Of a stretch of DNA of 51,022 bases, positions 1-51,022 are shown one piece after another (position 1 is the stretch's first letter; every line of letters starts with the position of its first letter). A model generated the notes under the pieces. That model worked only from the letters and a program-made list of their open reading frames with translations. It was not told the origin of the DNA and did not search any database. Source of the stretch: Candidatus Krumholzibacteriota bacterium (GTDB taxonomy: Bacteria > Krumholzibacteriota > Krumholzibacteriia > Krumholzibacteriales > Krumholzibacteriaceae); contig JAFGCX010000015.1 in NCBI GenBank assembly GCA_016932415.1, positions 1-51,022 of the forward strand. Reading direction: 5' to 3'. A program made the translations under genes and the position numbers.

Positions 1-29
1 GGTTTCCGTTACCCGGAAGGTCGACCAAA

Positions 30-97
30 GGGGAGAATGAAGAATGCAATTGTCGAACAGGGGCGGCAAGAGGACTTCATTCTCCCCAGACTTTTTA
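30..97 (+). terminator. Long inverted repeat, likely terminator of a gene left of the window
   Basis: Two perfect 13-base arms (30-42 and 75-87) can form a stem closing a 32-base loop. The stem is followed within a few bases by a run of five T (91-95). This fits a factor-independent terminator for a + strand gene ending before the window. The loop is longer than usual, so a processed or regulatory hairpin is also possible. Confidence 0.6.
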
Positions 98-103
98 TAT
101 AGC

Positions 104-132
104 TTGCAGAGTCGTTATTACTTCATTATCAT
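104..132 (+). promoter_or_regulatory. Possible sigma70 promoter just before the first gene
   Basis: TTGCAG and TATCAT are separated by 17 bases. The -10 ends only 9 bases before the ATG at 142, and no Shine-Dalgarno sequence is visible. If used, the transcript would be almost leaderless. The match is weak and may be chance. Confidence 0.3.
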
Positions 133-141
133 CCAGTACTT

Positions 142-3100
142 ATGAAGAGAATCTTATATCTTGTAACAGTCGTTTTATTGATTTCGAATATAATATTCCA
201 CCGGGATTGCCGGGCAGGGAGGGTTGTCTCGGCTGTGGACCTGTCGGTTCCCGATTCACGCGTAAAACCGGGGTATTTCCAGAGGAGGTCGCTTGGCGGT
301 CTCACCTCCGCTTCCGTTGAAACGGTTGATTCTCTGAAGGTCCTTTTCATCCGGGTATCCTTTTCAGATGCCGATTTCCTTCCGGGACACCAGTCAGGTT
401 ATTACGAGAATGAGCTGAGGCATCTGGCGGAATATTACCGCGGGGCCTCGATGGGCAGGTTCGCCCTTGATTATCACCTTGCCCAGGAGGTGATACGGCT
501 ACCATTCGACGAAAAGTATTACGGGCAGAACGATCCATGGGACCTGCGCGTGCCGGAGATCATGATGAGCGTCGTCGATTCACTCGATTCCGCCTATGAT
601 TTTTCGATATGGGACAGTTATGCCATTATTCATACCGGCCAGGGAAGGGAGACCGATTTCCTCGGTAATTCCCAGGATCAACTCTGGTCAGGATTCATAG
701 ATCCGGAGGATATCGTCCTTCTGCTTGCCGACACGCTCGGCACCACTGGGATCCCGACTGATGACGGCGGTCCCGGCACCACCTTTTTCATAGACAATAT
801 CATGGTACTTCCGGAAGAGGCGACCCAGGACGGTATAATATTCGGCTCGCTCGGGATATATGCCTACCAGATAGGAAAGAGGCTTGGAATGGTCTCCCTG
901 TACGACACATCGCCATCGGGTCACCCCGACTCCCAGGGTATAGGGGCTTTCGGCCTTATGTCGTACGGCCTGTATAACGCGAACGGATTCGTTCCGGGAT
1001 TCCCCTGCGCTTTTCAGAGGTTGCTGATGGGATGGGTAGAGGCGGTCGATATCACGGAAGGGTCCCGTGTCGCTCTTACCGATATCAACTCGAGCCTGCC
1101 TGGAGATACCGCTCTTGTCAGGATCTTCTCAGGGCCGTCAGAGTATTATCTCGTCGCCAACAGGCTTCACGATTCCGATCTCGACATGAAATTCGATTTT
1201 ATCGATCTCAACGGGAACGGGGTGCCTGAGAATGAAGATACTCTCAGGGGTGCGGAATTCGATTTCTATACCACAGGCACTACCGATCTGATCGAATATA
1301 TCGATGGTGAGAAATTCACCAGGACCGGAGGTGGCATCAAGATCTGGCATATCGACGAGCGTGTGATTGCCGACAGGCTTGCGGCGGGAGATGGGATCAA
1401 CGACGATCCTCATCTTAAAGGGGTCGATCTCGAGGAAGCGGACGGTATCCAGGATATGGACAGGCCGGGAGGCAAATATGCCTATGGAAGCTTCCTCGAC
1501 TCGTTCAGGGAAGGGGTAAGGACTGTTTTCGACCCGGCGAGCCTTCCTTCGAGTTCGAGGAACAGTGGTATAGCTTCAGGGATCTCGATCAGTTCGATCT
1601 CCGCCGCTTCACGAAGGATGACTTTTGACATCGAATTCGATCATCCAGATCCTGGCGAGACCGCCATGATCGAAGGGGATATAGAGGCCTGCGCGCCGGT
1701 CGCCGCGGATATCTATGGAAATGGTCTGAAAACGGTTTTTATAGCGGCAGGGGACGCGGGACGAGGTATCATATACAGCCTTGACGACCCAGCCGGCGAA
1801 GAATGGGCCGGTTCGATCGAGATATTCGCTGTGATCGACAGTGTCCGGTGGACCGGTCCACCCGTATTTGCCGATATCGACGGAGACTCGCAACTGGAGA
1901 TGATCATTACATCAACCGAAGGCGCGGTCCATCTTTTCGAATCTGACGGTTCGGCTTTTCCTGTCGATATCGACGAGACTCCCGGAAGCCTCGATCTGGA
2001 GGGAGATCTGGTGACGATGCCGATCGTTATCGATTACCCGGGGGATCCCTATTCAGAGGTCGCTGTCTTCTCATCAGACCAGGACAGTGTGTTTCTCTAT
2101 CTGATAGGTATGGATGGACCATTGACCGGCGCCAGGAGTGCCGGTCCGGGAGTCCTGGCGCAGGCAGTCCGGGCGGGGAGGCTCGTTTCCCATCCTGCCA
2201 GGGGCCTCGCCGATGCCGGAAGTGTCACGGAATCTGAAGGATTGTTCATTGTATGCGCGGCAGATGCCGGTCTCGAGGCCTGTTATTATCCGCTCCAGGA
2301 CCTTTCCGCCGCTGTCATCGCCGGTGTGCCAGGCAGGCCCGTTCCATCCTCGATGATGACTATATCATCCGGTGATATAGACAGAGACCGATATGACGAG
2401 GCGGTAATCCCGCTTACGGGGACAGGGCTTGTCTATTTCGATCCATACCAGGCTGCGGGAACGGCCTGTGGAACAATTCTCATATCTTCGTCAGTCTCGA
2501 CAAATCCCTCATCAGCAGCGCTTGCCGATATCAATGAAGACGGGATCCTCGAAACGATCATAAGGGATTCGGAGAATATTCATCTATTGAGCGGGTATGG
2601 CTCTGAACTCTCGCACTGGCCGGTGAAAGTGCCCGATGAGATGATCAGGCTGGAAAACGGAGGTGTTCCGGCCCAGCCTCTTTGCGCCGATCTTGATGGA
2701 GACGGAGGGCTTGAGTCGTTGTTCAATATCGCCGGCGTCTGTCATCTTCTCGACGGCGAGGGCAGATCACTCTCCGGCTGGCCACTCACGTTCTGTTCAA
2801 CAGGAGAGGCTACTCCTCTCATACTCGCTCAGGGTAGCGAAACCTGCCTTTTCAACACGTCGGGTATCAGCAGGATTGAACCGGGTTCCGCCGGCAGCGT
2901 CATAATAGACAAACCTTTTTCGGAGCTGTCAAGATACCGGTTGACCTCAGCTTGCTTTCATGAAGGGGAATGGATCGCTTTCAGACGCGATAGCGGAGGT
3001 TCGGGCAGGCAGCAGGAGCCGTCAGGTTCCAGCCAGGCCGGCAGCATGGTGGATGAAAGTTCCTTTATCTGTTATCCGAATCCTGTCACCAGGGGAGAGG

Positions 3101-3336
3101 TGAATATCAGGATCCTGATCTCCTCGCAGGCTGATGTGACTGTCAGTATCCTCAATCTTGAAGGCGAAAAGGTGCGCTCGGTCGAAAAGAAGCATGACTG
3201 GCCTGTTGGAACGGTACCTTTCGAGATAAGGATACCGCTGGAAGGGATATCCAGCGGTATATATATATGTCATATGGAAGTCGCCGCTGAAGGAAAGAAT
3301 TGGAAGGGCGGCAAAAAGATAGCGATAATAAGATAG
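142..3336 (+). CDS. Secreted M6-peptidase-like protein with a destroyed zinc motif, beta-propeller-like repeats and a sorting tail
   Basis: A signal peptide (about residues 1-25) leads into a region resembling M6 (immune inhibitor A-like) metalloproteases, about residues 60-310. Where the family has HExxH followed by GLPDLYD, this protein has Y242-Q-I-G-K246 followed by GMVSLYD, so both His and the catalytic Glu are gone. The downstream LMSYGLYN-type segment of the fold is kept. Residues about 520-930 contain FG-GAP/VCBS-like repeats with DxDGD or DxNxDG loops, suggesting a propeller. The last ~90 residues form a FlgD-like Ig/sorting tail with YPNPV and a final Arg. It is probably exported across the outer membrane and binds rather than cuts protein or glycan. 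The ATG has no clear ribosome site. A PorV-like gene follows 100 bases downstream. Confidence 0.75.
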   Translation: MKRILYLVTVVLLISNIIFHRDCRAGRVVSAVDLSVPDSRVKPGYFQRRSLGGLTSASVETVDSLKVLFIRVSFSDADFLPGHQSGYYENELRHLAEYYRGASMGRFALDYHLAQEVIRLPFDEKYYGQNDPWDLRVPEIMMSVVDSLDSAYDFSIWDSYAIIHTGQGRETDFLGNSQDQLWSGFIDPEDIVLLLADTLGTTGIPTDDGGPGTTFFIDNIMVLPEEATQDGIIFGSLGIYAYQIGKRLGMVSLYDTSPSGHPDSQGIGAFGLMSYGLYNANGFVPGFPCAFQRLLMGWVEAVDITEGSRVALTDINSSLPGDTALVRIFSGPSEYYLVANRLHDSDLDMKFDFIDLNGNGVPENEDTLRGAEFDFYTTGTTDLIEYIDGEKFTRTGGGIKIWHIDERVIADRLAAGDGINDDPHLKGVDLEEADGIQDMDRPGGKYAYGSFLDSFREGVRTVFDPASLPSSSRNSGIASGISISSISAASRRMTFDIEFDHPDPGETAMIEGDIEACAPVAADIYGNGLKTVFIAAGDAGRGIIYSLDDPAGEEWAGSIEIFAVIDSVRWTGPPVFADIDGDSQLEMIITSTEGAVHLFESDGSAFPVDIDETPGSLDLEGDLVTMPIVIDYPGDPYSEVAVFSSDQDSVFLYLIGMDGPLTGARSAGPGVLAQAVRAGRLVSHPARGLADAGSVTESEGLFIVCAADAGLEACYYPLQDLSAAVIAGVPGRPVPSSMMTISSGDIDRDRYDEAVIPLTGTGLVYFDPYQAAGTACGTILISSSVSTNPSSAALADINEDGILETIIRDSENIHLLSGYGSELSHWPVKVPDEMIRLENGGVPAQPLCADLDGDGGLESLFNIAGVCHLLDGEGRSLSGWPLTFCSTGEATPLILAQGSETCLFNTSGISRIEPGSAGSVIIDKPFSELSRYRLTSACFHEGEWIAFRRDSGGSGRQQEPSGSSQAGSMVDESSFICYPNPVTRGEVNIRILISSQADVTVSILNLEGEKVRSVEKKHDWPVGTVPFEIRIPLEGISSGIYICHMEVAAEGKNWKGGKKIAIIR

Positions 3337-3373
3337 AATTTCCGTCACGGAGGCATCAGGTCATTTATCAAAG

Positions 3374-3402
3374 TTGACCGGCAGGCGGGAATAGATTAAA
3401 AT
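3374..3402 (+). promoter_or_regulatory. Sigma70-type promoter for the PorV-like gene
   Basis: TTGACC - 17 bases - TAAAAT lies 34 bases upstream of the ATG at 3437, leaving a short leader that contains a GGAGG ribosome site. Both boxes match consensus at five of six positions. Confidence 0.6.
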
Positions 3403-3436
3403 ACAGTAGACCCGGATCAGTCCGATTGGAGGAAAG

Positions 3437-4357
3437 ATGCTTCGCCGAAAAATTCTTGCAGCAACAGTCATTATTGTCTCCCTGGCCTCGGCCGTGACAG
3501 CGGGAGAACCAGGAACCAGCGGTTTTGTCTTCCTGAGGCTTGGAAATGGAGCCAGGGCAAGCGGCATGGGCGAGGCGTTCACCGCTGTCTGCGATGACGC
3601 GACCAGTATCTACTGGAACCCGGCCGGGATGGCGGCAGTCGAGGGTGTCGAACTCAACGTCACACACTCGGAATGGTTGATGGATATCCGGTTCGAGCAG
3701 GTCTCGGTGGCGAGCGAAGTCTATGGCGGAGTAGCGGGACTGGGATTCACGGGTGTCTACTATGGTGAACTCGACAGGTACGGCGATTCTCCTTCGCTTA
3801 CTCCGGATGGTACTTTCGCTCCTTACGACCTCGCCCTTTCCGCCGGTTATGCCAGGGATATAATACCCAACCTCTCTGCCGGGATAGCGGCGAAACTGAT
3901 ATATGAGAAGATCGACTTCGAATCGGCTACAGGTTATGCCATCGATTTCGGCGTTACACATAGATCGAGGATCGAAGGATTGACTATCGCCGCTTCGATG
4001 CTTAATCTCGGTCCCCAGGCGAAATTTGTGGAAGAAAAATTCTACCCTCCCTTCCAGCTCAGGATCGGGGCTGCCCATCTCTCTGAAAAAGAATGGTTGC
4101 GGGGAAGCCTTGTTCTCGCCGCAGACGCGGTTTTTCCAAATGACAGCGGATCGAAATTCCATACCGGCCTGGAGTATCTTTACCACAACCTGCTCGCGGT
4201 CCGGTTGGGATACAAGAGCGGATACCATGTTCAGGGTGCGTCAATGGGGTGCGGGATCATCTACAGGAATCTGAGGTTCGATTATTCCTACTCGGCGATA
4301 GCCGATGACCTGGGTGATGTTCATCGTTTCTCGATAAATCTCTTTCCTTCGCTTTAG
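3437..4357 (+). CDS. PorV/PorQ-like outer-membrane beta-barrel protein
   Basis: 306 residues with an N-terminal signal peptide (cleavage after about residue 22, VTA-GEP). The mature start carries the family signature GARASGMGEAFTAVCDDATS-type segment followed by YWNPAGMA, typical of PorV/PorQ (UPF0164-like) barrels of the Bacteroidetes/Chlorobi group. Alternating hydrophobic strands run to the C-terminus, which ends in an aromatic-rich strand (FSINLFPSL). PorV proteins are outer-membrane partners of type IX secretion that help release or attach cargo with C-terminal sorting tails. The gene next to it encodes such a cargo. Its exact role here is inferred. Its stop codon overlaps that of the convergent lpxH-like gene. 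Confidence 0.75.
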   Translation: MLRRKILAATVIIVSLASAVTAGEPGTSGFVFLRLGNGARASGMGEAFTAVCDDATSIYWNPAGMAAVEGVELNVTHSEWLMDIRFEQVSVASEVYGGVAGLGFTGVYYGELDRYGDSPSLTPDGTFAPYDLALSAGYARDIIPNLSAGIAAKLIYEKIDFESATGYAIDFGVTHRSRIEGLTIAASMLNLGPQAKFVEEKFYPPFQLRIGAAHLSEKEWLRGSLVLAADAVFPNDSGSKFHTGLEYLYHNLLAVRLGYKSGYHVQGASMGCGIIYRNLRFDYSYSAIADDLGDVHRFSINLFPSL

Positions 4358-5076
4358 AATGATTCAAGGGAAAAGCGCCCGTCCTCAAGCCGAAGATAGC
4401 TGGAATGTTCTACCCAGTCCCCGAGTATGATAAAAGTCCTGTCGTCATAACGGCGCAGGAGCGGCATATGGATATGTCCCATGATAAAAACATCGTTCCC
4501 GTTATTGAAGCAACTATCTTTCGCGAGGGATGATACCTTTTCGGCGAACAACCGGGTCTTCCTGTGAGTGATTGATTTGCTCGTTATAGAGAATCTTCCG
4601 GCGAAGGAGTAAAGCAGATCGGGAGGAAGGAGTTTTGCCAGTCTGATGACCAGCCGGTTCCTGATCAGGGCCTTAAGAGCCTTGTAACCATGATCACCAG
4701 GCATAAGCATATCGCCATGAGTCATCGTTATCGAGTGTCCCTGGATCGTTTCAGTCGTCTCCTGACCCAGAATCTCGATCCCGATGACTTCAGGGAGAAA
4801 ATTTCCAAGCCAGAAGTCGTGGTTCCCTCCCGTCATGAATATCTTCGTCCCCGAGCGGGACAATTTGAAAAAACCTTCCAGGATATCGTAGTAGAATGAG
4901 GGAACAGCGTGCCTGTACTCAAACCAGAAGTCGAATACATCGCCGAGAAGATATATCCTGGAGATACCGGCGCAACTCTCCAGAAACCTTAGAAAGCGCC
5001 GCCGTTTTTCTCTTTCCTTTTCATCTCTGTTACGGTTAAAATGCGTATCGGAAACGAAAATAACTGTGTCGCTCAA
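4354..5076 (-). CDS. lpxH: UDP-2,3-diacylglucosamine diphosphatase-like metallophosphoesterase (LpxH type)
   Basis: Probable lipid A pathway enzyme that removes UMP from UDP-2,3-diacylglucosamine at the inner membrane. I chose the TTG at 5076 because GGGAGA lies seven bases upstream and the protein then starts right at the first strand, giving 240 residues, the normal LpxH length. The open frame extends further upstream but without homology. Metal-binding motifs occur in order: SDTHF (D10, H12), GDVFDFW, GGNHDFW, THGD and GHIHMP. GGNHDF replaces the more usual GNRDF, so a related calcineurin-like phosphoesterase cannot be excluded. It is the only clear minus-strand gene here, and its last codon overlaps the stop of the convergent PorV-like gene. 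Confidence 0.75.
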   Translation of the reverse strand: MSDTVIFVSDTHFNRNRDEKEREKRRRFLRFLESCAGISRIYLLGDVFDFWFEYRHAVPSFYYDILEGFFKLSRSGTKIFMTGGNHDFWLGNFLPEVIGIEILGQETTETIQGHSITMTHGDMLMPGDHGYKALKALIRNRLVIRLAKLLPPDLLYSFAGRFSITSKSITHRKTRLFAEKVSSLAKDSCFNNGNDVFIMGHIHMPLLRRYDDRTFIILGDWVEHSSYLRLEDGRFSLESF

Positions 5077-5182
5077 TGAAACTTCTCCCGTTGAATTGCG
5101 TTTAATGATATATGTCAGAGAAGAAGAGTTTTTACAAGATAAATCAGATACCTCGCGTCTCTGATATGAAAGGAGTATCAAT

Positions 5183-5542
5183 ATGGAACCTTTATGGGAC
5201 AGGGTAAAAAAGAACCTGGTCGAATGGTACGGGACGGCATACGACAAAACCGATGAACTTGCAAGAATAGGGAAGAAAAAGATAGAGGTTGCCGGTATCA
5301 ACAGGACGATCGAGAAACATCTCTCGGAACTGGGCGGCAGGGTCTATGATCTCGTCAACGAAAAAGGGCACAGGGGCAACAAGACTGTAGACGACGAGAT
5401 CGTAAAGAGGATCGTCGATGAGGTCAGGGAGCTCGAGGTACAATTAAAGCTCAAGGAAGACGAGATAGAGACGATAAAGAAAGAGAGGGCTCCCGGACAC
5501 TACGAAGGCAAGGAAGAGGAGCCGGAAGAAAAGGGAAATTAA
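5183..5542 (+). CDS. Small charged coiled-coil protein, unknown function
   Basis: 119 residues, very rich in Lys and Glu, with no signal peptide or membrane segment. Residues 1-60 look amphipathic (WDRVKKNLVEWYGTAYDKTDE), and about 65-105 are predicted coiled coil by eye. The C-terminus is a Glu-rich tail. A good ribosome site (AAAGGAG) lies seven bases before the ATG. It is divergent from lpxH with about 106 bases between the two starts. The overall look is that of small apolipoprotein-like or stress-associated helical proteins, but I do not recognise a family. Confidence 0.7.
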   Translation: MEPLWDRVKKNLVEWYGTAYDKTDELARIGKKKIEVAGINRTIEKHLSELGGRVYDLVNEKGHRGNKTVDDEIVKRIVDEVRELEVQLKLKEDEIETIKKERAPGHYEGKEEEPEEKGN

Positions 5543-5751
5543 TTCCCGGTTTGTCGTAGTGGCAGCTGGGCAGGGTAATTTACGAAGAGATACCGGAAAA
5601 TTTTTCCCTCATCTCAATCTTGCGCATGATTTTGGATTAGAAAAAGGAAGAAATAAACAGAATATTAATGTAATTCAAAGAAAAAGAGTTGAAACTCGGT
5701 ATATTCTGGATATTCAAGCCGAGGCTGGCAATTTTAAGCTAAATTAAACTC
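5543..5751 (+). other. AT-rich intergenic stretch, no gene seen
   Basis: About 200 bases between the coiled-coil gene and the strong promoter at 5752. A 62-codon open frame is present (5559-5747), but it has no ribosome site and a composition unlike the neighbouring genes, so I do not call it. No terminator with a clear T-run was found. Confidence 0.5.
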
Positions 5752-5780
5752 TTGACAGCAGTCTGGATATGGTGTAGAAT
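5752..5780 (+). promoter_or_regulatory. Near-consensus sigma70 promoter for a structured RNA and/or the sigma gene
   Basis: A perfect TTGACA (5752-5757) is separated by 17 bases from TAGAAT (5775-5780, five of six). Transcription should begin near 5787, about 280 bases before the sigma-factor start codon. The intervening stretch is non-coding and strongly foldable. Confidence 0.75.
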
Positions 5781-5786
5781 TTGCAC

Positions 5787-6020
5787 TGTAGTTGAATGGT
5801 GTCAGGATTAGCAAAGAACTTGAAGGAAGGATGCCGTTAGCCAACTGTACCTTCTGTTGAACCCCACCTGATAGGAAATTAATTACATCGCTGGTTTTCG
5901 TGGAGAATAAGTATGCTGAAAGTATCACTTTCTCAGGGACCGGCTGGCAACAGGAAGAAGGTTTAACAGTGAAGGTGGCAGAAGGACAGGGCAGGTCTGC
6001 AGGCGGCGATCACCTTTACA
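5787..6020 (+). ncRNA. ssrS: Candidate rod-like structured RNA, possibly 6S RNA
   Basis: The span after the strong promoter folds by eye into one nested rod: 5795-5801/6011-6017 (one mismatch), 5844-5848/5966-5970, 5850-5854/5957-5961, 5855-5859/5948-5952, a large one-sided bubble (about 5860-5889), 5890-5895/5939-5944, then an apical hairpin 5903-5912/5927-5934. A closing stem, an asymmetric central bubble and a terminal hairpin form the 6S RNA architecture. The GTTGAACCCC at 5856 and the GCAGGCGGCGATCACC-like 3' part recall 6S sequences of other phyla. 6S RNA mimics an open promoter and binds the sigma70 holoenzyme. No clear 3' terminator is seen before the sigma gene, so it may instead be its leader. 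I have not run a covariance search. Confidence 0.45.
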
Positions 6021-6025
6021 TAACG

Positions 6026-6058
6026 GCCTGATAAAAGGATCATATCAGGCATCAGGAG
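6026..6058 (+). promoter_or_regulatory. Possible ribosome-site switch in front of the sigma-factor gene
   Basis: A perfect 8-base stem (6026-6033 with 6043-6050) lies just before the ribosome site AGGAG (6054-6058). The sequence ATCAGG occurs twice (6044-6049 and 6051-6056), and the second copy overlaps the ribosome site. The single CCTGAT at 6027-6032 can pair with either copy, giving one fold that frees the site and one that covers it. There is no T-run, so it is not an ordinary terminator. Confidence 0.4.
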
Positions 6059-6068
6059 ATGTTTAAGA

Positions 6069-6932
6069 ATGTATCCGGAAGGAAAAGATAACGATTACAT
6101 GGGAGAGAAAAGTCTCGACCTGTATCTGAAGGAAATCAACAACACTTCTCTGCTGACGAGGGAGCAGGAACGTGATCTCGCTTGCAGGATCAGGGATGGT
6201 GAAGAGACTGCCTTGCATGATCTCGTCAAGGCGAATCTGAGATTCGTTGTTTCGATCGCAAAGCAGTATGTCAACCAGGGATTATCTCTTGCCGACCTGA
6301 TCAACGAGGGGAATATGGGCCTGATCAAGGCGGCAAAAAGATTCGATGAAAAACGCGGATTCAAGTTTATTTCTTACGCCGTATGGTGGATAAGACAGGC
6401 AATGCTTCAGGCTCTTGCCGAGCAGTCACGTATAGTCAGGCTTCCCCTGAACAGGGCAGGCACGCTCTACAGGATCGGGAAGGTGTCGAGGCAGCTGGAC
6501 CAGGAACTTGGAAGGACTCCTGAAGTCGAAGAGATCGCCGAGAAGCTGAATCTCTCGAATGAAGAGGTCAGGGACACGATGAAGATAGCAAACAGCCATC
6601 TTTCACTCGATGCTTCGTTCAATAACGACCAGGAAGAGAATTCGCTCGTAGATTATCTGGCAGATGAATCACAGGATTCTCCCGATGAGATGACATATGT
6701 CAACGCTTTAAGCGACGATATGCAGAAAGCGCTAGGGACTCTGACAGATCGTGAAAGAACTATCCTCAGCCTATACTTCGGTCTTGAGGGGGAGGAGCCT
6801 CTGACTCTGGAGGAAATTGGTAAAAAAATGAACCTGACTCGCGAAAGGATCCGCCAGATAAAGGAAAAATCGATCACCAGACTCAGGCACAGCACAAGAA
6901 GCAAATATCTCAGAGGATACGTGCAGGAGTAG
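6069..6932 (+). CDS. rpoD: Primary-type RNA polymerase sigma factor (RpoD/SigA family)
   Basis: 287 residues directing RNA polymerase to -35/-10 promoters. It lacks region 1.1 and the long non-conserved insert, as in Bacteroidetes-type primary sigma factors. Region 1.2 (LDLYLKEIN) starts near residue 15. Region 2 has the DLINEGNMGLIKAAKRFD core and the 2.3-2.4 segment YAVWWIRQAMLQAL ending in IVRLP. Region 3 follows, and region 4.2 is LTLEEIGKKMNLTRERIRQIKEK. The ATG at 6069 is preceded by AGGAG with 10 bases of spacing. Another Met eleven codons on has no better site. The gene is monocistronic by appearance, with its own long leader and a terminator at 6961. A group 2 sigma factor is possible, but the length and region sequences favour the housekeeping factor. 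Confidence 0.88.
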   Translation: MYPEGKDNDYMGEKSLDLYLKEINNTSLLTREQERDLACRIRDGEETALHDLVKANLRFVVSIAKQYVNQGLSLADLINEGNMGLIKAAKRFDEKRGFKFISYAVWWIRQAMLQALAEQSRIVRLPLNRAGTLYRIGKVSRQLDQELGRTPEVEEIAEKLNLSNEEVRDTMKIANSHLSLDASFNNDQEENSLVDYLADESQDSPDEMTYVNALSDDMQKALGTLTDRERTILSLYFGLEGEEPLTLEEIGKKMNLTRERIRQIKEKSITRLRHSTRSKYLRGYVQE

Positions 6933-6960
6933 ATCTGATAGCAGGTTACAGCTTCAACAT

Positions 6961-6998
6961 ACAGGGCGGGGAGATTTTCTCCGTCCTGTATTTATATC
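6961..6998 (+). terminator. Factor-independent terminator after the sigma gene
   Basis: A GC-rich hairpin (about 6961-6989) with a short T-rich loop is followed by a TTTATAT stretch, 28 bases after the sigma stop codon. Confidence 0.6.
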
Positions 6999-7049
6999 TT
7001 CCAGTCAATCTGGAACACCCTTTGCAACGATCAGAAAAGTAATTATCTC

Positions 7050-7078
7050 TTGACAGCAGGACGAGGTGGATATACTTT
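7050..7078 (+). promoter_or_regulatory. Sigma70 promoter for the M23 peptidase gene
   Basis: A perfect TTGACA is followed after 17 bases by TACTTT. TATACT with a 15-base spacer overlaps it as an alternative -10. The start codon lies about 50 bases downstream. Confidence 0.6.
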
Positions 7079-7126
7079 CACCCCGATGTTTTCCTGCAAG
7101 ATTCGGGTAAGGCCCTGAAAGGGATC

Positions 7127-8044
7127 ATGGACAGGTATTTCACATTTCTCTACGTCCGCAGAGGTAACGCGGGAGTCAAATCGATAAAGATCAGGAGGAC
7201 TCTGGCGTTCTCAGCGGGCATCCTGCTTGTTTCCTTCTTTGTCACTTCGATGGTACTGACTGTCAGATATGCCGATATCAGGACTGATTCAAGGAATATG
7301 GAATCTCTGAAAAGTGAAAACGAGGAGCTTATCGAGCGGTTGAATCACTTTGAACTGGAAGTTGATCAATTGAAGAACCGGATGAACGTCAATTTCGAGC
7401 TGCAGAACAGGGCAAGGCTGATGGCCAATCTCGATCCTATCTCTGAAGATGTCTGGCAGGTGGGAGTCGGTGGCCCCGAACCCGGTCTTCTGGACAGGGA
7501 ACTGAAAGTCACGGACGTACTGTTTTCCGGTTTCGAGGATGATATATCAAGAATCGTCCGGCAGTCGCACCTTCAGAGGGAAAGTTACGGCGAGATCATT
7601 GATATTCTTGAAAAGGAATCGGACCTAAGGAACTGTACACCTTCGATAAGGCCTCTGAACGGCGGATTTCTTTCCAGCAGGTTTGGTAGAAGGATGGACC
7701 CTTTTTCAGGGAGGATCGCTTTTCACAAGGGTGTCGATTATTTTGCCAGGTCCGGAACGCCGCTGATGAGCACGGCCGATGGAGTGATCACTATGGCGAA
7801 AAATAACGGGAGTATGGGGCTTACTATCGAAGTGAATCATGGGAATGGTTTCATGACGAAATACGCCCACCTTTCCAAGATCCTGGTTAAAAGGGGACAG
7901 CGGATCAAACGTGGTGAGATAATAGGTCTCGTTGGAAACACCGGAAAATCTACCGGTCCGCATCTTCATTATGAGGTGATATTCAGGAAAACGCACAGGG
8001 ATCCTCTTCAGTATATAATTCCAGAAGGCATTTATTTCGATTGA
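7127..8044 (+). CDS. Membrane-anchored M23 (LytM) endopeptidase
   Basis: 305 residues. A basic N-terminus (residues 1-24) precedes a single transmembrane helix (about 25-47), then a coiled coil (about 55-90, SLKSENEELIERLNHFELE), then a LytM domain from about residue 180. Zinc ligands are intact: H200-x3-D204 (FHKGVDYF) and H279-x-H281 (GPHLHYE). It should therefore cut peptide cross-links in peptidoglycan from the periplasmic face. Membrane-anchored, coiled-coil M23 proteins act in cell-wall remodelling during growth or division. It is followed by another wall hydrolase with its own promoter, so the two may form a functional pair. Confidence 0.85.
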   Translation: MDRYFTFLYVRRGNAGVKSIKIRRTLAFSAGILLVSFFVTSMVLTVRYADIRTDSRNMESLKSENEELIERLNHFELEVDQLKNRMNVNFELQNRARLMANLDPISEDVWQVGVGGPEPGLLDRELKVTDVLFSGFEDDISRIVRQSHLQRESYGEIIDILEKESDLRNCTPSIRPLNGGFLSSRFGRRMDPFSGRIAFHKGVDYFARSGTPLMSTADGVITMAKNNGSMGLTIEVNHGNGFMTKYAHLSKILVKRGQRIKRGEIIGLVGNTGKSTGPHLHYEVIFRKTHRDPLQYIIPEGIYFD

Positions 8045-8083
8045 CCGGTCAGTTTTATCCAATCAGCCCATATCTGTTTTTTC

Positions 8084-8112
8084 TTGTCAATTTCAGAAGA
8101 TACAAATAGACT
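8084..8112 (+). promoter_or_regulatory. Sigma70-like promoter for the amidase gene
   Basis: TTGTCA - 17 bases - TAGACT lies in the 119-base gap before the amidase gene, about 50 bases upstream of its TTG start. Confidence 0.5.
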
Positions 8113-8163
8113 GGGACAGATGGTATGTGACCGGTATTTCTTCAGTCGCGAAGGGCAGGCGGT

Positions 8164-9522
8164 TTGACGGGAAGAAGAGAAATAAGATTCATACTGGCTT
8201 TCATCACGGTGGTTTTTATGACCCTGGGTGTCGCCGAAATTTCCGGCGATGTTTTGCCCGCCTCAAGACTGGTGCAGAAGATACGGTATTATTCGGGACC
8301 TGACAGGACGCGAGTCGTCCTTGACCTCAGCCGGCCATGTGATTATCAGGTCAGTGAGCGCAAGGATCCTGACAGAATAGTGATCGATATCCCTTCGGGA
8401 AGATTTTCCCCCGGTGTAAAAAAGACGATCGTTGATGATGGCGTCCTGTCACGTATAAGGATCAATGATCTCAGGCAAGGCGCCCAGGTCGTTCTTGATC
8501 TGCGGGGGATTACTGAATACAAGTATTATTCCCTTGGTCCTAATTCTGTCCATCCAGACAGGATAGTGATAGATCTTGTAAAACCGATATCAAATGTCGA
8601 GAGACTGGAGCGCAGGGCGAAAGTCGAGGAAGTCGCCAACAGTGGAGATATTATTGTTATAATTGATCCAGGCCATGGAGGCAGCAAACCGGGGACATCA
8701 TCGAATAACGGATTGCTCGAAAAGGATATTGCTCTCGATATAGCCAGAATGACCAGGGACGCGATAGATTCGTACAAGGGTTTCCGGGCGATATTGACGC
8801 GAGAGGGAGATTATGATGTCGGCCTTGCCGACCGGATAAAGATAGCGAGGAATCATGGCGGCAGATGTTTCGTCTCGATACATCTCAATTCCGTGAGGTC
8901 GTCGACTCCACGGGGATCAGAGATCTTTTATCTCTCTGTCGAGGGGGCAAGGGACGAGAATTCCGAAGCGCTGGAGGAACGGGAGAATATGATTCTGGAG
9001 ATGGGTGAGGAGGGGGAGATGCTTAACGATGATATTGAATGGATCCTGGGCGACTGGGGCAGAAAGGAAGCGATGGCCCAGAGTTTTGCCCTTTCGGAAG
9101 CTATTGCCGGAAAGATGAAACAGGTCGGTTCGATCCCTTTCAGGGGGATCAAGCAGGCGAACTTCGTCATACTGAGGAATCTGCAAAAACCGTCGGTCCT
9201 GGTCGAGATCTGTTTTTTATCGAACAGGAAGGACGTCTCCCTGATAAGGAAAGAGAAGGTCAAAAAAGAGGTTGCCGAATCGATCGCATCCGGTATAGTC
9301 GAATATCTTCTGGAGAATCCTCCCGAGGGGAGCGGAGTATCTCCGGCGAAGATGCTTACTCATACCGTCTCAAAAGGCGAGACCCTGGGGTTGATAGCGA
9401 GAAAATATGGAACAACAGTCAGAGAGATATGTGATCTCAACAGGATAGGAAGCGGCGCGACGATCAGGCCGGGACAGAAGATCAGGGTGATCCGAAAGAT
9501 GATCCGGACTACAGGTTCGTAA
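8164..9522 (+). CDS. N-acetylmuramoyl-L-alanine amidase with AMIN and LysM domains
   Basis: 452 residues. The frame starts at a TTG (8164), and the next 25 residues form a signal peptide. An AMIN domain (about 38-145) targets amidases to the septum or envelope. An Amidase_3 catalytic domain (about 160-385) follows with zinc ligands H171 (DPGHGG), E186 and H240 (SIHLNS), and a catalytic Glu at 348 (VLVEICFLSN). A LysM peptidoglycan-binding domain (about 398-446, HTVSKGETLGLIARKYGTT) ends the protein. It cleaves the amide bond between MurNAc and the stem peptide, separating daughter cells, as AmiC does. The C-terminal LysM plus AMIN layout is common outside Proteobacteria. The YbbR gene starts 15 bases after it and is probably co-transcribed. 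Confidence 0.87.
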   Translation: MTGRREIRFILAFITVVFMTLGVAEISGDVLPASRLVQKIRYYSGPDRTRVVLDLSRPCDYQVSERKDPDRIVIDIPSGRFSPGVKKTIVDDGVLSRIRINDLRQGAQVVLDLRGITEYKYYSLGPNSVHPDRIVIDLVKPISNVERLERRAKVEEVANSGDIIVIIDPGHGGSKPGTSSNNGLLEKDIALDIARMTRDAIDSYKGFRAILTREGDYDVGLADRIKIARNHGGRCFVSIHLNSVRSSTPRGSEIFYLSVEGARDENSEALEERENMILEMGEEGEMLNDDIEWILGDWGRKEAMAQSFALSEAIAGKMKQVGSIPFRGIKQANFVILRNLQKPSVLVEICFLSNRKDVSLIRKEKVKKEVAESIASGIVEYLLENPPEGSGVSPAKMLTHTVSKGETLGLIARKYGTTVREICDLNRIGSGATIRPGQKIRVIRKMIRTTGS

Positions 9523-9537
9523 TCAGCGGGGTGACAG

Positions 9538-10554
9538 GTGAATTACGAGAAGATTCGAAACTCTTTGATAAGGAATCCGGGTGCAAAGATAGCTTCCCTC
9601 GTGTTTGCTGTCCTTCTGTGGTTTCACGTGACTGCGCAACAGGGAGAGAATCAGTCGTTCCGCGTACCGCTGCAGCTGACCGGTATCCCCGACAGCCTGA
9701 CAATAATCCATGATGTACCAAAAGAGATCGAAGTGACTATAAGAGGGCCGAGAAGCAAGCTGCTCAAACTCAGGTTGCTTGGACGGCTTAAGGCTGTAGT
9801 GGACCTGTCGATCGCCAAGAAGGGGAGAGAGAATATCCTTCTTTCACCGGGGATCCTGAATCTCTCCGAGGACTTTGATCCAAGGGATATTACCATCGAT
9901 CACCCCAAGACACTCAGTCTGAATTTTGAACGGATCATAAAGAAATCGGTTCCTGTAAGGATAGCTTACAAGGGGGGAGTACCGGATAATATAGTGATCT
10001 CCGGGACTCCAGTAATCATTCCCGCGAGGGTGGAAGTCAGAGGCGCGTCAAGTATCATCAGCGCGATCGATTTTCTTTCAACCAGAGAGATCGATATCCG
10101 CAACAAGAGGGGAAAGATATCTGAAGAAAGCCAGCTGATGCTGGGAGGAAGAGAGATAAATATCGTACCTTCAGTAGTATTGATCGAGATGGAAATATAT
10201 AAAAGGATCGTGAGGACCCTTGCGAACATTCCTCCGACACTTCTGCAGGACTATTCCGATCTTTCGGTCCAGTATTCTCCAAAGACAGTTTCTTTGACGA
10301 TCGAAGGTGCCGAAGAGATCATCAAAAAGGTCGTTGTAGATGATGTTTCGGTAATTCTGAATATTATGGCGAGAGAGCCGGGTAAATACCAGATAGTACC
10401 CGAGGTCATTGTGCCGGGCGGGATAGAGAAGTATTTTCTCGATACGGACATGTTTGAAATAACCATATCCGAACCGGGGAAAGAGACCCAGAGAGATCCG
10501 GCCGGACCGGGAAAGAAACCCGGGGACGGCACGACCGGGAAAGAAAAACGATGA
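9538..10554 (+). CDS. YbbR-domain membrane protein (CdaR-like)
   Basis: 338 residues with a GTG start. One transmembrane helix near the N-terminus (about 16-34, AKIASLVFAVLLWFHVTA) is followed by tandem YbbR domains of about 80 residues each, with the typical opening NPGAKIASLVFAVLLW. The C-terminal ~30 residues are Pro/Gly/Lys-rich and probably disordered. In other bacteria YbbR proteins (CdaR) sit beside and control the diadenylate cyclase CdaA, but no cyclase gene is adjacent here. A link to cyclic di-AMP is therefore inference only, though a PgpH-type phosphodiesterase lies 7 kb away. The stop overlaps the start of the next gene (ATGA). Confidence 0.8.
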   Translation: MNYEKIRNSLIRNPGAKIASLVFAVLLWFHVTAQQGENQSFRVPLQLTGIPDSLTIIHDVPKEIEVTIRGPRSKLLKLRLLGRLKAVVDLSIAKKGRENILLSPGILNLSEDFDPRDITIDHPKTLSLNFERIIKKSVPVRIAYKGGVPDNIVISGTPVIIPARVEVRGASSIISAIDFLSTREIDIRNKRGKISEESQLMLGGREINIVPSVVLIEMEIYKRIVRTLANIPPTLLQDYSDLSVQYSPKTVSLTIEGAEEIIKKVVVDDVSVILNIMAREPGKYQIVPEVIVPGGIEKYFLDTDMFEITISEPGKETQRDPAGPGKKPGDGTTGKEKR

Positions 10555-11489
10555 CGGGGGATCGGGGAATGGATCAAAAAAGGGCTTCATCCCGCGGCAG
10601 AAAGGGCTCAAGGGTCTTCTGGATCAACTTTTTTTTATATTCGATCGTGATCCTTCTTGCCTCGGCCGCGTATTTTCTTAAACCTGACTATATGGCTCAC
10701 GTGCCGGTCCGTATCGGGATAACAGCTTGCGATTCCGTATTCGCGGCCCCGATCCTCGACAGGTATTCCCGACTGGTAAGAGAAAAGGGAGGAGGGGATA
10801 TAGCATGGTTCTTTTTTGGCGATGATGAAGAACCGGCCGGGTGCGATTTCTACCTGATGACCTCTCCTCAAGCGAGAGTCGCTGTGAATTCGAAGCGGAT
10901 GAAGCTCTCTCTCGCCGCCTGCGCGACCGAGGCCAGAAGCCATTCGGTCGGAGTCGTGATAACCAGGAAAGGAACAGGCATCGATCAGCTTTCAGGAGGG
11001 AAATTCATATTTTCCTTCAGAAATTCCGCCTCCGGATTCCTCTCCCCGTTAAAGGCTCTTGCCGACCATGGGATAGACCTCGATACAGATTCTGATGATA
11101 TAGAATTTACCGGATGCCGTTCGTGTGACGAAAGGATAGTCTACGGAGTGTTATTCGGTGAATATGTGGCCGGCGGGATAGATCTTGACAGGTTCAAAAG
11201 GATCGAATCCCTCGGGTTTATGAAAAAAGGGGAAGTCTCGATTCTGCTTACCGGTACGCCGGTCCCTCACGAGATATTCCTCCTCTCCTCGACCCGGATC
11301 GAACGCTGGAAGGAAAAAAGGTTTATTGACAGGCTTCCCGCGATTACAGCCGGAGCCCCGGCTGACATAAAGAACGATCTGAGATCGATCGGAATAGCAG
11401 CGTTTATTCCAGCCGGGGAGAATTCACTGGATTTTCTTGATCGATTTTCCGATTCTACGGGAACGGGATCGGATCACAGTATACCCTGA
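10551..11489 (+). CDS. Membrane-anchored PhnD-like periplasmic binding protein
   Basis: 312 residues. A basic N-terminus and one transmembrane helix (about 24-46) anchor a periplasmic domain of the phosphate/phosphonate-binding (PhnD) type. Its hallmark segments are LSGGKFIFSFRNSASGFLSP near residues 144-163 and a later VYGVLFGEYVAGGIDLDRF motif. No ABC permease or ATPase gene is nearby, and it lacks a lipobox. It may thus be a solute sensor or part of a different system rather than a transporter subunit. An alternative start six codons in (10569) has a closer GGGGA ribosome site. It overlaps the YbbR gene by four bases. Confidence 0.65.
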   Translation: MTGDRGMDQKRASSRGRKGSRVFWINFFLYSIVILLASAAYFLKPDYMAHVPVRIGITACDSVFAAPILDRYSRLVREKGGGDIAWFFFGDDEEPAGCDFYLMTSPQARVAVNSKRMKLSLAACATEARSHSVGVVITRKGTGIDQLSGGKFIFSFRNSASGFLSPLKALADHGIDLDTDSDDIEFTGCRSCDERIVYGVLFGEYVAGGIDLDRFKRIESLGFMKKGEVSILLTGTPVPHEIFLLSSTRIERWKEKRFIDRLPAITAGAPADIKNDLRSIGIAAFIPAGENSLDFLDRFSDSTGTGSDHSIP

Positions 11490-11571
11490 CTGCCGGCAGG
11501 GATATTCTGACAGGGGATGCGGGCCGGAGAACTTTTGCCGGCCTCGATTGTAAAAAGGCGAATCAGGTGCG

Positions 11572-11970
11572 ATGATGAATTCAAGAATAAGAAGATGGTT
11601 TCCGTTTTTTGCGTGGATAGCATTAATTTTCGGGGCGTCCTCCATTCCCGGTGGCGTGACCAGGGGAGTAGATCTCCCGACTGACGCCGACAAGCTCATT
11701 CACTTTTTCGAATATCTGGTTTTTGCTGTTCTATTCTATCGTGGGTTAAGTTACGATAGCGGAAGGGTGAACCTGACGATCACTTTCGTCGTAATAATGA
11801 CTGGAGGAGGGATCGCGGGTCTTGACGAGATGTACCAGAGTTACATACCGGGCAGGGATTCCAGTTTTCTGGATCTTGTGGCTGATTTTACAGGCGTTGT
11901 CGCCGGTTCGATCTTCGCGACGGCAAAGCATGTTTGGACGATAAAAAGGGGCAGACGGGATGAAATTTAA
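11572..11970 (+). CDS. VanZ-like family membrane protein
   Basis: 132 residues with four hydrophobic segments. The family marks are visible: ADKLIHFFEYLVFAVLFYRG near residues 38-57 and LDEMYQSYIPGRDSSFLDLV near 84-103, which carries the conserved Asp/Glu and Gln and the GR-S/D pattern. VanZ-like proteins are inner-membrane proteins of unclear biochemical role, and some confer low-level teicoplanin resistance. The 3' end overlaps hisS by 11 bases, suggesting translational coupling. Confidence 0.8.
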   Translation: MMNSRIRRWFPFFAWIALIFGASSIPGGVTRGVDLPTDADKLIHFFEYLVFAVLFYRGLSYDSGRVNLTITFVVIMTGGGIAGLDEMYQSYIPGRDSSFLDLVADFTGVVAGSIFATAKHVWTIKRGRRDEI

Positions 11971-13228
11971 GAGGCCAAGAGGGACGCAGGATATATTTGG
12001 GGAGAGGATGGACAGGTGGAGGATGATGGAGGAGAAACTGGCGGCAACAGCCAGGAGTTACGGATACAGTGAGATAAGGACTCCGGTATTCGAGATCTCC
12101 GATCTTTTCATCAGGGCTGTCGGCGAAGGAAGCGATATCGTCTCGAAAGAGATGTACACGTTCAACGATAAAAAAGACAGAAGCCTCACGCTCAGGCCCG
12201 AGAACACTGCTCCGGTGATGCGTGCTTTTCTTGAGAACGGACTTCACAGGAAAGGCGGTATCACGAGATTCTTCTATATCGGACCGATGTTCCGCTACGA
12301 CAGGCCACAGGCGGGAAGATTCAGGCAGTTTCACCAGTTTGGAATAGAAGCCCTTGGTTCTTCAGATCCTTGCATAGATGCCGAGATCATCGATATGAGC
12401 CTGAGGATATACGAAATATTCGGTTTCCGGTCTCTTGAAGTAAGGCTCAACAGCGTCGGATGTCCGTCATGCAGGCCTTCATTTATCGAGATGCTCCGAT
12501 CAGAGCTGAAAGATCACAGGGACGATCTCTGTGACAACTGTTCCGAGAGAGCGATAATCAATCCCCTTCGTATCTTCGACTGTAAGGATTGCCATAAAGT
12601 AAAAAAAGCGCTTCCGGTAATAACCGAGAACCTCTGTGAAGAGTGCGCGTCCCATTTCAACCGGTTGCAGAAGATCCTGACCGGGATGAAGATCGCTTTT
12701 ATCGTAGATCCTCTTCTTGTCCGGGGTCTCGATTATTACACGAAGACAGCTTTTGAGATTCTTCAGCCGGGAGACGGGGCGCAGAACGCGCTCTGCGGGG
12801 GCGGCCGGTATGATGGCCTTGCCGAAGACTGCGGCGGCCCGTTTATCCCCGCAATCGGATTCTCGGCTGGTATGGAGAGGCTGCTGGACAATATTCCCGA
12901 AGATGCCGGATCTGTCGATGCCGCGACAGCGATCGACCTGTTCCTTGTCGTTCCCGATGAAGCTGGAAAGGTGATGGCGATGAAGGTTGCTTCGGATCTG
13001 AGAGATGCCGGGTATTCGGTCGAAGTCGAATTGTCTGGAAGATCGATGAAAAAACAGTTAAAAGCCGCATCGGAATCGGGAGCAGGTTTTACGCTGATAA
13101 CGGGGACGCAGGAGATGGAAAAAGAAAGTGTCACGGTAAAGGAAATGGTGACGGGAGAACAGGATCTTGTCCCTTTATCACAGATATCGCAATATTTAGA
13201 AAGAGGAAGGAAAAAGAATCTTGATTGA
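11960..13228 (+). CDS. hisS: Histidine--tRNA ligase
   Basis: 422 residues charging tRNA-His. It is a class II synthetase starting with the family-typical KRPRGTQDIFG. Motif 2 is IGPMFRYDRPQAGRFRQFHQ (about residues 103-122). The HisA-type signature LVRGLDYYTKTAFEI is near 252. An AxxGGGRYDGL-like motif (CGGGRYDGL) and the GFSAGMERLL motif 3 follow. The C-terminal anticodon-binding domain starts around residue 325. A Cys-rich insertion (about 172-235, including CPSC, CDNC, CKDC and CEEC) resembles the zinc-ribbon-like insertion of many bacterial HisRS. It overlaps VanZ upstream and aspS downstream, so the three are likely one transcription unit. Confidence 0.95.
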   Translation: MKFKRPRGTQDIFGERMDRWRMMEEKLAATARSYGYSEIRTPVFEISDLFIRAVGEGSDIVSKEMYTFNDKKDRSLTLRPENTAPVMRAFLENGLHRKGGITRFFYIGPMFRYDRPQAGRFRQFHQFGIEALGSSDPCIDAEIIDMSLRIYEIFGFRSLEVRLNSVGCPSCRPSFIEMLRSELKDHRDDLCDNCSERAIINPLRIFDCKDCHKVKKALPVITENLCEECASHFNRLQKILTGMKIAFIVDPLLVRGLDYYTKTAFEILQPGDGAQNALCGGGRYDGLAEDCGGPFIPAIGFSAGMERLLDNIPEDAGSVDAATAIDLFLVVPDEAGKVMAMKVASDLRDAGYSVEVELSGRSMKKQLKAASESGAGFTLITGTQEMEKESVTVKEMVTGEQDLVPLSQISQYLERGRKKNLD

Positions 13229-15029
13229 AAGGAAGATATACCATTATAGCGAGCGATGGGGACGTACGTGCGGGTGCGGAGAACTTTCACGCGATGATGT
13301 GGGAAGATCGGTTGCTCTTGCCGGGTGGGTGAAGAAGGTCAGGGAATTCGGAGATCTTACCTTTGTCGATCTGTGGGACCGGAGCGGAATTGTGCAACTG
13401 ACGGTCGAAGTATGTAACCCCCCGGTACATGACCTTTTCAGATCTCTGAGAGCTGAGGATGTGATCGCGGTGAAGGGAAAAGTAGCCAAGAGGCCGGCCG
13501 ACATGATCAATGAGAATATGCCGACCGGTGAAGTCGAGGTCGAGGTGGATGGCGCCGAATTGTTTAATCGAAGCAAGGTCCCTCCCTTCAACGTGACAGA
13601 CAGGGGAAAGGCGAACGAAGACCTCAGGCTGAGATACAGGTATCTCGATCTGAGGCGCGATTCAATGCAGGCGAATCTCAGGCTGAGGCATGACCTCTCT
13701 CTGAACGTCCGAAACTTTCTTTCCGAGAACAGATTCCTTGAGATAGAGACGCCGATGCTCGTAAGGCGCACTCCCGAAGGAGCAAGAGACTACCTCGTCC
13801 CAAGCAGGTTGAGGCCTGGTAAATTCTACGCTTTGCCCCAGTCTCCGCAGTTGTACAAGCAGATACTGATGGTTTCAGGGTGCGACCGGTATTTCCAGCT
13901 CGCGAGGTGTCTCAGGGACGAGGATCTGAGAGCTGACAGGCAGCCGGAACATACACAGATCGACATAGAGATGAGTTTCATCAACGAAGAGGATGTTTTT
14001 GATATAGCCGAACGATTGATGCAGAGAGTATTTGAAAGGGTCCTGGGCGTAGACCTGAAGATCCCCTTTGCGAGGATCGACTATGACGAAGCGATGCTAA
14101 GGTTCGGGAGCGACAAACCCGATCTGAGGTTCGGTCTCGAGATCCATGATTGCACTGATATCTTCCGCTCGAGTTCATTCAAGGCTTTTTCATCGACGAT
14201 AGAGGATGGAGGGGTCGCCAGGGGGATCTCTTTCGAGAAAGGGTCTTCATTTACCAACAGCCAGATCAAGAAGCTTGAAAAGACTGTCAAGAGCCATGGC
14301 GCGGGCGGACTCGCGTGGCTCAGGGTAGATAAGGATGGAATCACCTCACCGATCGGGAAATTCCTTTCCAATGAGGAAAAGGAAGGGATTACAGATCTTT
14401 TCGGGCTTACCGGGGGAGACTCGTCACTTATTCTTCTCGTCGCCGGAGAGAAGGGGGTCGTCGAGAAATCGCTGGGGCAATTAAGAGTCGAACTCGGATC
14501 GGCTTTCCTCACGGGCGAGACGAGGGAATTCAACTTTATCTGGGTGAAAAGATTTCCATTGTTCGTGCGCTCGGAGGAGGGTGCCTGGGAACCTGCCCAT
14601 CATATATTCTCGATGCCTCTTGAGAATGATATCGATCGAATTGAAGATGACCCTGGAAGTATAAGGGGCCATCTCTACGATCTGGTATGTAATGGGACAG
14701 AACTCGGGTCGGGTTCGATCCGTGTTCATGACAGGTCACTGCAGGAGAGGCTGTTCAAGGTGATAGGGATCGAAGATGAAGAGGCGCAGCGGAAATTCGG
14801 ATTTCTTCTTGAAGCGTTCGAATACGGTGCCCCTCCTCATGGCGGAATAGCGATAGGGGTCGACCGGCTCGCGATGATAATGAGCGGGGAGAGTTCCATA
14901 AGGGATTTTATAGCCTTTCCAAAGACGCAGAGCGCGACCTCCCTGATGGAAGGGGCCCCTTCGGAAGTCGAGGAGAAGTTGCTGCGGGAGTTGCATATAG
15001 AAGTAATCAAAGGGAACGATGAGGAGTGA
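13221..15029 (+). CDS. aspS: Aspartate--tRNA ligase, bacterial type
   Basis: 602 residues, a usual bacterial AspRS length. It starts at a TTG that overlaps hisS by eight bases. The N-terminal OB-fold (about 20-115) binds the anticodon. The class II core carries LRYRYLDLRR, then motif 2 with RCLRDEDLRADRQPEHTQID (about residues 230-250). A GAD insertion spans about 290-420. Motif 3 reads GIAIGVDRLAMIMSG, followed by SIRDFIAFPKTQ. Whether the enzyme also charges tRNA-Asn (non-discriminating) cannot be decided from this window. No gatCAB or asnS is present here. Confidence 0.95.
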   Translation: MIERKIYHYSERWGRTCGCGELSRDDVGRSVALAGWVKKVREFGDLTFVDLWDRSGIVQLTVEVCNPPVHDLFRSLRAEDVIAVKGKVAKRPADMINENMPTGEVEVEVDGAELFNRSKVPPFNVTDRGKANEDLRLRYRYLDLRRDSMQANLRLRHDLSLNVRNFLSENRFLEIETPMLVRRTPEGARDYLVPSRLRPGKFYALPQSPQLYKQILMVSGCDRYFQLARCLRDEDLRADRQPEHTQIDIEMSFINEEDVFDIAERLMQRVFERVLGVDLKIPFARIDYDEAMLRFGSDKPDLRFGLEIHDCTDIFRSSSFKAFSSTIEDGGVARGISFEKGSSFTNSQIKKLEKTVKSHGAGGLAWLRVDKDGITSPIGKFLSNEEKEGITDLFGLTGGDSSLILLVAGEKGVVEKSLGQLRVELGSAFLTGETREFNFIWVKRFPLFVRSEEGAWEPAHHIFSMPLENDIDRIEDDPGSIRGHLYDLVCNGTELGSGSIRVHDRSLQERLFKVIGIEDEEAQRKFGFLLEAFEYGAPPHGGIAIGVDRLAMIMSGESSIRDFIAFPKTQSATSLMEGAPSEVEEKLLRELHIEVIKGNDEE

Positions 15030-15082
15030 TCGGGTATTTTCAGGCATGTCTTTTGCAATGGAATACTTTTGAGGCTTTTTAC

Positions 15083-15111
15083 TTGACATAATAGCACCCC
15101 GATATTAAAGT
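15083..15111 (+). promoter_or_regulatory. Sigma70-like promoter for the small envelope protein pair
   Basis: A perfect TTGACA - 17 bases - TAAAGT lies about 45 bases before the ATG at 15156. Alternative -10 frames overlap (TATTAA), so the exact -10 is uncertain. Confidence 0.55.
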
Positions 15112-15155
15112 AACGTTAGGTCAAAAGAATGTAATTGCCGGGAGGAATATAAGTT

Positions 15156-15449
15156 ATGAAATTGACTGGGAAGGTATCCATAATATTGCTTCTGCTGGTT
15201 TTGGCTGCGGGGACGAATTTCAGCTGCAAACCGGCTCCCCCATGTGGAACAAGTCTTGTCACCCTGGATGAGACGAGGCTCGACGCCCAGACCTTTGAGA
15301 AAGAAGAAGCTGAGACGGGTAAAAGCGTCGATGAACTGCAGGGAAAATTGACAGCGAAAGAGCAGGAGATAACAAAGATCAAGGACGATCCTGCCAGGCT
15401 TCAGAAAAAACTTCATGAACTTAAAAAAGGCAGCGGCCGGGATGATTAA
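15156..15449 (+). CDS. Small exported coiled-coil protein, possible lipoprotein
   Basis: 97 residues. The signal sequence (1-22) ends in GTNFSC, a poor but possible lipobox with Cys24. The mature part is highly charged and mostly helical (about 45-92, TAKEQEITKIKDDPARLQKK). It resembles Lpp/OmpA-linker style periplasmic coiled coils but is not a recognised family. A GGAGG ribosome site lies 11 bases upstream. The next gene, a LysM lipoprotein with its own coiled coil, starts 26 bases downstream, and the two probably act together in the envelope. Confidence 0.7.
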   Translation: MKLTGKVSIILLLLVLAAGTNFSCKPAPPCGTSLVTLDETRLDAQTFEKEEAETGKSVDELQGKLTAKEQEITKIKDDPARLQKKLHELKKGSGRDD

Positions 15450-15475
15450 GAGAAGATTTTCCAAGGAGAGACTGA

Positions 15476-16186
15476 ATGTTTGGTAAAAAAACTATGGTAA
15501 TATGGGTTTTTGTCCCGGTCATCCTGATTTCTGCCGCTGGCTGCAGCCGGTATTCGCCTAGCCCGATAGATATCTCAGCTGGCGAATATTATGAGGATGA
15601 AGAGTATCAGAAGCTGTCAAAGAAGGACAGGAAAGAGTACTGCCTGAAGCTGGCCGGGGAACTCGAATCACTTCAGACAAGATCATCAGATGCCCAGGCC
15701 CAGTTGAAACAGAACAGGGATGATATTACAAGGCTTACGCAGGAACTGCGTACCGCCGAGCGTGAGTATGTCAACCTGACGACTCAGATCACTGAGTTGA
15801 ACGGACAGATATCCGCTCTTGAAGCGTTACCGAAAGAATGGAAGCTTGTCTATGGGGAATGTCTCTGGACTCTGGCCGGGTACGAGCAGATATACGGGGA
15901 TCCGTTGAAATGGACGAGAATCTGGAGAGCAAACTTCGATATGATCGAGGATCCTGACTGGGTCCTCGCCGGTTGGACCCTGACTATTCCCCGGCACTGG
16001 CCGAGAAAGTACAAGGTCGCTCAGGACGACTGGCTTGCCAGGATAGCAGGATACTGGGAAATATATGGCAATTACCGCAAGTGGCCTGTGCTTTTTGAAG
16101 CTAACAGGAACCAGATCAACGATCCAGATCTGATCTTTCCGGGTCAGGAGATCGTTGTACCGCGGGATGCATATCCGTCGGAATGA
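15476..16186 (+). CDS. Lipoprotein with coiled coil and two degenerate LysM-like repeats
   Basis: 236 residues. The signal peptide ends in the lipobox SAAGC (Cys23). A coiled coil spans about residues 55-115. Two repeats follow: about 122-172 (LVYGECLWTLAGYEQIYGDP...) and about 179-233 (YKVAQDDWLARIAGYWEIYGNY...). Each has a W-x-I/L-A-GY pattern, an NxxxIxDPDxxxAG/FPG segment and a final I-x-V/I-P, as in the LysM-like tails of Bacteroidetes and spirochaete lipoproteins. It is likely a peptidoglycan-binding lipoprotein tethering the outer membrane to the wall. A strong terminator follows at 16218. Confidence 0.75.
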   Translation: MFGKKTMVIWVFVPVILISAAGCSRYSPSPIDISAGEYYEDEEYQKLSKKDRKEYCLKLAGELESLQTRSSDAQAQLKQNRDDITRLTQELRTAEREYVNLTTQITELNGQISALEALPKEWKLVYGECLWTLAGYEQIYGDPLKWTRIWRANFDMIEDPDWVLAGWTLTIPRHWPRKYKVAQDDWLARIAGYWEIYGNYRKWPVLFEANRNQINDPDLIFPGQEIVVPRDAYPSE

Positions 16187-16217
16187 AACAGACGGTAGAA
16201 CAACGACTTATATCGTA

Positions 16218-16257
16218 AACTCTTGGTCCGCCAAATGTGGGCCAGGAGTTTTCTATT
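16218..16257 (+). terminator. Factor-independent terminator after the LysM lipoprotein
   Basis: A 12-base stem (16218-16229 with 16239-16250, two G-T pairs) closes a nine-base loop and is followed by TTCTATT. It separates the two small envelope genes from the phoH cluster. Confidence 0.75.
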
Positions 16258-16271
16258 AAAGGGGACCAGGT

Positions 16272-17303
16272 TTGAAACATAAGACAAGAAAGCGGATCCT
16301 GTCGTTCGCGGGAGTGGATCCTGTCCGGTTGCTCGGAGTTAAAGACAGGAACCTGAAGATAATTGAGAATAATTTCGATAAAAAGATCACTGTCCGTGGA
16401 GAAGAGATACTTCTGAGCGGTTCAGCGGAAGAAGTGGAGGAGATCTCGGCCATACTGGAGACGCTTATCAGGATCGCCGGAGAAGGAAGGGAAGTATCGG
16501 AGGGAGATGTCCTGTCCGTCATCCGCGGGGGAGAACGGGAATCGGAAAAGATCGGAACCCTTGAGGATACGGTGATATACTATTCTCCACTGAGGCGAAG
16601 CAGCATCACGCCGAGAAGCGTCAGGCAAAAAGAGTACGTTGACGCGGTCAGGGATCACGATGTAGTCTTTGCCATAGGGCCAGCAGGGACGGGCAAGACG
16701 TATCTTGCCATAGCAATGGCGCTCGACGCTCTGAAAAGGGGAGAGGTCGAGAAGATCTACGTATCCAGGCCCGTCGTGGAGGCGGGGGAGAATCTCGGTT
16801 TTCTTCCGGGCGACCTGCAGGAGAAGATCGATCCATATATCAGGCCGATATTCGATGCTCTTGCTTATATGATAGGCAAGGAAAAGGTTCAGAAAATGAT
16901 CGATTCAGGAGTGCTTGAGATCGCTCCACTCGCTTATATGAGAGGCAGGACTCTGAATAACGCATTCGCTGTTCTTGATGAAGCGCAGAACAGCACGATC
17001 ATGCAGATGAAGATGTTTCTGACCAGACTCGGCATCGATTCAAAAACAGTGATTACGGGAGATATAACCCAGATCGACCTCGCTGACAGAGGAAGGTCGG
17101 GTCTTGTGGCGGTGAGAGAGATACTTGAAGGTGTCGAAGGGATAAAATTCGTCACTTTTGGAGAAGAGGATGTAGTCAGGCACCGGCTCGTCCGGAGAAT
17201 AATCAGGGCTTTCGCCCGGATGGATCCGGACAGGAATAGCGGCCCGGCAAAGGCTGGCAGCTGCGATGACGTATCTTCCGCGATGGAGGAGACCGATGAG
17301 TGA
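16272..17303 (+). CDS. ybeZ: PhoH-family ATPase (YbeZ type)
   Basis: 343 residues with a TTG start. The N-terminal KH-like region (about 15-90) is followed by the PhoH ATPase core: Walker A GPAGTGKTYLA (about 136-146), the family box RPVVEAGENLGFLPGDLQEK, Walker B with AVLDEAQN (about 233-240), and VITGDITQIDL. It belongs to the ybeZ-ybeY pair, linked to 16S rRNA maturation and ribosome quality control. The true role of PhoH is still debated. It is the first gene of a tight operon with pgpH, ybeY and corC, and overlaps the next gene by eight bases. Confidence 0.9.
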   Translation: MKHKTRKRILSFAGVDPVRLLGVKDRNLKIIENNFDKKITVRGEEILLSGSAEEVEEISAILETLIRIAGEGREVSEGDVLSVIRGGERESEKIGTLEDTVIYYSPLRRSSITPRSVRQKEYVDAVRDHDVVFAIGPAGTGKTYLAIAMALDALKRGEVEKIYVSRPVVEAGENLGFLPGDLQEKIDPYIRPIFDALAYMIGKEKVQKMIDSGVLEIAPLAYMRGRTLNNAFAVLDEAQNSTIMQMKMFLTRLGIDSKTVITGDITQIDLADRGRSGLVAVREILEGVEGIKFVTFGEEDVVRHRLVRRIIRAFARMDPDRNSGPAKAGSCDDVSSAMEETDE

Positions 17304-19587
17304 ACAAAAAGGCGGGGAGGGAGAGAAAGGAAAGATATCAGGTATTCTTGAACGCCTGAAGGCGGTCTTTCCTGATAATATTCATCTCGACGGCAGAAGA
17401 CTGTCGATTGCCTATCTGCTCGTTTTTTTAGTCATTTCGATATTTCTTTTTCCACCGACAAGAAAAAACAAGGAAATACAATACTACGAAGGAGATATAG
17501 CCAACACCGATGTGATAGCTCCCTTCACTTTTGCTGTTCCGGTAAGCGAGCAGGAAAAGGAGATCAACAGGGCTAAAGCGGCAGTCGGAGTCCCACCGGT
17601 CTACAGAAGGAATGACGGGGGGCTTCAGAACCTTCCGGGAGACCTCAAGGGTTTTATGGCGAGGATCGCCAGGATTACGTCGATCGACACGCTGTCGGAT
17701 GAAGAAAAGATCTCACATATCAGGGAGGCTGCCCCCGTTCTTAGAAGAGATGATGTCAGCATCCTTCTTTCCAGAGAAAAAAGAGACAGGATCCTTCAGG
17801 AGGGATTGAGACTTCAGCAATCGTTTTTTGACGGTGGGATAATAAATGACGATACGCCTCTCAGGCGGCGGGATTATCCGCATATAACGGTGATAGCGGA
17901 CGATGAGGAGAAACTTGTGCCATCCTCACCGCTGGTCAGGCAGAGCGACCTGGAATCGGTGATTCTGAACGACGCGGCGAAAATATTCAGAAATGACGAA
18001 AAGACAGTAAAGATATTCTACAATATCCTCAGATCGCACCTTATGCCTAACCTGATATTCGACCTGGATGAGACGAGGCTGCGGCGTAATAATGAAATGG
18101 ATAAGGTTCCCGAGGCTTTCACCGTATCTGAAAACCAGAGGATAATCGCCAAACATGACAAGGTCACGGGAAAACAGGTCGAGATCCTCAAGGTCCTCGA
18201 GGCGAACAGAGCACGCCTTGAGCTTGAGACATCCTTCTGGAAAAGGGTCGGAGTATATGCCGGTAAAATAATGAAGATCCTTATCCTGACGATCATCCTG
18301 TGGGTCGCGCTTATGAAGTTCGACCGGAAGGTCGTGACCGAACCGGCCAGGCTGACTCTTGCCTTTATAACGCTTCTTTTCTTTCTTCTCCTTATGGCGC
18401 TCGTTACGAGGCTTTCATTTCTCGATCCGATCCTTATTCCGGTAGCTTTCGTTCCGCTTGTCATAACAGCTTTCTTTGGTCTTCTTACCGCCATGATATT
18501 CAGTCTTTTTACTTCATTCATGCTTATTACGCATTCCGGGTTTCCATCCAGCCTGGTCTTTATATCTCTTCTGGCCGGAGGAGCCTCGATCATAAGCATC
18601 TCCCAACTGAGGGAGAGGAAAAATTTCTATTCCATCTTTCTCTACGTCTCGATGGCGTATATCGCGGGAGTGACAAGTTTCGCCCTTACCAACAGCACGG
18701 GGATAAGAGAATTCCTCCTTGGGGCGCTCTGGGGGATAACAAACGGGTTTGTCTGCACAATACTGGTTATGTTTCTTCTGCCGATCTTCGAATCGCTTTT
18801 CAACGTCACGACGAATTTTTCCCTGATGGAACTGAGCGATCTGAACCGGCCTCTGCTGAAAAAACTTATCCTTGAGACGCCAGGCACATATCATCATTCC
18901 CTGCTTGTCGGGAATATGGTCGAAGCTGTCGCCGAGGAAGTAGGAGCAAATGGACTGCTCGCCAGGGTATCGGCTTATTATCATGACATAGGCAAACTGG
19001 CGAAACCGGAATATTTTTTCGAAAACAAGGGGGACAATCTAAACAAACACGAGAAACTTTCGCCGACGATGAGCGCGCTGATCCTCGCCTCCCACGTCAA
19101 GGAGGGAGTCGAACTGGCAAAAAAGGAGAAACTTCCCGGTGTCGTGATCGACGCGATAAAGGAACATCATGGGACGACCGTAATGGCCTTCTTCTACAAC
19201 AAGGCCCTTGAATTCGATTCTCACGACAGTGTCAATATAGATGATTTCAGATATCCGGGGCCAAAACCCAGGTCAAAAGAGACAGCATTGATAATGCTGG
19301 CTGATTCAAGCGAAGCAGCGGCAAGATCGTTGAAGGAACCGACAGCCACGAGGATCAGGGCAATCATAAGCAGGATATTCGAGACGAGGATGAATGACGG
19401 GGAACTCGACCACAGTGGCCTGACGCTGAACGATATCTCCGTAATCAAGGAGAGATATATCGAGTTCCTGATAAGATTTTTCCATCCGAGGATATCGTAT
19501 CCGAATCAGGAGGACGACCAGAAAGAGCCGGACAATGAAAACAGTAATAAGCAGTCATCCGAGAGCCAAGGGAAAAAACAGGTTTGA
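17296..19587 (+). CDS. pgpH: 7TM-HD cyclic-di-AMP phosphodiesterase-like protein (PgpH/YqfF family)
   Basis: I place the start at 17296 because GGAGGAG lies just upstream. The frame could open ten codons earlier without a ribosome site. The result is 763 residues. One helix near residue 35, a large extracytoplasmic 7TMR-HDED domain (about 60-320), a block of seven membrane helices (about 325-525) and a cytosolic HD domain follow. Metal-binding motifs are H-H in TYHHSLLVGN (about 531) and HD in YYHDIGKLAKPEYF (about 560), then KEHHGTT. Listeria PgpH degrades cyclic di-AMP, and this domain order is the same. Its place between phoH and ybeY is widespread. Activity is inferred, not shown. Confidence 0.87.
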   Translation: MSEQKGGEGEKGKISGILERLKAVFPDNIHLDGRRLSIAYLLVFLVISIFLFPPTRKNKEIQYYEGDIANTDVIAPFTFAVPVSEQEKEINRAKAAVGVPPVYRRNDGGLQNLPGDLKGFMARIARITSIDTLSDEEKISHIREAAPVLRRDDVSILLSREKRDRILQEGLRLQQSFFDGGIINDDTPLRRRDYPHITVIADDEEKLVPSSPLVRQSDLESVILNDAAKIFRNDEKTVKIFYNILRSHLMPNLIFDLDETRLRRNNEMDKVPEAFTVSENQRIIAKHDKVTGKQVEILKVLEANRARLELETSFWKRVGVYAGKIMKILILTIILWVALMKFDRKVVTEPARLTLAFITLLFFLLLMALVTRLSFLDPILIPVAFVPLVITAFFGLLTAMIFSLFTSFMLITHSGFPSSLVFISLLAGGASIISISQLRERKNFYSIFLYVSMAYIAGVTSFALTNSTGIREFLLGALWGITNGFVCTILVMFLLPIFESLFNVTTNFSLMELSDLNRPLLKKLILETPGTYHHSLLVGNMVEAVAEEVGANGLLARVSAYYHDIGKLAKPEYFFENKGDNLNKHEKLSPTMSALILASHVKEGVELAKKEKLPGVVIDAIKEHHGTTVMAFFYNKALEFDSHDSVNIDDFRYPGPKPRSKETALIMLADSSEAAARSLKEPTATRIRAIISRIFETRMNDGELDHSGLTLNDISVIKERYIEFLIRFFHPRISYPNQEDDQKEPDNENSNKQSSESQGKKQV

Positions 19588-20002
19588 AAAAGCAGCCGGA
19601 GAGATAAAGGCGGTGTCTTCCCTGTTCAGACCGGTGGGAAAGTGCGTCGGGATCAATCTGATCGGCGAGAAAAGAATGGCCCGTTTCAACAGAGACTACA
19701 AGGGTCGAAAGGGAGCTGCCGAGATATTGACCTTTGTCTATCCGCCCGATGACAGCCTTATCTCATCTGAAGAAGAGGTCTCCGCGGAGATATTTCTATG
19801 CTGGAAGAGGCTGGAAAGAGGAGCGAGAGCTAGGAAGGTCCCGCAGAAAGCATATCTGTTGAGGCTGGTCGTGCACGGATTGTGTCATATTGCCGGGTAT
19901 ACTCATGACTCGCGGGAGGATGGGCTCAGGATGGAAAAGGAAGAGATGAAATATCTCGGCAAAGTCCTTCCTTCTGAAGTCGTCGCAAGGCTTTTCGATT
20001 GA
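19535..20002 (+). CDS. ybeY: YbeY endoribonuclease (rRNA maturation factor)
   Basis: 155 residues. The zinc motif HxxxHxxxxxH is complete: H114-GLC-H118-IAGYT-H124, followed by the usual Asp. Upstream, GRKGAAEILTFVYP matches the family's T-D-VLSFP region. YbeY is a single-strand RNase needed for 16S rRNA 3'-end maturation and late 70S quality control. The reading frame begins 53 bases inside the pgpH gene, suggesting translational coupling. A later start is possible but would remove little conserved sequence. The corC-type gene follows after 18 bases. Confidence 0.88.
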   Translation: MKTVISSHPRAKGKNRFEKAAGEIKAVSSLFRPVGKCVGINLIGEKRMARFNRDYKGRKGAAEILTFVYPPDDSLISSEEEVSAEIFLCWKRLERGARARKVPQKAYLLRLVVHGLCHIAGYTHDSREDGLRMEKEEMKYLGKVLPSEVVARLFD

Positions 20003-20020
20003 CAGGCACAGGGAGTAACG

Positions 20021-21268
20021 ATGCGTTTTGAGATATTGCCATTGATGATCGTCCTGCTTTATATGGTGGCGCAGTTTCTTGTCGCGGGAGGAATATCGTC
20101 ATTCATCATCATCTCGCGCATGCACGTCGACAAGCTTTTCCCGAAACATGAAAAATGGACGGCGTGCCCGCGCCGGATGCATGACGACAGGTTGCATCTT
20201 ATACTGGTTCTCGCCGGGTTCGAAGCGGTACTGATCGTTTTTTCCGCGATCTCCCTTCCGGGATCGGTGGCAGGAATAATAAGGCCGTCGGGGGCTGCTT
20301 CTTCAGCGCCTGGAATCATCCAGTATATTGTCTCCGGGATCTTGATCTTCATCTCACTCATAGCCGGAACGGGAATGGCTTCAAAGAATCCGGAAAGGAT
20401 AGCTTATATAGTCTCATATCCTGTTTTCCCGTTCATAATGATCCTCAAACCGATCACCGTGGCCTTTTTAAAAGGTATCGGTTCGTTCTTTCCGGGGATT
20501 CCCCGGGAAATGGCGTCATTGCTCTTTCTGATCCCCGATTCGCAGGAAAGCGGAGAGGGATTCATCGAAAAAAACGGCAGTATGCTGATGCACAGTATCG
20601 TTGAATTCGGAGAAAAAAAGACTAGAGAGGTGATGGTCCCGAGGATCGATGTCTTTTCCGTAGATTATCATCTCGGCCTCGACGAGATAAGGGAGAAGGT
20701 CACCGAGGCGGGGCATTCGCGTGTTCCCGTCTATGAGAACAGCATAGACAGGATAATAGGCATCCTCTGCGTAAAGGACCTCGTCCAGATCTCTGAATCC
20801 TCAGACAGTCACAGGTCTTTGAAGGATCTTCTCAGGGAGCCTTATTTTGTACCTGAAGGAAAGAAGATAGACGAACTGCTCCGGGAATTTCAGAAAGAAA
20901 AAAAGCATCTTGCCATAGTAGTCGATGAGTATGGCGGCACTGCAGGCATTGTGACTCTTGAAGATATTCTTGAGGAGATCGTGGGTGAGATCAGGGATGA
21001 ACACGACCATGAGGAGCCCCTTATCCATCAGACCGGGGAAGGGGAGTTTGTGGTCGGAGGGCGTATAAACCTCGATGATCTGGAGGAAAGGCTCGGGATA
21101 TCGCTTCCGTCAGATGAAGTCGATACGCTGGGCGGATTCCTGTTCGACCTGATAGGCAAGGTGCCTGAAGAAGGAGAAAGAATAGAATATGAGGGGATCG
21201 GATTCATGATCAAGGTCCTCGACGGGCAGAGAATAATGGAAGTAGGGATCAAGCTGCCGGAAAAATGA
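20021..21268 (+). CDS. CNNM/CorC-type transporter with CBS pair (HlyC/CorC family)
   Basis: 415 residues. The N-terminal membrane part (four hydrophobic stretches, about 5-28, 58-80, 98-118, 125-155) is DUF21-like but shorter and less conserved than usual. A CBS pair follows (about 195-320): [15 protein letters not shown], then [25 protein letters not shown]-terminal CorC_HlyC domain (about 335-412) contains the typical [13 protein letters not shown] and DTLGGFLF. Such proteins are linked to Mg2+/Co2+ efflux. In E. coli the ybeX homologue sits in the same ybeZ-ybeY cluster and affects rRNA quality. It is the last gene of the operon. Confidence 0.85.
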
Positions 21269-21360
21269 ACGTCGTTGTGGCTGTCCGGGAAGAGAGGCCT
21301 GGTCCTGATGACAGTAGGCCTCGCCACTGGTCCAGTTTTTAGAGTGAGGAAAAACCGATT

Positions 21361-21993
21361 ATGGCATGGCTGAGAAGAAAATTTTTTACCGGGATGATCA
21401 TTCTCCTACCCACTGTCCTTACGGGGTGGATCCTCTACCGGATATTCGTCTTCGTCGATAATATATTAGGGCCGATCGTCGAGCGATATCCTTTCCTCGA
21501 TATTCCGGGACTGGGGTTCATAGCGGTGATACTGCTTATTCTCGCCGCTGGAGTATTTGCCGGTAATTTTATCGGCCGCAGTATAATCGAGATGGCCGAG
21601 GGCGTACTGACGAGGATACCGCTGGTCAGCAGGATGTACACCGCTCTGAAGCAGATAAGCGAGGTCTTTCTCAGGCATGAAAGGACTGTTTTCAGCAAAG
21701 CTGTCCTGATAGAGTATCCCCGCCGAGGAATATTCGCTGTCGGGTTTGTAACCTCGGACTGCGTTGTTGCCGGGCAGGATGGAGTGAAAACAAAATATCT
21801 TAATATCTTCATGCCCACGACCCCCAACCCTACTTCCGGTCTTTTCCTGATGGTAAGATCGGACGAGGTCCTTTCAATGGATTGCTCGGTCGAGGAAGCG
21901 TTGAAGATGGTGATATCGGGAGGAGCAGTCCTTCCATCAGGCGGGATATCAAAAGGATCGTGCGATCCGCCCGGCGAGAAAATTCCTGACTGA
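21361..21993 (+). CDS. DUF502 family membrane protein
   Basis: 210 residues with two N-terminal membrane helices (about 9-32 and 52-75). Family signatures are visible: RRKFFTGMIILLPTVLTGWI at the start, the RIPLVSRMYTALKQISE segment near residue 86, and PTTPNPTSGLFLMV near 149. The protein is an inner-membrane protein of unknown function, widespread in Gram-negative bacteria. The ribosome site is GTGAGG nine bases upstream. It stands alone between corC and mgtE. Confidence 0.85.
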   Translation: MAWLRRKFFTGMIILLPTVLTGWILYRIFVFVDNILGPIVERYPFLDIPGLGFIAVILLILAAGVFAGNFIGRSIIEMAEGVLTRIPLVSRMYTALKQISEVFLRHERTVFSKAVLIEYPRRGIFAVGFVTSDCVVAGQDGVKTKYLNIFMPTTPNPTSGLFLMVRSDEVLSMDCSVEEALKMVISGGAVLPSGGISKGSCDPPGEKIPD

Positions 21994-22020
21994 TACGCCT
22001 CTGCCGCAATAAACCTTGAC

Positions 22021-22049
22021 TTGACAGGCATTTCGTTTCATTCTGAAAT
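22021..22049 (+). promoter_or_regulatory. Sigma70-like promoter for mgtE
   Basis: A perfect TTGACA - 17 bases - TGAAAT lies 35 bases before the start codon. The leader is too short for a known magnesium riboswitch. Confidence 0.55.
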
Positions 22050-22084
22050 TTCTTAATATTGTAACCTGGCAAGGTGTAGCGGAC

Positions 22085-23437
22085 ATGACTAAAAAATATG
22101 AAGATATAGTCGAGAAGTTGATCGAGCTTTATGAATCGGATGATTCCAGGAAGGTCGAGTCTGTGATCGAAGGGATGAGGGATGCCGATCTTGCTGATAT
22201 CCTTTCCTCGCTTCCCGAGGACCTGTGGATCTTTGTCTTCAGGGAGATGGATATCGATACGGCAAGCGAAGTCCTTTCCCTTGTCGACGAAGGAGTGGCC
22301 AGAGGTATCCTTGCCAGACTCGAAGCCGAAGAGATAGTTCCCCTTGTAGAGATCATGGCGAGCGATGATGCCGCTGATATAATAAACCTGTTGCCGGATG
22401 AGAAGGCGCCGACTGTCCTTCGCAGGATCAGCCGTGAGGATTACGAGGATGTCAGCGAGCTTCTGAAATTCGACGAAGAGACTGCCGGCGGTCTCATGGC
22501 CAGGGAACTTCTGACCGTGAACGGCGGTATGAAGATCTACGATGTTAAAGCATTGATAAGGAAAAAAGCTGAATATATCGAAAATATTCAGAACATATAT
22601 GTTGTTGACGCCAATGAAGTACTTCTTGGAAGCATTCCTCTCATCAATCTTCTTGTGGTCGATTCGAATAAACGGGCCGATGAGGTGATGGAAAGTGACA
22701 TAGTGACGGTAACATCTGATACCGATCAGGAACAGGTGGCTGCGATATTCTCCAAGTACGATCTCTACACACTTCCCGTGGTCGACAGGGGTGGGAGGCT
22801 GGAAGGCCGGATCACCGCTGATGACATCATGGATGTGATCGAGGAGGAAGCTAACGAGGATATAACGATGATGGCCGGAACAGGAGAGGAAGAATTCTGG
22901 GAAAGGTCATCTTTTAAACTCTCAAGGGCAAGACTTCCCTGGCTTCTGACCGGATTGTTCGGAGGGATAGCTTCCGCTTTTGTGATGAATAATTTCAAGG
23001 AGTCTCTCGAATCGGTACTGACACTCTCTTTTTTCATCCCGGTCATCACTGCAATGGCGGGTAACGTAGGGATCCAGTCCTCGGCTATAGTGGTTCGTGA
23101 GCTTGCCGTCGGCGGGATCAGTTTTGGCCATACCAGCAGCAAATTGCTGAGAGAACTGAAGGTCTCCCTGATAAACGGGTTTGTTCTTGCCTCGATACTG
23201 ATGGTAATAATCCTCGCGTGGCAGAGAGATTACAAGCTCGGAATACTTCTCTGGCTCTGCATGTTTTTCATTATTTGCTGGTCGACTGTCATGGGCGCGA
23301 TGATTCCTCTGCTGCTGAAACGACGGAAGATAGATCCCGCCCTTGCTACCGGCCCTTTTATTACGACCTCTAATGATATCCTCGGCATATTGATATACCT
23401 TGGAATTGCCACCCTGTTTCTGGACTGGCTCGGATAG
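22085..23437 (+). CDS. mgtE: MgtE magnesium transporter
   Basis: 450 residues, the full family length. The N-terminal superhelical Mg2+-sensing domain (about 1-130) contains the DADLADILSSLP and DDAADIINLLPDEKA repeats. A CBS pair (about 135-255) includes ADDIMDVIEEEANEDI. Five transmembrane helices (about 275-450) follow, with AGNVGIQSSAIVVRELAVG near 320 forming the pore-lining region. It is an inner-membrane, channel-like Mg2+ importer gated by cytosolic Mg2+ on the N and CBS domains. RecO starts 25 bases after its stop and may share the transcript. Confidence 0.93.
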   Translation: MTKKYEDIVEKLIELYESDDSRKVESVIEGMRDADLADILSSLPEDLWIFVFREMDIDTASEVLSLVDEGVARGILARLEAEEIVPLVEIMASDDAADIINLLPDEKAPTVLRRISREDYEDVSELLKFDEETAGGLMARELLTVNGGMKIYDVKALIRKKAEYIENIQNIYVVDANEVLLGSIPLINLLVVDSNKRADEVMESDIVTVTSDTDQEQVAAIFSKYDLYTLPVVDRGGRLEGRITADDIMDVIEEEANEDITMMAGTGEEEFWERSSFKLSRARLPWLLTGLFGGIASAFVMNNFKESLESVLTLSFFIPVITAMAGNVGIQSSAIVVRELAVGGISFGHTSSKLLRELKVSLINGFVLASILMVIILAWQRDYKLGILLWLCMFFIICWSTVMGAMIPLLLKRRKIDPALATGPFITTSNDILGILIYLGIATLFLDWLG

Positions 23438-23462
23438 AGGGCAAACCCCGGAGTGGACCGGT

Positions 23463-24221
23463 TTGAGTGAGATTATCAGGGATCGCCTCGTGATTCTGCG
23501 CACTTATGATTTCGGGGAGACAAGCGTAATAGCTGTATCGCTTACCAGAAGGCATGGAAAACTGAGATTTATCGCCCGCGGTGCCAAAAATGGAAAGAAC
23601 AGATATCATGGCCATCTGAGAACGGGAAATTCCGGAGAAGCGGTATTTTACAATAAACCGGGCAGAGGCCTGCAGATTCTGAAAGAGATCGAGACAAGTT
23701 CCGTTTTTGATTCCGGAAGTGGAGACCTGGAAAGGCTCTGCATCTTTCAGGCGGGAATAGAGGTGATCGACAGGTCGACGATAGAAGAAGAGGATGATAC
23801 CGGTCTCTTCGACCTGTTCGAGAGATTTATCACAAGGCTGGACAGGTCGGCAGATCCATGGGCCGTATTCTTTGCGATGGAGGTCAGACTTCTTTCGATG
23901 ATGGGATTTTATCCTTCTATCGATCGATGCTGCCTCTGTAAAAAATCTCTTGCGGGAAAAGCGGCCAATATCGATCCTGTAAGTGGACAGGTATCGTGCG
24001 AAAAGTGCTGTAAAGGCCGTCTGGTCCATCTTTCGGCCGGTTCGACCGGGATACTTGGGAAGATGGAGACCGCTGAGACCAGCCTGACCGAAGAGATGAA
24101 GATAGGCCGGGCCGAGAGAAGTGAGATCGGCAGGATGCTTCACACGGTATTCCTTCATCATGTAGCCGGTTACAGGTTGCCAGGCGCCCTGAAGATATTA
24201 AAAGGAGTTGATCAGCAGTGA
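23463..24221 (+). CDS. recO: DNA repair protein RecO
   Basis: I chose the TTG at 23463 (GGAG about nine bases upstream), giving 252 residues, normal for RecO. The frame could extend upstream into mgtE but without homology. The N-terminal OB-fold has [21 protein letters not shown] helical domain follows, with a CxxC...CxxC zinc knuckle at C156/C159 and C179/C182. RecO loads RecA onto SSB-coated DNA in the RecFOR pathway and anneals strands. Its stop overlaps the GTG start of glyQ. Confidence 0.85.
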
Positions 24222-25114
24222 CATTTCAGGAGATCGTATCGGCTTTGAGTGAATTCTGGCGGGAGGAAGGATGCCTGATAATCACGCCGTACAACTCCGA
24301 GGTGGGAGCGGGGACGATGAATCCAGGAACATTCCTCAGAGTTCTCGGCCCTGAGCCCTGGAAGGCGGCATATATTGAACCAAGCAAGAGGCCAAAAGAC
24401 GGAAGATATGGAGAGAATCCCAACAGGGTCCAGCAGTTCAACCAGTTCCAGGTGATCCTCAAGCCGGCGCCGGAGAATGTACTTCCCCTTTTCATACAGA
24501 GCCTTGAGCGGATCGGAATAGATCGCTCCCGGCATGATATAAGACTTCTCGAGGATGACTGGGAATCCCCGACCCTGGGCGCGTCGGGACTTGGCTGGGA
24601 AGTATGGCTTGACGGGATGGAGATAACGCAGTTCACATATTTTCAGCAGGCCGGTGGAATCGAGCTTGATCCGATATCGGCGGAGATCACCTACGGGCTG
24701 GAGCGAATATGTATGTATATCCAGAAAGTAGACGATATAATGGAGATCGAGTGGGGAGGTGGTGTCAAATGGGGAGAATTATTCAGGGAATCGGAGAAGG
24801 AATTCAGCTCTTTTCATTTTGAGGCGGCCGATCTCGATCTTTATTTTGGAATATTCGAAAAGTATCAGAAAGAAGCGGTGAAGATGCTGGAGAGGGATCT
24901 TATTCTTCCATCGTACGATTATGTCCTGAAATGTTCGCATATATTCAATATCCTCGACGCGAGGGGGGCGATCTCGGTATCGGAACGGACGAGCTATATC
25001 GGAAAGATCAGGGAACTTGCCAGAAAGACTGCTGAATCATATATCGCCAGGCGCGAACACCTCGGGTATCCCTTGATAAAGGACCCTGCGGGTTTGGGGA
25101 GGAAGGTCAGATGA
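24218..25114 (+). CDS. glyQ: Glycine--tRNA ligase alpha subunit
   Basis: 298 residues. The GTG start overlaps the recO stop, with AAAGGAG ten bases upstream. The sequence is a close match to bacterial Gly[21 protein letters not shown] near residue 20, [35 protein letters not shown], and [20 protein letters not shown]. It forms the class II catalytic core of the heterotetrameric GlyRS with the beta subunit, whose gene starts four bases before its end. Confidence 0.96.
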
Positions 25115-27273
25115 AAAAAGATTTTCTTCTGGAGATTGGATGCGAAAACCTGCCAAGCGGGTACATAGAAGGAGCCGTGAGGCAGCTCGAGGAATCTTTT
25201 GCCCTGGCGATGAGAACGGAGAGGATATCATACGACTCGATCTATCTTGCCGCGACCCCGAACAGACTGGTGCTTGAGGTGAAAGGACTGGCGACAGTAC
25301 AGGATTCGGCTGAGGAGATCGTGACAGGCCCCCCGGTCTCAGTGGCGCTCGATCCTGATGGAAAGTATACAAAAGCTGCTGCCGGTTTCGCCAGCAGGCA
25401 GGGTGTCGATCTGGCCGCTCTTACAAGGGTGGATACGGGAAAGGGTGAATATCTTGCCGTCATTAAAAAGACCGAGAGCCGCGGGACTGAAGAGATCCTT
25501 CTTGCGACCATCCCGGAAATAATCTCCAATATAAGATTCCCCAAGGTGATGAAATGGGATAAAAGCGATTTCAGGTTTGCCAGGCCTGTAAGGTGGATAC
25601 TGTCTTTTTACGGGTCCAGGCTGTTCCCGTTCAGGATCGCCGGTCTGGTCTCTTCCGCCGGAACAAGACTCTCGCCCTATTCGACTGATATGGTAAGGGT
25701 GGCCGGTATAAAGGAGTATTTTTCGCTTCTGAAAAATAACCAGATAATCCTCGATCCCCTGAGGAGAAAGAAAAAAGTCGAGGCGCTTGCCAGGAAAGAA
25801 GCGGCCGGGACGGGAGGCAGGCTTGTAGAAGATGATGATCTGTGCGCGATGGTTGCCAATCTTGTTGAATCGCCAGTCGTTCTCGCGGGGAGATTTGACA
25901 GTTCATTCCTCGAACTTCCACGAGAGGTCATAGTGACGGCGCTTAAGAGCCACCAGAGATATTTTTCAGTCGAGGATGAAAAGGGCAGGCTCAGACCTGA
26001 TTTCATCGCTTTCGCCGACGGGGCGAAACGGAATAAAAAAGAGATTTTGAAAGGTTATGAGAGAGTGCTGCAGGCGAGGCTCGCCGACGCGAAATTCTAT
26101 TTCATGGAAGATTCATCGGAACCGCTTGAGAAGATGGCCGAAAAGCTCGAAAGGATAGTCTGGCTTGAAGGTCTTGGCAGCCTGAAGGAGAAAGCTGGCA
26201 GGATAGCGGAGCTGTCGTCATATTTCATTCGATTCTTCCCTGCCGATATCCGGCCCGATGAGGATGATCTGCGAAGGGCGGCAATGCTCGCCAAGGCTGA
26301 TCTGGCGAGCGAGATGGTCAAGGATGGCAAGGAATTCACTCTTCTGCAGGGATATATCGGGAGGGAATACGCAAAGGTGTCGGGAGAAAACGATGCTGTG
26401 TCGGACGCGATCTATGAACATTATTTTCCGAGATTCGCCGGTGACGTCCTTCCCTCGACAGGAACGGGGCTGATCCTGTCTATCGCCGACAAGCTCGATA
26501 CTGTCTGCGGATGTTTCATTCTGGGACTGGAACCTTCGGGATCGCAGGACCCGTATGCCCTCAGGCGCAGTTCGATGAGCATCCTGAGGATGATGATAGA
26601 AAAAAGGATCGATGTCGATCTGGGAGGGGCGATAAAAAAATCCATCGCCCTTTTTGCCGGACCGGAAAATATAGACGCCTCCGTATTCAACGGGCAGATC
26701 GAGGGGCGGATCGCTGAATTGTTCGAGCAGAGGTTCGTGACGATCCTCAGGGGGGAAGGGCATGATCCTGATCTTGTATCGGCTGTTCTCGCTTCTCCAT
26801 GGAAGTCGCCGTATGCTGTCTTCCTGATGGCTGGAAAGCTTCAGGAGATGCGTAGGGACGGAAGGCTTTCCGCTTTTGTCCTGGCGATGAAGAGGATCAC
26901 CAATATACTTCCCAAAGAGCTGAGGAAAAAAGCGGACAGGAAGACGGCTCCGGCAGCGCTTGAGGCTCTATCACGGGGTGATGAGGAAAAGCTGGGATTT
27001 TCCAGCCTGCTCTTCAGGGAAGAGGCCGAACACCTGTTCCTTGATTCAGTGACTCGATCCGCCACAGCACTTGCTGCGATCGAAAGTCCGGAAGAATACG
27101 CCGGGTCTTTCGATATCCTCGAGGAGCTTGTTCCAGGTATCAACGCTTATTTTGACGCGGTGCTGGTCAACTGTGACGATAACGCTATAAAAGATAACAG
27201 GATATCTTTTCTGGGAGCCCTTCATAACGCCTTCGGCATTTTCTGCTATTATTCCGAGATAGCGGGGGAATGA
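25111..27273 (+). CDS. glyS: Glycine--tRNA ligase beta subunit
   Basis: 720 residues, the usual length. It opens with [18 protein letters not shown], then has [20 protein letters not shown] near residue 143. An HD-like domain in the middle is marked by [20 protein letters not shown] and [18 protein letters not shown]. The C-terminal anticodon-binding (DALR) region follows. The subunit binds tRNA-Gly in the alpha2beta2 synthetase. The start overlaps glyQ (ATGA), so the two are coupled. Confidence 0.96.
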
Positions 27274-27282
27274 GAGAGAAGT

Positions 27283-27326
27283 CTCTCCGGGCCTCTCGCC
27301 CGGGCGGGGAGAAAAAAGCTTTTTTT
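27283..27326 (+). terminator. Probable terminator after glyS
   Basis: A six-pair GC core (27287-27292 with 27298-27303) has outer CTC/GAG pairs and is followed by A6-GC-T7. The T-run lies nine bases after the stem, so the structure is imperfect. It overlaps the inverted repeat at 27318. Confidence 0.5.
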
Positions 27327-27354
27327 CATGCCGGCGAGGCGGGTGAAAAAAAGC
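27318..27354. repeat. Perfect 11-base inverted repeat with A/T-run arms
   Basis: The arms 27318-27328 and 27344-27354 are exact complements, each with a run of seven T or A, around a 15-base GC-rich loop. On either strand it gives a hairpin built of A-T pairs. It may form part of a bidirectional terminator isolating glyS from the strong promoter at 27410. Confidence 0.6.
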
Positions 27355-27409
27355 GTATCCCACTCTATCTGATGACTGCGGGCGGGGATATTCAGATCAA
27401 AATAACATG

Positions 27410-27439
27410 TTGACATATATTAAGTTTCCATGCTATAAT
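27410..27439 (+). promoter_or_regulatory. Full-consensus sigma70 promoter
   Basis: A perfect TTGACA (27410-27415), an 18-base spacer and a perfect TATAAT (27434-27439). It is the best promoter in the window. Transcription should start near 27446, about 250 bases before the next coding start. Confidence 0.85.
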
Positions 27440-27445
27440 GGCATC

Positions 27446-27648
27446 AATCTCGAGAAGATGAGTGTCTTGCTCAATGGGAGCAGCCTTATCGACCTTAAGG
27501 AAATACCCTACGCCGACCGCCGTGGAGTGCCAACTTGCTCGACACATGATGGAATTCAACGGGAGGGCCTTGAGGAAGTTCCGGATCTGGTTGGGAGGTG
27601 ACTGATTTAGATCTGGTAGGTAGGGGGACTTAAAGCGCACTTTTTTTC
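27446..27648 (+). ncRNA. Candidate structured RNA of about 200 nt, function unknown
   Basis: Five complementary pairs nest in order: 27461-27465/27637-27641, 27495-27499/27629-27633, 27506-27511/27620-27625, 27518-27521/27597-27600 and 27530-27534/27590-27594. A side hairpin (27468-27472/27478-27482) sits in the 5' strand. The span begins just after a consensus promoter and ends in a T7 run (27641-27647), which makes a free-standing RNA plausible. A terminating or attenuating leader of the secreted-protein gene is the alternative. I recognise no riboswitch or T-box core. The local open frame (27407-27601) has no ribosome site and starts upstream of the predicted transcript. Confidence 0.45.
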
Positions 27649-27698
27649 GGGATATAAATAATCAGGATTATTCTCTTAACGCTGGGGGGAATAAAATA

Positions 27699-30600
27699 AT
27701 GAGGAAAGCCTTGGTAATCTTACTAGGCGTTTGCCTCCTTGCTGCGTTCGTCGGTACCGTGTCGGCGCGTGATATCGATAAGAGCGGCAAGCGGATCATG
27801 AGAGCACTCCATGAAAATGAGAACCTTGAAAACATTGATCAGGGTGCAAGAAGTCTCATGACGGCGGCGACCGTAGATTCCTACTGTCTCGCATGGTATG
27901 ATTTTGAGCAGATGAACTGGCAGGGTTGGACATTCCTGGACAACACTGAGCAGATCGAAGTCTTCTTCCATGTAGACGATTTCGCCGGTCTCGGCGGCGG
28001 AGCCTATGGTGCCCTTGTTCCTTTGGAAGGAACCAAATCGATGTGGTGCGGATCCCGCGCATGGGATGACGGCAGATCGTATGCGCCGTTCATCTACCTT
28101 TGCTCGTGGGAAGCAGCCCCGGGCTATGGTAACGGCTGGAACCAGCATCTTACAACGGATGCATTCTTCTTCAACGGCGTCGTTTCGCTGGGATACACCG
28201 CCTACTACGATGTAGAGGGTGGAGATTTCGATTACGTTCTGGTAGAGTATGACGCTGGTGATGACAACTGGATCGAGATCGCTAACTATCAGGGCGCGGC
28301 TGATACCGTTGCTATTGATCAGTTCTCGATCGCGAACTCCAAAACAAAACTTCGCTTCCACATGATCTCTGATGGCGCGTGGTCAGACGCGGACGGCCTC
28401 TGGGATACAGACGGTGCTTTCATCGTTGATGATATCACCGTATCCGATGTCGGCGCTACGATCAACTATGAGAACTGGGAAGGCGAAGCACTCGACCAGA
28501 AATTTGCCGACGGTAATTTCTGGTATGCCAAGGGCGAAGATGCCTTCGGTAGCTTCTGTGGTCTTGGCAACAACCTTCTGGACAAAGACCCCTGTGGCGA
28601 CAACTTCGCGACACAGGTGATCTTCTTCCAGGGTTCATCGTACCCGAGTTCAGATTATCCCGGACTGTTCGATACTCCTTTCTGCACGGGCCCCGGCGGA
28701 ACCGCCGCCCCTTGTCAGGATGAGTCCCTCGTCTCTCCCGTGATAGATTTCACGCTGTACTCGAGTGGCAGGAACAATGTTCAGGATACGGCGATCCCGA
28801 ATGCAAGCGCTTTCGGTGGCCTTGTCTATGAATTCACTGCCTATCGCGATCTTCCTCTTGCCAACCTGATATTCTACACCTGGGGTATCCGCACAGTTGT
28901 TGACGGATGTCCCGGTCAGTGGCTCGATCGTAACTTTGTCTACTACGGTGGCGACAAAGATTACATCCAGGGTGGATGGGATATCAGCGATCTCTATGAG
29001 GGCGACGGAACAGACGGTATCCAGGTCCAGATCGGTGTCGCCGACATGTGCGATGCCTGGTTCGGAAAATATGGAAACTGCGCTGCTCACACACCTTCAC
29101 CATGGCTTGACAATGTCCGCCTGTACCGCTATGAGACCTCAGGTCCGCAGTGGGCATGGCGTGATCTCGACTTCTGGCAGGATAACTTTGCCGGTCCGGA
29201 TGGGACCGGAGTCGCTGTCGAGCGTTGGGTCAGAGTAGATGCAGCGAACGATCTCAGGGATAACGCTGATCCCGTAATCGATCCGGGCGATTCGCTCGTA
29301 GTCGATTGTTCTTCGCCGATCGCGGGCGGCCTCCGCACCAACGATTTCGGTGGAGATATCGGTGTGAAAGAGGAAGTCTACTGCTATGTCAAGGTGACAT
29401 ACGAAGGCCCCGCGCCTTTGAAGACAAGCCCTCTTCTGGGTTCTTCACTCGAGGATCCCAGCCTGGGTAATCCCGGAACCGACAAGTATGGCTGGTATAT
29501 CTCGAACGACGGCCTCTGGAACAAGTTCCTCTGCCCGACAGCCCGTACGGCTGCAGGCAACGAGGCTGATGGCAAGTACATGCTCGACCTTAACGACTCT
29601 CTCTTCACGAGAGGGTACAAGATTGAGTATTACTTTGAAGCATGGGATCTCAACAACGAATCTTCGACGTTGCCGAACACTGCTACAGATCCTTACGGTA
29701 ACAGGTTCGAGATCTACTGTCTGCCTACGCTCAATACCGGCATACTCTACGTAGATGATTTCCATGGTCGTGGAACATTCGATGGAACAGTCCAGACCTA
29801 TTTCGATCCCGCATTCGCGGCTGTCATCCCTGGCGGCATCATGCCGGATCGTTATGACACCAATGGACCGTCTTCGCTGGTCTCCAACGGACTGGGAAGC
29901 CGCGCGACCCTCGATTTCATGCTCGATTTCTATGAGAAGGTAGTCTGGGATAGTGGTAACCTGAACTCAGGTACCATTACCGAGGGAACCGATCATAGTG
30001 ACAAGAGCAATGACGCCGACCTTCTCTACAACTGGCTTGAGCAGAAGCCTGATGGCGAAAAAGCCAACCTGTGGGTACTCGGTGACGAGGTAGCCAATGA
30101 TCTGGCAGGATCTGAAGCTCAGATCGCTCTGGATTTCATGGTTACGGCTTGTGGCGTCAACTATCTGTACGACAGTTATTATGACCTTACCGGTGGCCGT
30201 GAGGCCGGCGGTGTCATAACTCCGCTGGTGACTGGTATTGATATCTATGCCGGACTTTCGTACTACGCGTTCGGCGGATGTCCCATCATCAACGCTTTCG
30301 ATGTTATCAGCGCGACTGGTACCGGTGTTGAAACACTGCAGCTGCCTGCGTACGAGTCGACCAACTACTATGTTGGCGTTCGTAACCAGTATACCAACCT
30401 CTTCGGTGGTACAGCCCGCACCTCATGGGTCGGACACAGCTTCATGTATGTACGCAACGGTGACGGCGGAACGCTTGCCAGGAACGAATTCGTCAAGAAG
30501 ACTTGGGAATTCTTCCTGAACGGTGTCTCCGAAGATGTTACCGGCGACACGACACCTTTGACCTACGCGCTGGGTCAGAACTATCCCAACCCGTTCAACC

Positions 30601-30836
30601 CGTCAACGACGATCAAGTTCAGCATTGCTAACAAGGGTCATGTAAGCCTCAAGGTTTACAACGTTGCCGGACAGCTGGTAAGCACGCTTACCAACAAGGT
30701 TTGGGAAGCCGGTTCTCATGATATCGCTTGGGACGGAACGAACGATCTCGGTTCTAGCGTCGCAAGTGGCGTCTACTTCTACAAACTGAAGGCAGACAAC
30801 TATGAGAGCACAAAGAAAATGATCCTTCTCCGCTAA
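27699..30836 (+). CDS. Large secreted protein with C-terminal sorting tail, apparently highly expressed
   Basis: 1045 residues. A signal peptide (1-23, ending VSA) is followed by an acidic, aromatic-rich extracellular region of jelly-roll-like segments. Around residue 685 an ILYVDD segment followed by KVVWDSGNL and WVLGDEVANDL resembles the GATase-like domain often found in FCB-group surface proteins. The last ~90 residues are a FlgD-Ig/Por-secretion tail with NYPNPFNPSTTIKF, VYNVAGQLV, SGVYFYKL and the end KMILLR. Arginine is mostly CGC/CGT here, while neighbouring genes favour AGG/AGA. With the consensus promoter and strong terminator, that points to an abundant protein, perhaps a surface coat component. 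I do not recognise a specific family. The ribosome site is GGGGGG, nine bases before the ATG. Confidence 0.8.
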   Translation: MRKALVILLGVCLLAAFVGTVSARDIDKSGKRIMRALHENENLENIDQGARSLMTAATVDSYCLAWYDFEQMNWQGWTFLDNTEQIEVFFHVDDFAGLGGGAYGALVPLEGTKSMWCGSRAWDDGRSYAPFIYLCSWEAAPGYGNGWNQHLTTDAFFFNGVVSLGYTAYYDVEGGDFDYVLVEYDAGDDNWIEIANYQGAADTVAIDQFSIANSKTKLRFHMISDGAWSDADGLWDTDGAFIVDDITVSDVGATINYENWEGEALDQKFADGNFWYAKGEDAFGSFCGLGNNLLDKDPCGDNFATQVIFFQGSSYPSSDYPGLFDTPFCTGPGGTAAPCQDESLVSPVIDFTLYSSGRNNVQDTAIPNASAFGGLVYEFTAYRDLPLANLIFYTWGIRTVVDGCPGQWLDRNFVYYGGDKDYIQGGWDISDLYEGDGTDGIQVQIGVADMCDAWFGKYGNCAAHTPSPWLDNVRLYRYETSGPQWAWRDLDFWQDNFAGPDGTGVAVERWVRVDAANDLRDNADPVIDPGDSLVVDCSSPIAGGLRTNDFGGDIGVKEEVYCYVKVTYEGPAPLKTSPLLGSSLEDPSLGNPGTDKYGWYISNDGLWNKFLCPTARTAAGNEADGKYMLDLNDSLFTRGYKIEYYFEAWDLNNESSTLPNTATDPYGNRFEIYCLPTLNTGILYVDDFHGRGTFDGTVQTYFDPAFAAVIPGGIMPDRYDTNGPSSLVSNGLGSRATLDFMLDFYEKVVWDSGNLNSGTITEGTDHSDKSNDADLLYNWLEQKPDGEKANLWVLGDEVANDLAGSEAQIALDFMVTACGVNYLYDSYYDLTGGREAGGVITPLVTGIDIYAGLSYYAFGGCPIINAFDVISATGTGVETLQLPAYESTNYYVGVRNQYTNLFGGTARTSWVGHSFMYVRNGDGGTLARNEFVKKTWEFFLNGVSEDVTGDTTPLTYALGQNYPNPFNPSTTIKFSIANKGHVSLKVYNVAGQLVSTLTNKVWEAGSHDIAWDGTNDLGSSVASGVYFYKLKADNYESTKKMILLR

Positions 30837-30867
30837 CTTCGGTTGGAAGAGATAACGATCGTTTTTT

Positions 30868-30901
30868 CGGACCGGGGACCAGATCCCCGGTCCGTTTTTT
30901 T
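30868..30901 (+). terminator. Strong factor-independent terminator
   Basis: A perfect 11-pair GC-rich stem (30868-30878 with 30884-30894), a five-base loop and a run of seven T. It lies 31 bases after the stop of the large secreted protein. Confidence 0.92.
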
Positions 30902-30945
30902 GCCCCGGATTTCTTGGCGCAAAATCGTAAATCTATCGAATTTCA

Positions 30946-30975
30946 TTGACATGCAAATTTTCAAATACATATATT
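30946..30975 (+). promoter_or_regulatory. Sigma70 promoter for the lipoprotein genes
   Basis: A perfect TTGACA - 18 bases - TATATT (five of six) in an AT-rich stretch, with about 50 bases of leader before the ATG at 31033. Confidence 0.75.
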
Positions 30976-31032
30976 ACATATAGATTGGAGGCACTACATC
31001 CGCTGGGAAAAATACTGAAGAGAAGGGTGGAT

Positions 31033-32982
31033 ATGAAACGCTTTAATTCACGTAATACTATAGGTATAGTATCTTTGTTCATCATTACTCTGTTAATGAT
31101 ACTACCCGCCTGCAGGGAGGAAAGGGAACCCCTCGATACAAACAGGGCTCCGGAGACCTACCTGACCGTCGCTCCCCCCGAGACTACCGAAACGGATTAC
31201 AGGGTGCACCTGTACTGGCATGGTGAGGACGGGGACGGTATCGTCACGAGGTATATGTGGTATCGGTCCGATACCCTGCGAACGCTGGATCCCTACCTTC
31301 AGGCAGATCTGGAACTGCTCGACTGGAATCCCGAAGCGAGAGGCTCGGATTATATCCTTGGTAATTTTACCACGGCGACCGACACGGAATTCGTTTTTAC
31401 GGGATATGACAGCGAAATAGGCGCTATGATCAACAGGCAGGCTTTCCATATAGTCGCTATTGATGATCTCGGCAAGATGGATAAATCTCCTGCCAGGGTG
31501 GAATTCAAGGCGAAGGTCGATTGTCTTCCCGAGGTCGAGTTCTGGACCAGCCAGGATGGTATTGACTGGATACCGTATAACGCTGATGCTCCCGATACAA
31601 TAAGCATGTTCAAAAATGTCAATATAAGGTTCTGGGGATCGACGTGCAATAATGAGATAACAGGGTACAGATGGATATACGGAGGGAAGGTCTATCCGGA
31701 TCTCAATGGCGACGGAGATCCTGACTGGAGGATCCCGCCCCCCGATACCCTGGCGATAGCGATCAGTAATAATGAGCAGAGTTTTCTTCCGAGCGGAGAT
31801 TTCTATTTCAAGGTCATTGCCCGCGATGAAGCCGGCGCGCTTTCCAGATCCGATATAGTCAGCGGTGATGGAGTCTGCCAGATAGTGATCAATCATGACC
31901 CCGATACAGAGATCCTCTATGGAGATAACTATTTTACCATGATGAACGGCGATACGGCGATCAGGACGATTGATTTCAACGATGGGATCGTCGACACCCT
32001 TCCTTACAATTCCAGGTTGAGGATGCACTACCTCGGCTGGGACGATCAGAGGGATATTCTTCAGTATGATCCTCCAATACCTATCAGGTTCCAGTTCCAG
32101 TTCAAGAGATGGGGAACTGCTGTCGACGGCGGTATATCCTCATATTCGACTCCGTGGTATCCGGCTAACAGGGCAGAGGACACAAACTGCTATGCAGATG
32201 AGGATTCAGTAACTATGCGCGTGGGCAGCAACAGGTATGTCTTCAACGCCAGATCGTTCGATGAGCAGTACAGGGCCGACGGGACACCGGACTCGGTCTC
32301 GTTCTACGGCAACTATACTCCCACTATAGATAATCTTCAGATAGGTATCGACTCGATTCCCGCGACGACGGCATCGATCGAATTCAAACCACTGAATTCA
32401 GATACTCTTTATATAAACATGAGTACGCCGCTCTATACCATGGGGGATACATGCAACGCCTTCGCGATATCGTATGATGAAACGGGGGATTTCATAACCC
32501 TCTGGTATAAATTCATCATCAGGGCTACCGGGCATGATGACAGAAGGGATCCGCCCGGATCGGGAATAAAGAGCTGGCGGTTCAAGATCGATTCCGATGA
32601 GGATTATTATTTCAGGCTGGAGGATGAGTGGATATCAAACTCACCGGTCAACCAGCTTATGCAGGAATGCGTATTCAAACTCGTTATTCCGACCGATCCC
32701 GATTACACGTATGACTGGCCCGATTCGAATTTTGTAAGTACTCCTCCGGGATGGATGGGAGACCAGGTTCTGACGCTAACCGGAAAAGACCTGCGCTCGG
32801 CAGATACCTTCAAAGAGGGAATCAGGTGCACAAGTCCCATCTTTAACACGGAAGATCCCTGCGTGATGGAATTGCTTGGATCGTGGTGCGAGGTAGAGCG
32901 TTATCCTTCTAACTACGCGAGGTATGACAGGGAACTGAAAAATTTCTATATAAAGCTGATTTATGTATATAAAAAGTTTTAA
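31033..32982 (+). CDS. Large surface lipoprotein, family unknown, paralogue of the next gene
   Basis: I start at the ATG at 31033, which has AGAAGGGTGG upstream. The frame extends back over the promoter but cannot be translated from there. 649 residues. The signal peptide ends in the lipobox LPAC (Cys25). The first domain (RAPETYLTVAPPE...YRVHLYWHGEDGDGIVTRY) is fibronectin/Ig-like and matches the start of the next protein. The remainder is rich in Asp, Tyr and Trp, with repeated W-x-GxD patterns and calcium-loop-like DLNGDGDPDW near residue 224. No catalytic motif is recognised. It probably sits on the outer membrane with its paralogue and the sorting-tail protein that follow. Confidence 0.7.
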   Translation: MKRFNSRNTIGIVSLFIITLLMILPACREEREPLDTNRAPETYLTVAPPETTETDYRVHLYWHGEDGDGIVTRYMWYRSDTLRTLDPYLQADLELLDWNPEARGSDYILGNFTTATDTEFVFTGYDSEIGAMINRQAFHIVAIDDLGKMDKSPARVEFKAKVDCLPEVEFWTSQDGIDWIPYNADAPDTISMFKNVNIRFWGSTCNNEITGYRWIYGGKVYPDLNGDGDPDWRIPPPDTLAIAISNNEQSFLPSGDFYFKVIARDEAGALSRSDIVSGDGVCQIVINHDPDTEILYGDNYFTMMNGDTAIRTIDFNDGIVDTLPYNSRLRMHYLGWDDQRDILQYDPPIPIRFQFQFKRWGTAVDGGISSYSTPWYPANRAEDTNCYADEDSVTMRVGSNRYVFNARSFDEQYRADGTPDSVSFYGNYTPTIDNLQIGIDSIPATTASIEFKPLNSDTLYINMSTPLYTMGDTCNAFAISYDETGDFITLWYKFIIRATGHDDRRDPPGSGIKSWRFKIDSDEDYYFRLEDEWISNSPVNQLMQECVFKLVIPTDPDYTYDWPDSNFVSTPPGWMGDQVLTLTGKDLRSADTFKEGIRCTSPIFNTEDPCVMELLGSWCEVERYPSNYARYDRELKNFYIKLIYVYKKF

Positions 32983-33030
32983 CCCTTTTACGGGGGAGTT
33001 GTCAATGATGCGGACAGGAGGCACGGGGTA

Positions 33031-35295
33031 ATGCGGAAAATATTATTATTTGCGGTATCAGCAGCGATATCCCTTTCGGTTGTCTTGATCAACGGATGTT
33101 CGGACGGTGTCTTTACCGGTTCGCAGAGGACAAACGAAAAGCCTGAGATATGGCTTTCAAGCGGGCCTGTCGAAGGCGATACGACGGGATATCAGGTTCA
33201 CTTCTACTGGAGTGGCTGGGATCCCGATGGCGAAGTATCCCATTTCGAGATATGCATCGTCGATGGGGGGCTTGACGGCATAGGATTTAACGAGGCGGAT
33301 ACAGCGGGAGCAGACAAGTGGATCGAAAGTACTGCCCATGACAGCATATTCCGTGTTCTTGCCAATGAGAATCCAAGGCCATACGATGAAGATGATCCTA
33401 CTTCGGTTTATACGAGGTTCGATCTGACCCATACCCTTTTTATCAGGGCTATCGATGAGGAGGGGCTTGGTTCGGATGTGGTCTTCAGATCGTTCACAGC
33501 CTGGACGATTGCTCCGATAGCGATATTCTCCCATCCGCCGGCCGGAACGTTATCATACAGTACTGTCATTACTTTCAGGTGGGACGCGCGAGATCCAATA
33601 GATTCCCCCTCCAATTCGCAGGATCCCGATTCGATCCGTTACATGGTGAGCCTCGTCCTCGATAAAGACGGTATATACAACAAGGATTTTCCAATAATCC
33701 AGGACCTCAATGAAAATCCTGGCGACTACGAAGATCTCTGGAGCAGGTGGATATATTACAGGGCGCCCGGTGATTCGGGCCGCACGACAAAAATCGGCGA
33801 TGATGAGGTGCTCGAGCTGAACAAGCAGCATATATTCGCTGTCCAGGCGAAAGACGAAGCGGGCGCTGTCAGTGCCATATTTAAAAAGGACCTTAATATA
33901 AAGCAGTTTACCGTATCGTGGAAACAGGGTCCCCTCCTCAAAATCACCGAGCCATTTCTCGGCGGGGCCAAATTTCTCGGCACATTGATGAATCCGATCC
34001 AGCATAAAATCCCTCCCGGTATTCCCCTTAATTTCTGCTGGGAAGCTGATGCTTTCTCTTACGGAGGGGAGATAGTCGGATACAGATACGGATGGGATAT
34101 TCAGGATCTTGGAGATCCCAACCAGTGGGAAGGGGGAGGGGCGTTCAGCCCGTATACGACCTGTGCCAAAGAGAAGAAACTATACTCGGGAGTCCATACC
34201 CTCTTCATAGAGGTCAAGGATGACGGGGGCAGGATAACAAGAGGAAAGATCGAGATCGAAGTCATTCAGTTTACAATGGAGAGGACTCTCCTCTGGGTGG
34301 ACGATCTGGCATCGACGGAAACTCCAAATCCCCTGCGTACGATGCCTCTGGAATCTGAACACGACGCTTTCTGGATCGATATATGTAGCAGGGCTGACGG
34401 ATTCGAACCTGACAGGGATGTTTACGACGCGCGCAGCTATAACCTCGATCCCCCGAAAATCGAGACGATAGGAAAGTACGCCAATATCATCTGGACGTTC
34501 AATTCGGCGACCGTCACAGCCTGGAAGGATATAGTGCATTTTATACCTGAAAGTATGGTCGGACAGGCGGCCCAGGTATCGATCAACTATATCGCCCTCT
34601 TCATGGCCAAGGGCGGTCATATGCTGACATGTGGAAGGAATGACAGGAGTGGCGGGGGTTTCTATGACGTTTTCTACGCTCCGCCGCAGATGCCGGCAGT
34701 CTTCAAAAACGACATGCTTCCCGATTCGGACGACACGAGCGGCGTAAACTCGATGCCGTACAAGGATTATTGCGCGAGCGTCCTTGACAAGGTAGACGCG
34801 ATCTGGCATACCGGCGACGATATGGCTCCCGGCGTCACAAGAAGAGTCGACAGGGATGCCATGAAGTGGGCGTTGAAGAATACTCTCGACCCGATCGTGA
34901 ACGAACATCTGGCCGGGTTCCCCGACAGTCTGCGTCTGTGGGATGAAATAACATGTCCGACATGTTTCTTCAATCCACAGCTCCGCGGTTTCACCTACGT
35001 GGAGATATTCGATCCGCAATACTGGCTGGATTTCAAGCAGATCAACGTTTCCCAGGGATGTTTTCACCCGACCTACAGGATGGTCGCGAGGAATGTGATA
35101 TCCCCGATCAACAATCAGCCGATGGCGATGGTCGTAACGAAATACAAGGACAGGTATGTGGGACAACCAGACCTCAACTTCATTCCCGCTTACAGTTTCC
35201 ATTTCGGAGTACCTCTGTGGTTCTTTAACCGGCATGATGTTGACAGGGTCATCGATGTGATATTTACCGAATGGCAGATATTAAGTAGTGAATAA
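33031..35295 (+). CDS. Large surface lipoprotein with GATase-like domain, paralogue of the previous gene
   Basis: 754 residues. The signal peptide ends in LINGC (lipobox, Cys23). The N-terminal domain (KPEIWLSSGPVEGDTTGYQVHFYWSGWDPDGEVSHFE segment, two ~90-residue units) is related to that of the upstream lipoprotein. From about residue 410, RTLLWVDDLASTETPN, then KYANIIWTFNS and ALFMAKGGHMLTCG, resembles the VDD-type GATase-like domain also seen in the 1045-aa protein. A good AGGAGG ribosome site is present. The previous gene ends 48 bases upstream, so both are likely in one operon. Function is unknown. The domains suggest extracellular protein or glycan contacts. Confidence 0.7.
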   Translation: MRKILLFAVSAAISLSVVLINGCSDGVFTGSQRTNEKPEIWLSSGPVEGDTTGYQVHFYWSGWDPDGEVSHFEICIVDGGLDGIGFNEADTAGADKWIESTAHDSIFRVLANENPRPYDEDDPTSVYTRFDLTHTLFIRAIDEEGLGSDVVFRSFTAWTIAPIAIFSHPPAGTLSYSTVITFRWDARDPIDSPSNSQDPDSIRYMVSLVLDKDGIYNKDFPIIQDLNENPGDYEDLWSRWIYYRAPGDSGRTTKIGDDEVLELNKQHIFAVQAKDEAGAVSAIFKKDLNIKQFTVSWKQGPLLKITEPFLGGAKFLGTLMNPIQHKIPPGIPLNFCWEADAFSYGGEIVGYRYGWDIQDLGDPNQWEGGGAFSPYTTCAKEKKLYSGVHTLFIEVKDDGGRITRGKIEIEVIQFTMERTLLWVDDLASTETPNPLRTMPLESEHDAFWIDICSRADGFEPDRDVYDARSYNLDPPKIETIGKYANIIWTFNSATVTAWKDIVHFIPESMVGQAAQVSINYIALFMAKGGHMLTCGRNDRSGGGFYDVFYAPPQMPAVFKNDMLPDSDDTSGVNSMPYKDYCASVLDKVDAIWHTGDDMAPGVTRRVDRDAMKWALKNTLDPIVNEHLAGFPDSLRLWDEITCPTCFFNPQLRGFTYVEIFDPQYWLDFKQINVSQGCFHPTYRMVARNVISPINNQPMAMVVTKYKDRYVGQPDLNFIPAYSFHFGVPLWFFNRHDVDRVIDVIFTEWQILSSE

Positions 35296-35335
35296 AAGAA
35301 AAAGACCTGGATACGGGCATTTAAAAGGAGGAAAA

Positions 35336-36682
35336 GTGGTTTCAAAAAGACCGCTCAGGTGGGTAATCGTTTTTTCAATAGCGGTATCAGCTTTATGCCA
35401 GGGTGCCTTCGCGCAGACGGCTATCGACACATTGACTCTTGATCTGTTTCCCGTCGACTCTTTTGCCATTTTCAGGGAATCAAATACTGCCGTCATTCGT
35501 TGGTATCCTCCTCATGACAGCCTGTCGAGCGGAATAGGTACGATCGATTTTCGAAGCTGGATATCGGGATATGATCCTTCGGTAATCTCGCAAATGAGTA
35601 CCGATGGGCTTTACACAGGCGATATTGACAGGACTGTCAGGATCGAAAGGGAGATGACAGGATCGACTGATCCTCTTACAGTGGGCGTCGATCCAAGTAT
35701 ATCGATCAGGATCGAAACGATCGATCCTGTGAACCGTACCTATTCGAAGACGATAAATATCGGGACATCGCTGTATACTCCAGGTGATCCGATCCCCTTG
35801 ATTCTTCTCAATGAAGAGGACGCGACAGATTCTCTTTTCCTCGGCTTTGATATTTCATTCTCTGAGGGAATAGTAGATACCAGCCTGACTGGCGGAGGAG
35901 CTATCATCGATATGGACCTTCAGGATTTTGAGGGCTTCCACGTGTGGAGAGGCCTGTCCCCCCTTCCCAGTGAAATGTACGCGATCGTCGAGATATCCAA
36001 GGAAGATTATTTCAAATTGAGCGATATTGAAGCTGCGGGTGATGTGCCGCTCAAATGGTTGTGGCTGTGGGATTATTTCCGCGATACGACAGAGCCTGCT
36101 TATCCGAGGTTTGATAACGAAGGCCGAAAATATTATGAGTGGGTCGATGAGAATGTTTATCCCGGATTTAAATATTATTATCATGTGACGTGTTATGACA
36201 GGGGATATTTCAAAGGATCGTCCTCATTCCAGCATGACAAGGTAGATAATTATCTCTGCGACGAAGATCCGGATAATCCGCTCGATCCCGAAAATTTCGT
36301 CGATTGTGAATCGGTGGCCAAAACTCTTTCAATGACCGTTGATTCCGGCGGGGATTCCGATAAGGAGATGATGAACGTCTATGCCGTTCCTAATCCCTAT
36401 CGTACAGGTTCTTCGGCGGAGATCTCTCCCGCCTATCATAATTACGAGGATAACTCGATAAAATTCCATAATCTCCCCAGGCAGTGCGAGATAAGGGTTT
36501 ATAACGTGGCGGGTGACATGGTCTGGAAACATTCGCATTTAAGCGAGGACGGCAGTGATGGAATAGCAAGCTGGGACGTGAGAAACGAGAGGGGAAACGA
36601 TGTTTCCTCGGGGGTCTATATTTTCAGGTGCGAATCGTCATCGGGCGGTTCGGTCTATGGCAGGATCATTATTATCAGATGA
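35336..36682 (+). CDS. Secreted protein with sorting tail, unknown function
   Basis: I choose the GTG at 35336 because AAAGGAGG lies just upstream and the following residues form a normal signal peptide (RPLRWVIVFSIAVSALCQGAFA, cleavage before QTA). An earlier GTG at 35288, overlapping the previous gene, has no ribosome site. 448 residues. The middle part contains strand-rich segments without a recognised family. The C-terminal ~95 residues form a FlgD-Ig/sorting tail with VYAVPNPYRTGS, VYNVAGDMVW, SGVYIF and the end GRIIIIR. It lies downstream of two lipoproteins and is followed by a terminator, so it closes that operon. The three products may work together at the cell surface. Confidence 0.75.
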   Translation: MVSKRPLRWVIVFSIAVSALCQGAFAQTAIDTLTLDLFPVDSFAIFRESNTAVIRWYPPHDSLSSGIGTIDFRSWISGYDPSVISQMSTDGLYTGDIDRTVRIEREMTGSTDPLTVGVDPSISIRIETIDPVNRTYSKTINIGTSLYTPGDPIPLILLNEEDATDSLFLGFDISFSEGIVDTSLTGGGAIIDMDLQDFEGFHVWRGLSPLPSEMYAIVEISKEDYFKLSDIEAAGDVPLKWLWLWDYFRDTTEPAYPRFDNEGRKYYEWVDENVYPGFKYYYHVTCYDRGYFKGSSSFQHDKVDNYLCDEDPDNPLDPENFVDCESVAKTLSMTVDSGGDSDKEMMNVYAVPNPYRTGSSAEISPAYHNYEDNSIKFHNLPRQCEIRVYNVAGDMVWKHSHLSEDGSDGIASWDVRNERGNDVSSGVYIFRCESSSGGSVYGRIIIIR

Positions 36683-36710
36683 TCGGGAGCTGGTTTAAAA
36701 AGGAACATTG

Positions 36711-36744
36711 AGCCGCTTGCCGTCAAAGGCAGCGGCTTTTTTAT
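36711..36744 (+). terminator. Factor-independent terminator after the sorting-tail gene
   Basis: A GC-rich hairpin with one bulged T (about 36711-36737, loop GTCAAA) is followed by a six-T run. Confidence 0.85.
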
Positions 36745-36788
36745 TGGAAAAGTTCAAGAGACAGGCCATTGAGCGGTCGTGTAAATCC

Positions 36789-36817
36789 TTGACATCCGAG
36801 ACAATATCCAGTATCGC
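36789..36817 (+). promoter_or_regulatory. Possible promoter for the DUF4438 gene
   Basis: A perfect TTGACA is followed after 17 bases by TATCGC, a poor -10. The start codon is about 75 bases further on. The call rests on the -35 only. Confidence 0.35.
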
Positions 36818-36891
36818 TTCAGGGGTCCGGGCAGCCTCCCCGCTGGGGCCGGAAGGTATTCACACGGGCCGGTTAACAACAGGATGAAGAA

Positions 36892-37803
36892 ATGATTAAA
36901 ACAAACAGGGATCTTCTCGTCATGAAATCGGTCATCGGTTTTGTGTCTTATCCTCGTCTTCTTCTGAAGAATCCGTATCTTGTCGATTCTTCGGGGGAAG
37001 CCCATATACTCCCCGGTACTGGAGGAATAACGTATAATGTCTGTGTCGGTGATTCAGCTGTCGATTTTGCGGGCGACCATATAGAACCGGGAGTGAGCAT
37101 AACATTGAATTCCAAAGAGGCTGATAATCCAAGCCTCGGAGGACTGAGCGTTTTGACGTGCGTCGGAAATGAAGCTCGGGTGGTAACGGGGGAAGCCGCC
37201 GGTGAAAAAGGGGTCGTCACGGGAAAACATGGGGGAGTAGAACATGTCATAATAGATTTCTCCCTGGAAACGCTGGAAAAACTGGTGATCGGAGACAAGA
37301 TCCAGATCAGGTCTTACGGCCAGGGATTGAGACTTATTGATTTTCCAGGGCTTCATATGATGAATATCGACCCGGGCCTTCTGGGAAAAATCAGGCTCAT
37401 TCCAGAAGATAAGCGGATAACAATCCCCGTCACTCATATAATACCGGCTTCCCTGATGGGATCAGGCCTGGGATCGAGGCACAGTATGAGTGGTGATTAC
37501 GATATCCAGATCCCCGATCCCGAGACAATGCGCAGATACGGGCTCGAGGATCTCAGACTGGGGGATGTCATAGCCGTAGAGGACGCCGATTGCCGGTATG
37601 GAAGAACGATCAAAAATGGCGCCATGAGCGTCGGGATCGTCGTACACGCATCGTGTGTCACGAATGGACATGGTCCGGGAGTGACGGTTATAATGTCCAC
37701 CGTGGAAAAGCTGATAATGCCTGAGATCGAAAAGAATGCCAACATAGCCTGTTATCTTGGTATCGGACGAGTAAGAAGAGAAAAAGAGGATTCAGGCAGG
37801 TAA
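36892..37803 (+). CDS. DUF4438 domain protein
   Basis: 303 residues without signal peptide or membrane segment. It resembles the DUF4438 family: GDHIEPGVSITL near residue 62, then GKHGGVEHVIIDF near 109, PASLMGSGLGSRHSMSGDYD near 184, RLGDVIAVEDADCRYGR near 221, and GHGPGVTVIMST near 258. The several Gly/His/Asp-rich conserved patches look like a metal-dependent or nucleophilic active site, but no reaction is known to me. The stop is two bases from the GTG of the subtilase gene, so both are likely co-expressed. Confidence 0.75.
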   Translation: MIKTNRDLLVMKSVIGFVSYPRLLLKNPYLVDSSGEAHILPGTGGITYNVCVGDSAVDFAGDHIEPGVSITLNSKEADNPSLGGLSVLTCVGNEARVVTGEAAGEKGVVTGKHGGVEHVIIDFSLETLEKLVIGDKIQIRSYGQGLRLIDFPGLHMMNIDPGLLGKIRLIPEDKRITIPVTHIIPASLMGSGLGSRHSMSGDYDIQIPDPETMRRYGLEDLRLGDVIAVEDADCRYGRTIKNGAMSVGIVVHASCVTNGHGPGVTVIMSTVEKLIMPEIEKNANIACYLGIGRVRREKEDSGR

Positions 37804-37804
37804 G

Positions 37805-39622
37805 GTGATCTCTGCTGTCGTGGAAGGATGGGTCATTCAGGTGCCTTCTCGATTCAGATTCGGTGTCGCTTTGATTATCCCGCTGCTGCTTTCATATCCA
37901 TGCAGGATCGATGCTTCATATGACCGCCTGGCGATCGATGATCATGATCCGGGAGGCGGCCGGGAGATCCCTTTTACCGCTCCGTTTCCAGGCGGGGATG
38001 AGAATATTCTGAGCGTGTGGGTCTTTTTCTCCGATCATGGCGAAGTGGAATCGGCGGAGGATGAAGATCAGATCTCCGGCCTGGGTCAGGCAGCTGCCAG
38101 AAGGATCAGAAAAAGATCCCGTCTCGAGTCAATCTTATCAGATTACCGGCCTGTCAATACGACATATGTCGGGATCATCCACCGATATGTAATCAGGATC
38201 CGTACCTGCTCAAGATATTTCAACGCGGTGAGCGTAGAGGCAAGAGAATCTGATATAGATCTTCTTTCCGGTCTTTCTTTCGTAAGAAAGATCGAGCCGG
38301 TAAGGACTTTCAGAAGAAAACGGGAAGAGCCTGCATCGAAGATAGAAGCGGGCGTTCAGAGCATGAATGATCGATCTGAGCGATTATCCGAAAAATATGG
38401 ATCGAGTTTCGATCAGTTGATGCTGATCGAATCGCTCGATCTTCTTGAAGCAGGATATAACGGTTCGGGAAGTATAACGGGGAACGATCCGGTGATGATC
38501 TGTATTCTGGACACAGGTTTTGATCTGACCCATGAAGCTTTTTCCAACCTTAACGTCGTCGATCAGTATGATTTTGTCCAGGGAGATACTATCACCTCGG
38601 ACGAGCCGGGTGATTATACTGATCAGGGAAGACACGGGACTGCCGTTCTCGGCACGATAGCGGGATACAGTGAAGGCAATCTGATCGGTCCGGCATGGGG
38701 AGCCGGTTATCTACTCGCCAAGACCGAGATCACCGGAGAAGAGATCACCGTCGAAGAGGACAACTGGATCGCCGGTATTGAATGGGCTGACGTCCTTGGC
38801 GCGGATATTGTCACCAGTTCTCTTGGATATATCGAATGGTATACGACTGATCTGCTTGATGGTGAGACAGCTCTTTGCACAATAGCTGCTGATAAAGCTG
38901 TTTCGCACGGGATCATCGTAGTAAATTCAGCAGGCAATTTCGGATATCTCGGCCCTGTATCGATAATCGCTCCGGCAGACGGTGACAGCGTTATTGCTGT
39001 CGGATCGGTCGACCGGTATGGTGAGATCGCCTGGTCCAGTTCTCATGGTCCGACCGCCGATGGAAGGATAAAGCCTGATCTTGTCGCTCAGGGAGTCGGC
39101 GTGACCTCGGTCTCTTATCAATATACTGATCAATACTACAGCTACAGCGGTACTTCATTCGCCGCGCCGCTGATCGCCGGGCTCTGTGCCCAGCTGCTGG
39201 AACTCCACCCGCAGTGGAGCCCGATCGATGTGAGGGATTCCCTCCTTGCCAGCGCTTCGAGATATGAAGATCCTGATAATATTTACGGATACGGGATACC
39301 GCGGGGATATCTCGCGTCGGGACTGTACGATGGGCCGGTACCGGATTCTGTGACGATCGGTCCGGCCTATCCCAACCCTTTCAACGAAGAGGTGAGGATC
39401 GATCTGTTCCTTCCGGAATGGGAGAGAGTCGATGTGGCAGTGTACAATTTAGCCGGCGCAATAGTCAGAGTCCTCGTTGATGGGGAATATCTCCGGTGGG
39501 AAAGAACGATTGGATGGGACGGGGCAGATAATAACGGGGACCAGGTAGCAAGTGGAATATATTTTATTCACTGCGCCACGGATCACAGGGAAGCGACTCG
39601 CAAAGCAGTAAGGATAAGATAA
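37805..39622 (+). CDS. Secreted subtilisin-like serine protease (S8) with sorting tail
   Basis: 605 residues. The GTG start at 37805 follows the previous stop directly. A GTG at 37841 has a better GGATGG site and would shorten the protein by 12 residues to a tidier signal peptide. The subtilase domain (about 215-500) has an intact triad: D236 (ILDTGFD), H277 (GRHGTAV) and S451 (SGTSFAAP), with N378 for the oxyanion hole. The preceding ~180 residues look like an inhibitory propeptide. A FlgD-Ig sorting tail (YPNPFNEEV, YNLAGAIV, SGIYFI, end KAVRIR) closes it. It is probably exported to the surface, where it may process other surface proteins. Confidence 0.87.
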   Translation: MISAVVEGWVIQVPSRFRFGVALIIPLLLSYPCRIDASYDRLAIDDHDPGGGREIPFTAPFPGGDENILSVWVFFSDHGEVESAEDEDQISGLGQAAARRIRKRSRLESILSDYRPVNTTYVGIIHRYVIRIRTCSRYFNAVSVEARESDIDLLSGLSFVRKIEPVRTFRRKREEPASKIEAGVQSMNDRSERLSEKYGSSFDQLMLIESLDLLEAGYNGSGSITGNDPVMICILDTGFDLTHEAFSNLNVVDQYDFVQGDTITSDEPGDYTDQGRHGTAVLGTIAGYSEGNLIGPAWGAGYLLAKTEITGEEITVEEDNWIAGIEWADVLGADIVTSSLGYIEWYTTDLLDGETALCTIAADKAVSHGIIVVNSAGNFGYLGPVSIIAPADGDSVIAVGSVDRYGEIAWSSSHGPTADGRIKPDLVAQGVGVTSVSYQYTDQYYSYSGTSFAAPLIAGLCAQLLELHPQWSPIDVRDSLLASASRYEDPDNIYGYGIPRGYLASGLYDGPVPDSVTIGPAYPNPFNEEVRIDLFLPEWERVDVAVYNLAGAIVRVLVDGEYLRWERTIGWDGADNNGDQVASGIYFIHCATDHREATRKAVRIR

Positions 39623-39650
39623 TACTCCCCGATTCAGATCGACTTTAATC

Positions 39651-39680
39651 TTTACAGATATACCCGATTTCAGATATACA
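39651..39680 (+). promoter_or_regulatory. Possible sigma70 promoter for ppdK
   Basis: TTTACA - 18 bases - TATACA lies in the 128-base gap before ppdK. The shifted ATATAC with 17 bases of spacing is equally possible. Confidence 0.35.
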
Positions 39681-39750
39681 TTACAAAAGATACCGTTTTA
39701 TGCCGATATGGTAGTAACGTATTGTTTAATCAATGGATAGGAGGATACTG

Positions 39751-42495
39751 GTGGGTAGACAGCGCGTATACTTCTTCGGGGCCGGTAATTCGGATGGAAA
39801 TTCGGAAATGAAGGACCTTCTTGGAGGTAAGGGAGCCAATCTTGCTGAAATGGCTTCCTTGGGATTGTCAGTACCATCGGGATTCACCATATCGACAGAA
39901 GTCTGTAATTATTTCTATGATAACGAAGGCAGGTTCCCTGATGGCCTCAGGGAGGAAGTCTCGGAAAAACTGGCTATGGTTGAAAAGGTGATGGGGAGTT
40001 CCTTCGGAGATCCGAAGAACCCACTGCTCTTATCTGTCAGGTCTGGCGCGAGAGTCAGTATGCCCGGGATGATGGATACCGTACTCAATCTCGGGCTCAA
40101 TCCATCGACTGTCGAGGGGCTGGCTGCAAAAAGCGGAAATGATCGATTCGCATATGACAGTTACCGGCGGTTTATTCAGATGTATGGAGATGTAGTACTG
40201 GAGATCAGTCCGGAAACCAAGGAAGATATCGATCCTTTTGAAGAGATACTGACAAGGAAAAAAAAGGAAGCGGGAGTGCGCCAGGACATCGATCTCAACA
40301 CTGACGATCTGAAAGATCTGATAAAAGAGTACAAACTCATGATCAGAAAGAGGTTGAATATCGATTTCCCCGATGATCCGCATGAGCAGTTATGGAAAGC
40401 TATCAGCGCCGTCTTTAATTCGTGGAATAATGAAAGAGCCAAGACATATAGAAAGCTCAATGGCATTCCGCACGAATGGGGAACAGCTGTCAATATCCAG
40501 TCGATGGTCTTCGGAAATCTTGATGACAATTCAGGGACCGGTGTCGCTTTCACCAGGGACCCGGCAACAGGGAAAAATATCTTTTATGGCGAATACCTGA
40601 TAAAAGCGCAGGGAGAGGATGTCGTCGCCGGCATAAGGACACCTCAACCGATAAACATACTGCAGAAGGGGGAAAGAGACCTTCCATCGCTGGAGGAAGA
40701 AATGCCGGAGATCTACAAGGAACTGGCAGGCGTACGGGATAGGCTCGAAAAACACTATTCCGATATGCAGGATCTGGAGTTTACTATTCAGAACGGAAGA
40801 TTATGGATACTTCAGACCAGGGCCGGCAAGAGAACAGGTTTCGCGGCGATCAGGATCGCTGTCGACATGGTGAAAGAGGGGATGATCTCGAAGGAAGAAG
40901 CGATCATGCGGATCGACCCTGATCAGATGAACCAGTTCCTGAGGCCTGTCTTCGACCTGTCCCAGAAAAAGAAAGCTGTCGAGGAAGGAAAGCTTCTCGC
41001 CAGGGGAATCAATGCCGGTCCGGGCGCCGCGACGGGGAAAATCGTCTTCCATGCCGATGACGCTGAAGAACTGGCTGCAAAGGGGGAAGAAGTCATCCTT
41101 GTCAGGATTGAGACCAGCCCCGAAGATATCCGCGGTATGAGCGCGGCTTCAGGGATACTGACATCAGCCGGAGGAGCTACGTCCCACGCGGCCCTTGTGG
41201 CAAGACAGATGGGGAAGGTGTGTGTCGTGGGCGCTAACGACCTTGATATCAATTACAGGGACAGGATAATAAAGGCTGGTAATATAACTGTACGTGAAGG
41301 CGATCATATATCGATTGATGGGAACACCGGTGAAGTATTCACCGGGGCCATCGCGACAAATCCATCGGAAGTCCTGCAGGTCCTTATCGAAGAAAAACTG
41401 GACGGGAAGGAGTCGGAGATATATCGATATTACGATGAGCTTATATCCTGGGCCAATGATATCCGGACTCTCGGGGTAAGGGCTAACGCCGACAGGCCAG
41501 GCCAGGCCTCGACCGCCATTTCATTCGGGGCGGGCGGGATCGGTCTTTGTCGGACAGAACATATGTTTTTCGAAGATGACAGGATCGACAGTGTGAGAGA
41601 GATGATACTGGCATCGGACAGTGAAGGTCGAAACAGAGCACTTGATAAACTCCTGCCGATGCAGAGAGAGGATTTTAAAGGAATATTCAAGGCAATGAAT
41701 GGCCTGCCCGTGACGATACGGACCCTGGATCCTCCGCTTCATGAATTCCTTCCTCACGAAGACAGTGAGATAGCCGAACTTGCAGGAATGATGAATATCT
41801 CTATAGAAGAACTGAAAAGAAAGATCGATTCCCTGAAAGAGACGAACCCAATGCTGGGCCACAGAGGATGCAGGCTTGGAATAGTCTATCCCGAGATCAC
41901 CGAGATGCAGGTAAGGGCTATTTTCGAAGCAGCATGCGCTCTTGCCGCCAGTGGAATGGATCCTCGACCTGAGATAATGATACCACTGACAGGGACGGCT
42001 AAAGAATTTACTCTTCAGGAAGAGATAGTGAGGCTGGTAGCTGATGAAGTACAGGCCGAGACGGGCCAGCGGGTAGATTTCCTTGTCGGAACGATGATCG
42101 AGATCCCCAGAGCCGCATTGACTGCGGAAAGGATAGCGGAAGCAGCCGAGTTCTTTTCATTCGGAACAAATGATCTTACTCAGACGACTTTCGGACTGAG
42201 CCGCGATGATGCCGGTAAGTTCCTTGGCGATTATCTTCAAAAAGGGATCTGGCCAAGCGATCCATTCCAGAAACTTGACCAGGAAGGAGTCGGCCAGCTG
42301 ATTAAGATCGCTGTGGAAAAAGGAAGGAGTGTCAAGTCTGATCTGAAGATCGGTATATGCGGAGAGCATGGTGGCGAACCTTCATCGATCGGTTTCTGCA
42401 GGAAAAACGGATTTAATTACGTAAGTTGCTCTCCGTTCAGAGTGCCTGTTGCTATTCTGGCAGCAGCCCAGGCAGAATTAAATGAACGGAAATAG
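39751..42495 (+). CDS. ppdK: Pyruvate, phosphate dikinase
   Basis: I choose the GTG at 39751 with AGGAGG seven bases upstream over the ATG at 39733, which has no site. That gives 914 residues. It interconverts pyruvate, ATP and phosphate with PEP, AMP and pyrophosphate. Three domains are clear: the ATP-grasp N-terminus ([20 protein letters not shown], then [20 protein letters not shown]), the swivelling phosphohistidine domain with H479 in [19 protein letters not shown], and the C-terminal TIM barrel with [16 protein letters not shown] and the active-site C870 in GICGEHGG. The presence of PPDK suggests pyrophosphate-linked glycolysis or gluconeogenesis. The CDP-alcohol transferase gene follows 11 bases later. 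Confidence 0.96.
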
Positions 42496-42506
42496 AATTT
42501 TGGATC

Positions 42507-43301
42507 ATGGATGACAATAATAATTACATATCCTCTTTGAGGATCTCAATATTGAAATTTGCCGTCTGGATCCTTTGCGTTCTCTTCGCGGGGTCGCTTA
42601 TTCTGTTCATCCAGTATGACAGAACGCTGGGAAGGGATATCTTCTCCTATTCGATCCCTCCATTCGTGGCGGTCACGATCTTTGCGCTGTGGAGGACAGG
42701 GCTCTTCAGGAAACCTGACGGATCACCGGTGACTGCTTTTCAGGCGCCCAATATCCTTACCTCTATCCGCCTGTTGCTTGTCGCTCCGGTAATAGTCCTT
42801 TTCAGCCATGGTCTGGCCGGGCCGGCCACGATAATGTATATTCTGATCCTTCTGTCTGATGTGGCTGATGGAGCAATAGCGAGGAGATTCAGGCAGGAGA
42901 CAGCCTTTGGCCTGATGCTCGATCCTTTTGCCGATGTCGCGTCGACAGTAGCTGTCTTTTCGTGGTTATTGATCAAGGGGCTTGTTCCGCAGTGGCTTTT
43001 TATCATCCTTATGGTAAGGTACGCTGAGTTTTTCGTTGGATTGCTAATCCTGACGCTGATCGGCAGGCCACCAAGGTTGAGAGCGACAAAGCCAGGCAAG
43101 ATGGCAGGTTGTATACAGGGCGTGGGAGTCCTTGTAATCCTTCTGCAGAACGTGTTGTCATATAATATTCCCGTTAAAAACATAGAGTCGTTCACCTTTA
43201 CAATTCTTGCGGCAGCCCTGGTAATCGTAATAATATCGCAGACAAGGATCGGACTTGAAGCGATCAGAAATAATACCGGTGCCGAAAGAGGAGGTATCTG
43301 A
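42507..43301 (+). CDS. CDP-alcohol phosphatidyltransferase
   Basis: 264 residues with at least six hydrophobic segments. The catalytic signature D-x2-DG-x2-AR-x8-G-x3-D-x3-D is complete in DVADGAIARRFRQETAFG followed by LMLDPFAD (about residues 113-138). It transfers a phosphatidyl group from CDP-diacylglycerol to an alcohol at the inner membrane. PgsA (glycerol phosphate) is the likeliest type, but the substrate cannot be read from the motif. The N-terminal extension of about 75 residues with two membrane helices is longer than in PgsA. It ends directly against the DUF4388 gene. Confidence 0.8.
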   Translation: MDDNNNYISSLRISILKFAVWILCVLFAGSLILFIQYDRTLGRDIFSYSIPPFVAVTIFALWRTGLFRKPDGSPVTAFQAPNILTSIRLLLVAPVIVLFSHGLAGPATIMYILILLSDVADGAIARRFRQETAFGLMLDPFADVASTVAVFSWLLIKGLVPQWLFIILMVRYAEFFVGLLILTLIGRPPRLRATKPGKMAGCIQGVGVLVILLQNVLSYNIPVKNIESFTFTILAAALVIVIISQTRIGLEAIRNNTGAERGGI

Positions 43302-43796
43302 ATGGATTTTGGTGGAGATCTGTCGGTTCTTGATCCGTCGATGGTTTTCCAGGTAGCCTCTGTCTGCGGCCTCACCGGAAAATTAAAACTGATCACTATC
43401 GAGAATGTAGCGAGTTTTTTTATCAAGGATGGTGAACTGATCTATGCTACCATCGATACTAGGAAGAAAAAGCTCGGGCAGTTTCTCATAGAAAAGGGAT
43501 ATATTGATCAGGTCAAACTTGACGAGGCGCTCGATGAGTATAAACACGGAAAAGGTATGGAGAGGATCGGGAATATTCTCATCAGACATGGGTATCTTGA
43601 TTTTGAATCACTTCAGAATGCCATGCAGGAACAGATGAAAGAAGTCGTGTACGAGGTTTTGACCTGGAAAACAGGACAGTTTGTATTCTTCAACAAGGTG
43701 ACCCCTGAACATGAAGATATATTTCTGGATATCAAAATGGATTATCTGATCCTTGAAGGGTTGAAGAGGATAGACGAAGCTGACAGGCCCGGTTAG
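43302..43796 (+). CDS. DUF4388 (PATAN-like) domain protein
   Basis: 164 residues, cytosolic. The N-terminal ~60 residues (LDPSMVFQVASVCGLTGKL...FFIKDGELIYATI) match the DUF4388/PATAN fold found in gliding, motility and signalling proteins of many phyla. The centre (about 62-110, LGQFLIEKGYIDQVKLDEAL, then RIGNILIRHGYLDFESL) resembles the N-terminal repeats of GspE/PilB-type proteins. The tail again is DUF4388-like (WKTGQFVFF). It probably mediates protein contacts in a regulatory or surface-machinery context. The start abuts the previous stop and the next gene begins two bases later. Confidence 0.7.
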   Translation: MDFGGDLSVLDPSMVFQVASVCGLTGKLKLITIENVASFFIKDGELIYATIDTRKKKLGQFLIEKGYIDQVKLDEALDEYKHGKGMERIGNILIRHGYLDFESLQNAMQEQMKEVVYEVLTWKTGQFVFFNKVTPEHEDIFLDIKMDYLILEGLKRIDEADRPG

Positions 43797-43798
43797 CA

Positions 43799-44719
43799 AT
43801 GACAAACCAGATAAAATCTCTCTCATCCGTAATATTCCTTGTTCTGTCAATTACTGCCGTGGATATCGCCGTATTTCCAGTAAGAGCGGAAGCATATCCG
43901 CGGAACGATATATTCTCGGGTGTCAGGAACAGTACCCGGGCAAGAGCGATGAGTTTTTCATATCTTTCCCTTGCTGATGACGCCACAGCTCTTTTTTACA
44001 ACGCTGCCGGATTATCCACCATAGATGAAAGGAGTGTATATCTTGATTTCGGAGAGGGTGGAGATGTATCACGTGACATAAGGGGGGCTTTCGTCTTACC
44101 ATTTGAAAATATGGCTTTGGGGGCGGGCGTGTACAGGAGAGACTTCGATACATCGGGTAATGAAAAGGTCTTCATCCTTGGAGCTGCTTACAGGCTAGCC
44201 CAGGGCGCGGAAGGTTCTTTTCTTTCCTTCGGAATAAGTCTAAGGATGAACTCTCTTTCTTCAGATGATTCGGGCGGGTGCGACATCTGTCCATTCGACG
44301 ATATGGATACAGGTATCAGTGGTGACGCGGGAGTGATGATAAGGCCTTTACCGATGGTATCGATAGCCTACGTGATGGAGAATGTCCACGAGAGAGAGTA
44401 CGATAATGGAACAGAAAAAACAAAGTATGAAAGAGAATCGAGATGGGGGATCTCGCTGTTATGGAAAGATTTCCTCGTTATGTCATGGGAAAAAGAGATC
44501 AGTTCAGGGTCAGATCACGACCATTTCGGATTACTCTTCGATTCATCGGTACCTCTCGAGATGATTGCCGGTTTCCACAAGGAAAAAGTCACAGGAGGCC
44601 TCCGATGGACAGGGAGCAGGTTTAATCTGGGATTATCCTTCAGCCCGCTTGACGATTCCCGACTGTATACTTCGGTCGCGATTGAATATTTTATCGATAA
44701 AAGAAACAGAGAGAACTAA
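43799..44719 (+). CDS. PorV/UPF0164-like outer-membrane protein
   Basis: 306 residues with a signal peptide (about 1-31, ending in AEA). The family-like opening RARAMSFSYLSLADDATALFYNAAGLST near residues 46-73 matches PorV-type barrels (GARAxGMG...ADDATAxxWNPAGL), with weaker similarity further on. It has an even strand pattern and a final aromatic strand (VAIEYFI). It is a distant paralogue of the protein at 3437. It could be an outer-membrane pore or a partner for the surface proteins encoded downstream. Translation is likely coupled at both ends: two bases to DUF4388 and zero to the next gene. Confidence 0.6.
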   Translation: MTNQIKSLSSVIFLVLSITAVDIAVFPVRAEAYPRNDIFSGVRNSTRARAMSFSYLSLADDATALFYNAAGLSTIDERSVYLDFGEGGDVSRDIRGAFVLPFENMALGAGVYRRDFDTSGNEKVFILGAAYRLAQGAEGSFLSFGISLRMNSLSSDDSGGCDICPFDDMDTGISGDAGVMIRPLPMVSIAYVMENVHEREYDNGTEKTKYERESRWGISLLWKDFLVMSWEKEISSGSDHDHFGLLFDSSVPLEMIAGFHKEKVTGGLRWTGSRFNLGLSFSPLDDSRLYTSVAIEYFIDKRNREN

Positions 44720-46255
44720 GTGGGAAAAAAGTGTTTGAAATCCGCTATCGTACTGCTCGCTCTTTTCTGCCCGATATTTATTTCAGAAATATTGTATGGT
44801 GTCACGACTGGTGAGTCAGTATCAGATTCCACCGCTGACTTTCATTGCGCTGCTGTTTATACAAACAGGATAATGCTGATGAAGGAATCTGATCCCTATC
44901 CATGGAATGATCCTGAGAACGAATCGCATTTAAACGACAGGTTATCCCTGCTTTTTCAGTTCACCCGATTCAGAGACGTGAGATTCTTTCTGAAGGGAGC
45001 ATCGGGTGTAAGGGATGAAAGGACTGGAAAACACAGGAACCGTCTTCTCCTGGAGCAGGGTGATATCAGATACCGATTGGCTGGAGAAGGGCTGGGCGTC
45101 AGATTGTTTATGAGGGAAAGGATCTTCAGGACAAGGAACAGGGAACTGAATCTTATCTCTGATGATATTCCTGAAATATCCGGTAAAGGGCAGGGTATCG
45201 CTCTCGACGCGAAAGCCTGGGGGCATCTTTACCTCCGTTTGGGAAGCGCCGATTTTTACGAGACATCACAGATCGAGAGAAAAGCGGGGTTACCTCTTTT
45301 CTCGGATGCCGGGGATGAGATGGACTGGATCGAGATCGAGGCCGGTGGGAAAAGATGGCATGCCGGATTTATCCTTGCTGAAAACAGGTCTTCGATAAAA
45401 GGGAACAGATCGATCGCGGGGGTGACGGCAGGAAAAGGAATAGGGACCGCGATGTTGCAGATCGAATTCGTCAGGTCGATTAAAGGAAGAGCACAAGACC
45501 TGTGGAGATTGGGATTGCCTGATATTGATTCGGAGAGGATATCGTTCGGCGAAGTCAGCAGGGGTCTTCCTGATGACATGGCATTCCAGACTGAAGTCAC
45601 TGGTATTGAGAGGCGATTCGAAGGCATCGGAAAGTTGGGTGTAGTTCCATCGTACAGATACAGTGGTAATGATTATAGCTGGGAAAAAGGAGAATTAGCA
45701 CCGGGAACTGTCGAGAGCAATATAACTTCTTGGTGGAAGCATGACGAACTCGCTCTCTCCGTTTTCATGGAAGCCTCCGATCTCTATTCCGGTCCACCCG
45801 GGGAAAGATGCAGGTCGCTATCCACCGTACTGAGGACAGAATTTAAAAAGGGATTCGAGAGCCGGGAAAAGATGATTCTTGCCGAAGGCAGAAAACCTGT
45901 TTTTCTATTTTCATTACTCGATGACCGGTATGGTTCGAGAATGCGTTTTATGACGAGGATCGATGATTATGGGGGGAGAAACGAGTTCTATTTTCTCGCC
46001 GAGGGAGGAATCGACCTGGACAGTTCGTGGTCGATAAGGAGCACGTTATTTCACCATGGGAAAGGTGAAAGTTTTTATAATGCCGAGCTTGAATACAGAC
46101 CTCAGAAGAGATTCCTTTTCCGGGCTGGATTCGGCTCGTTCGATCCCGCATGCGAATCTATATCGATATGGAACGATCCGGTTCCACGTGAGGTGGAAAA
46201 GCAGAGGATGATATCGTTTTACACCAGGATATGGCTGGGGGAGATCATAGATTGA
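44720..46255 (+). CDS. Putative outer-membrane beta-barrel, unknown function
   Basis: 511 residues with a GTG start abutting the previous stop. The signal peptide covers about residues 1-27. The rest has many alternating short amphipathic strands separated by charged turns (DVRFFLKGASGVRD, GIRYRLAGEGLGVRLFM-type patterns), which suggests a 16-18-strand barrel. The N-terminal part (DPENESHLNDRLSLLFQFTR) resembles helix-hairpin or capsule-assembly type barrels, but I recognise no family. Its last bases overlap the TTG start of the CBM48-barrel gene, so the two are translationally coupled and probably form one outer-membrane unit. Confidence 0.6.
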   Translation: MGKKCLKSAIVLLALFCPIFISEILYGVTTGESVSDSTADFHCAAVYTNRIMLMKESDPYPWNDPENESHLNDRLSLLFQFTRFRDVRFFLKGASGVRDERTGKHRNRLLLEQGDIRYRLAGEGLGVRLFMRERIFRTRNRELNLISDDIPEISGKGQGIALDAKAWGHLYLRLGSADFYETSQIERKAGLPLFSDAGDEMDWIEIEAGGKRWHAGFILAENRSSIKGNRSIAGVTAGKGIGTAMLQIEFVRSIKGRAQDLWRLGLPDIDSERISFGEVSRGLPDDMAFQTEVTGIERRFEGIGKLGVVPSYRYSGNDYSWEKGELAPGTVESNITSWWKHDELALSVFMEASDLYSGPPGERCRSLSTVLRTEFKKGFESREKMILAEGRKPVFLFSLLDDRYGSRMRFMTRIDDYGGRNEFYFLAEGGIDLDSSWSIRSTLFHHGKGESFYNAELEYRPQKRFLFRAGFGSFDPACESISIWNDPVPREVEKQRMISFYTRIWLGEIID

Positions 46256-48219
46256 GAAAGTCTTTTTTTGTAATAAAACTGTTTGTCGCGATCCTGTTGA
46301 TCGTTTCTCATGGACCGGTGATTGGAGAAGTATTTCTCGATGAGGAGGAAGTAGTCTTCAGGGTCAGAGCTACGGGGGCTACAAGGGTTTTTCTGGTCGG
46401 CGACTTCAATGAATGGAATCCGACCGTAGACCGGATGATAGCGACCGATGGTCTCTTTGAAATCAGACTCTTTCTTGTCACTGGAAAGTACAGATATATG
46501 TTTATCGTAGATGGTGAATCGATCGATGATCCTGTTTCCCCCGTTTACGATGAAGAAGGAAGGGCATTTTTCATTTTCAGGGAATTCGCCGATCAGTTCG
46601 AAATAGTCTTTTCCGACCTCGGCGGGGAAAATGAGAGGAGGATCAGCGGAGCCCTTCAGTATTCATTTGAAGGTTATCTGTTTGCCAATGAAGAGAGGCA
46701 AGGATCATTTTTCTCTCTTCCTATCTATCAATGTGGAGATAAGAATATCGAAGCTCAAATTGAGCCAGGATTCGAGTTCGATTGGGAAGAGCCCGAAAGG
46801 ATCGATTCCTATTTTCTCCGTGCTTCAGCAAGTTTCAGAACGGAGAGAGGAATGATCGGCGCTTTCAACAGGAGCGCGTCCCTCGATTACGGCGATCCGT
46901 TATCACTCTTTTCAGTATCAGGCCCATTTGACTATTCAGCGGGTCTTTTTACAAGGGGGGTCGAAGCTGAGGGAAAAGGTCCGTTTGGTTTTGACGGCAG
47001 AATATTTTACGCGAGCAGGATCGTAGGTTACGATCAACTCGAAAAGCCGGGATCAATATCATTACCGGTAAGTCCGGAAGATCTCGATGAAATCCAGTAT
47101 CTGCGCAGATCATCGCTTGATTCGGATATTTTCAGCTTCCGTATTGGTTCAGCGATGAGGGGGTTGTCATGCGATTATCTATTCAGATATGATATTGGCC
47201 CTTCTGGAAGGTTCTGGCAGGATCCGGATGACCAATATGCTCTCTTTACCGGTTATGAAAAAATGAGGATCGATGGTTTCCTGGCAGGGTATGTCATAAG
47301 TGATTGGATCGATATTGAAGCGGAGTATCTATCAGGAGTAACTGATCTTGTTTCACAGTACAGGACCGACCTTGACGGGACCGGTCAGATTCAATACCTC
47401 GACAGCAGGAGATGGGAAGAGGGAAAAAGAATCTATCTGGGGATCTCTTTCCACCGCGAGAAATTCGCTACCGATCTGTCTTGGTCCTCGAGCGAGTTAT
47501 CGGGAGACCCGATGCTCAGAGGAGGAAGGCGTAGAGATGAAAGAAACAGATATGCGGCCGATTTGAGACTCAAGGCGGGGGCGTACGACCTTGCTCTGGG
47601 CGCCAGGTCGGAGTCCTTTTCAGAAAATTCATCCGCTGAATATTTCTGGCTGGAAAAATGGAATTTCTGGCTTGATGGTGATGATCTCTCGGTAAGGCGC
47701 CTTCCTTTTCTTGAATCAAGGAACATAATTGAGACTTTCTTCTCCCTTAGCGAATCGGCAGGCGATTCGATGATGGTTGGGTATCAGACAAGAGGTCTGC
47801 TCTCGGTGAATTTTTCCGCGGATCCGGACAGGAACGATCGCAGAGTGACGGAATTTGTCATCAGAAAAGGTCTCAGCCTGGACAGGAATTTCTCGATACA
47901 TTTTGATGCCAGGCATATAATCTATGATGATCAGCGGATCGATCGGCGCGACAATTTCACAGATATCTGGGGAGCGTTATGCTGGAGAGGCGGAAAAGGT
48001 GGATGGATCGCTGTCGGGACTGGTGTATCTCCTTTGTATTTCGATAGATGGAGGTATTCACTTTCTCATTATGGCAGGGAAAGAGCGATTGCCGACAGAG
48101 GTGTCTTCAGGACTGAGAGTTACGAGACGGATATTATGCTTCTTGAGGATCTATATAGAGCTGAAAGGGCGATATCGGGGAACTGGAACATCACGATAGA
48201 AGCTGGTCTGGTTTTTTAA
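46252..48219 (+). CDS. Glycogen-binding (CBM48/AMPK-like) domain fused to a putative outer-membrane barrel
   Basis: 655 residues from the TTG at 46252 (GGGGGAG about nine bases upstream), overlapping the previous stop. The signal peptide ends near residue 24. Residues about 28-110 form an AMPK-beta-type glycogen-binding domain: VVFRVRATGATRVFLVGDFN, then EWNPTVDRM, GLFEIRLFLVTGKYRYMFIV and DGESIDDP. The conserved Trp of NEWNP and the K-Y-x-Y-x-F-x-V-D-G pattern are kept. The remaining ~530 residues have many amphipathic strands and a terminal aromatic-hydrophobic residue (ITIEAGLVF), so a 20-plus-strand barrel is likely. This pairing of domains in a single outer-membrane protein is unusual to me. 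Whether the domain faces the periplasm or the outside is unknown. Confidence 0.7.
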   Translation: MRKSFFVIKLFVAILLIVSHGPVIGEVFLDEEEVVFRVRATGATRVFLVGDFNEWNPTVDRMIATDGLFEIRLFLVTGKYRYMFIVDGESIDDPVSPVYDEEGRAFFIFREFADQFEIVFSDLGGENERRISGALQYSFEGYLFANEERQGSFFSLPIYQCGDKNIEAQIEPGFEFDWEEPERIDSYFLRASASFRTERGMIGAFNRSASLDYGDPLSLFSVSGPFDYSAGLFTRGVEAEGKGPFGFDGRIFYASRIVGYDQLEKPGSISLPVSPEDLDEIQYLRRSSLDSDIFSFRIGSAMRGLSCDYLFRYDIGPSGRFWQDPDDQYALFTGYEKMRIDGFLAGYVISDWIDIEAEYLSGVTDLVSQYRTDLDGTGQIQYLDSRRWEEGKRIYLGISFHREKFATDLSWSSSELSGDPMLRGGRRRDERNRYAADLRLKAGAYDLALGARSESFSENSSAEYFWLEKWNFWLDGDDLSVRRLPFLESRNIIETFFSLSESAGDSMMVGYQTRGLLSVNFSADPDRNDRRVTEFVIRKGLSLDRNFSIHFDARHIIYDDQRIDRRDNFTDIWGALCWRGGKGGWIAVGTGVSPLYFDRWRYSLSHYGRERAIADRGVFRTESYETDIMLLEDLYRAERAISGNWNITIEAGLVF

Positions 48220-48251
48220 GATATTTTTAAGTGATCGTCTTTCAGATATCG

Positions 48252-48280
48252 TTGCAAGCATCGATAAGCTGGGGTATATT
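48252..48280 (+). promoter_or_regulatory. Sigma70-like promoter for the two small CBM48 lipoproteins
   Basis: TTGCAA - 17 bases - TATATT lies in the 114-base gap between the barrel gene and the first small lipoprotein. It suggests that the lipoprotein pair can be expressed independently of the barrel gene. Confidence 0.6.
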
Positions 48281-48333
48281 AACAATATATCATCGATAGA
48301 GGAAATTGTGCTTACTCAGGCGCCGGTTATATC

Positions 48334-48726
48334 ATGAGGGCAAGGGCAGTAAAAAGGATACTTTCAATATTGATTCTGGTGACCACCTGCGTTTCATGCA
48401 CGTCTTTCATTGAGAAGGGGATCGAATCGCCCGTACAGGAGGATGGAAGTGTGATATTCAGGATGAGAAGCCGTTCGGCCAGGACCGTGCAGGTTGCCGG
48501 GGATTGGAACAACTGGGGGGCGGGGGACGCTGAATCAGGGGAAGTCCTGGTCGGATCGATGATATCTGTTGACGATGGATTGTGGGAACTGGCCGTTGAT
48601 CTTCCCCCCGGGAGATATCGGTACAGATTTGTAATAAATGAGAGGCGTTGCATAGTTGATCCGTCGAACCCCCGATTCGCAACGGATCATATGGGAGGAA
48701 AGGCATCTTTATTGATTGTGCCGTAG
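48334..48726 (+). CDS. Small lipoprotein with a glycogen-binding (CBM48-like) domain
   Basis: 130 residues. The signal peptide ends in CVSC (Cys22). The mature protein is one AMPK/CBM48-like domain: VIFRMRSRSARTVQVAGDWN, then NWGAGDA, then GLWELAVDLPPGRYRYRFVI and DPSNPRF. The sugar-contacting Trp of NNW and the R-Y-x-Y-x-F core are present. In known proteins this domain binds alpha-glucans such as glycogen or branched starch. As a lipoprotein it would present that site at the outer membrane. There is no clear ribosome site before the ATG. It is paired two bases upstream of a second such gene. Confidence 0.75.
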   Translation: MRARAVKRILSILILVTTCVSCTSFIEKGIESPVQEDGSVIFRMRSRSARTVQVAGDWNNWGAGDAESGEVLVGSMISVDDGLWELAVDLPPGRYRYRFVINERRCIVDPSNPRFATDHMGGKASLLIVP

Positions 48727-48728
48727 TT

Positions 48729-49139
48729 ATGGATAAAAAAATCGTATTATTAAAGGCCGTCGTATTTCTTTTTTTCGCGGTATCCATTGTCCTTTCGGGA
48801 TGCGCTCCCGGAGCGGGTTTCCGCGGTATGGTCGATCCAGGCGCGGGCCCGGAGATCACTGAAGAAGGTGTCAGGTTTTCCTTTTATTCGACAAAGGTGG
48901 ACAGGGTCTGTATTGCGGGCACATTCAATAACTGGTCGTCGTCGGCTGATCCTCTGTATGACAGGGAAGGTACCGGTCTCTGGACGATCGTATTGCCTCT
49001 CAAGCGGGGCAAATATGAATATAAATTCGTAATAGACGGAGATAAATGGATATCCGATCCAGGTAATAACGCAACCGTTGACGACGGTTTTGGTGGAAAC
49101 AATTCGGTGATCATAATCGGGATAGATCCGGGAGATTGA
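48729..49139 (+). CDS. Second small lipoprotein with a glycogen-binding (CBM48-like) domain
   Basis: 136 residues. The signal peptide ends in LSGC (Cys25). A linker of about 20 residues precedes one CBM48/AMPK-like domain (about 44-132): VRFSFYSTKVDRVCIAGTFN, then NWSSSADP, GLWTIVLPLKRGKYEYKFVI, DGDKWISDPGNN and FGGNNSVI. Conserved Trp residues (NNW, GLW, DKW) and the K-Y-x-Y-x-F-x-I-D-G pattern are intact. It is more typical of the family than its upstream neighbour, and the two are probably an old duplication. Confidence 0.8.
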   Translation: MDKKIVLLKAVVFLFFAVSIVLSGCAPGAGFRGMVDPGAGPEITEEGVRFSFYSTKVDRVCIAGTFNNWSSSADPLYDREGTGLWTIVLPLKRGKYEYKFVIDGDKWISDPGNNATVDDGFGGNNSVIIIGIDPGD

Positions 49140-49560
49140 GTATCGATGGGTCTATGGCAGGTTTATCATTCAATCGCGGGTGGGACCGGTTCCGATGTAT
49201 GATTACCGGATTTTCTTAAGAACAGTTATTCCAGAATGTTAGCTTTCATGTTGTGTTGCAATTTACTTGTCCATGTTGTATTTTGCTCTGGAATATGGAA
49301 GGATAAGAAGTAACTGCGGGGAAGAATCGGGACTTTTGTTCCACACTTTTCTGTCGATCAAAAAGAGTTTAGATCTGAAGACCATAGGAGATGCTTCGCA
49401 ATTCTATTAATGACAACATGATAGGTCTATGGGTCGCCTTGGTGATTATGAACCTCGGGAATGGAGCCGGAATTATTCGACCAAAGAAGCAGGGATCTGC
49501 GATTCAATCACCTCAAGAATCGGTCAGATGGCATATCCTTTGCCTTTATTAAATCCTAAT
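49140..49560 (+). other. Intergenic region or long leader before the Ig-repeat protein
   Basis: About 420 bases, AT-richer than the flanking genes. It holds a possible weak promoter at 49256. I see no T-run terminator, tRNA or known riboswitch core. In the frame of the next gene an open stretch runs back to a stop at 49408, so part of it may be coding if the ATG at 49429 is used. Confidence 0.4.
49256..49284 (+). promoter_or_regulatory. Possible weak promoter for the Ig-repeat gene
   Basis: TTGCAA - 17 bases - TATTTT in an AT-rich region. The nearest candidate start is at 49429, with others at 49561 and 49579. Confidence 0.3.
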
Positions 49561-51022
49561 ATGATGTATTATTACGACATGATAAGATCAAGCGGGTTAT
49601 CACGGGCGATACAATGGGATAAACGGATTATTCAGCGTATTGTTACGAGCATCGCCCTTTTATTTTTCTTTCCCGCTTTTCTTTCCGCCGCCCCCGGAAG
49701 CGGGACAGGGACGATCTCTCCCGATTCCGAAGTCACGGCGGGATCAAGCGGCAAATGGACTATAAGTTATACGGCAGCTGAGCCGTTCTCATCAGGTACT
49801 GTCCACCTTTCAATACCGGTCAACTGGTCTCATCCACAGATCTCCAATGGTTCAACTGCCGGTTACGTGACAGTCTCATCTGAAGGAACACTTGAGGGTG
49901 TTCCGGTCGTCATAGATGGCCGGATCATTAAAGTATATGTTGATACTCTCGATACAGGACAGAAGATCGATATAATCTATGGAGATGATTCTGTCTCATC
50001 TTCAGGTAACGCATCAGTCCAGAATCTGGTCGAGAGCGATGTCGAGTTGACCCTTCAATCCGATCCTTCGGGAGGATCGGTGGTTGAGATCGCCGTCTCT
50101 CCGACTATTGACATAGTAGCTGGACCGATCTTCAGGATTGTTTTTACCACTCCGCAGAGATCGTTCAAGGCTGACGGCGAAAGCGCCGTTATGAGGGTAA
50201 GGACGGAGGATCAATACGGCAATGCAAGCACCGTAGCATCGGCTCAGGATATACTTCTCTCCTCGACTTCCGGGACTGGAAGTTTTTCCCATCTCGGTGG
50301 AGGAAACTGGAGCGCGACTTCTTCAGTGACTATTTCCGCGGGTGAAGATACAGTCTCATTCTACTACAGGGATACAAAAGTCAACGAACCGGTGATCACC
50401 GCGTCGGGTTCCGGACAATCATGGACTGACGCTCAGCAACAGGCGATTGTAATTGCTGGAGATCCGGTGCAACTTCTGGCGACCCCGGAAGACTCGACGG
50501 TGACTGCCGGAGAGTATGCCAGGTTCCTTCTCAGGATCACAGATATCCACGACAATCCGACATCAGCCTCGCAGGACCAGACGATAACTCTGATGGCGGG
50601 AAGCGGAAGCAGTTTCTATCTAACCGGTGACCACGGCTCTACCATCAACAGTATCGTCATCCCTTCCGGTGATTCATCCGTGGAAGTTGATTACATGTAT
50701 ACAGTGATGAACGAGACTACAGGTTATCTCCTCGCTTTTTTCGATGGCGATGGTGTCCTTCCCAATCTTGACGCTTTTACGACTCTTGTATATATCCAGC
50801 CGGCAGCACTCGATGCAGCGTCATCGCAACTTTCCGTTGATAAATATTCAGTCACTGCCAACGCGACCGACCAGGTCGTCGTTACTGTGACTGCTACAGA
50901 CGCGTTCGGGAATCCTGTAAGTGGAGGGGCAGTCCTCCTTTCGGCTACCGACACCGGAGGCGGTAACGTGATAACGCAGCCTGTGGGGGTGACCGGTAGC
51001 GACGGAGTGGCGACGGGAAGCA
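49561..51022 (+). CDS. Large surface protein with bacterial Ig-like (invasin Big_1-type) repeats, cut by the window end
   Basis: Open from at least 49561 to the window end (487 codons seen). The start is uncertain: in-frame ATGs at 49429, 49561 and 49579 all lack a clear ribosome site. A hydrophobic signal segment (IVTSIALLFFFPAFLSA) ends near 49687, followed by AAPGSGTGTISPDSEVTAG. Ser/Thr/Gly-rich beta domains follow. The last ~95 residues (SVTANATDQVVVTVTATDAF, then GNPVSGGAVLLSA and GVTGSDGVATGS) are a clear Big_1-like Ig repeat. Two earlier units start at PVQLLATPEDSTVTAGEYAR and near VEIAVSPTIDIVAG. Such proteins are adhesins or stalks. Repeat number and C-terminal anchor lie outside the window. 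Confidence 0.75.
   Translation, partial: MMYYYDMIRSSGLSRAIQWDKRIIQRIVTSIALLFFFPAFLSAAPGSGTGTISPDSEVTAGSSGKWTISYTAAEPFSSGTVHLSIPVNWSHPQISNGSTAGYVTVSSEGTLEGVPVVIDGRIIKVYVDTLDTGQKIDIIYGDDSVSSSGNASVQNLVESDVELTLQSDPSGGSVVEIAVSPTIDIVAGPIFRIVFTTPQRSFKADGESAVMRVRTEDQYGNASTVASAQDILLSSTSGTGSFSHLGGGNWSATSSVTISAGEDTVSFYYRDTKVNEPVITASGSGQSWTDAQQQAIVIAGDPVQLLATPEDSTVTAGEYARFLLRITDIHDNPTSASQDQTITLMAGSGSSFYLTGDHGSTINSIVIPSGDSSVEVDYMYTVMNETTGYLLAFFDGDGVLPNLDAFTTLVYIQPAALDAASSQLSVDKYSVTANATDQVVVTVTATDAFGNPVSGGAVLLSATDTGGGNVITQPVGVTGSDGVATGS

What the first reader, a model, noticed from the sequence alone, without database searches (positions are those of the whole stretch)
46252..49139. Three consecutive glycogen-binding-domain envelope proteins, one fused to an outer-membrane barrel
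An AMPK/CBM48-type domain at the N-terminus of a ~530-residue putative barrel is followed by two lipoproteins that consist of little else than the same domain. The key Trp and Y-x-F positions are kept. Such domains usually sit on cytosolic glycogen enzymes or kinases, not on outer-membrane proteins. No amylase or SusC/D-like gene is adjacent. This may be a non-Sus surface system for binding or importing alpha-glucans, or a domain reused for protein assembly.
Basis: partly seen in the sequence, partly recalled or inferred. Interest (0 to 1): 0.65.

Follow-up and report, generated by a model that had tools for sequence, protein, structure and literature searches.

The report
Starch-binding domains on outer-membrane proteins
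A conserved gene cluster puts starch/glycogen-binding domains on predicted outer-membrane proteins; its sister cluster in related bacteria sits beside a starch-digesting enzyme, so this looks like an enzyme-less branch of an undescribed starch-handling system that is not the textbook 'Sus' system.

Summary
Three consecutive proteins carry CBM48/AMPK glycogen-binding domains above the Pfam cut-offs; the first is fused to a β-rich, signal-peptide-bearing C-terminal region ending in an invariant Phe. The genes form an operon: DUF4388, PorV-like, barrel-like protein 1, CBM48-barrel, two CBM48 lipoproteins. It is conserved in gene order through the organism's order and into other families of its class.

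In other class members, and in some of the same genomes, a paralogous cluster (homologous PorV-like, barrel 1, CBM48-barrel and lipoprotein; hhalign E 2e-29 and 1e-22 for the barrels) lies with a GH13 α-amylase carrying three CBM48 domains: same contig in 17 of 27 cases. The window's copy is an amylase-less branch: its genome has no GH13 and no SusC above cut-off. Its barrel CBM48 lost the second Trp and the Lys that contact glucan. The middle lipoprotein lost Lys and Asn. The last lipoprotein keeps all four in nearly all relatives.

Best reading: an outer-membrane α-glucan-binding complex, non-Sus, in which one lipoprotein binds and the barrel's domain is repurposed. Barrel structure, substrate and transport are unproven.

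The parts
39733..42495 (+). Pyruvate phosphate dikinase-like gene; conserved first gene of the co-directional run, probably not part of the mechanism
   Evidence: synteny in 17 loci; identified from sequence, no family scan run on it
42507..43301 (+). CDP-alcohol phosphatidyltransferase, conserved neighbour
   Evidence: PF01066 E 6.6e-23; 17 loci
43302..43796 (+). DUF4388 protein with an MshE-type c-di-GMP-binding motif; possible regulator
   Evidence: PF14332 E 1.3e-24; NF053729 43.9 bits over cut-off 38; 19 loci
43799..44719 (+). PorV/PorQ-family-like outer-membrane protein (candidate T9SS-type shuttle or anchor)
   Evidence: weak alone (E 0.0032), but 20 of 21 aligned homologues match NF033709 PorV_fam, best 2.1e-17
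44720..46255 (+). Barrel-like protein 1 (c1, 511 aa), no Pfam family
   Evidence: 27 loci; homologous to barrel 1 of the amylase-linked cluster, hhalign 99.5%, E 1.1e-22
46252..48219 (+). CBM48-barrel protein (c2, 655 aa): signal peptide, CBM48, C-terminal barrel-like region
46342..46557 (+). CBM48 domain of c2 (residues ~31-102); second Trp and Lys of the glucan site replaced (S, M)
46642..48216 (+). barrel-like C-terminal region of c2; last residue Phe invariant
48334..48726 (+). CBM48 lipoprotein c0a, site degenerate (Lys and Asn lost); orthologue of the amylase-linked lipoprotein
48729..49139 (+). CBM48 lipoprotein c0b, complete W-K-W-N glucan site
49579..51022 (+). Start of a giant Big_1/Invasin_D3 surface protein (c3), cut by the contig end; 4373 aa with FlgD_ig tail in a relative
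   Evidence: 24 loci

Best explanation
The cluster encodes an outer-membrane alpha-glucan-binding complex of a lineage that has no SusC/D. A PorV-like protein and two barrel-like proteins form the membrane part; lipidated CBM48 proteins attached to the outer membrane bind alpha-glucan. SHOWN by sequence: the domains, the operon, its conservation, and its homology to a paralogous cluster that carries a secreted-type GH13 alpha-amylase with three CBM48 domains. INFERRED: in the amylase-linked cluster the CBM48 proteins hold starch or glycogen at the membrane for the amylase, and the barrels let products through or anchor the enzymes. The window's copy has lost the enzyme; its barrel CBM48 and first lipoprotein no longer have a full sugar site and probably act as protein-contact domains, while the second lipoprotein still binds alpha-glucan. 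It would therefore serve for holding alpha-glucan (self-made or from neighbours), or take up soluble maltodextrins released by others, rather than digest starch itself.
For: CBM48 in all three proteins and CBM48/AMPK-beta fold for c0b. Gene-order conservation across the order and into other families of the class. Paralogous clusters combine a T9SS-CTD protein with Glucodextran_C, PorV-like, barrel 1, CBM48-barrel, CBM48 lipoprotein and GH13 with three CBM48 domains; GH13 on the same contig within about 10 kb in 17 of 27 near-full-length cases. Both barrels are homologous between clusters over full length. The two barrel-protein versions split once on the tree (95/86), and c0a is the sister of the amylase-linked lipoprotein (98/86). 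c0b keeps W100/K126/W133/N150 equivalents in 26/26, 26/26, 25/26 and 26/26; the amylase-linked domains keep all four in 62/62; mutating W100, K126 or W133 reduces glycogen binding in AMPK (PMC2642990). No SusC above cut-off. The genome has GlgA and GH57 enzymes, so alpha-glucan chemistry exists in the cell.
Against: The window's genome (95% complete) has no GH13; of 25 order genomes 15 have none, yet keep the cluster. c2 lost W133 in 23/23 and K126 in 22/23 order members, and c0a lost K126 and N150 in 29/29. CBM48 domains that do not bind starch exist (on CE1 esterases: PMC8040265), and such domains were the top fold matches of c0b. The barrel fold is not verified, no solved relative was found, and lipoprotein orientation is unknown.
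Confidence: 0.5

Rival explanations
1. The window's cluster is a secretion or anchoring platform for the giant Big_1/Invasin_D3 surface protein encoded next to it. The PorV-like protein acts as a T9SS-type shuttle or anchor, the two barrels and the CBM48 domains are structural parts, and sugar binding is vestigial.
For: T9SS SprA in all 58 genomes searched; PorV-family resemblance; the giant protein follows in 24 loci and ends in a FlgD-type tail in a relative. PorP/SprF-like genes are commonly next to their T9SS type B substrates (PMC12618676) and bind them (PMC9143113). c2 and c0a have lost site residues.
Against: c0b keeps the full glucan site in essentially every genome, which a purely structural role does not explain. 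In the known pattern the shuttle lies directly downstream of its substrate, whereas here the giant gene is at the far end after a gap of about 440 bases. The homologous unit sits beside amylases.
Confidence: 0.25
2. The cluster handles a self-made extracellular alpha-glucan (capsule-like): c0b tethers it to the outer membrane, made with GlgA and GH57-type enzymes, with no import or digestion.
For: One GlgA and three GH57 genes, but no GH13, in the genome; intact c0b site; c-di-GMP-type motif in the neighbouring DUF4388 protein.
Against: No polysaccharide export or synthesis gene adjoins the cluster; the GlgA and GH57 genes lie on other contigs and may serve only cytosolic glycogen.
Confidence: 0.12
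3. The domains bind no alpha-glucan at all; they are generic beta-sandwich contact domains and the amylase linkage of the paralogues is coincidental.
For: CBM48 on CE1 esterases shows no starch binding (PMC8040265); weak sites in c2 and c0a.
Against: Perfect retention of W/K/W/N in 62 of 62 amylase-linked domains and near-perfect retention in c0b; recurrent amylase adjacency.
Confidence: 0.13

Closest known systems
Bacteroidota starch utilization system (SusC/D/E/F/G)
   Same: Outer-membrane barrel plus glucan-binding lipoproteins, with (in the paralogous cluster) an alpha-amylase
   Different: No SusC-family protein above cut-off in 30 genomes; barrels of unrelated, unnamed families; CBM48 domains on the barrel and lipoproteins; window copy has no amylase
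AMPK-beta / CBM48 glycogen-binding domain (PF16561, PF02922)
   Same: Sequence and fold; full site in c0b
   Different: Exported and lipidated or fused to a barrel-like region; site degenerate in c2 and c0a
T9SS shuttle/anchor pairs (PorV, PorP/SprF with CTD substrate)
   Same: PorV-like gene in the operon, SprA in the genome; in the amylase-linked clusters a CTD protein lies directly upstream of it
   Different: Operon also has two large barrel-like proteins and CBM48 lipoproteins; in the window no CTD protein is directly upstream
T9SS plug protein (NF052315)
   Same: Weak match of c0b and c2 CBM48 to its C-terminal part (E 0.0017, 0.16)
   Different: Far below cut-off (17.5 and 11 against 100 bits); different size and context

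Membership tests
CBM48 / AMPK glycogen-binding domain | profile match above curated cut-off in all three proteins | tested here: met
CBM48 / AMPK glycogen-binding domain | CBM48 fold | tested here: met
   c0b only: AF2 core block pLDDT 95-98, PDB matches CBM48/AMPK-beta; not predicted for c2 or c0a
CBM48 / AMPK glycogen-binding domain | glucan-contact residues W100, K126, W133, N150 | tested here: inconclusive
   met in c0b; not met in c0a (K126, N150 lost) and c2 (K126, W133 lost in the order; kept in families f3 and f7)
CBM48 / AMPK glycogen-binding domain | binding of alpha-glucan | not testable with these tools
   needs purified protein
Sus-type system | SusC/RagA TonB-dependent barrel | tested here: not met
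   TIGR04056 over cut-off in 0 of 30 genomes; c1 and c2 match no Pfam barrel family
Sus-type system | SusD lipoprotein and amylase adjacent | tested here: not met
   none among the neighbouring genes scanned in the window; amylase present only beside the paralogous clusters
T9SS PorV/PorP shuttle family | family profile match of the 306-aa protein | tested here: inconclusive
   E 0.0032 alone, below cut-off; 20 of 21 homologues match, best 2.1e-17
T9SS PorV/PorP shuttle family | SprA translocon in the genome | tested here: met
   TIGR04189 in G000 and all relatives searched
T9SS PorV/PorP shuttle family | CTD substrate gene directly upstream | tested here: not met
   DUF4388 gene directly upstream in the window; met in amylase-linked clusters
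Outer-membrane beta-barrel | membrane barrel structure of c2 | tested here: inconclusive
   beta-strand pattern and invariant C-terminal Phe; AF2 single-sequence failed

The most novel reading that the evidence does not exclude
A whole bacterial class without SusC/D handles alpha-glucans with a previously undescribed outer-membrane complex (PorV-like + barrel 1 + CBM48-barrel + CBM48 lipoproteins), which exists in two paralogous forms. One is coupled to a triple-CBM48 amylase. The other, in this window, is enzyme-less, with its barrel CBM48 turned into a non-binding contact domain and a dedicated intact binding lipoprotein added.
Probability: 0.42. Interest if true: 0.75.

Novelty: new variant of a known kind. 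Interest (0 to 1): 0.58.

Why it matters
If true, starch/glycogen capture at the outer membrane has evolved without the SusCD machinery in a whole class, using a domain otherwise known from cytosolic glycogen enzymes and AMPK. The two paralogous clusters give a natural experiment: same architecture with and without the amylase, with and without intact sugar sites, so what the barrel and the binding domains do can be tested directly. It also assigns a likely substrate to two large barrel-like families that match no known family.

Tried and rejected
AlphaFold2 of c2 from its single sequence: mean pLDDT 29, not interpreted.

The search for related loci in genome contigs returned 70 CBM48 loci (small proteins, GH13 enzymes), none a CBM48-barrel fusion, but it used exact peptides of the window sequence, so it is a weak negative.

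PDB profile searches with c1, c2 and PorV-like alignments found no barrel.

A Sus assignment was rejected. Direct homology of c1 and c2 within the window's cluster was not detectable (E 0.054), but their amylase-linked versions share an N-terminal stretch (prob 78.6, E 1.7e-5).

The idea that the window cluster is only a decayed amylase cluster was rejected: both forms co-occur in G005, G007 and G014, they form separate sides of the tree, and c0b is intact.

One class genome (G030) appears to be the public record 'bacterium isolate Gpa_5', because the same contig number and coordinates come up. Promoter and terminator scan: no more sites than shuffles.
Full report
1. What is there. The window's last 11 kb hold a tightly packed co-directional run: PPDK-like (39733-42495), CDP-alcohol phosphatidyltransferase (42507-43301), DUF4388 protein (43302-43796), PorV-like protein (43799-44719), a 511-aa barrel-like protein 'c1' (44720-46255), the CBM48-barrel 'c2' (46252-48219, TTG start overlapping the c1 stop), CBM48 lipoproteins 'c0a' (48334-48726) and 'c0b' (48729-49139), then the start of a giant Big_1/Invasin_D3 protein 'c3' (from about 49579) cut by the contig end. 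The contig ends where the window ends. All three CBM48 matches pass Pfam's cut-offs. c0b alone matches AMPK-β chains in the PDB at E 2.5e-7; the c2 alignment matches them at 3.4e-11 in its N-terminal part only. AF2 of c0b gives a confident CBM48 core and Foldseek returns CBM48 and AMPK-β domains.

2. Conservation. c2 was found near full length in almost every genome of the order and in other families of the class. ORF clustering of 30 fetched loci plus the window shows the fixed order [S8 subtilase]-PPDK-CDP transferase-DUF4388-PorV-like-c1-c2-c0a-c0b-c3, also in family f7 of the class, where an extra 380-aa protein with a FlgD-like end precedes the PorV-like gene. Twenty-four of 31 loci show all three CBM48 proteins; most of the others are cut by contig ends.

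3. Binding sites. Residues W100, K126, W133 and N150 of rat AMPK-β1 are the critical sugar contacts (PMC4032982), and mutating W100, K126, W133, L146 or T148 reduces glycogen binding (PMC2642990). Mapped on an alignment: c0b keeps W/K/W/N in 26, 26, 25 and 26 of 26. c2 in the window's order keeps W100 (23/23) but loses K126 (22/23) and W133 (23/23); c2 in class families f3 and f7 keeps W, K and W (6/6). c0a loses K126 and N150 in all 29. The window's own residues are c2 W/M/S/R, c0a W/R/C/A, c0b W/K/W/N. The N150 and L146 columns of c2 are uncertain because its last loop is shorter.

4. The amylase-linked sister cluster. Searching the class with the c2 barrel alone brought out second loci. There, in order: a protein ending in a T9SS-type sorting domain (CHU_C; weak TIGR04131), in some cases with Glucodextran_C (PF09985); a PorV-like protein; a c1-type barrel ending in ..WF; a 670-880-aa CBM48-barrel with one or two CBM48 domains; a CBM48 lipoprotein; and nearby a GH13 enzyme of about 1000-1100 aa with three CBM48 domains. 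Profile comparison: c2 barrel against the sister barrel, prob 99.8, E 2.2e-29 over 462 columns; c1 against sister c1, 99.5, E 1.1e-22 over 428 columns. All 62 CBM48 domains of these loci keep W/K/W/N. Near-full-length sister barrels were found in 27 genomes; in 17 a GH13 match lies on the same contig within about 10 kb (counted; the rest are mostly short contigs). G005, G007 and G014 have both clusters.

5. Relationship. A tree of 41 CBM48-barrel proteins splits the two forms once (95/86), with a long stem (1.31) on the window's order, where the site residues were lost; the root is unknown, and the f3 sequences lie next to the amylase-linked side when the tree is drawn at its midpoint. A tree of single domains (108 columns, weak) places c0a as sister of the amylase-linked lipoprotein (98/86) and the barrel domains on the other side, so barrel and lipoprotein domains had probably diverged before the two clusters did.

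6. Genome context. The window's genome (95.5% complete) has no GH13 match at all; 15 of 25 order genomes have none, and all 15 carry the cluster's barrel. It does have one GlgA and three GH57 genes, so cytosolic glycogen is plausible. SusC is not found above cut-off in 30 genomes, the window's included. T9SS is present: SprA in all 58 genomes, and sorting tails on window proteins 142-3336, 27699-30836 and 37805-39622.

7. Is c2 a barrel? For: signal peptide, alternating-strand windows above shuffled columns (z 3.2; sister barrels 9.3; soluble PPDK 0.4 and subtilase 0.3), C-terminal Phe invariant in 24 of 24. Against: an Ig-repeat control also scores (z 6.2), so the test does not separate barrel from sandwich; no family or PDB relative; AF2 from one sequence failed. 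I treat it as probable, not shown.

8. Mechanism. Most likely an outer-membrane complex whose lipoproteins bind α-glucan and whose barrels provide passage or anchorage. In the sister cluster it works with a CBM48-rich amylase, like Sus in logic but not in parts. In the window's form only c0b keeps a competent site, while the barrel's and c0a's domains are likely contact domains. Steps shown: domains, homology, linkage, residue loss. Steps inferred: membrane topology, complex formation, substrate, transport. The main rival is a platform for the giant c3 protein, using the T9SS shuttle logic known from F. johnsoniae and P. gingivalis (PMC12618676, PMC9143113). CBM48 alone does not prove α-glucan binding (PMC8040265).

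9. Novelty. My full-text searches found no description of CBM48-barrel proteins; the library is incomplete. I rate it a new variant of a known kind: outer-membrane glycan-binding systems.

Noticed in passing
L001:1498-2574 (-) (own genome G000:C27); also L190, L192-L195, L146, L147: ParA-type ATPase with a C-terminal CBM48 domain (AAA_31 E 7e-49, AMPK1_CBM E 2e-13), conserved across the order and in family f7; in G033 it lies next to glycosyltransferase (GT5-like) and GH57 genes. Possibly a partition ATPase that positions glycogen granules.
   Followed up: partly
L002:1504-3219 (-) (own genome G000:C31): Large protein with a C-terminal CBM48 domain (E 2.7e-10) and no other Pfam match in the part held.
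   Followed up: partly
window 142-4357: Protein with FG-GAP-like repeats and a T9SS sorting tail followed directly by a second PorV/UPF0164-like gene: a probable secreted substrate and shuttle pair.
   Followed up: partly
window 37805-39622: S8 subtilase with a T9SS type A sorting domain, conserved as a neighbour upstream of PPDK in 13 loci.
   Followed up: no
window 43302-43796: DUF4388 protein carrying an MshE-type c-di-GMP motif as fixed neighbour of the PorV-like/barrel operon, suggesting c-di-GMP control.
   Followed up: no
own genome G000:C10 313690-333574: A GH57 gene lies about 15 kb upstream of sprA; similar spacing is seen in G001, G007 and G020.
   Followed up: no
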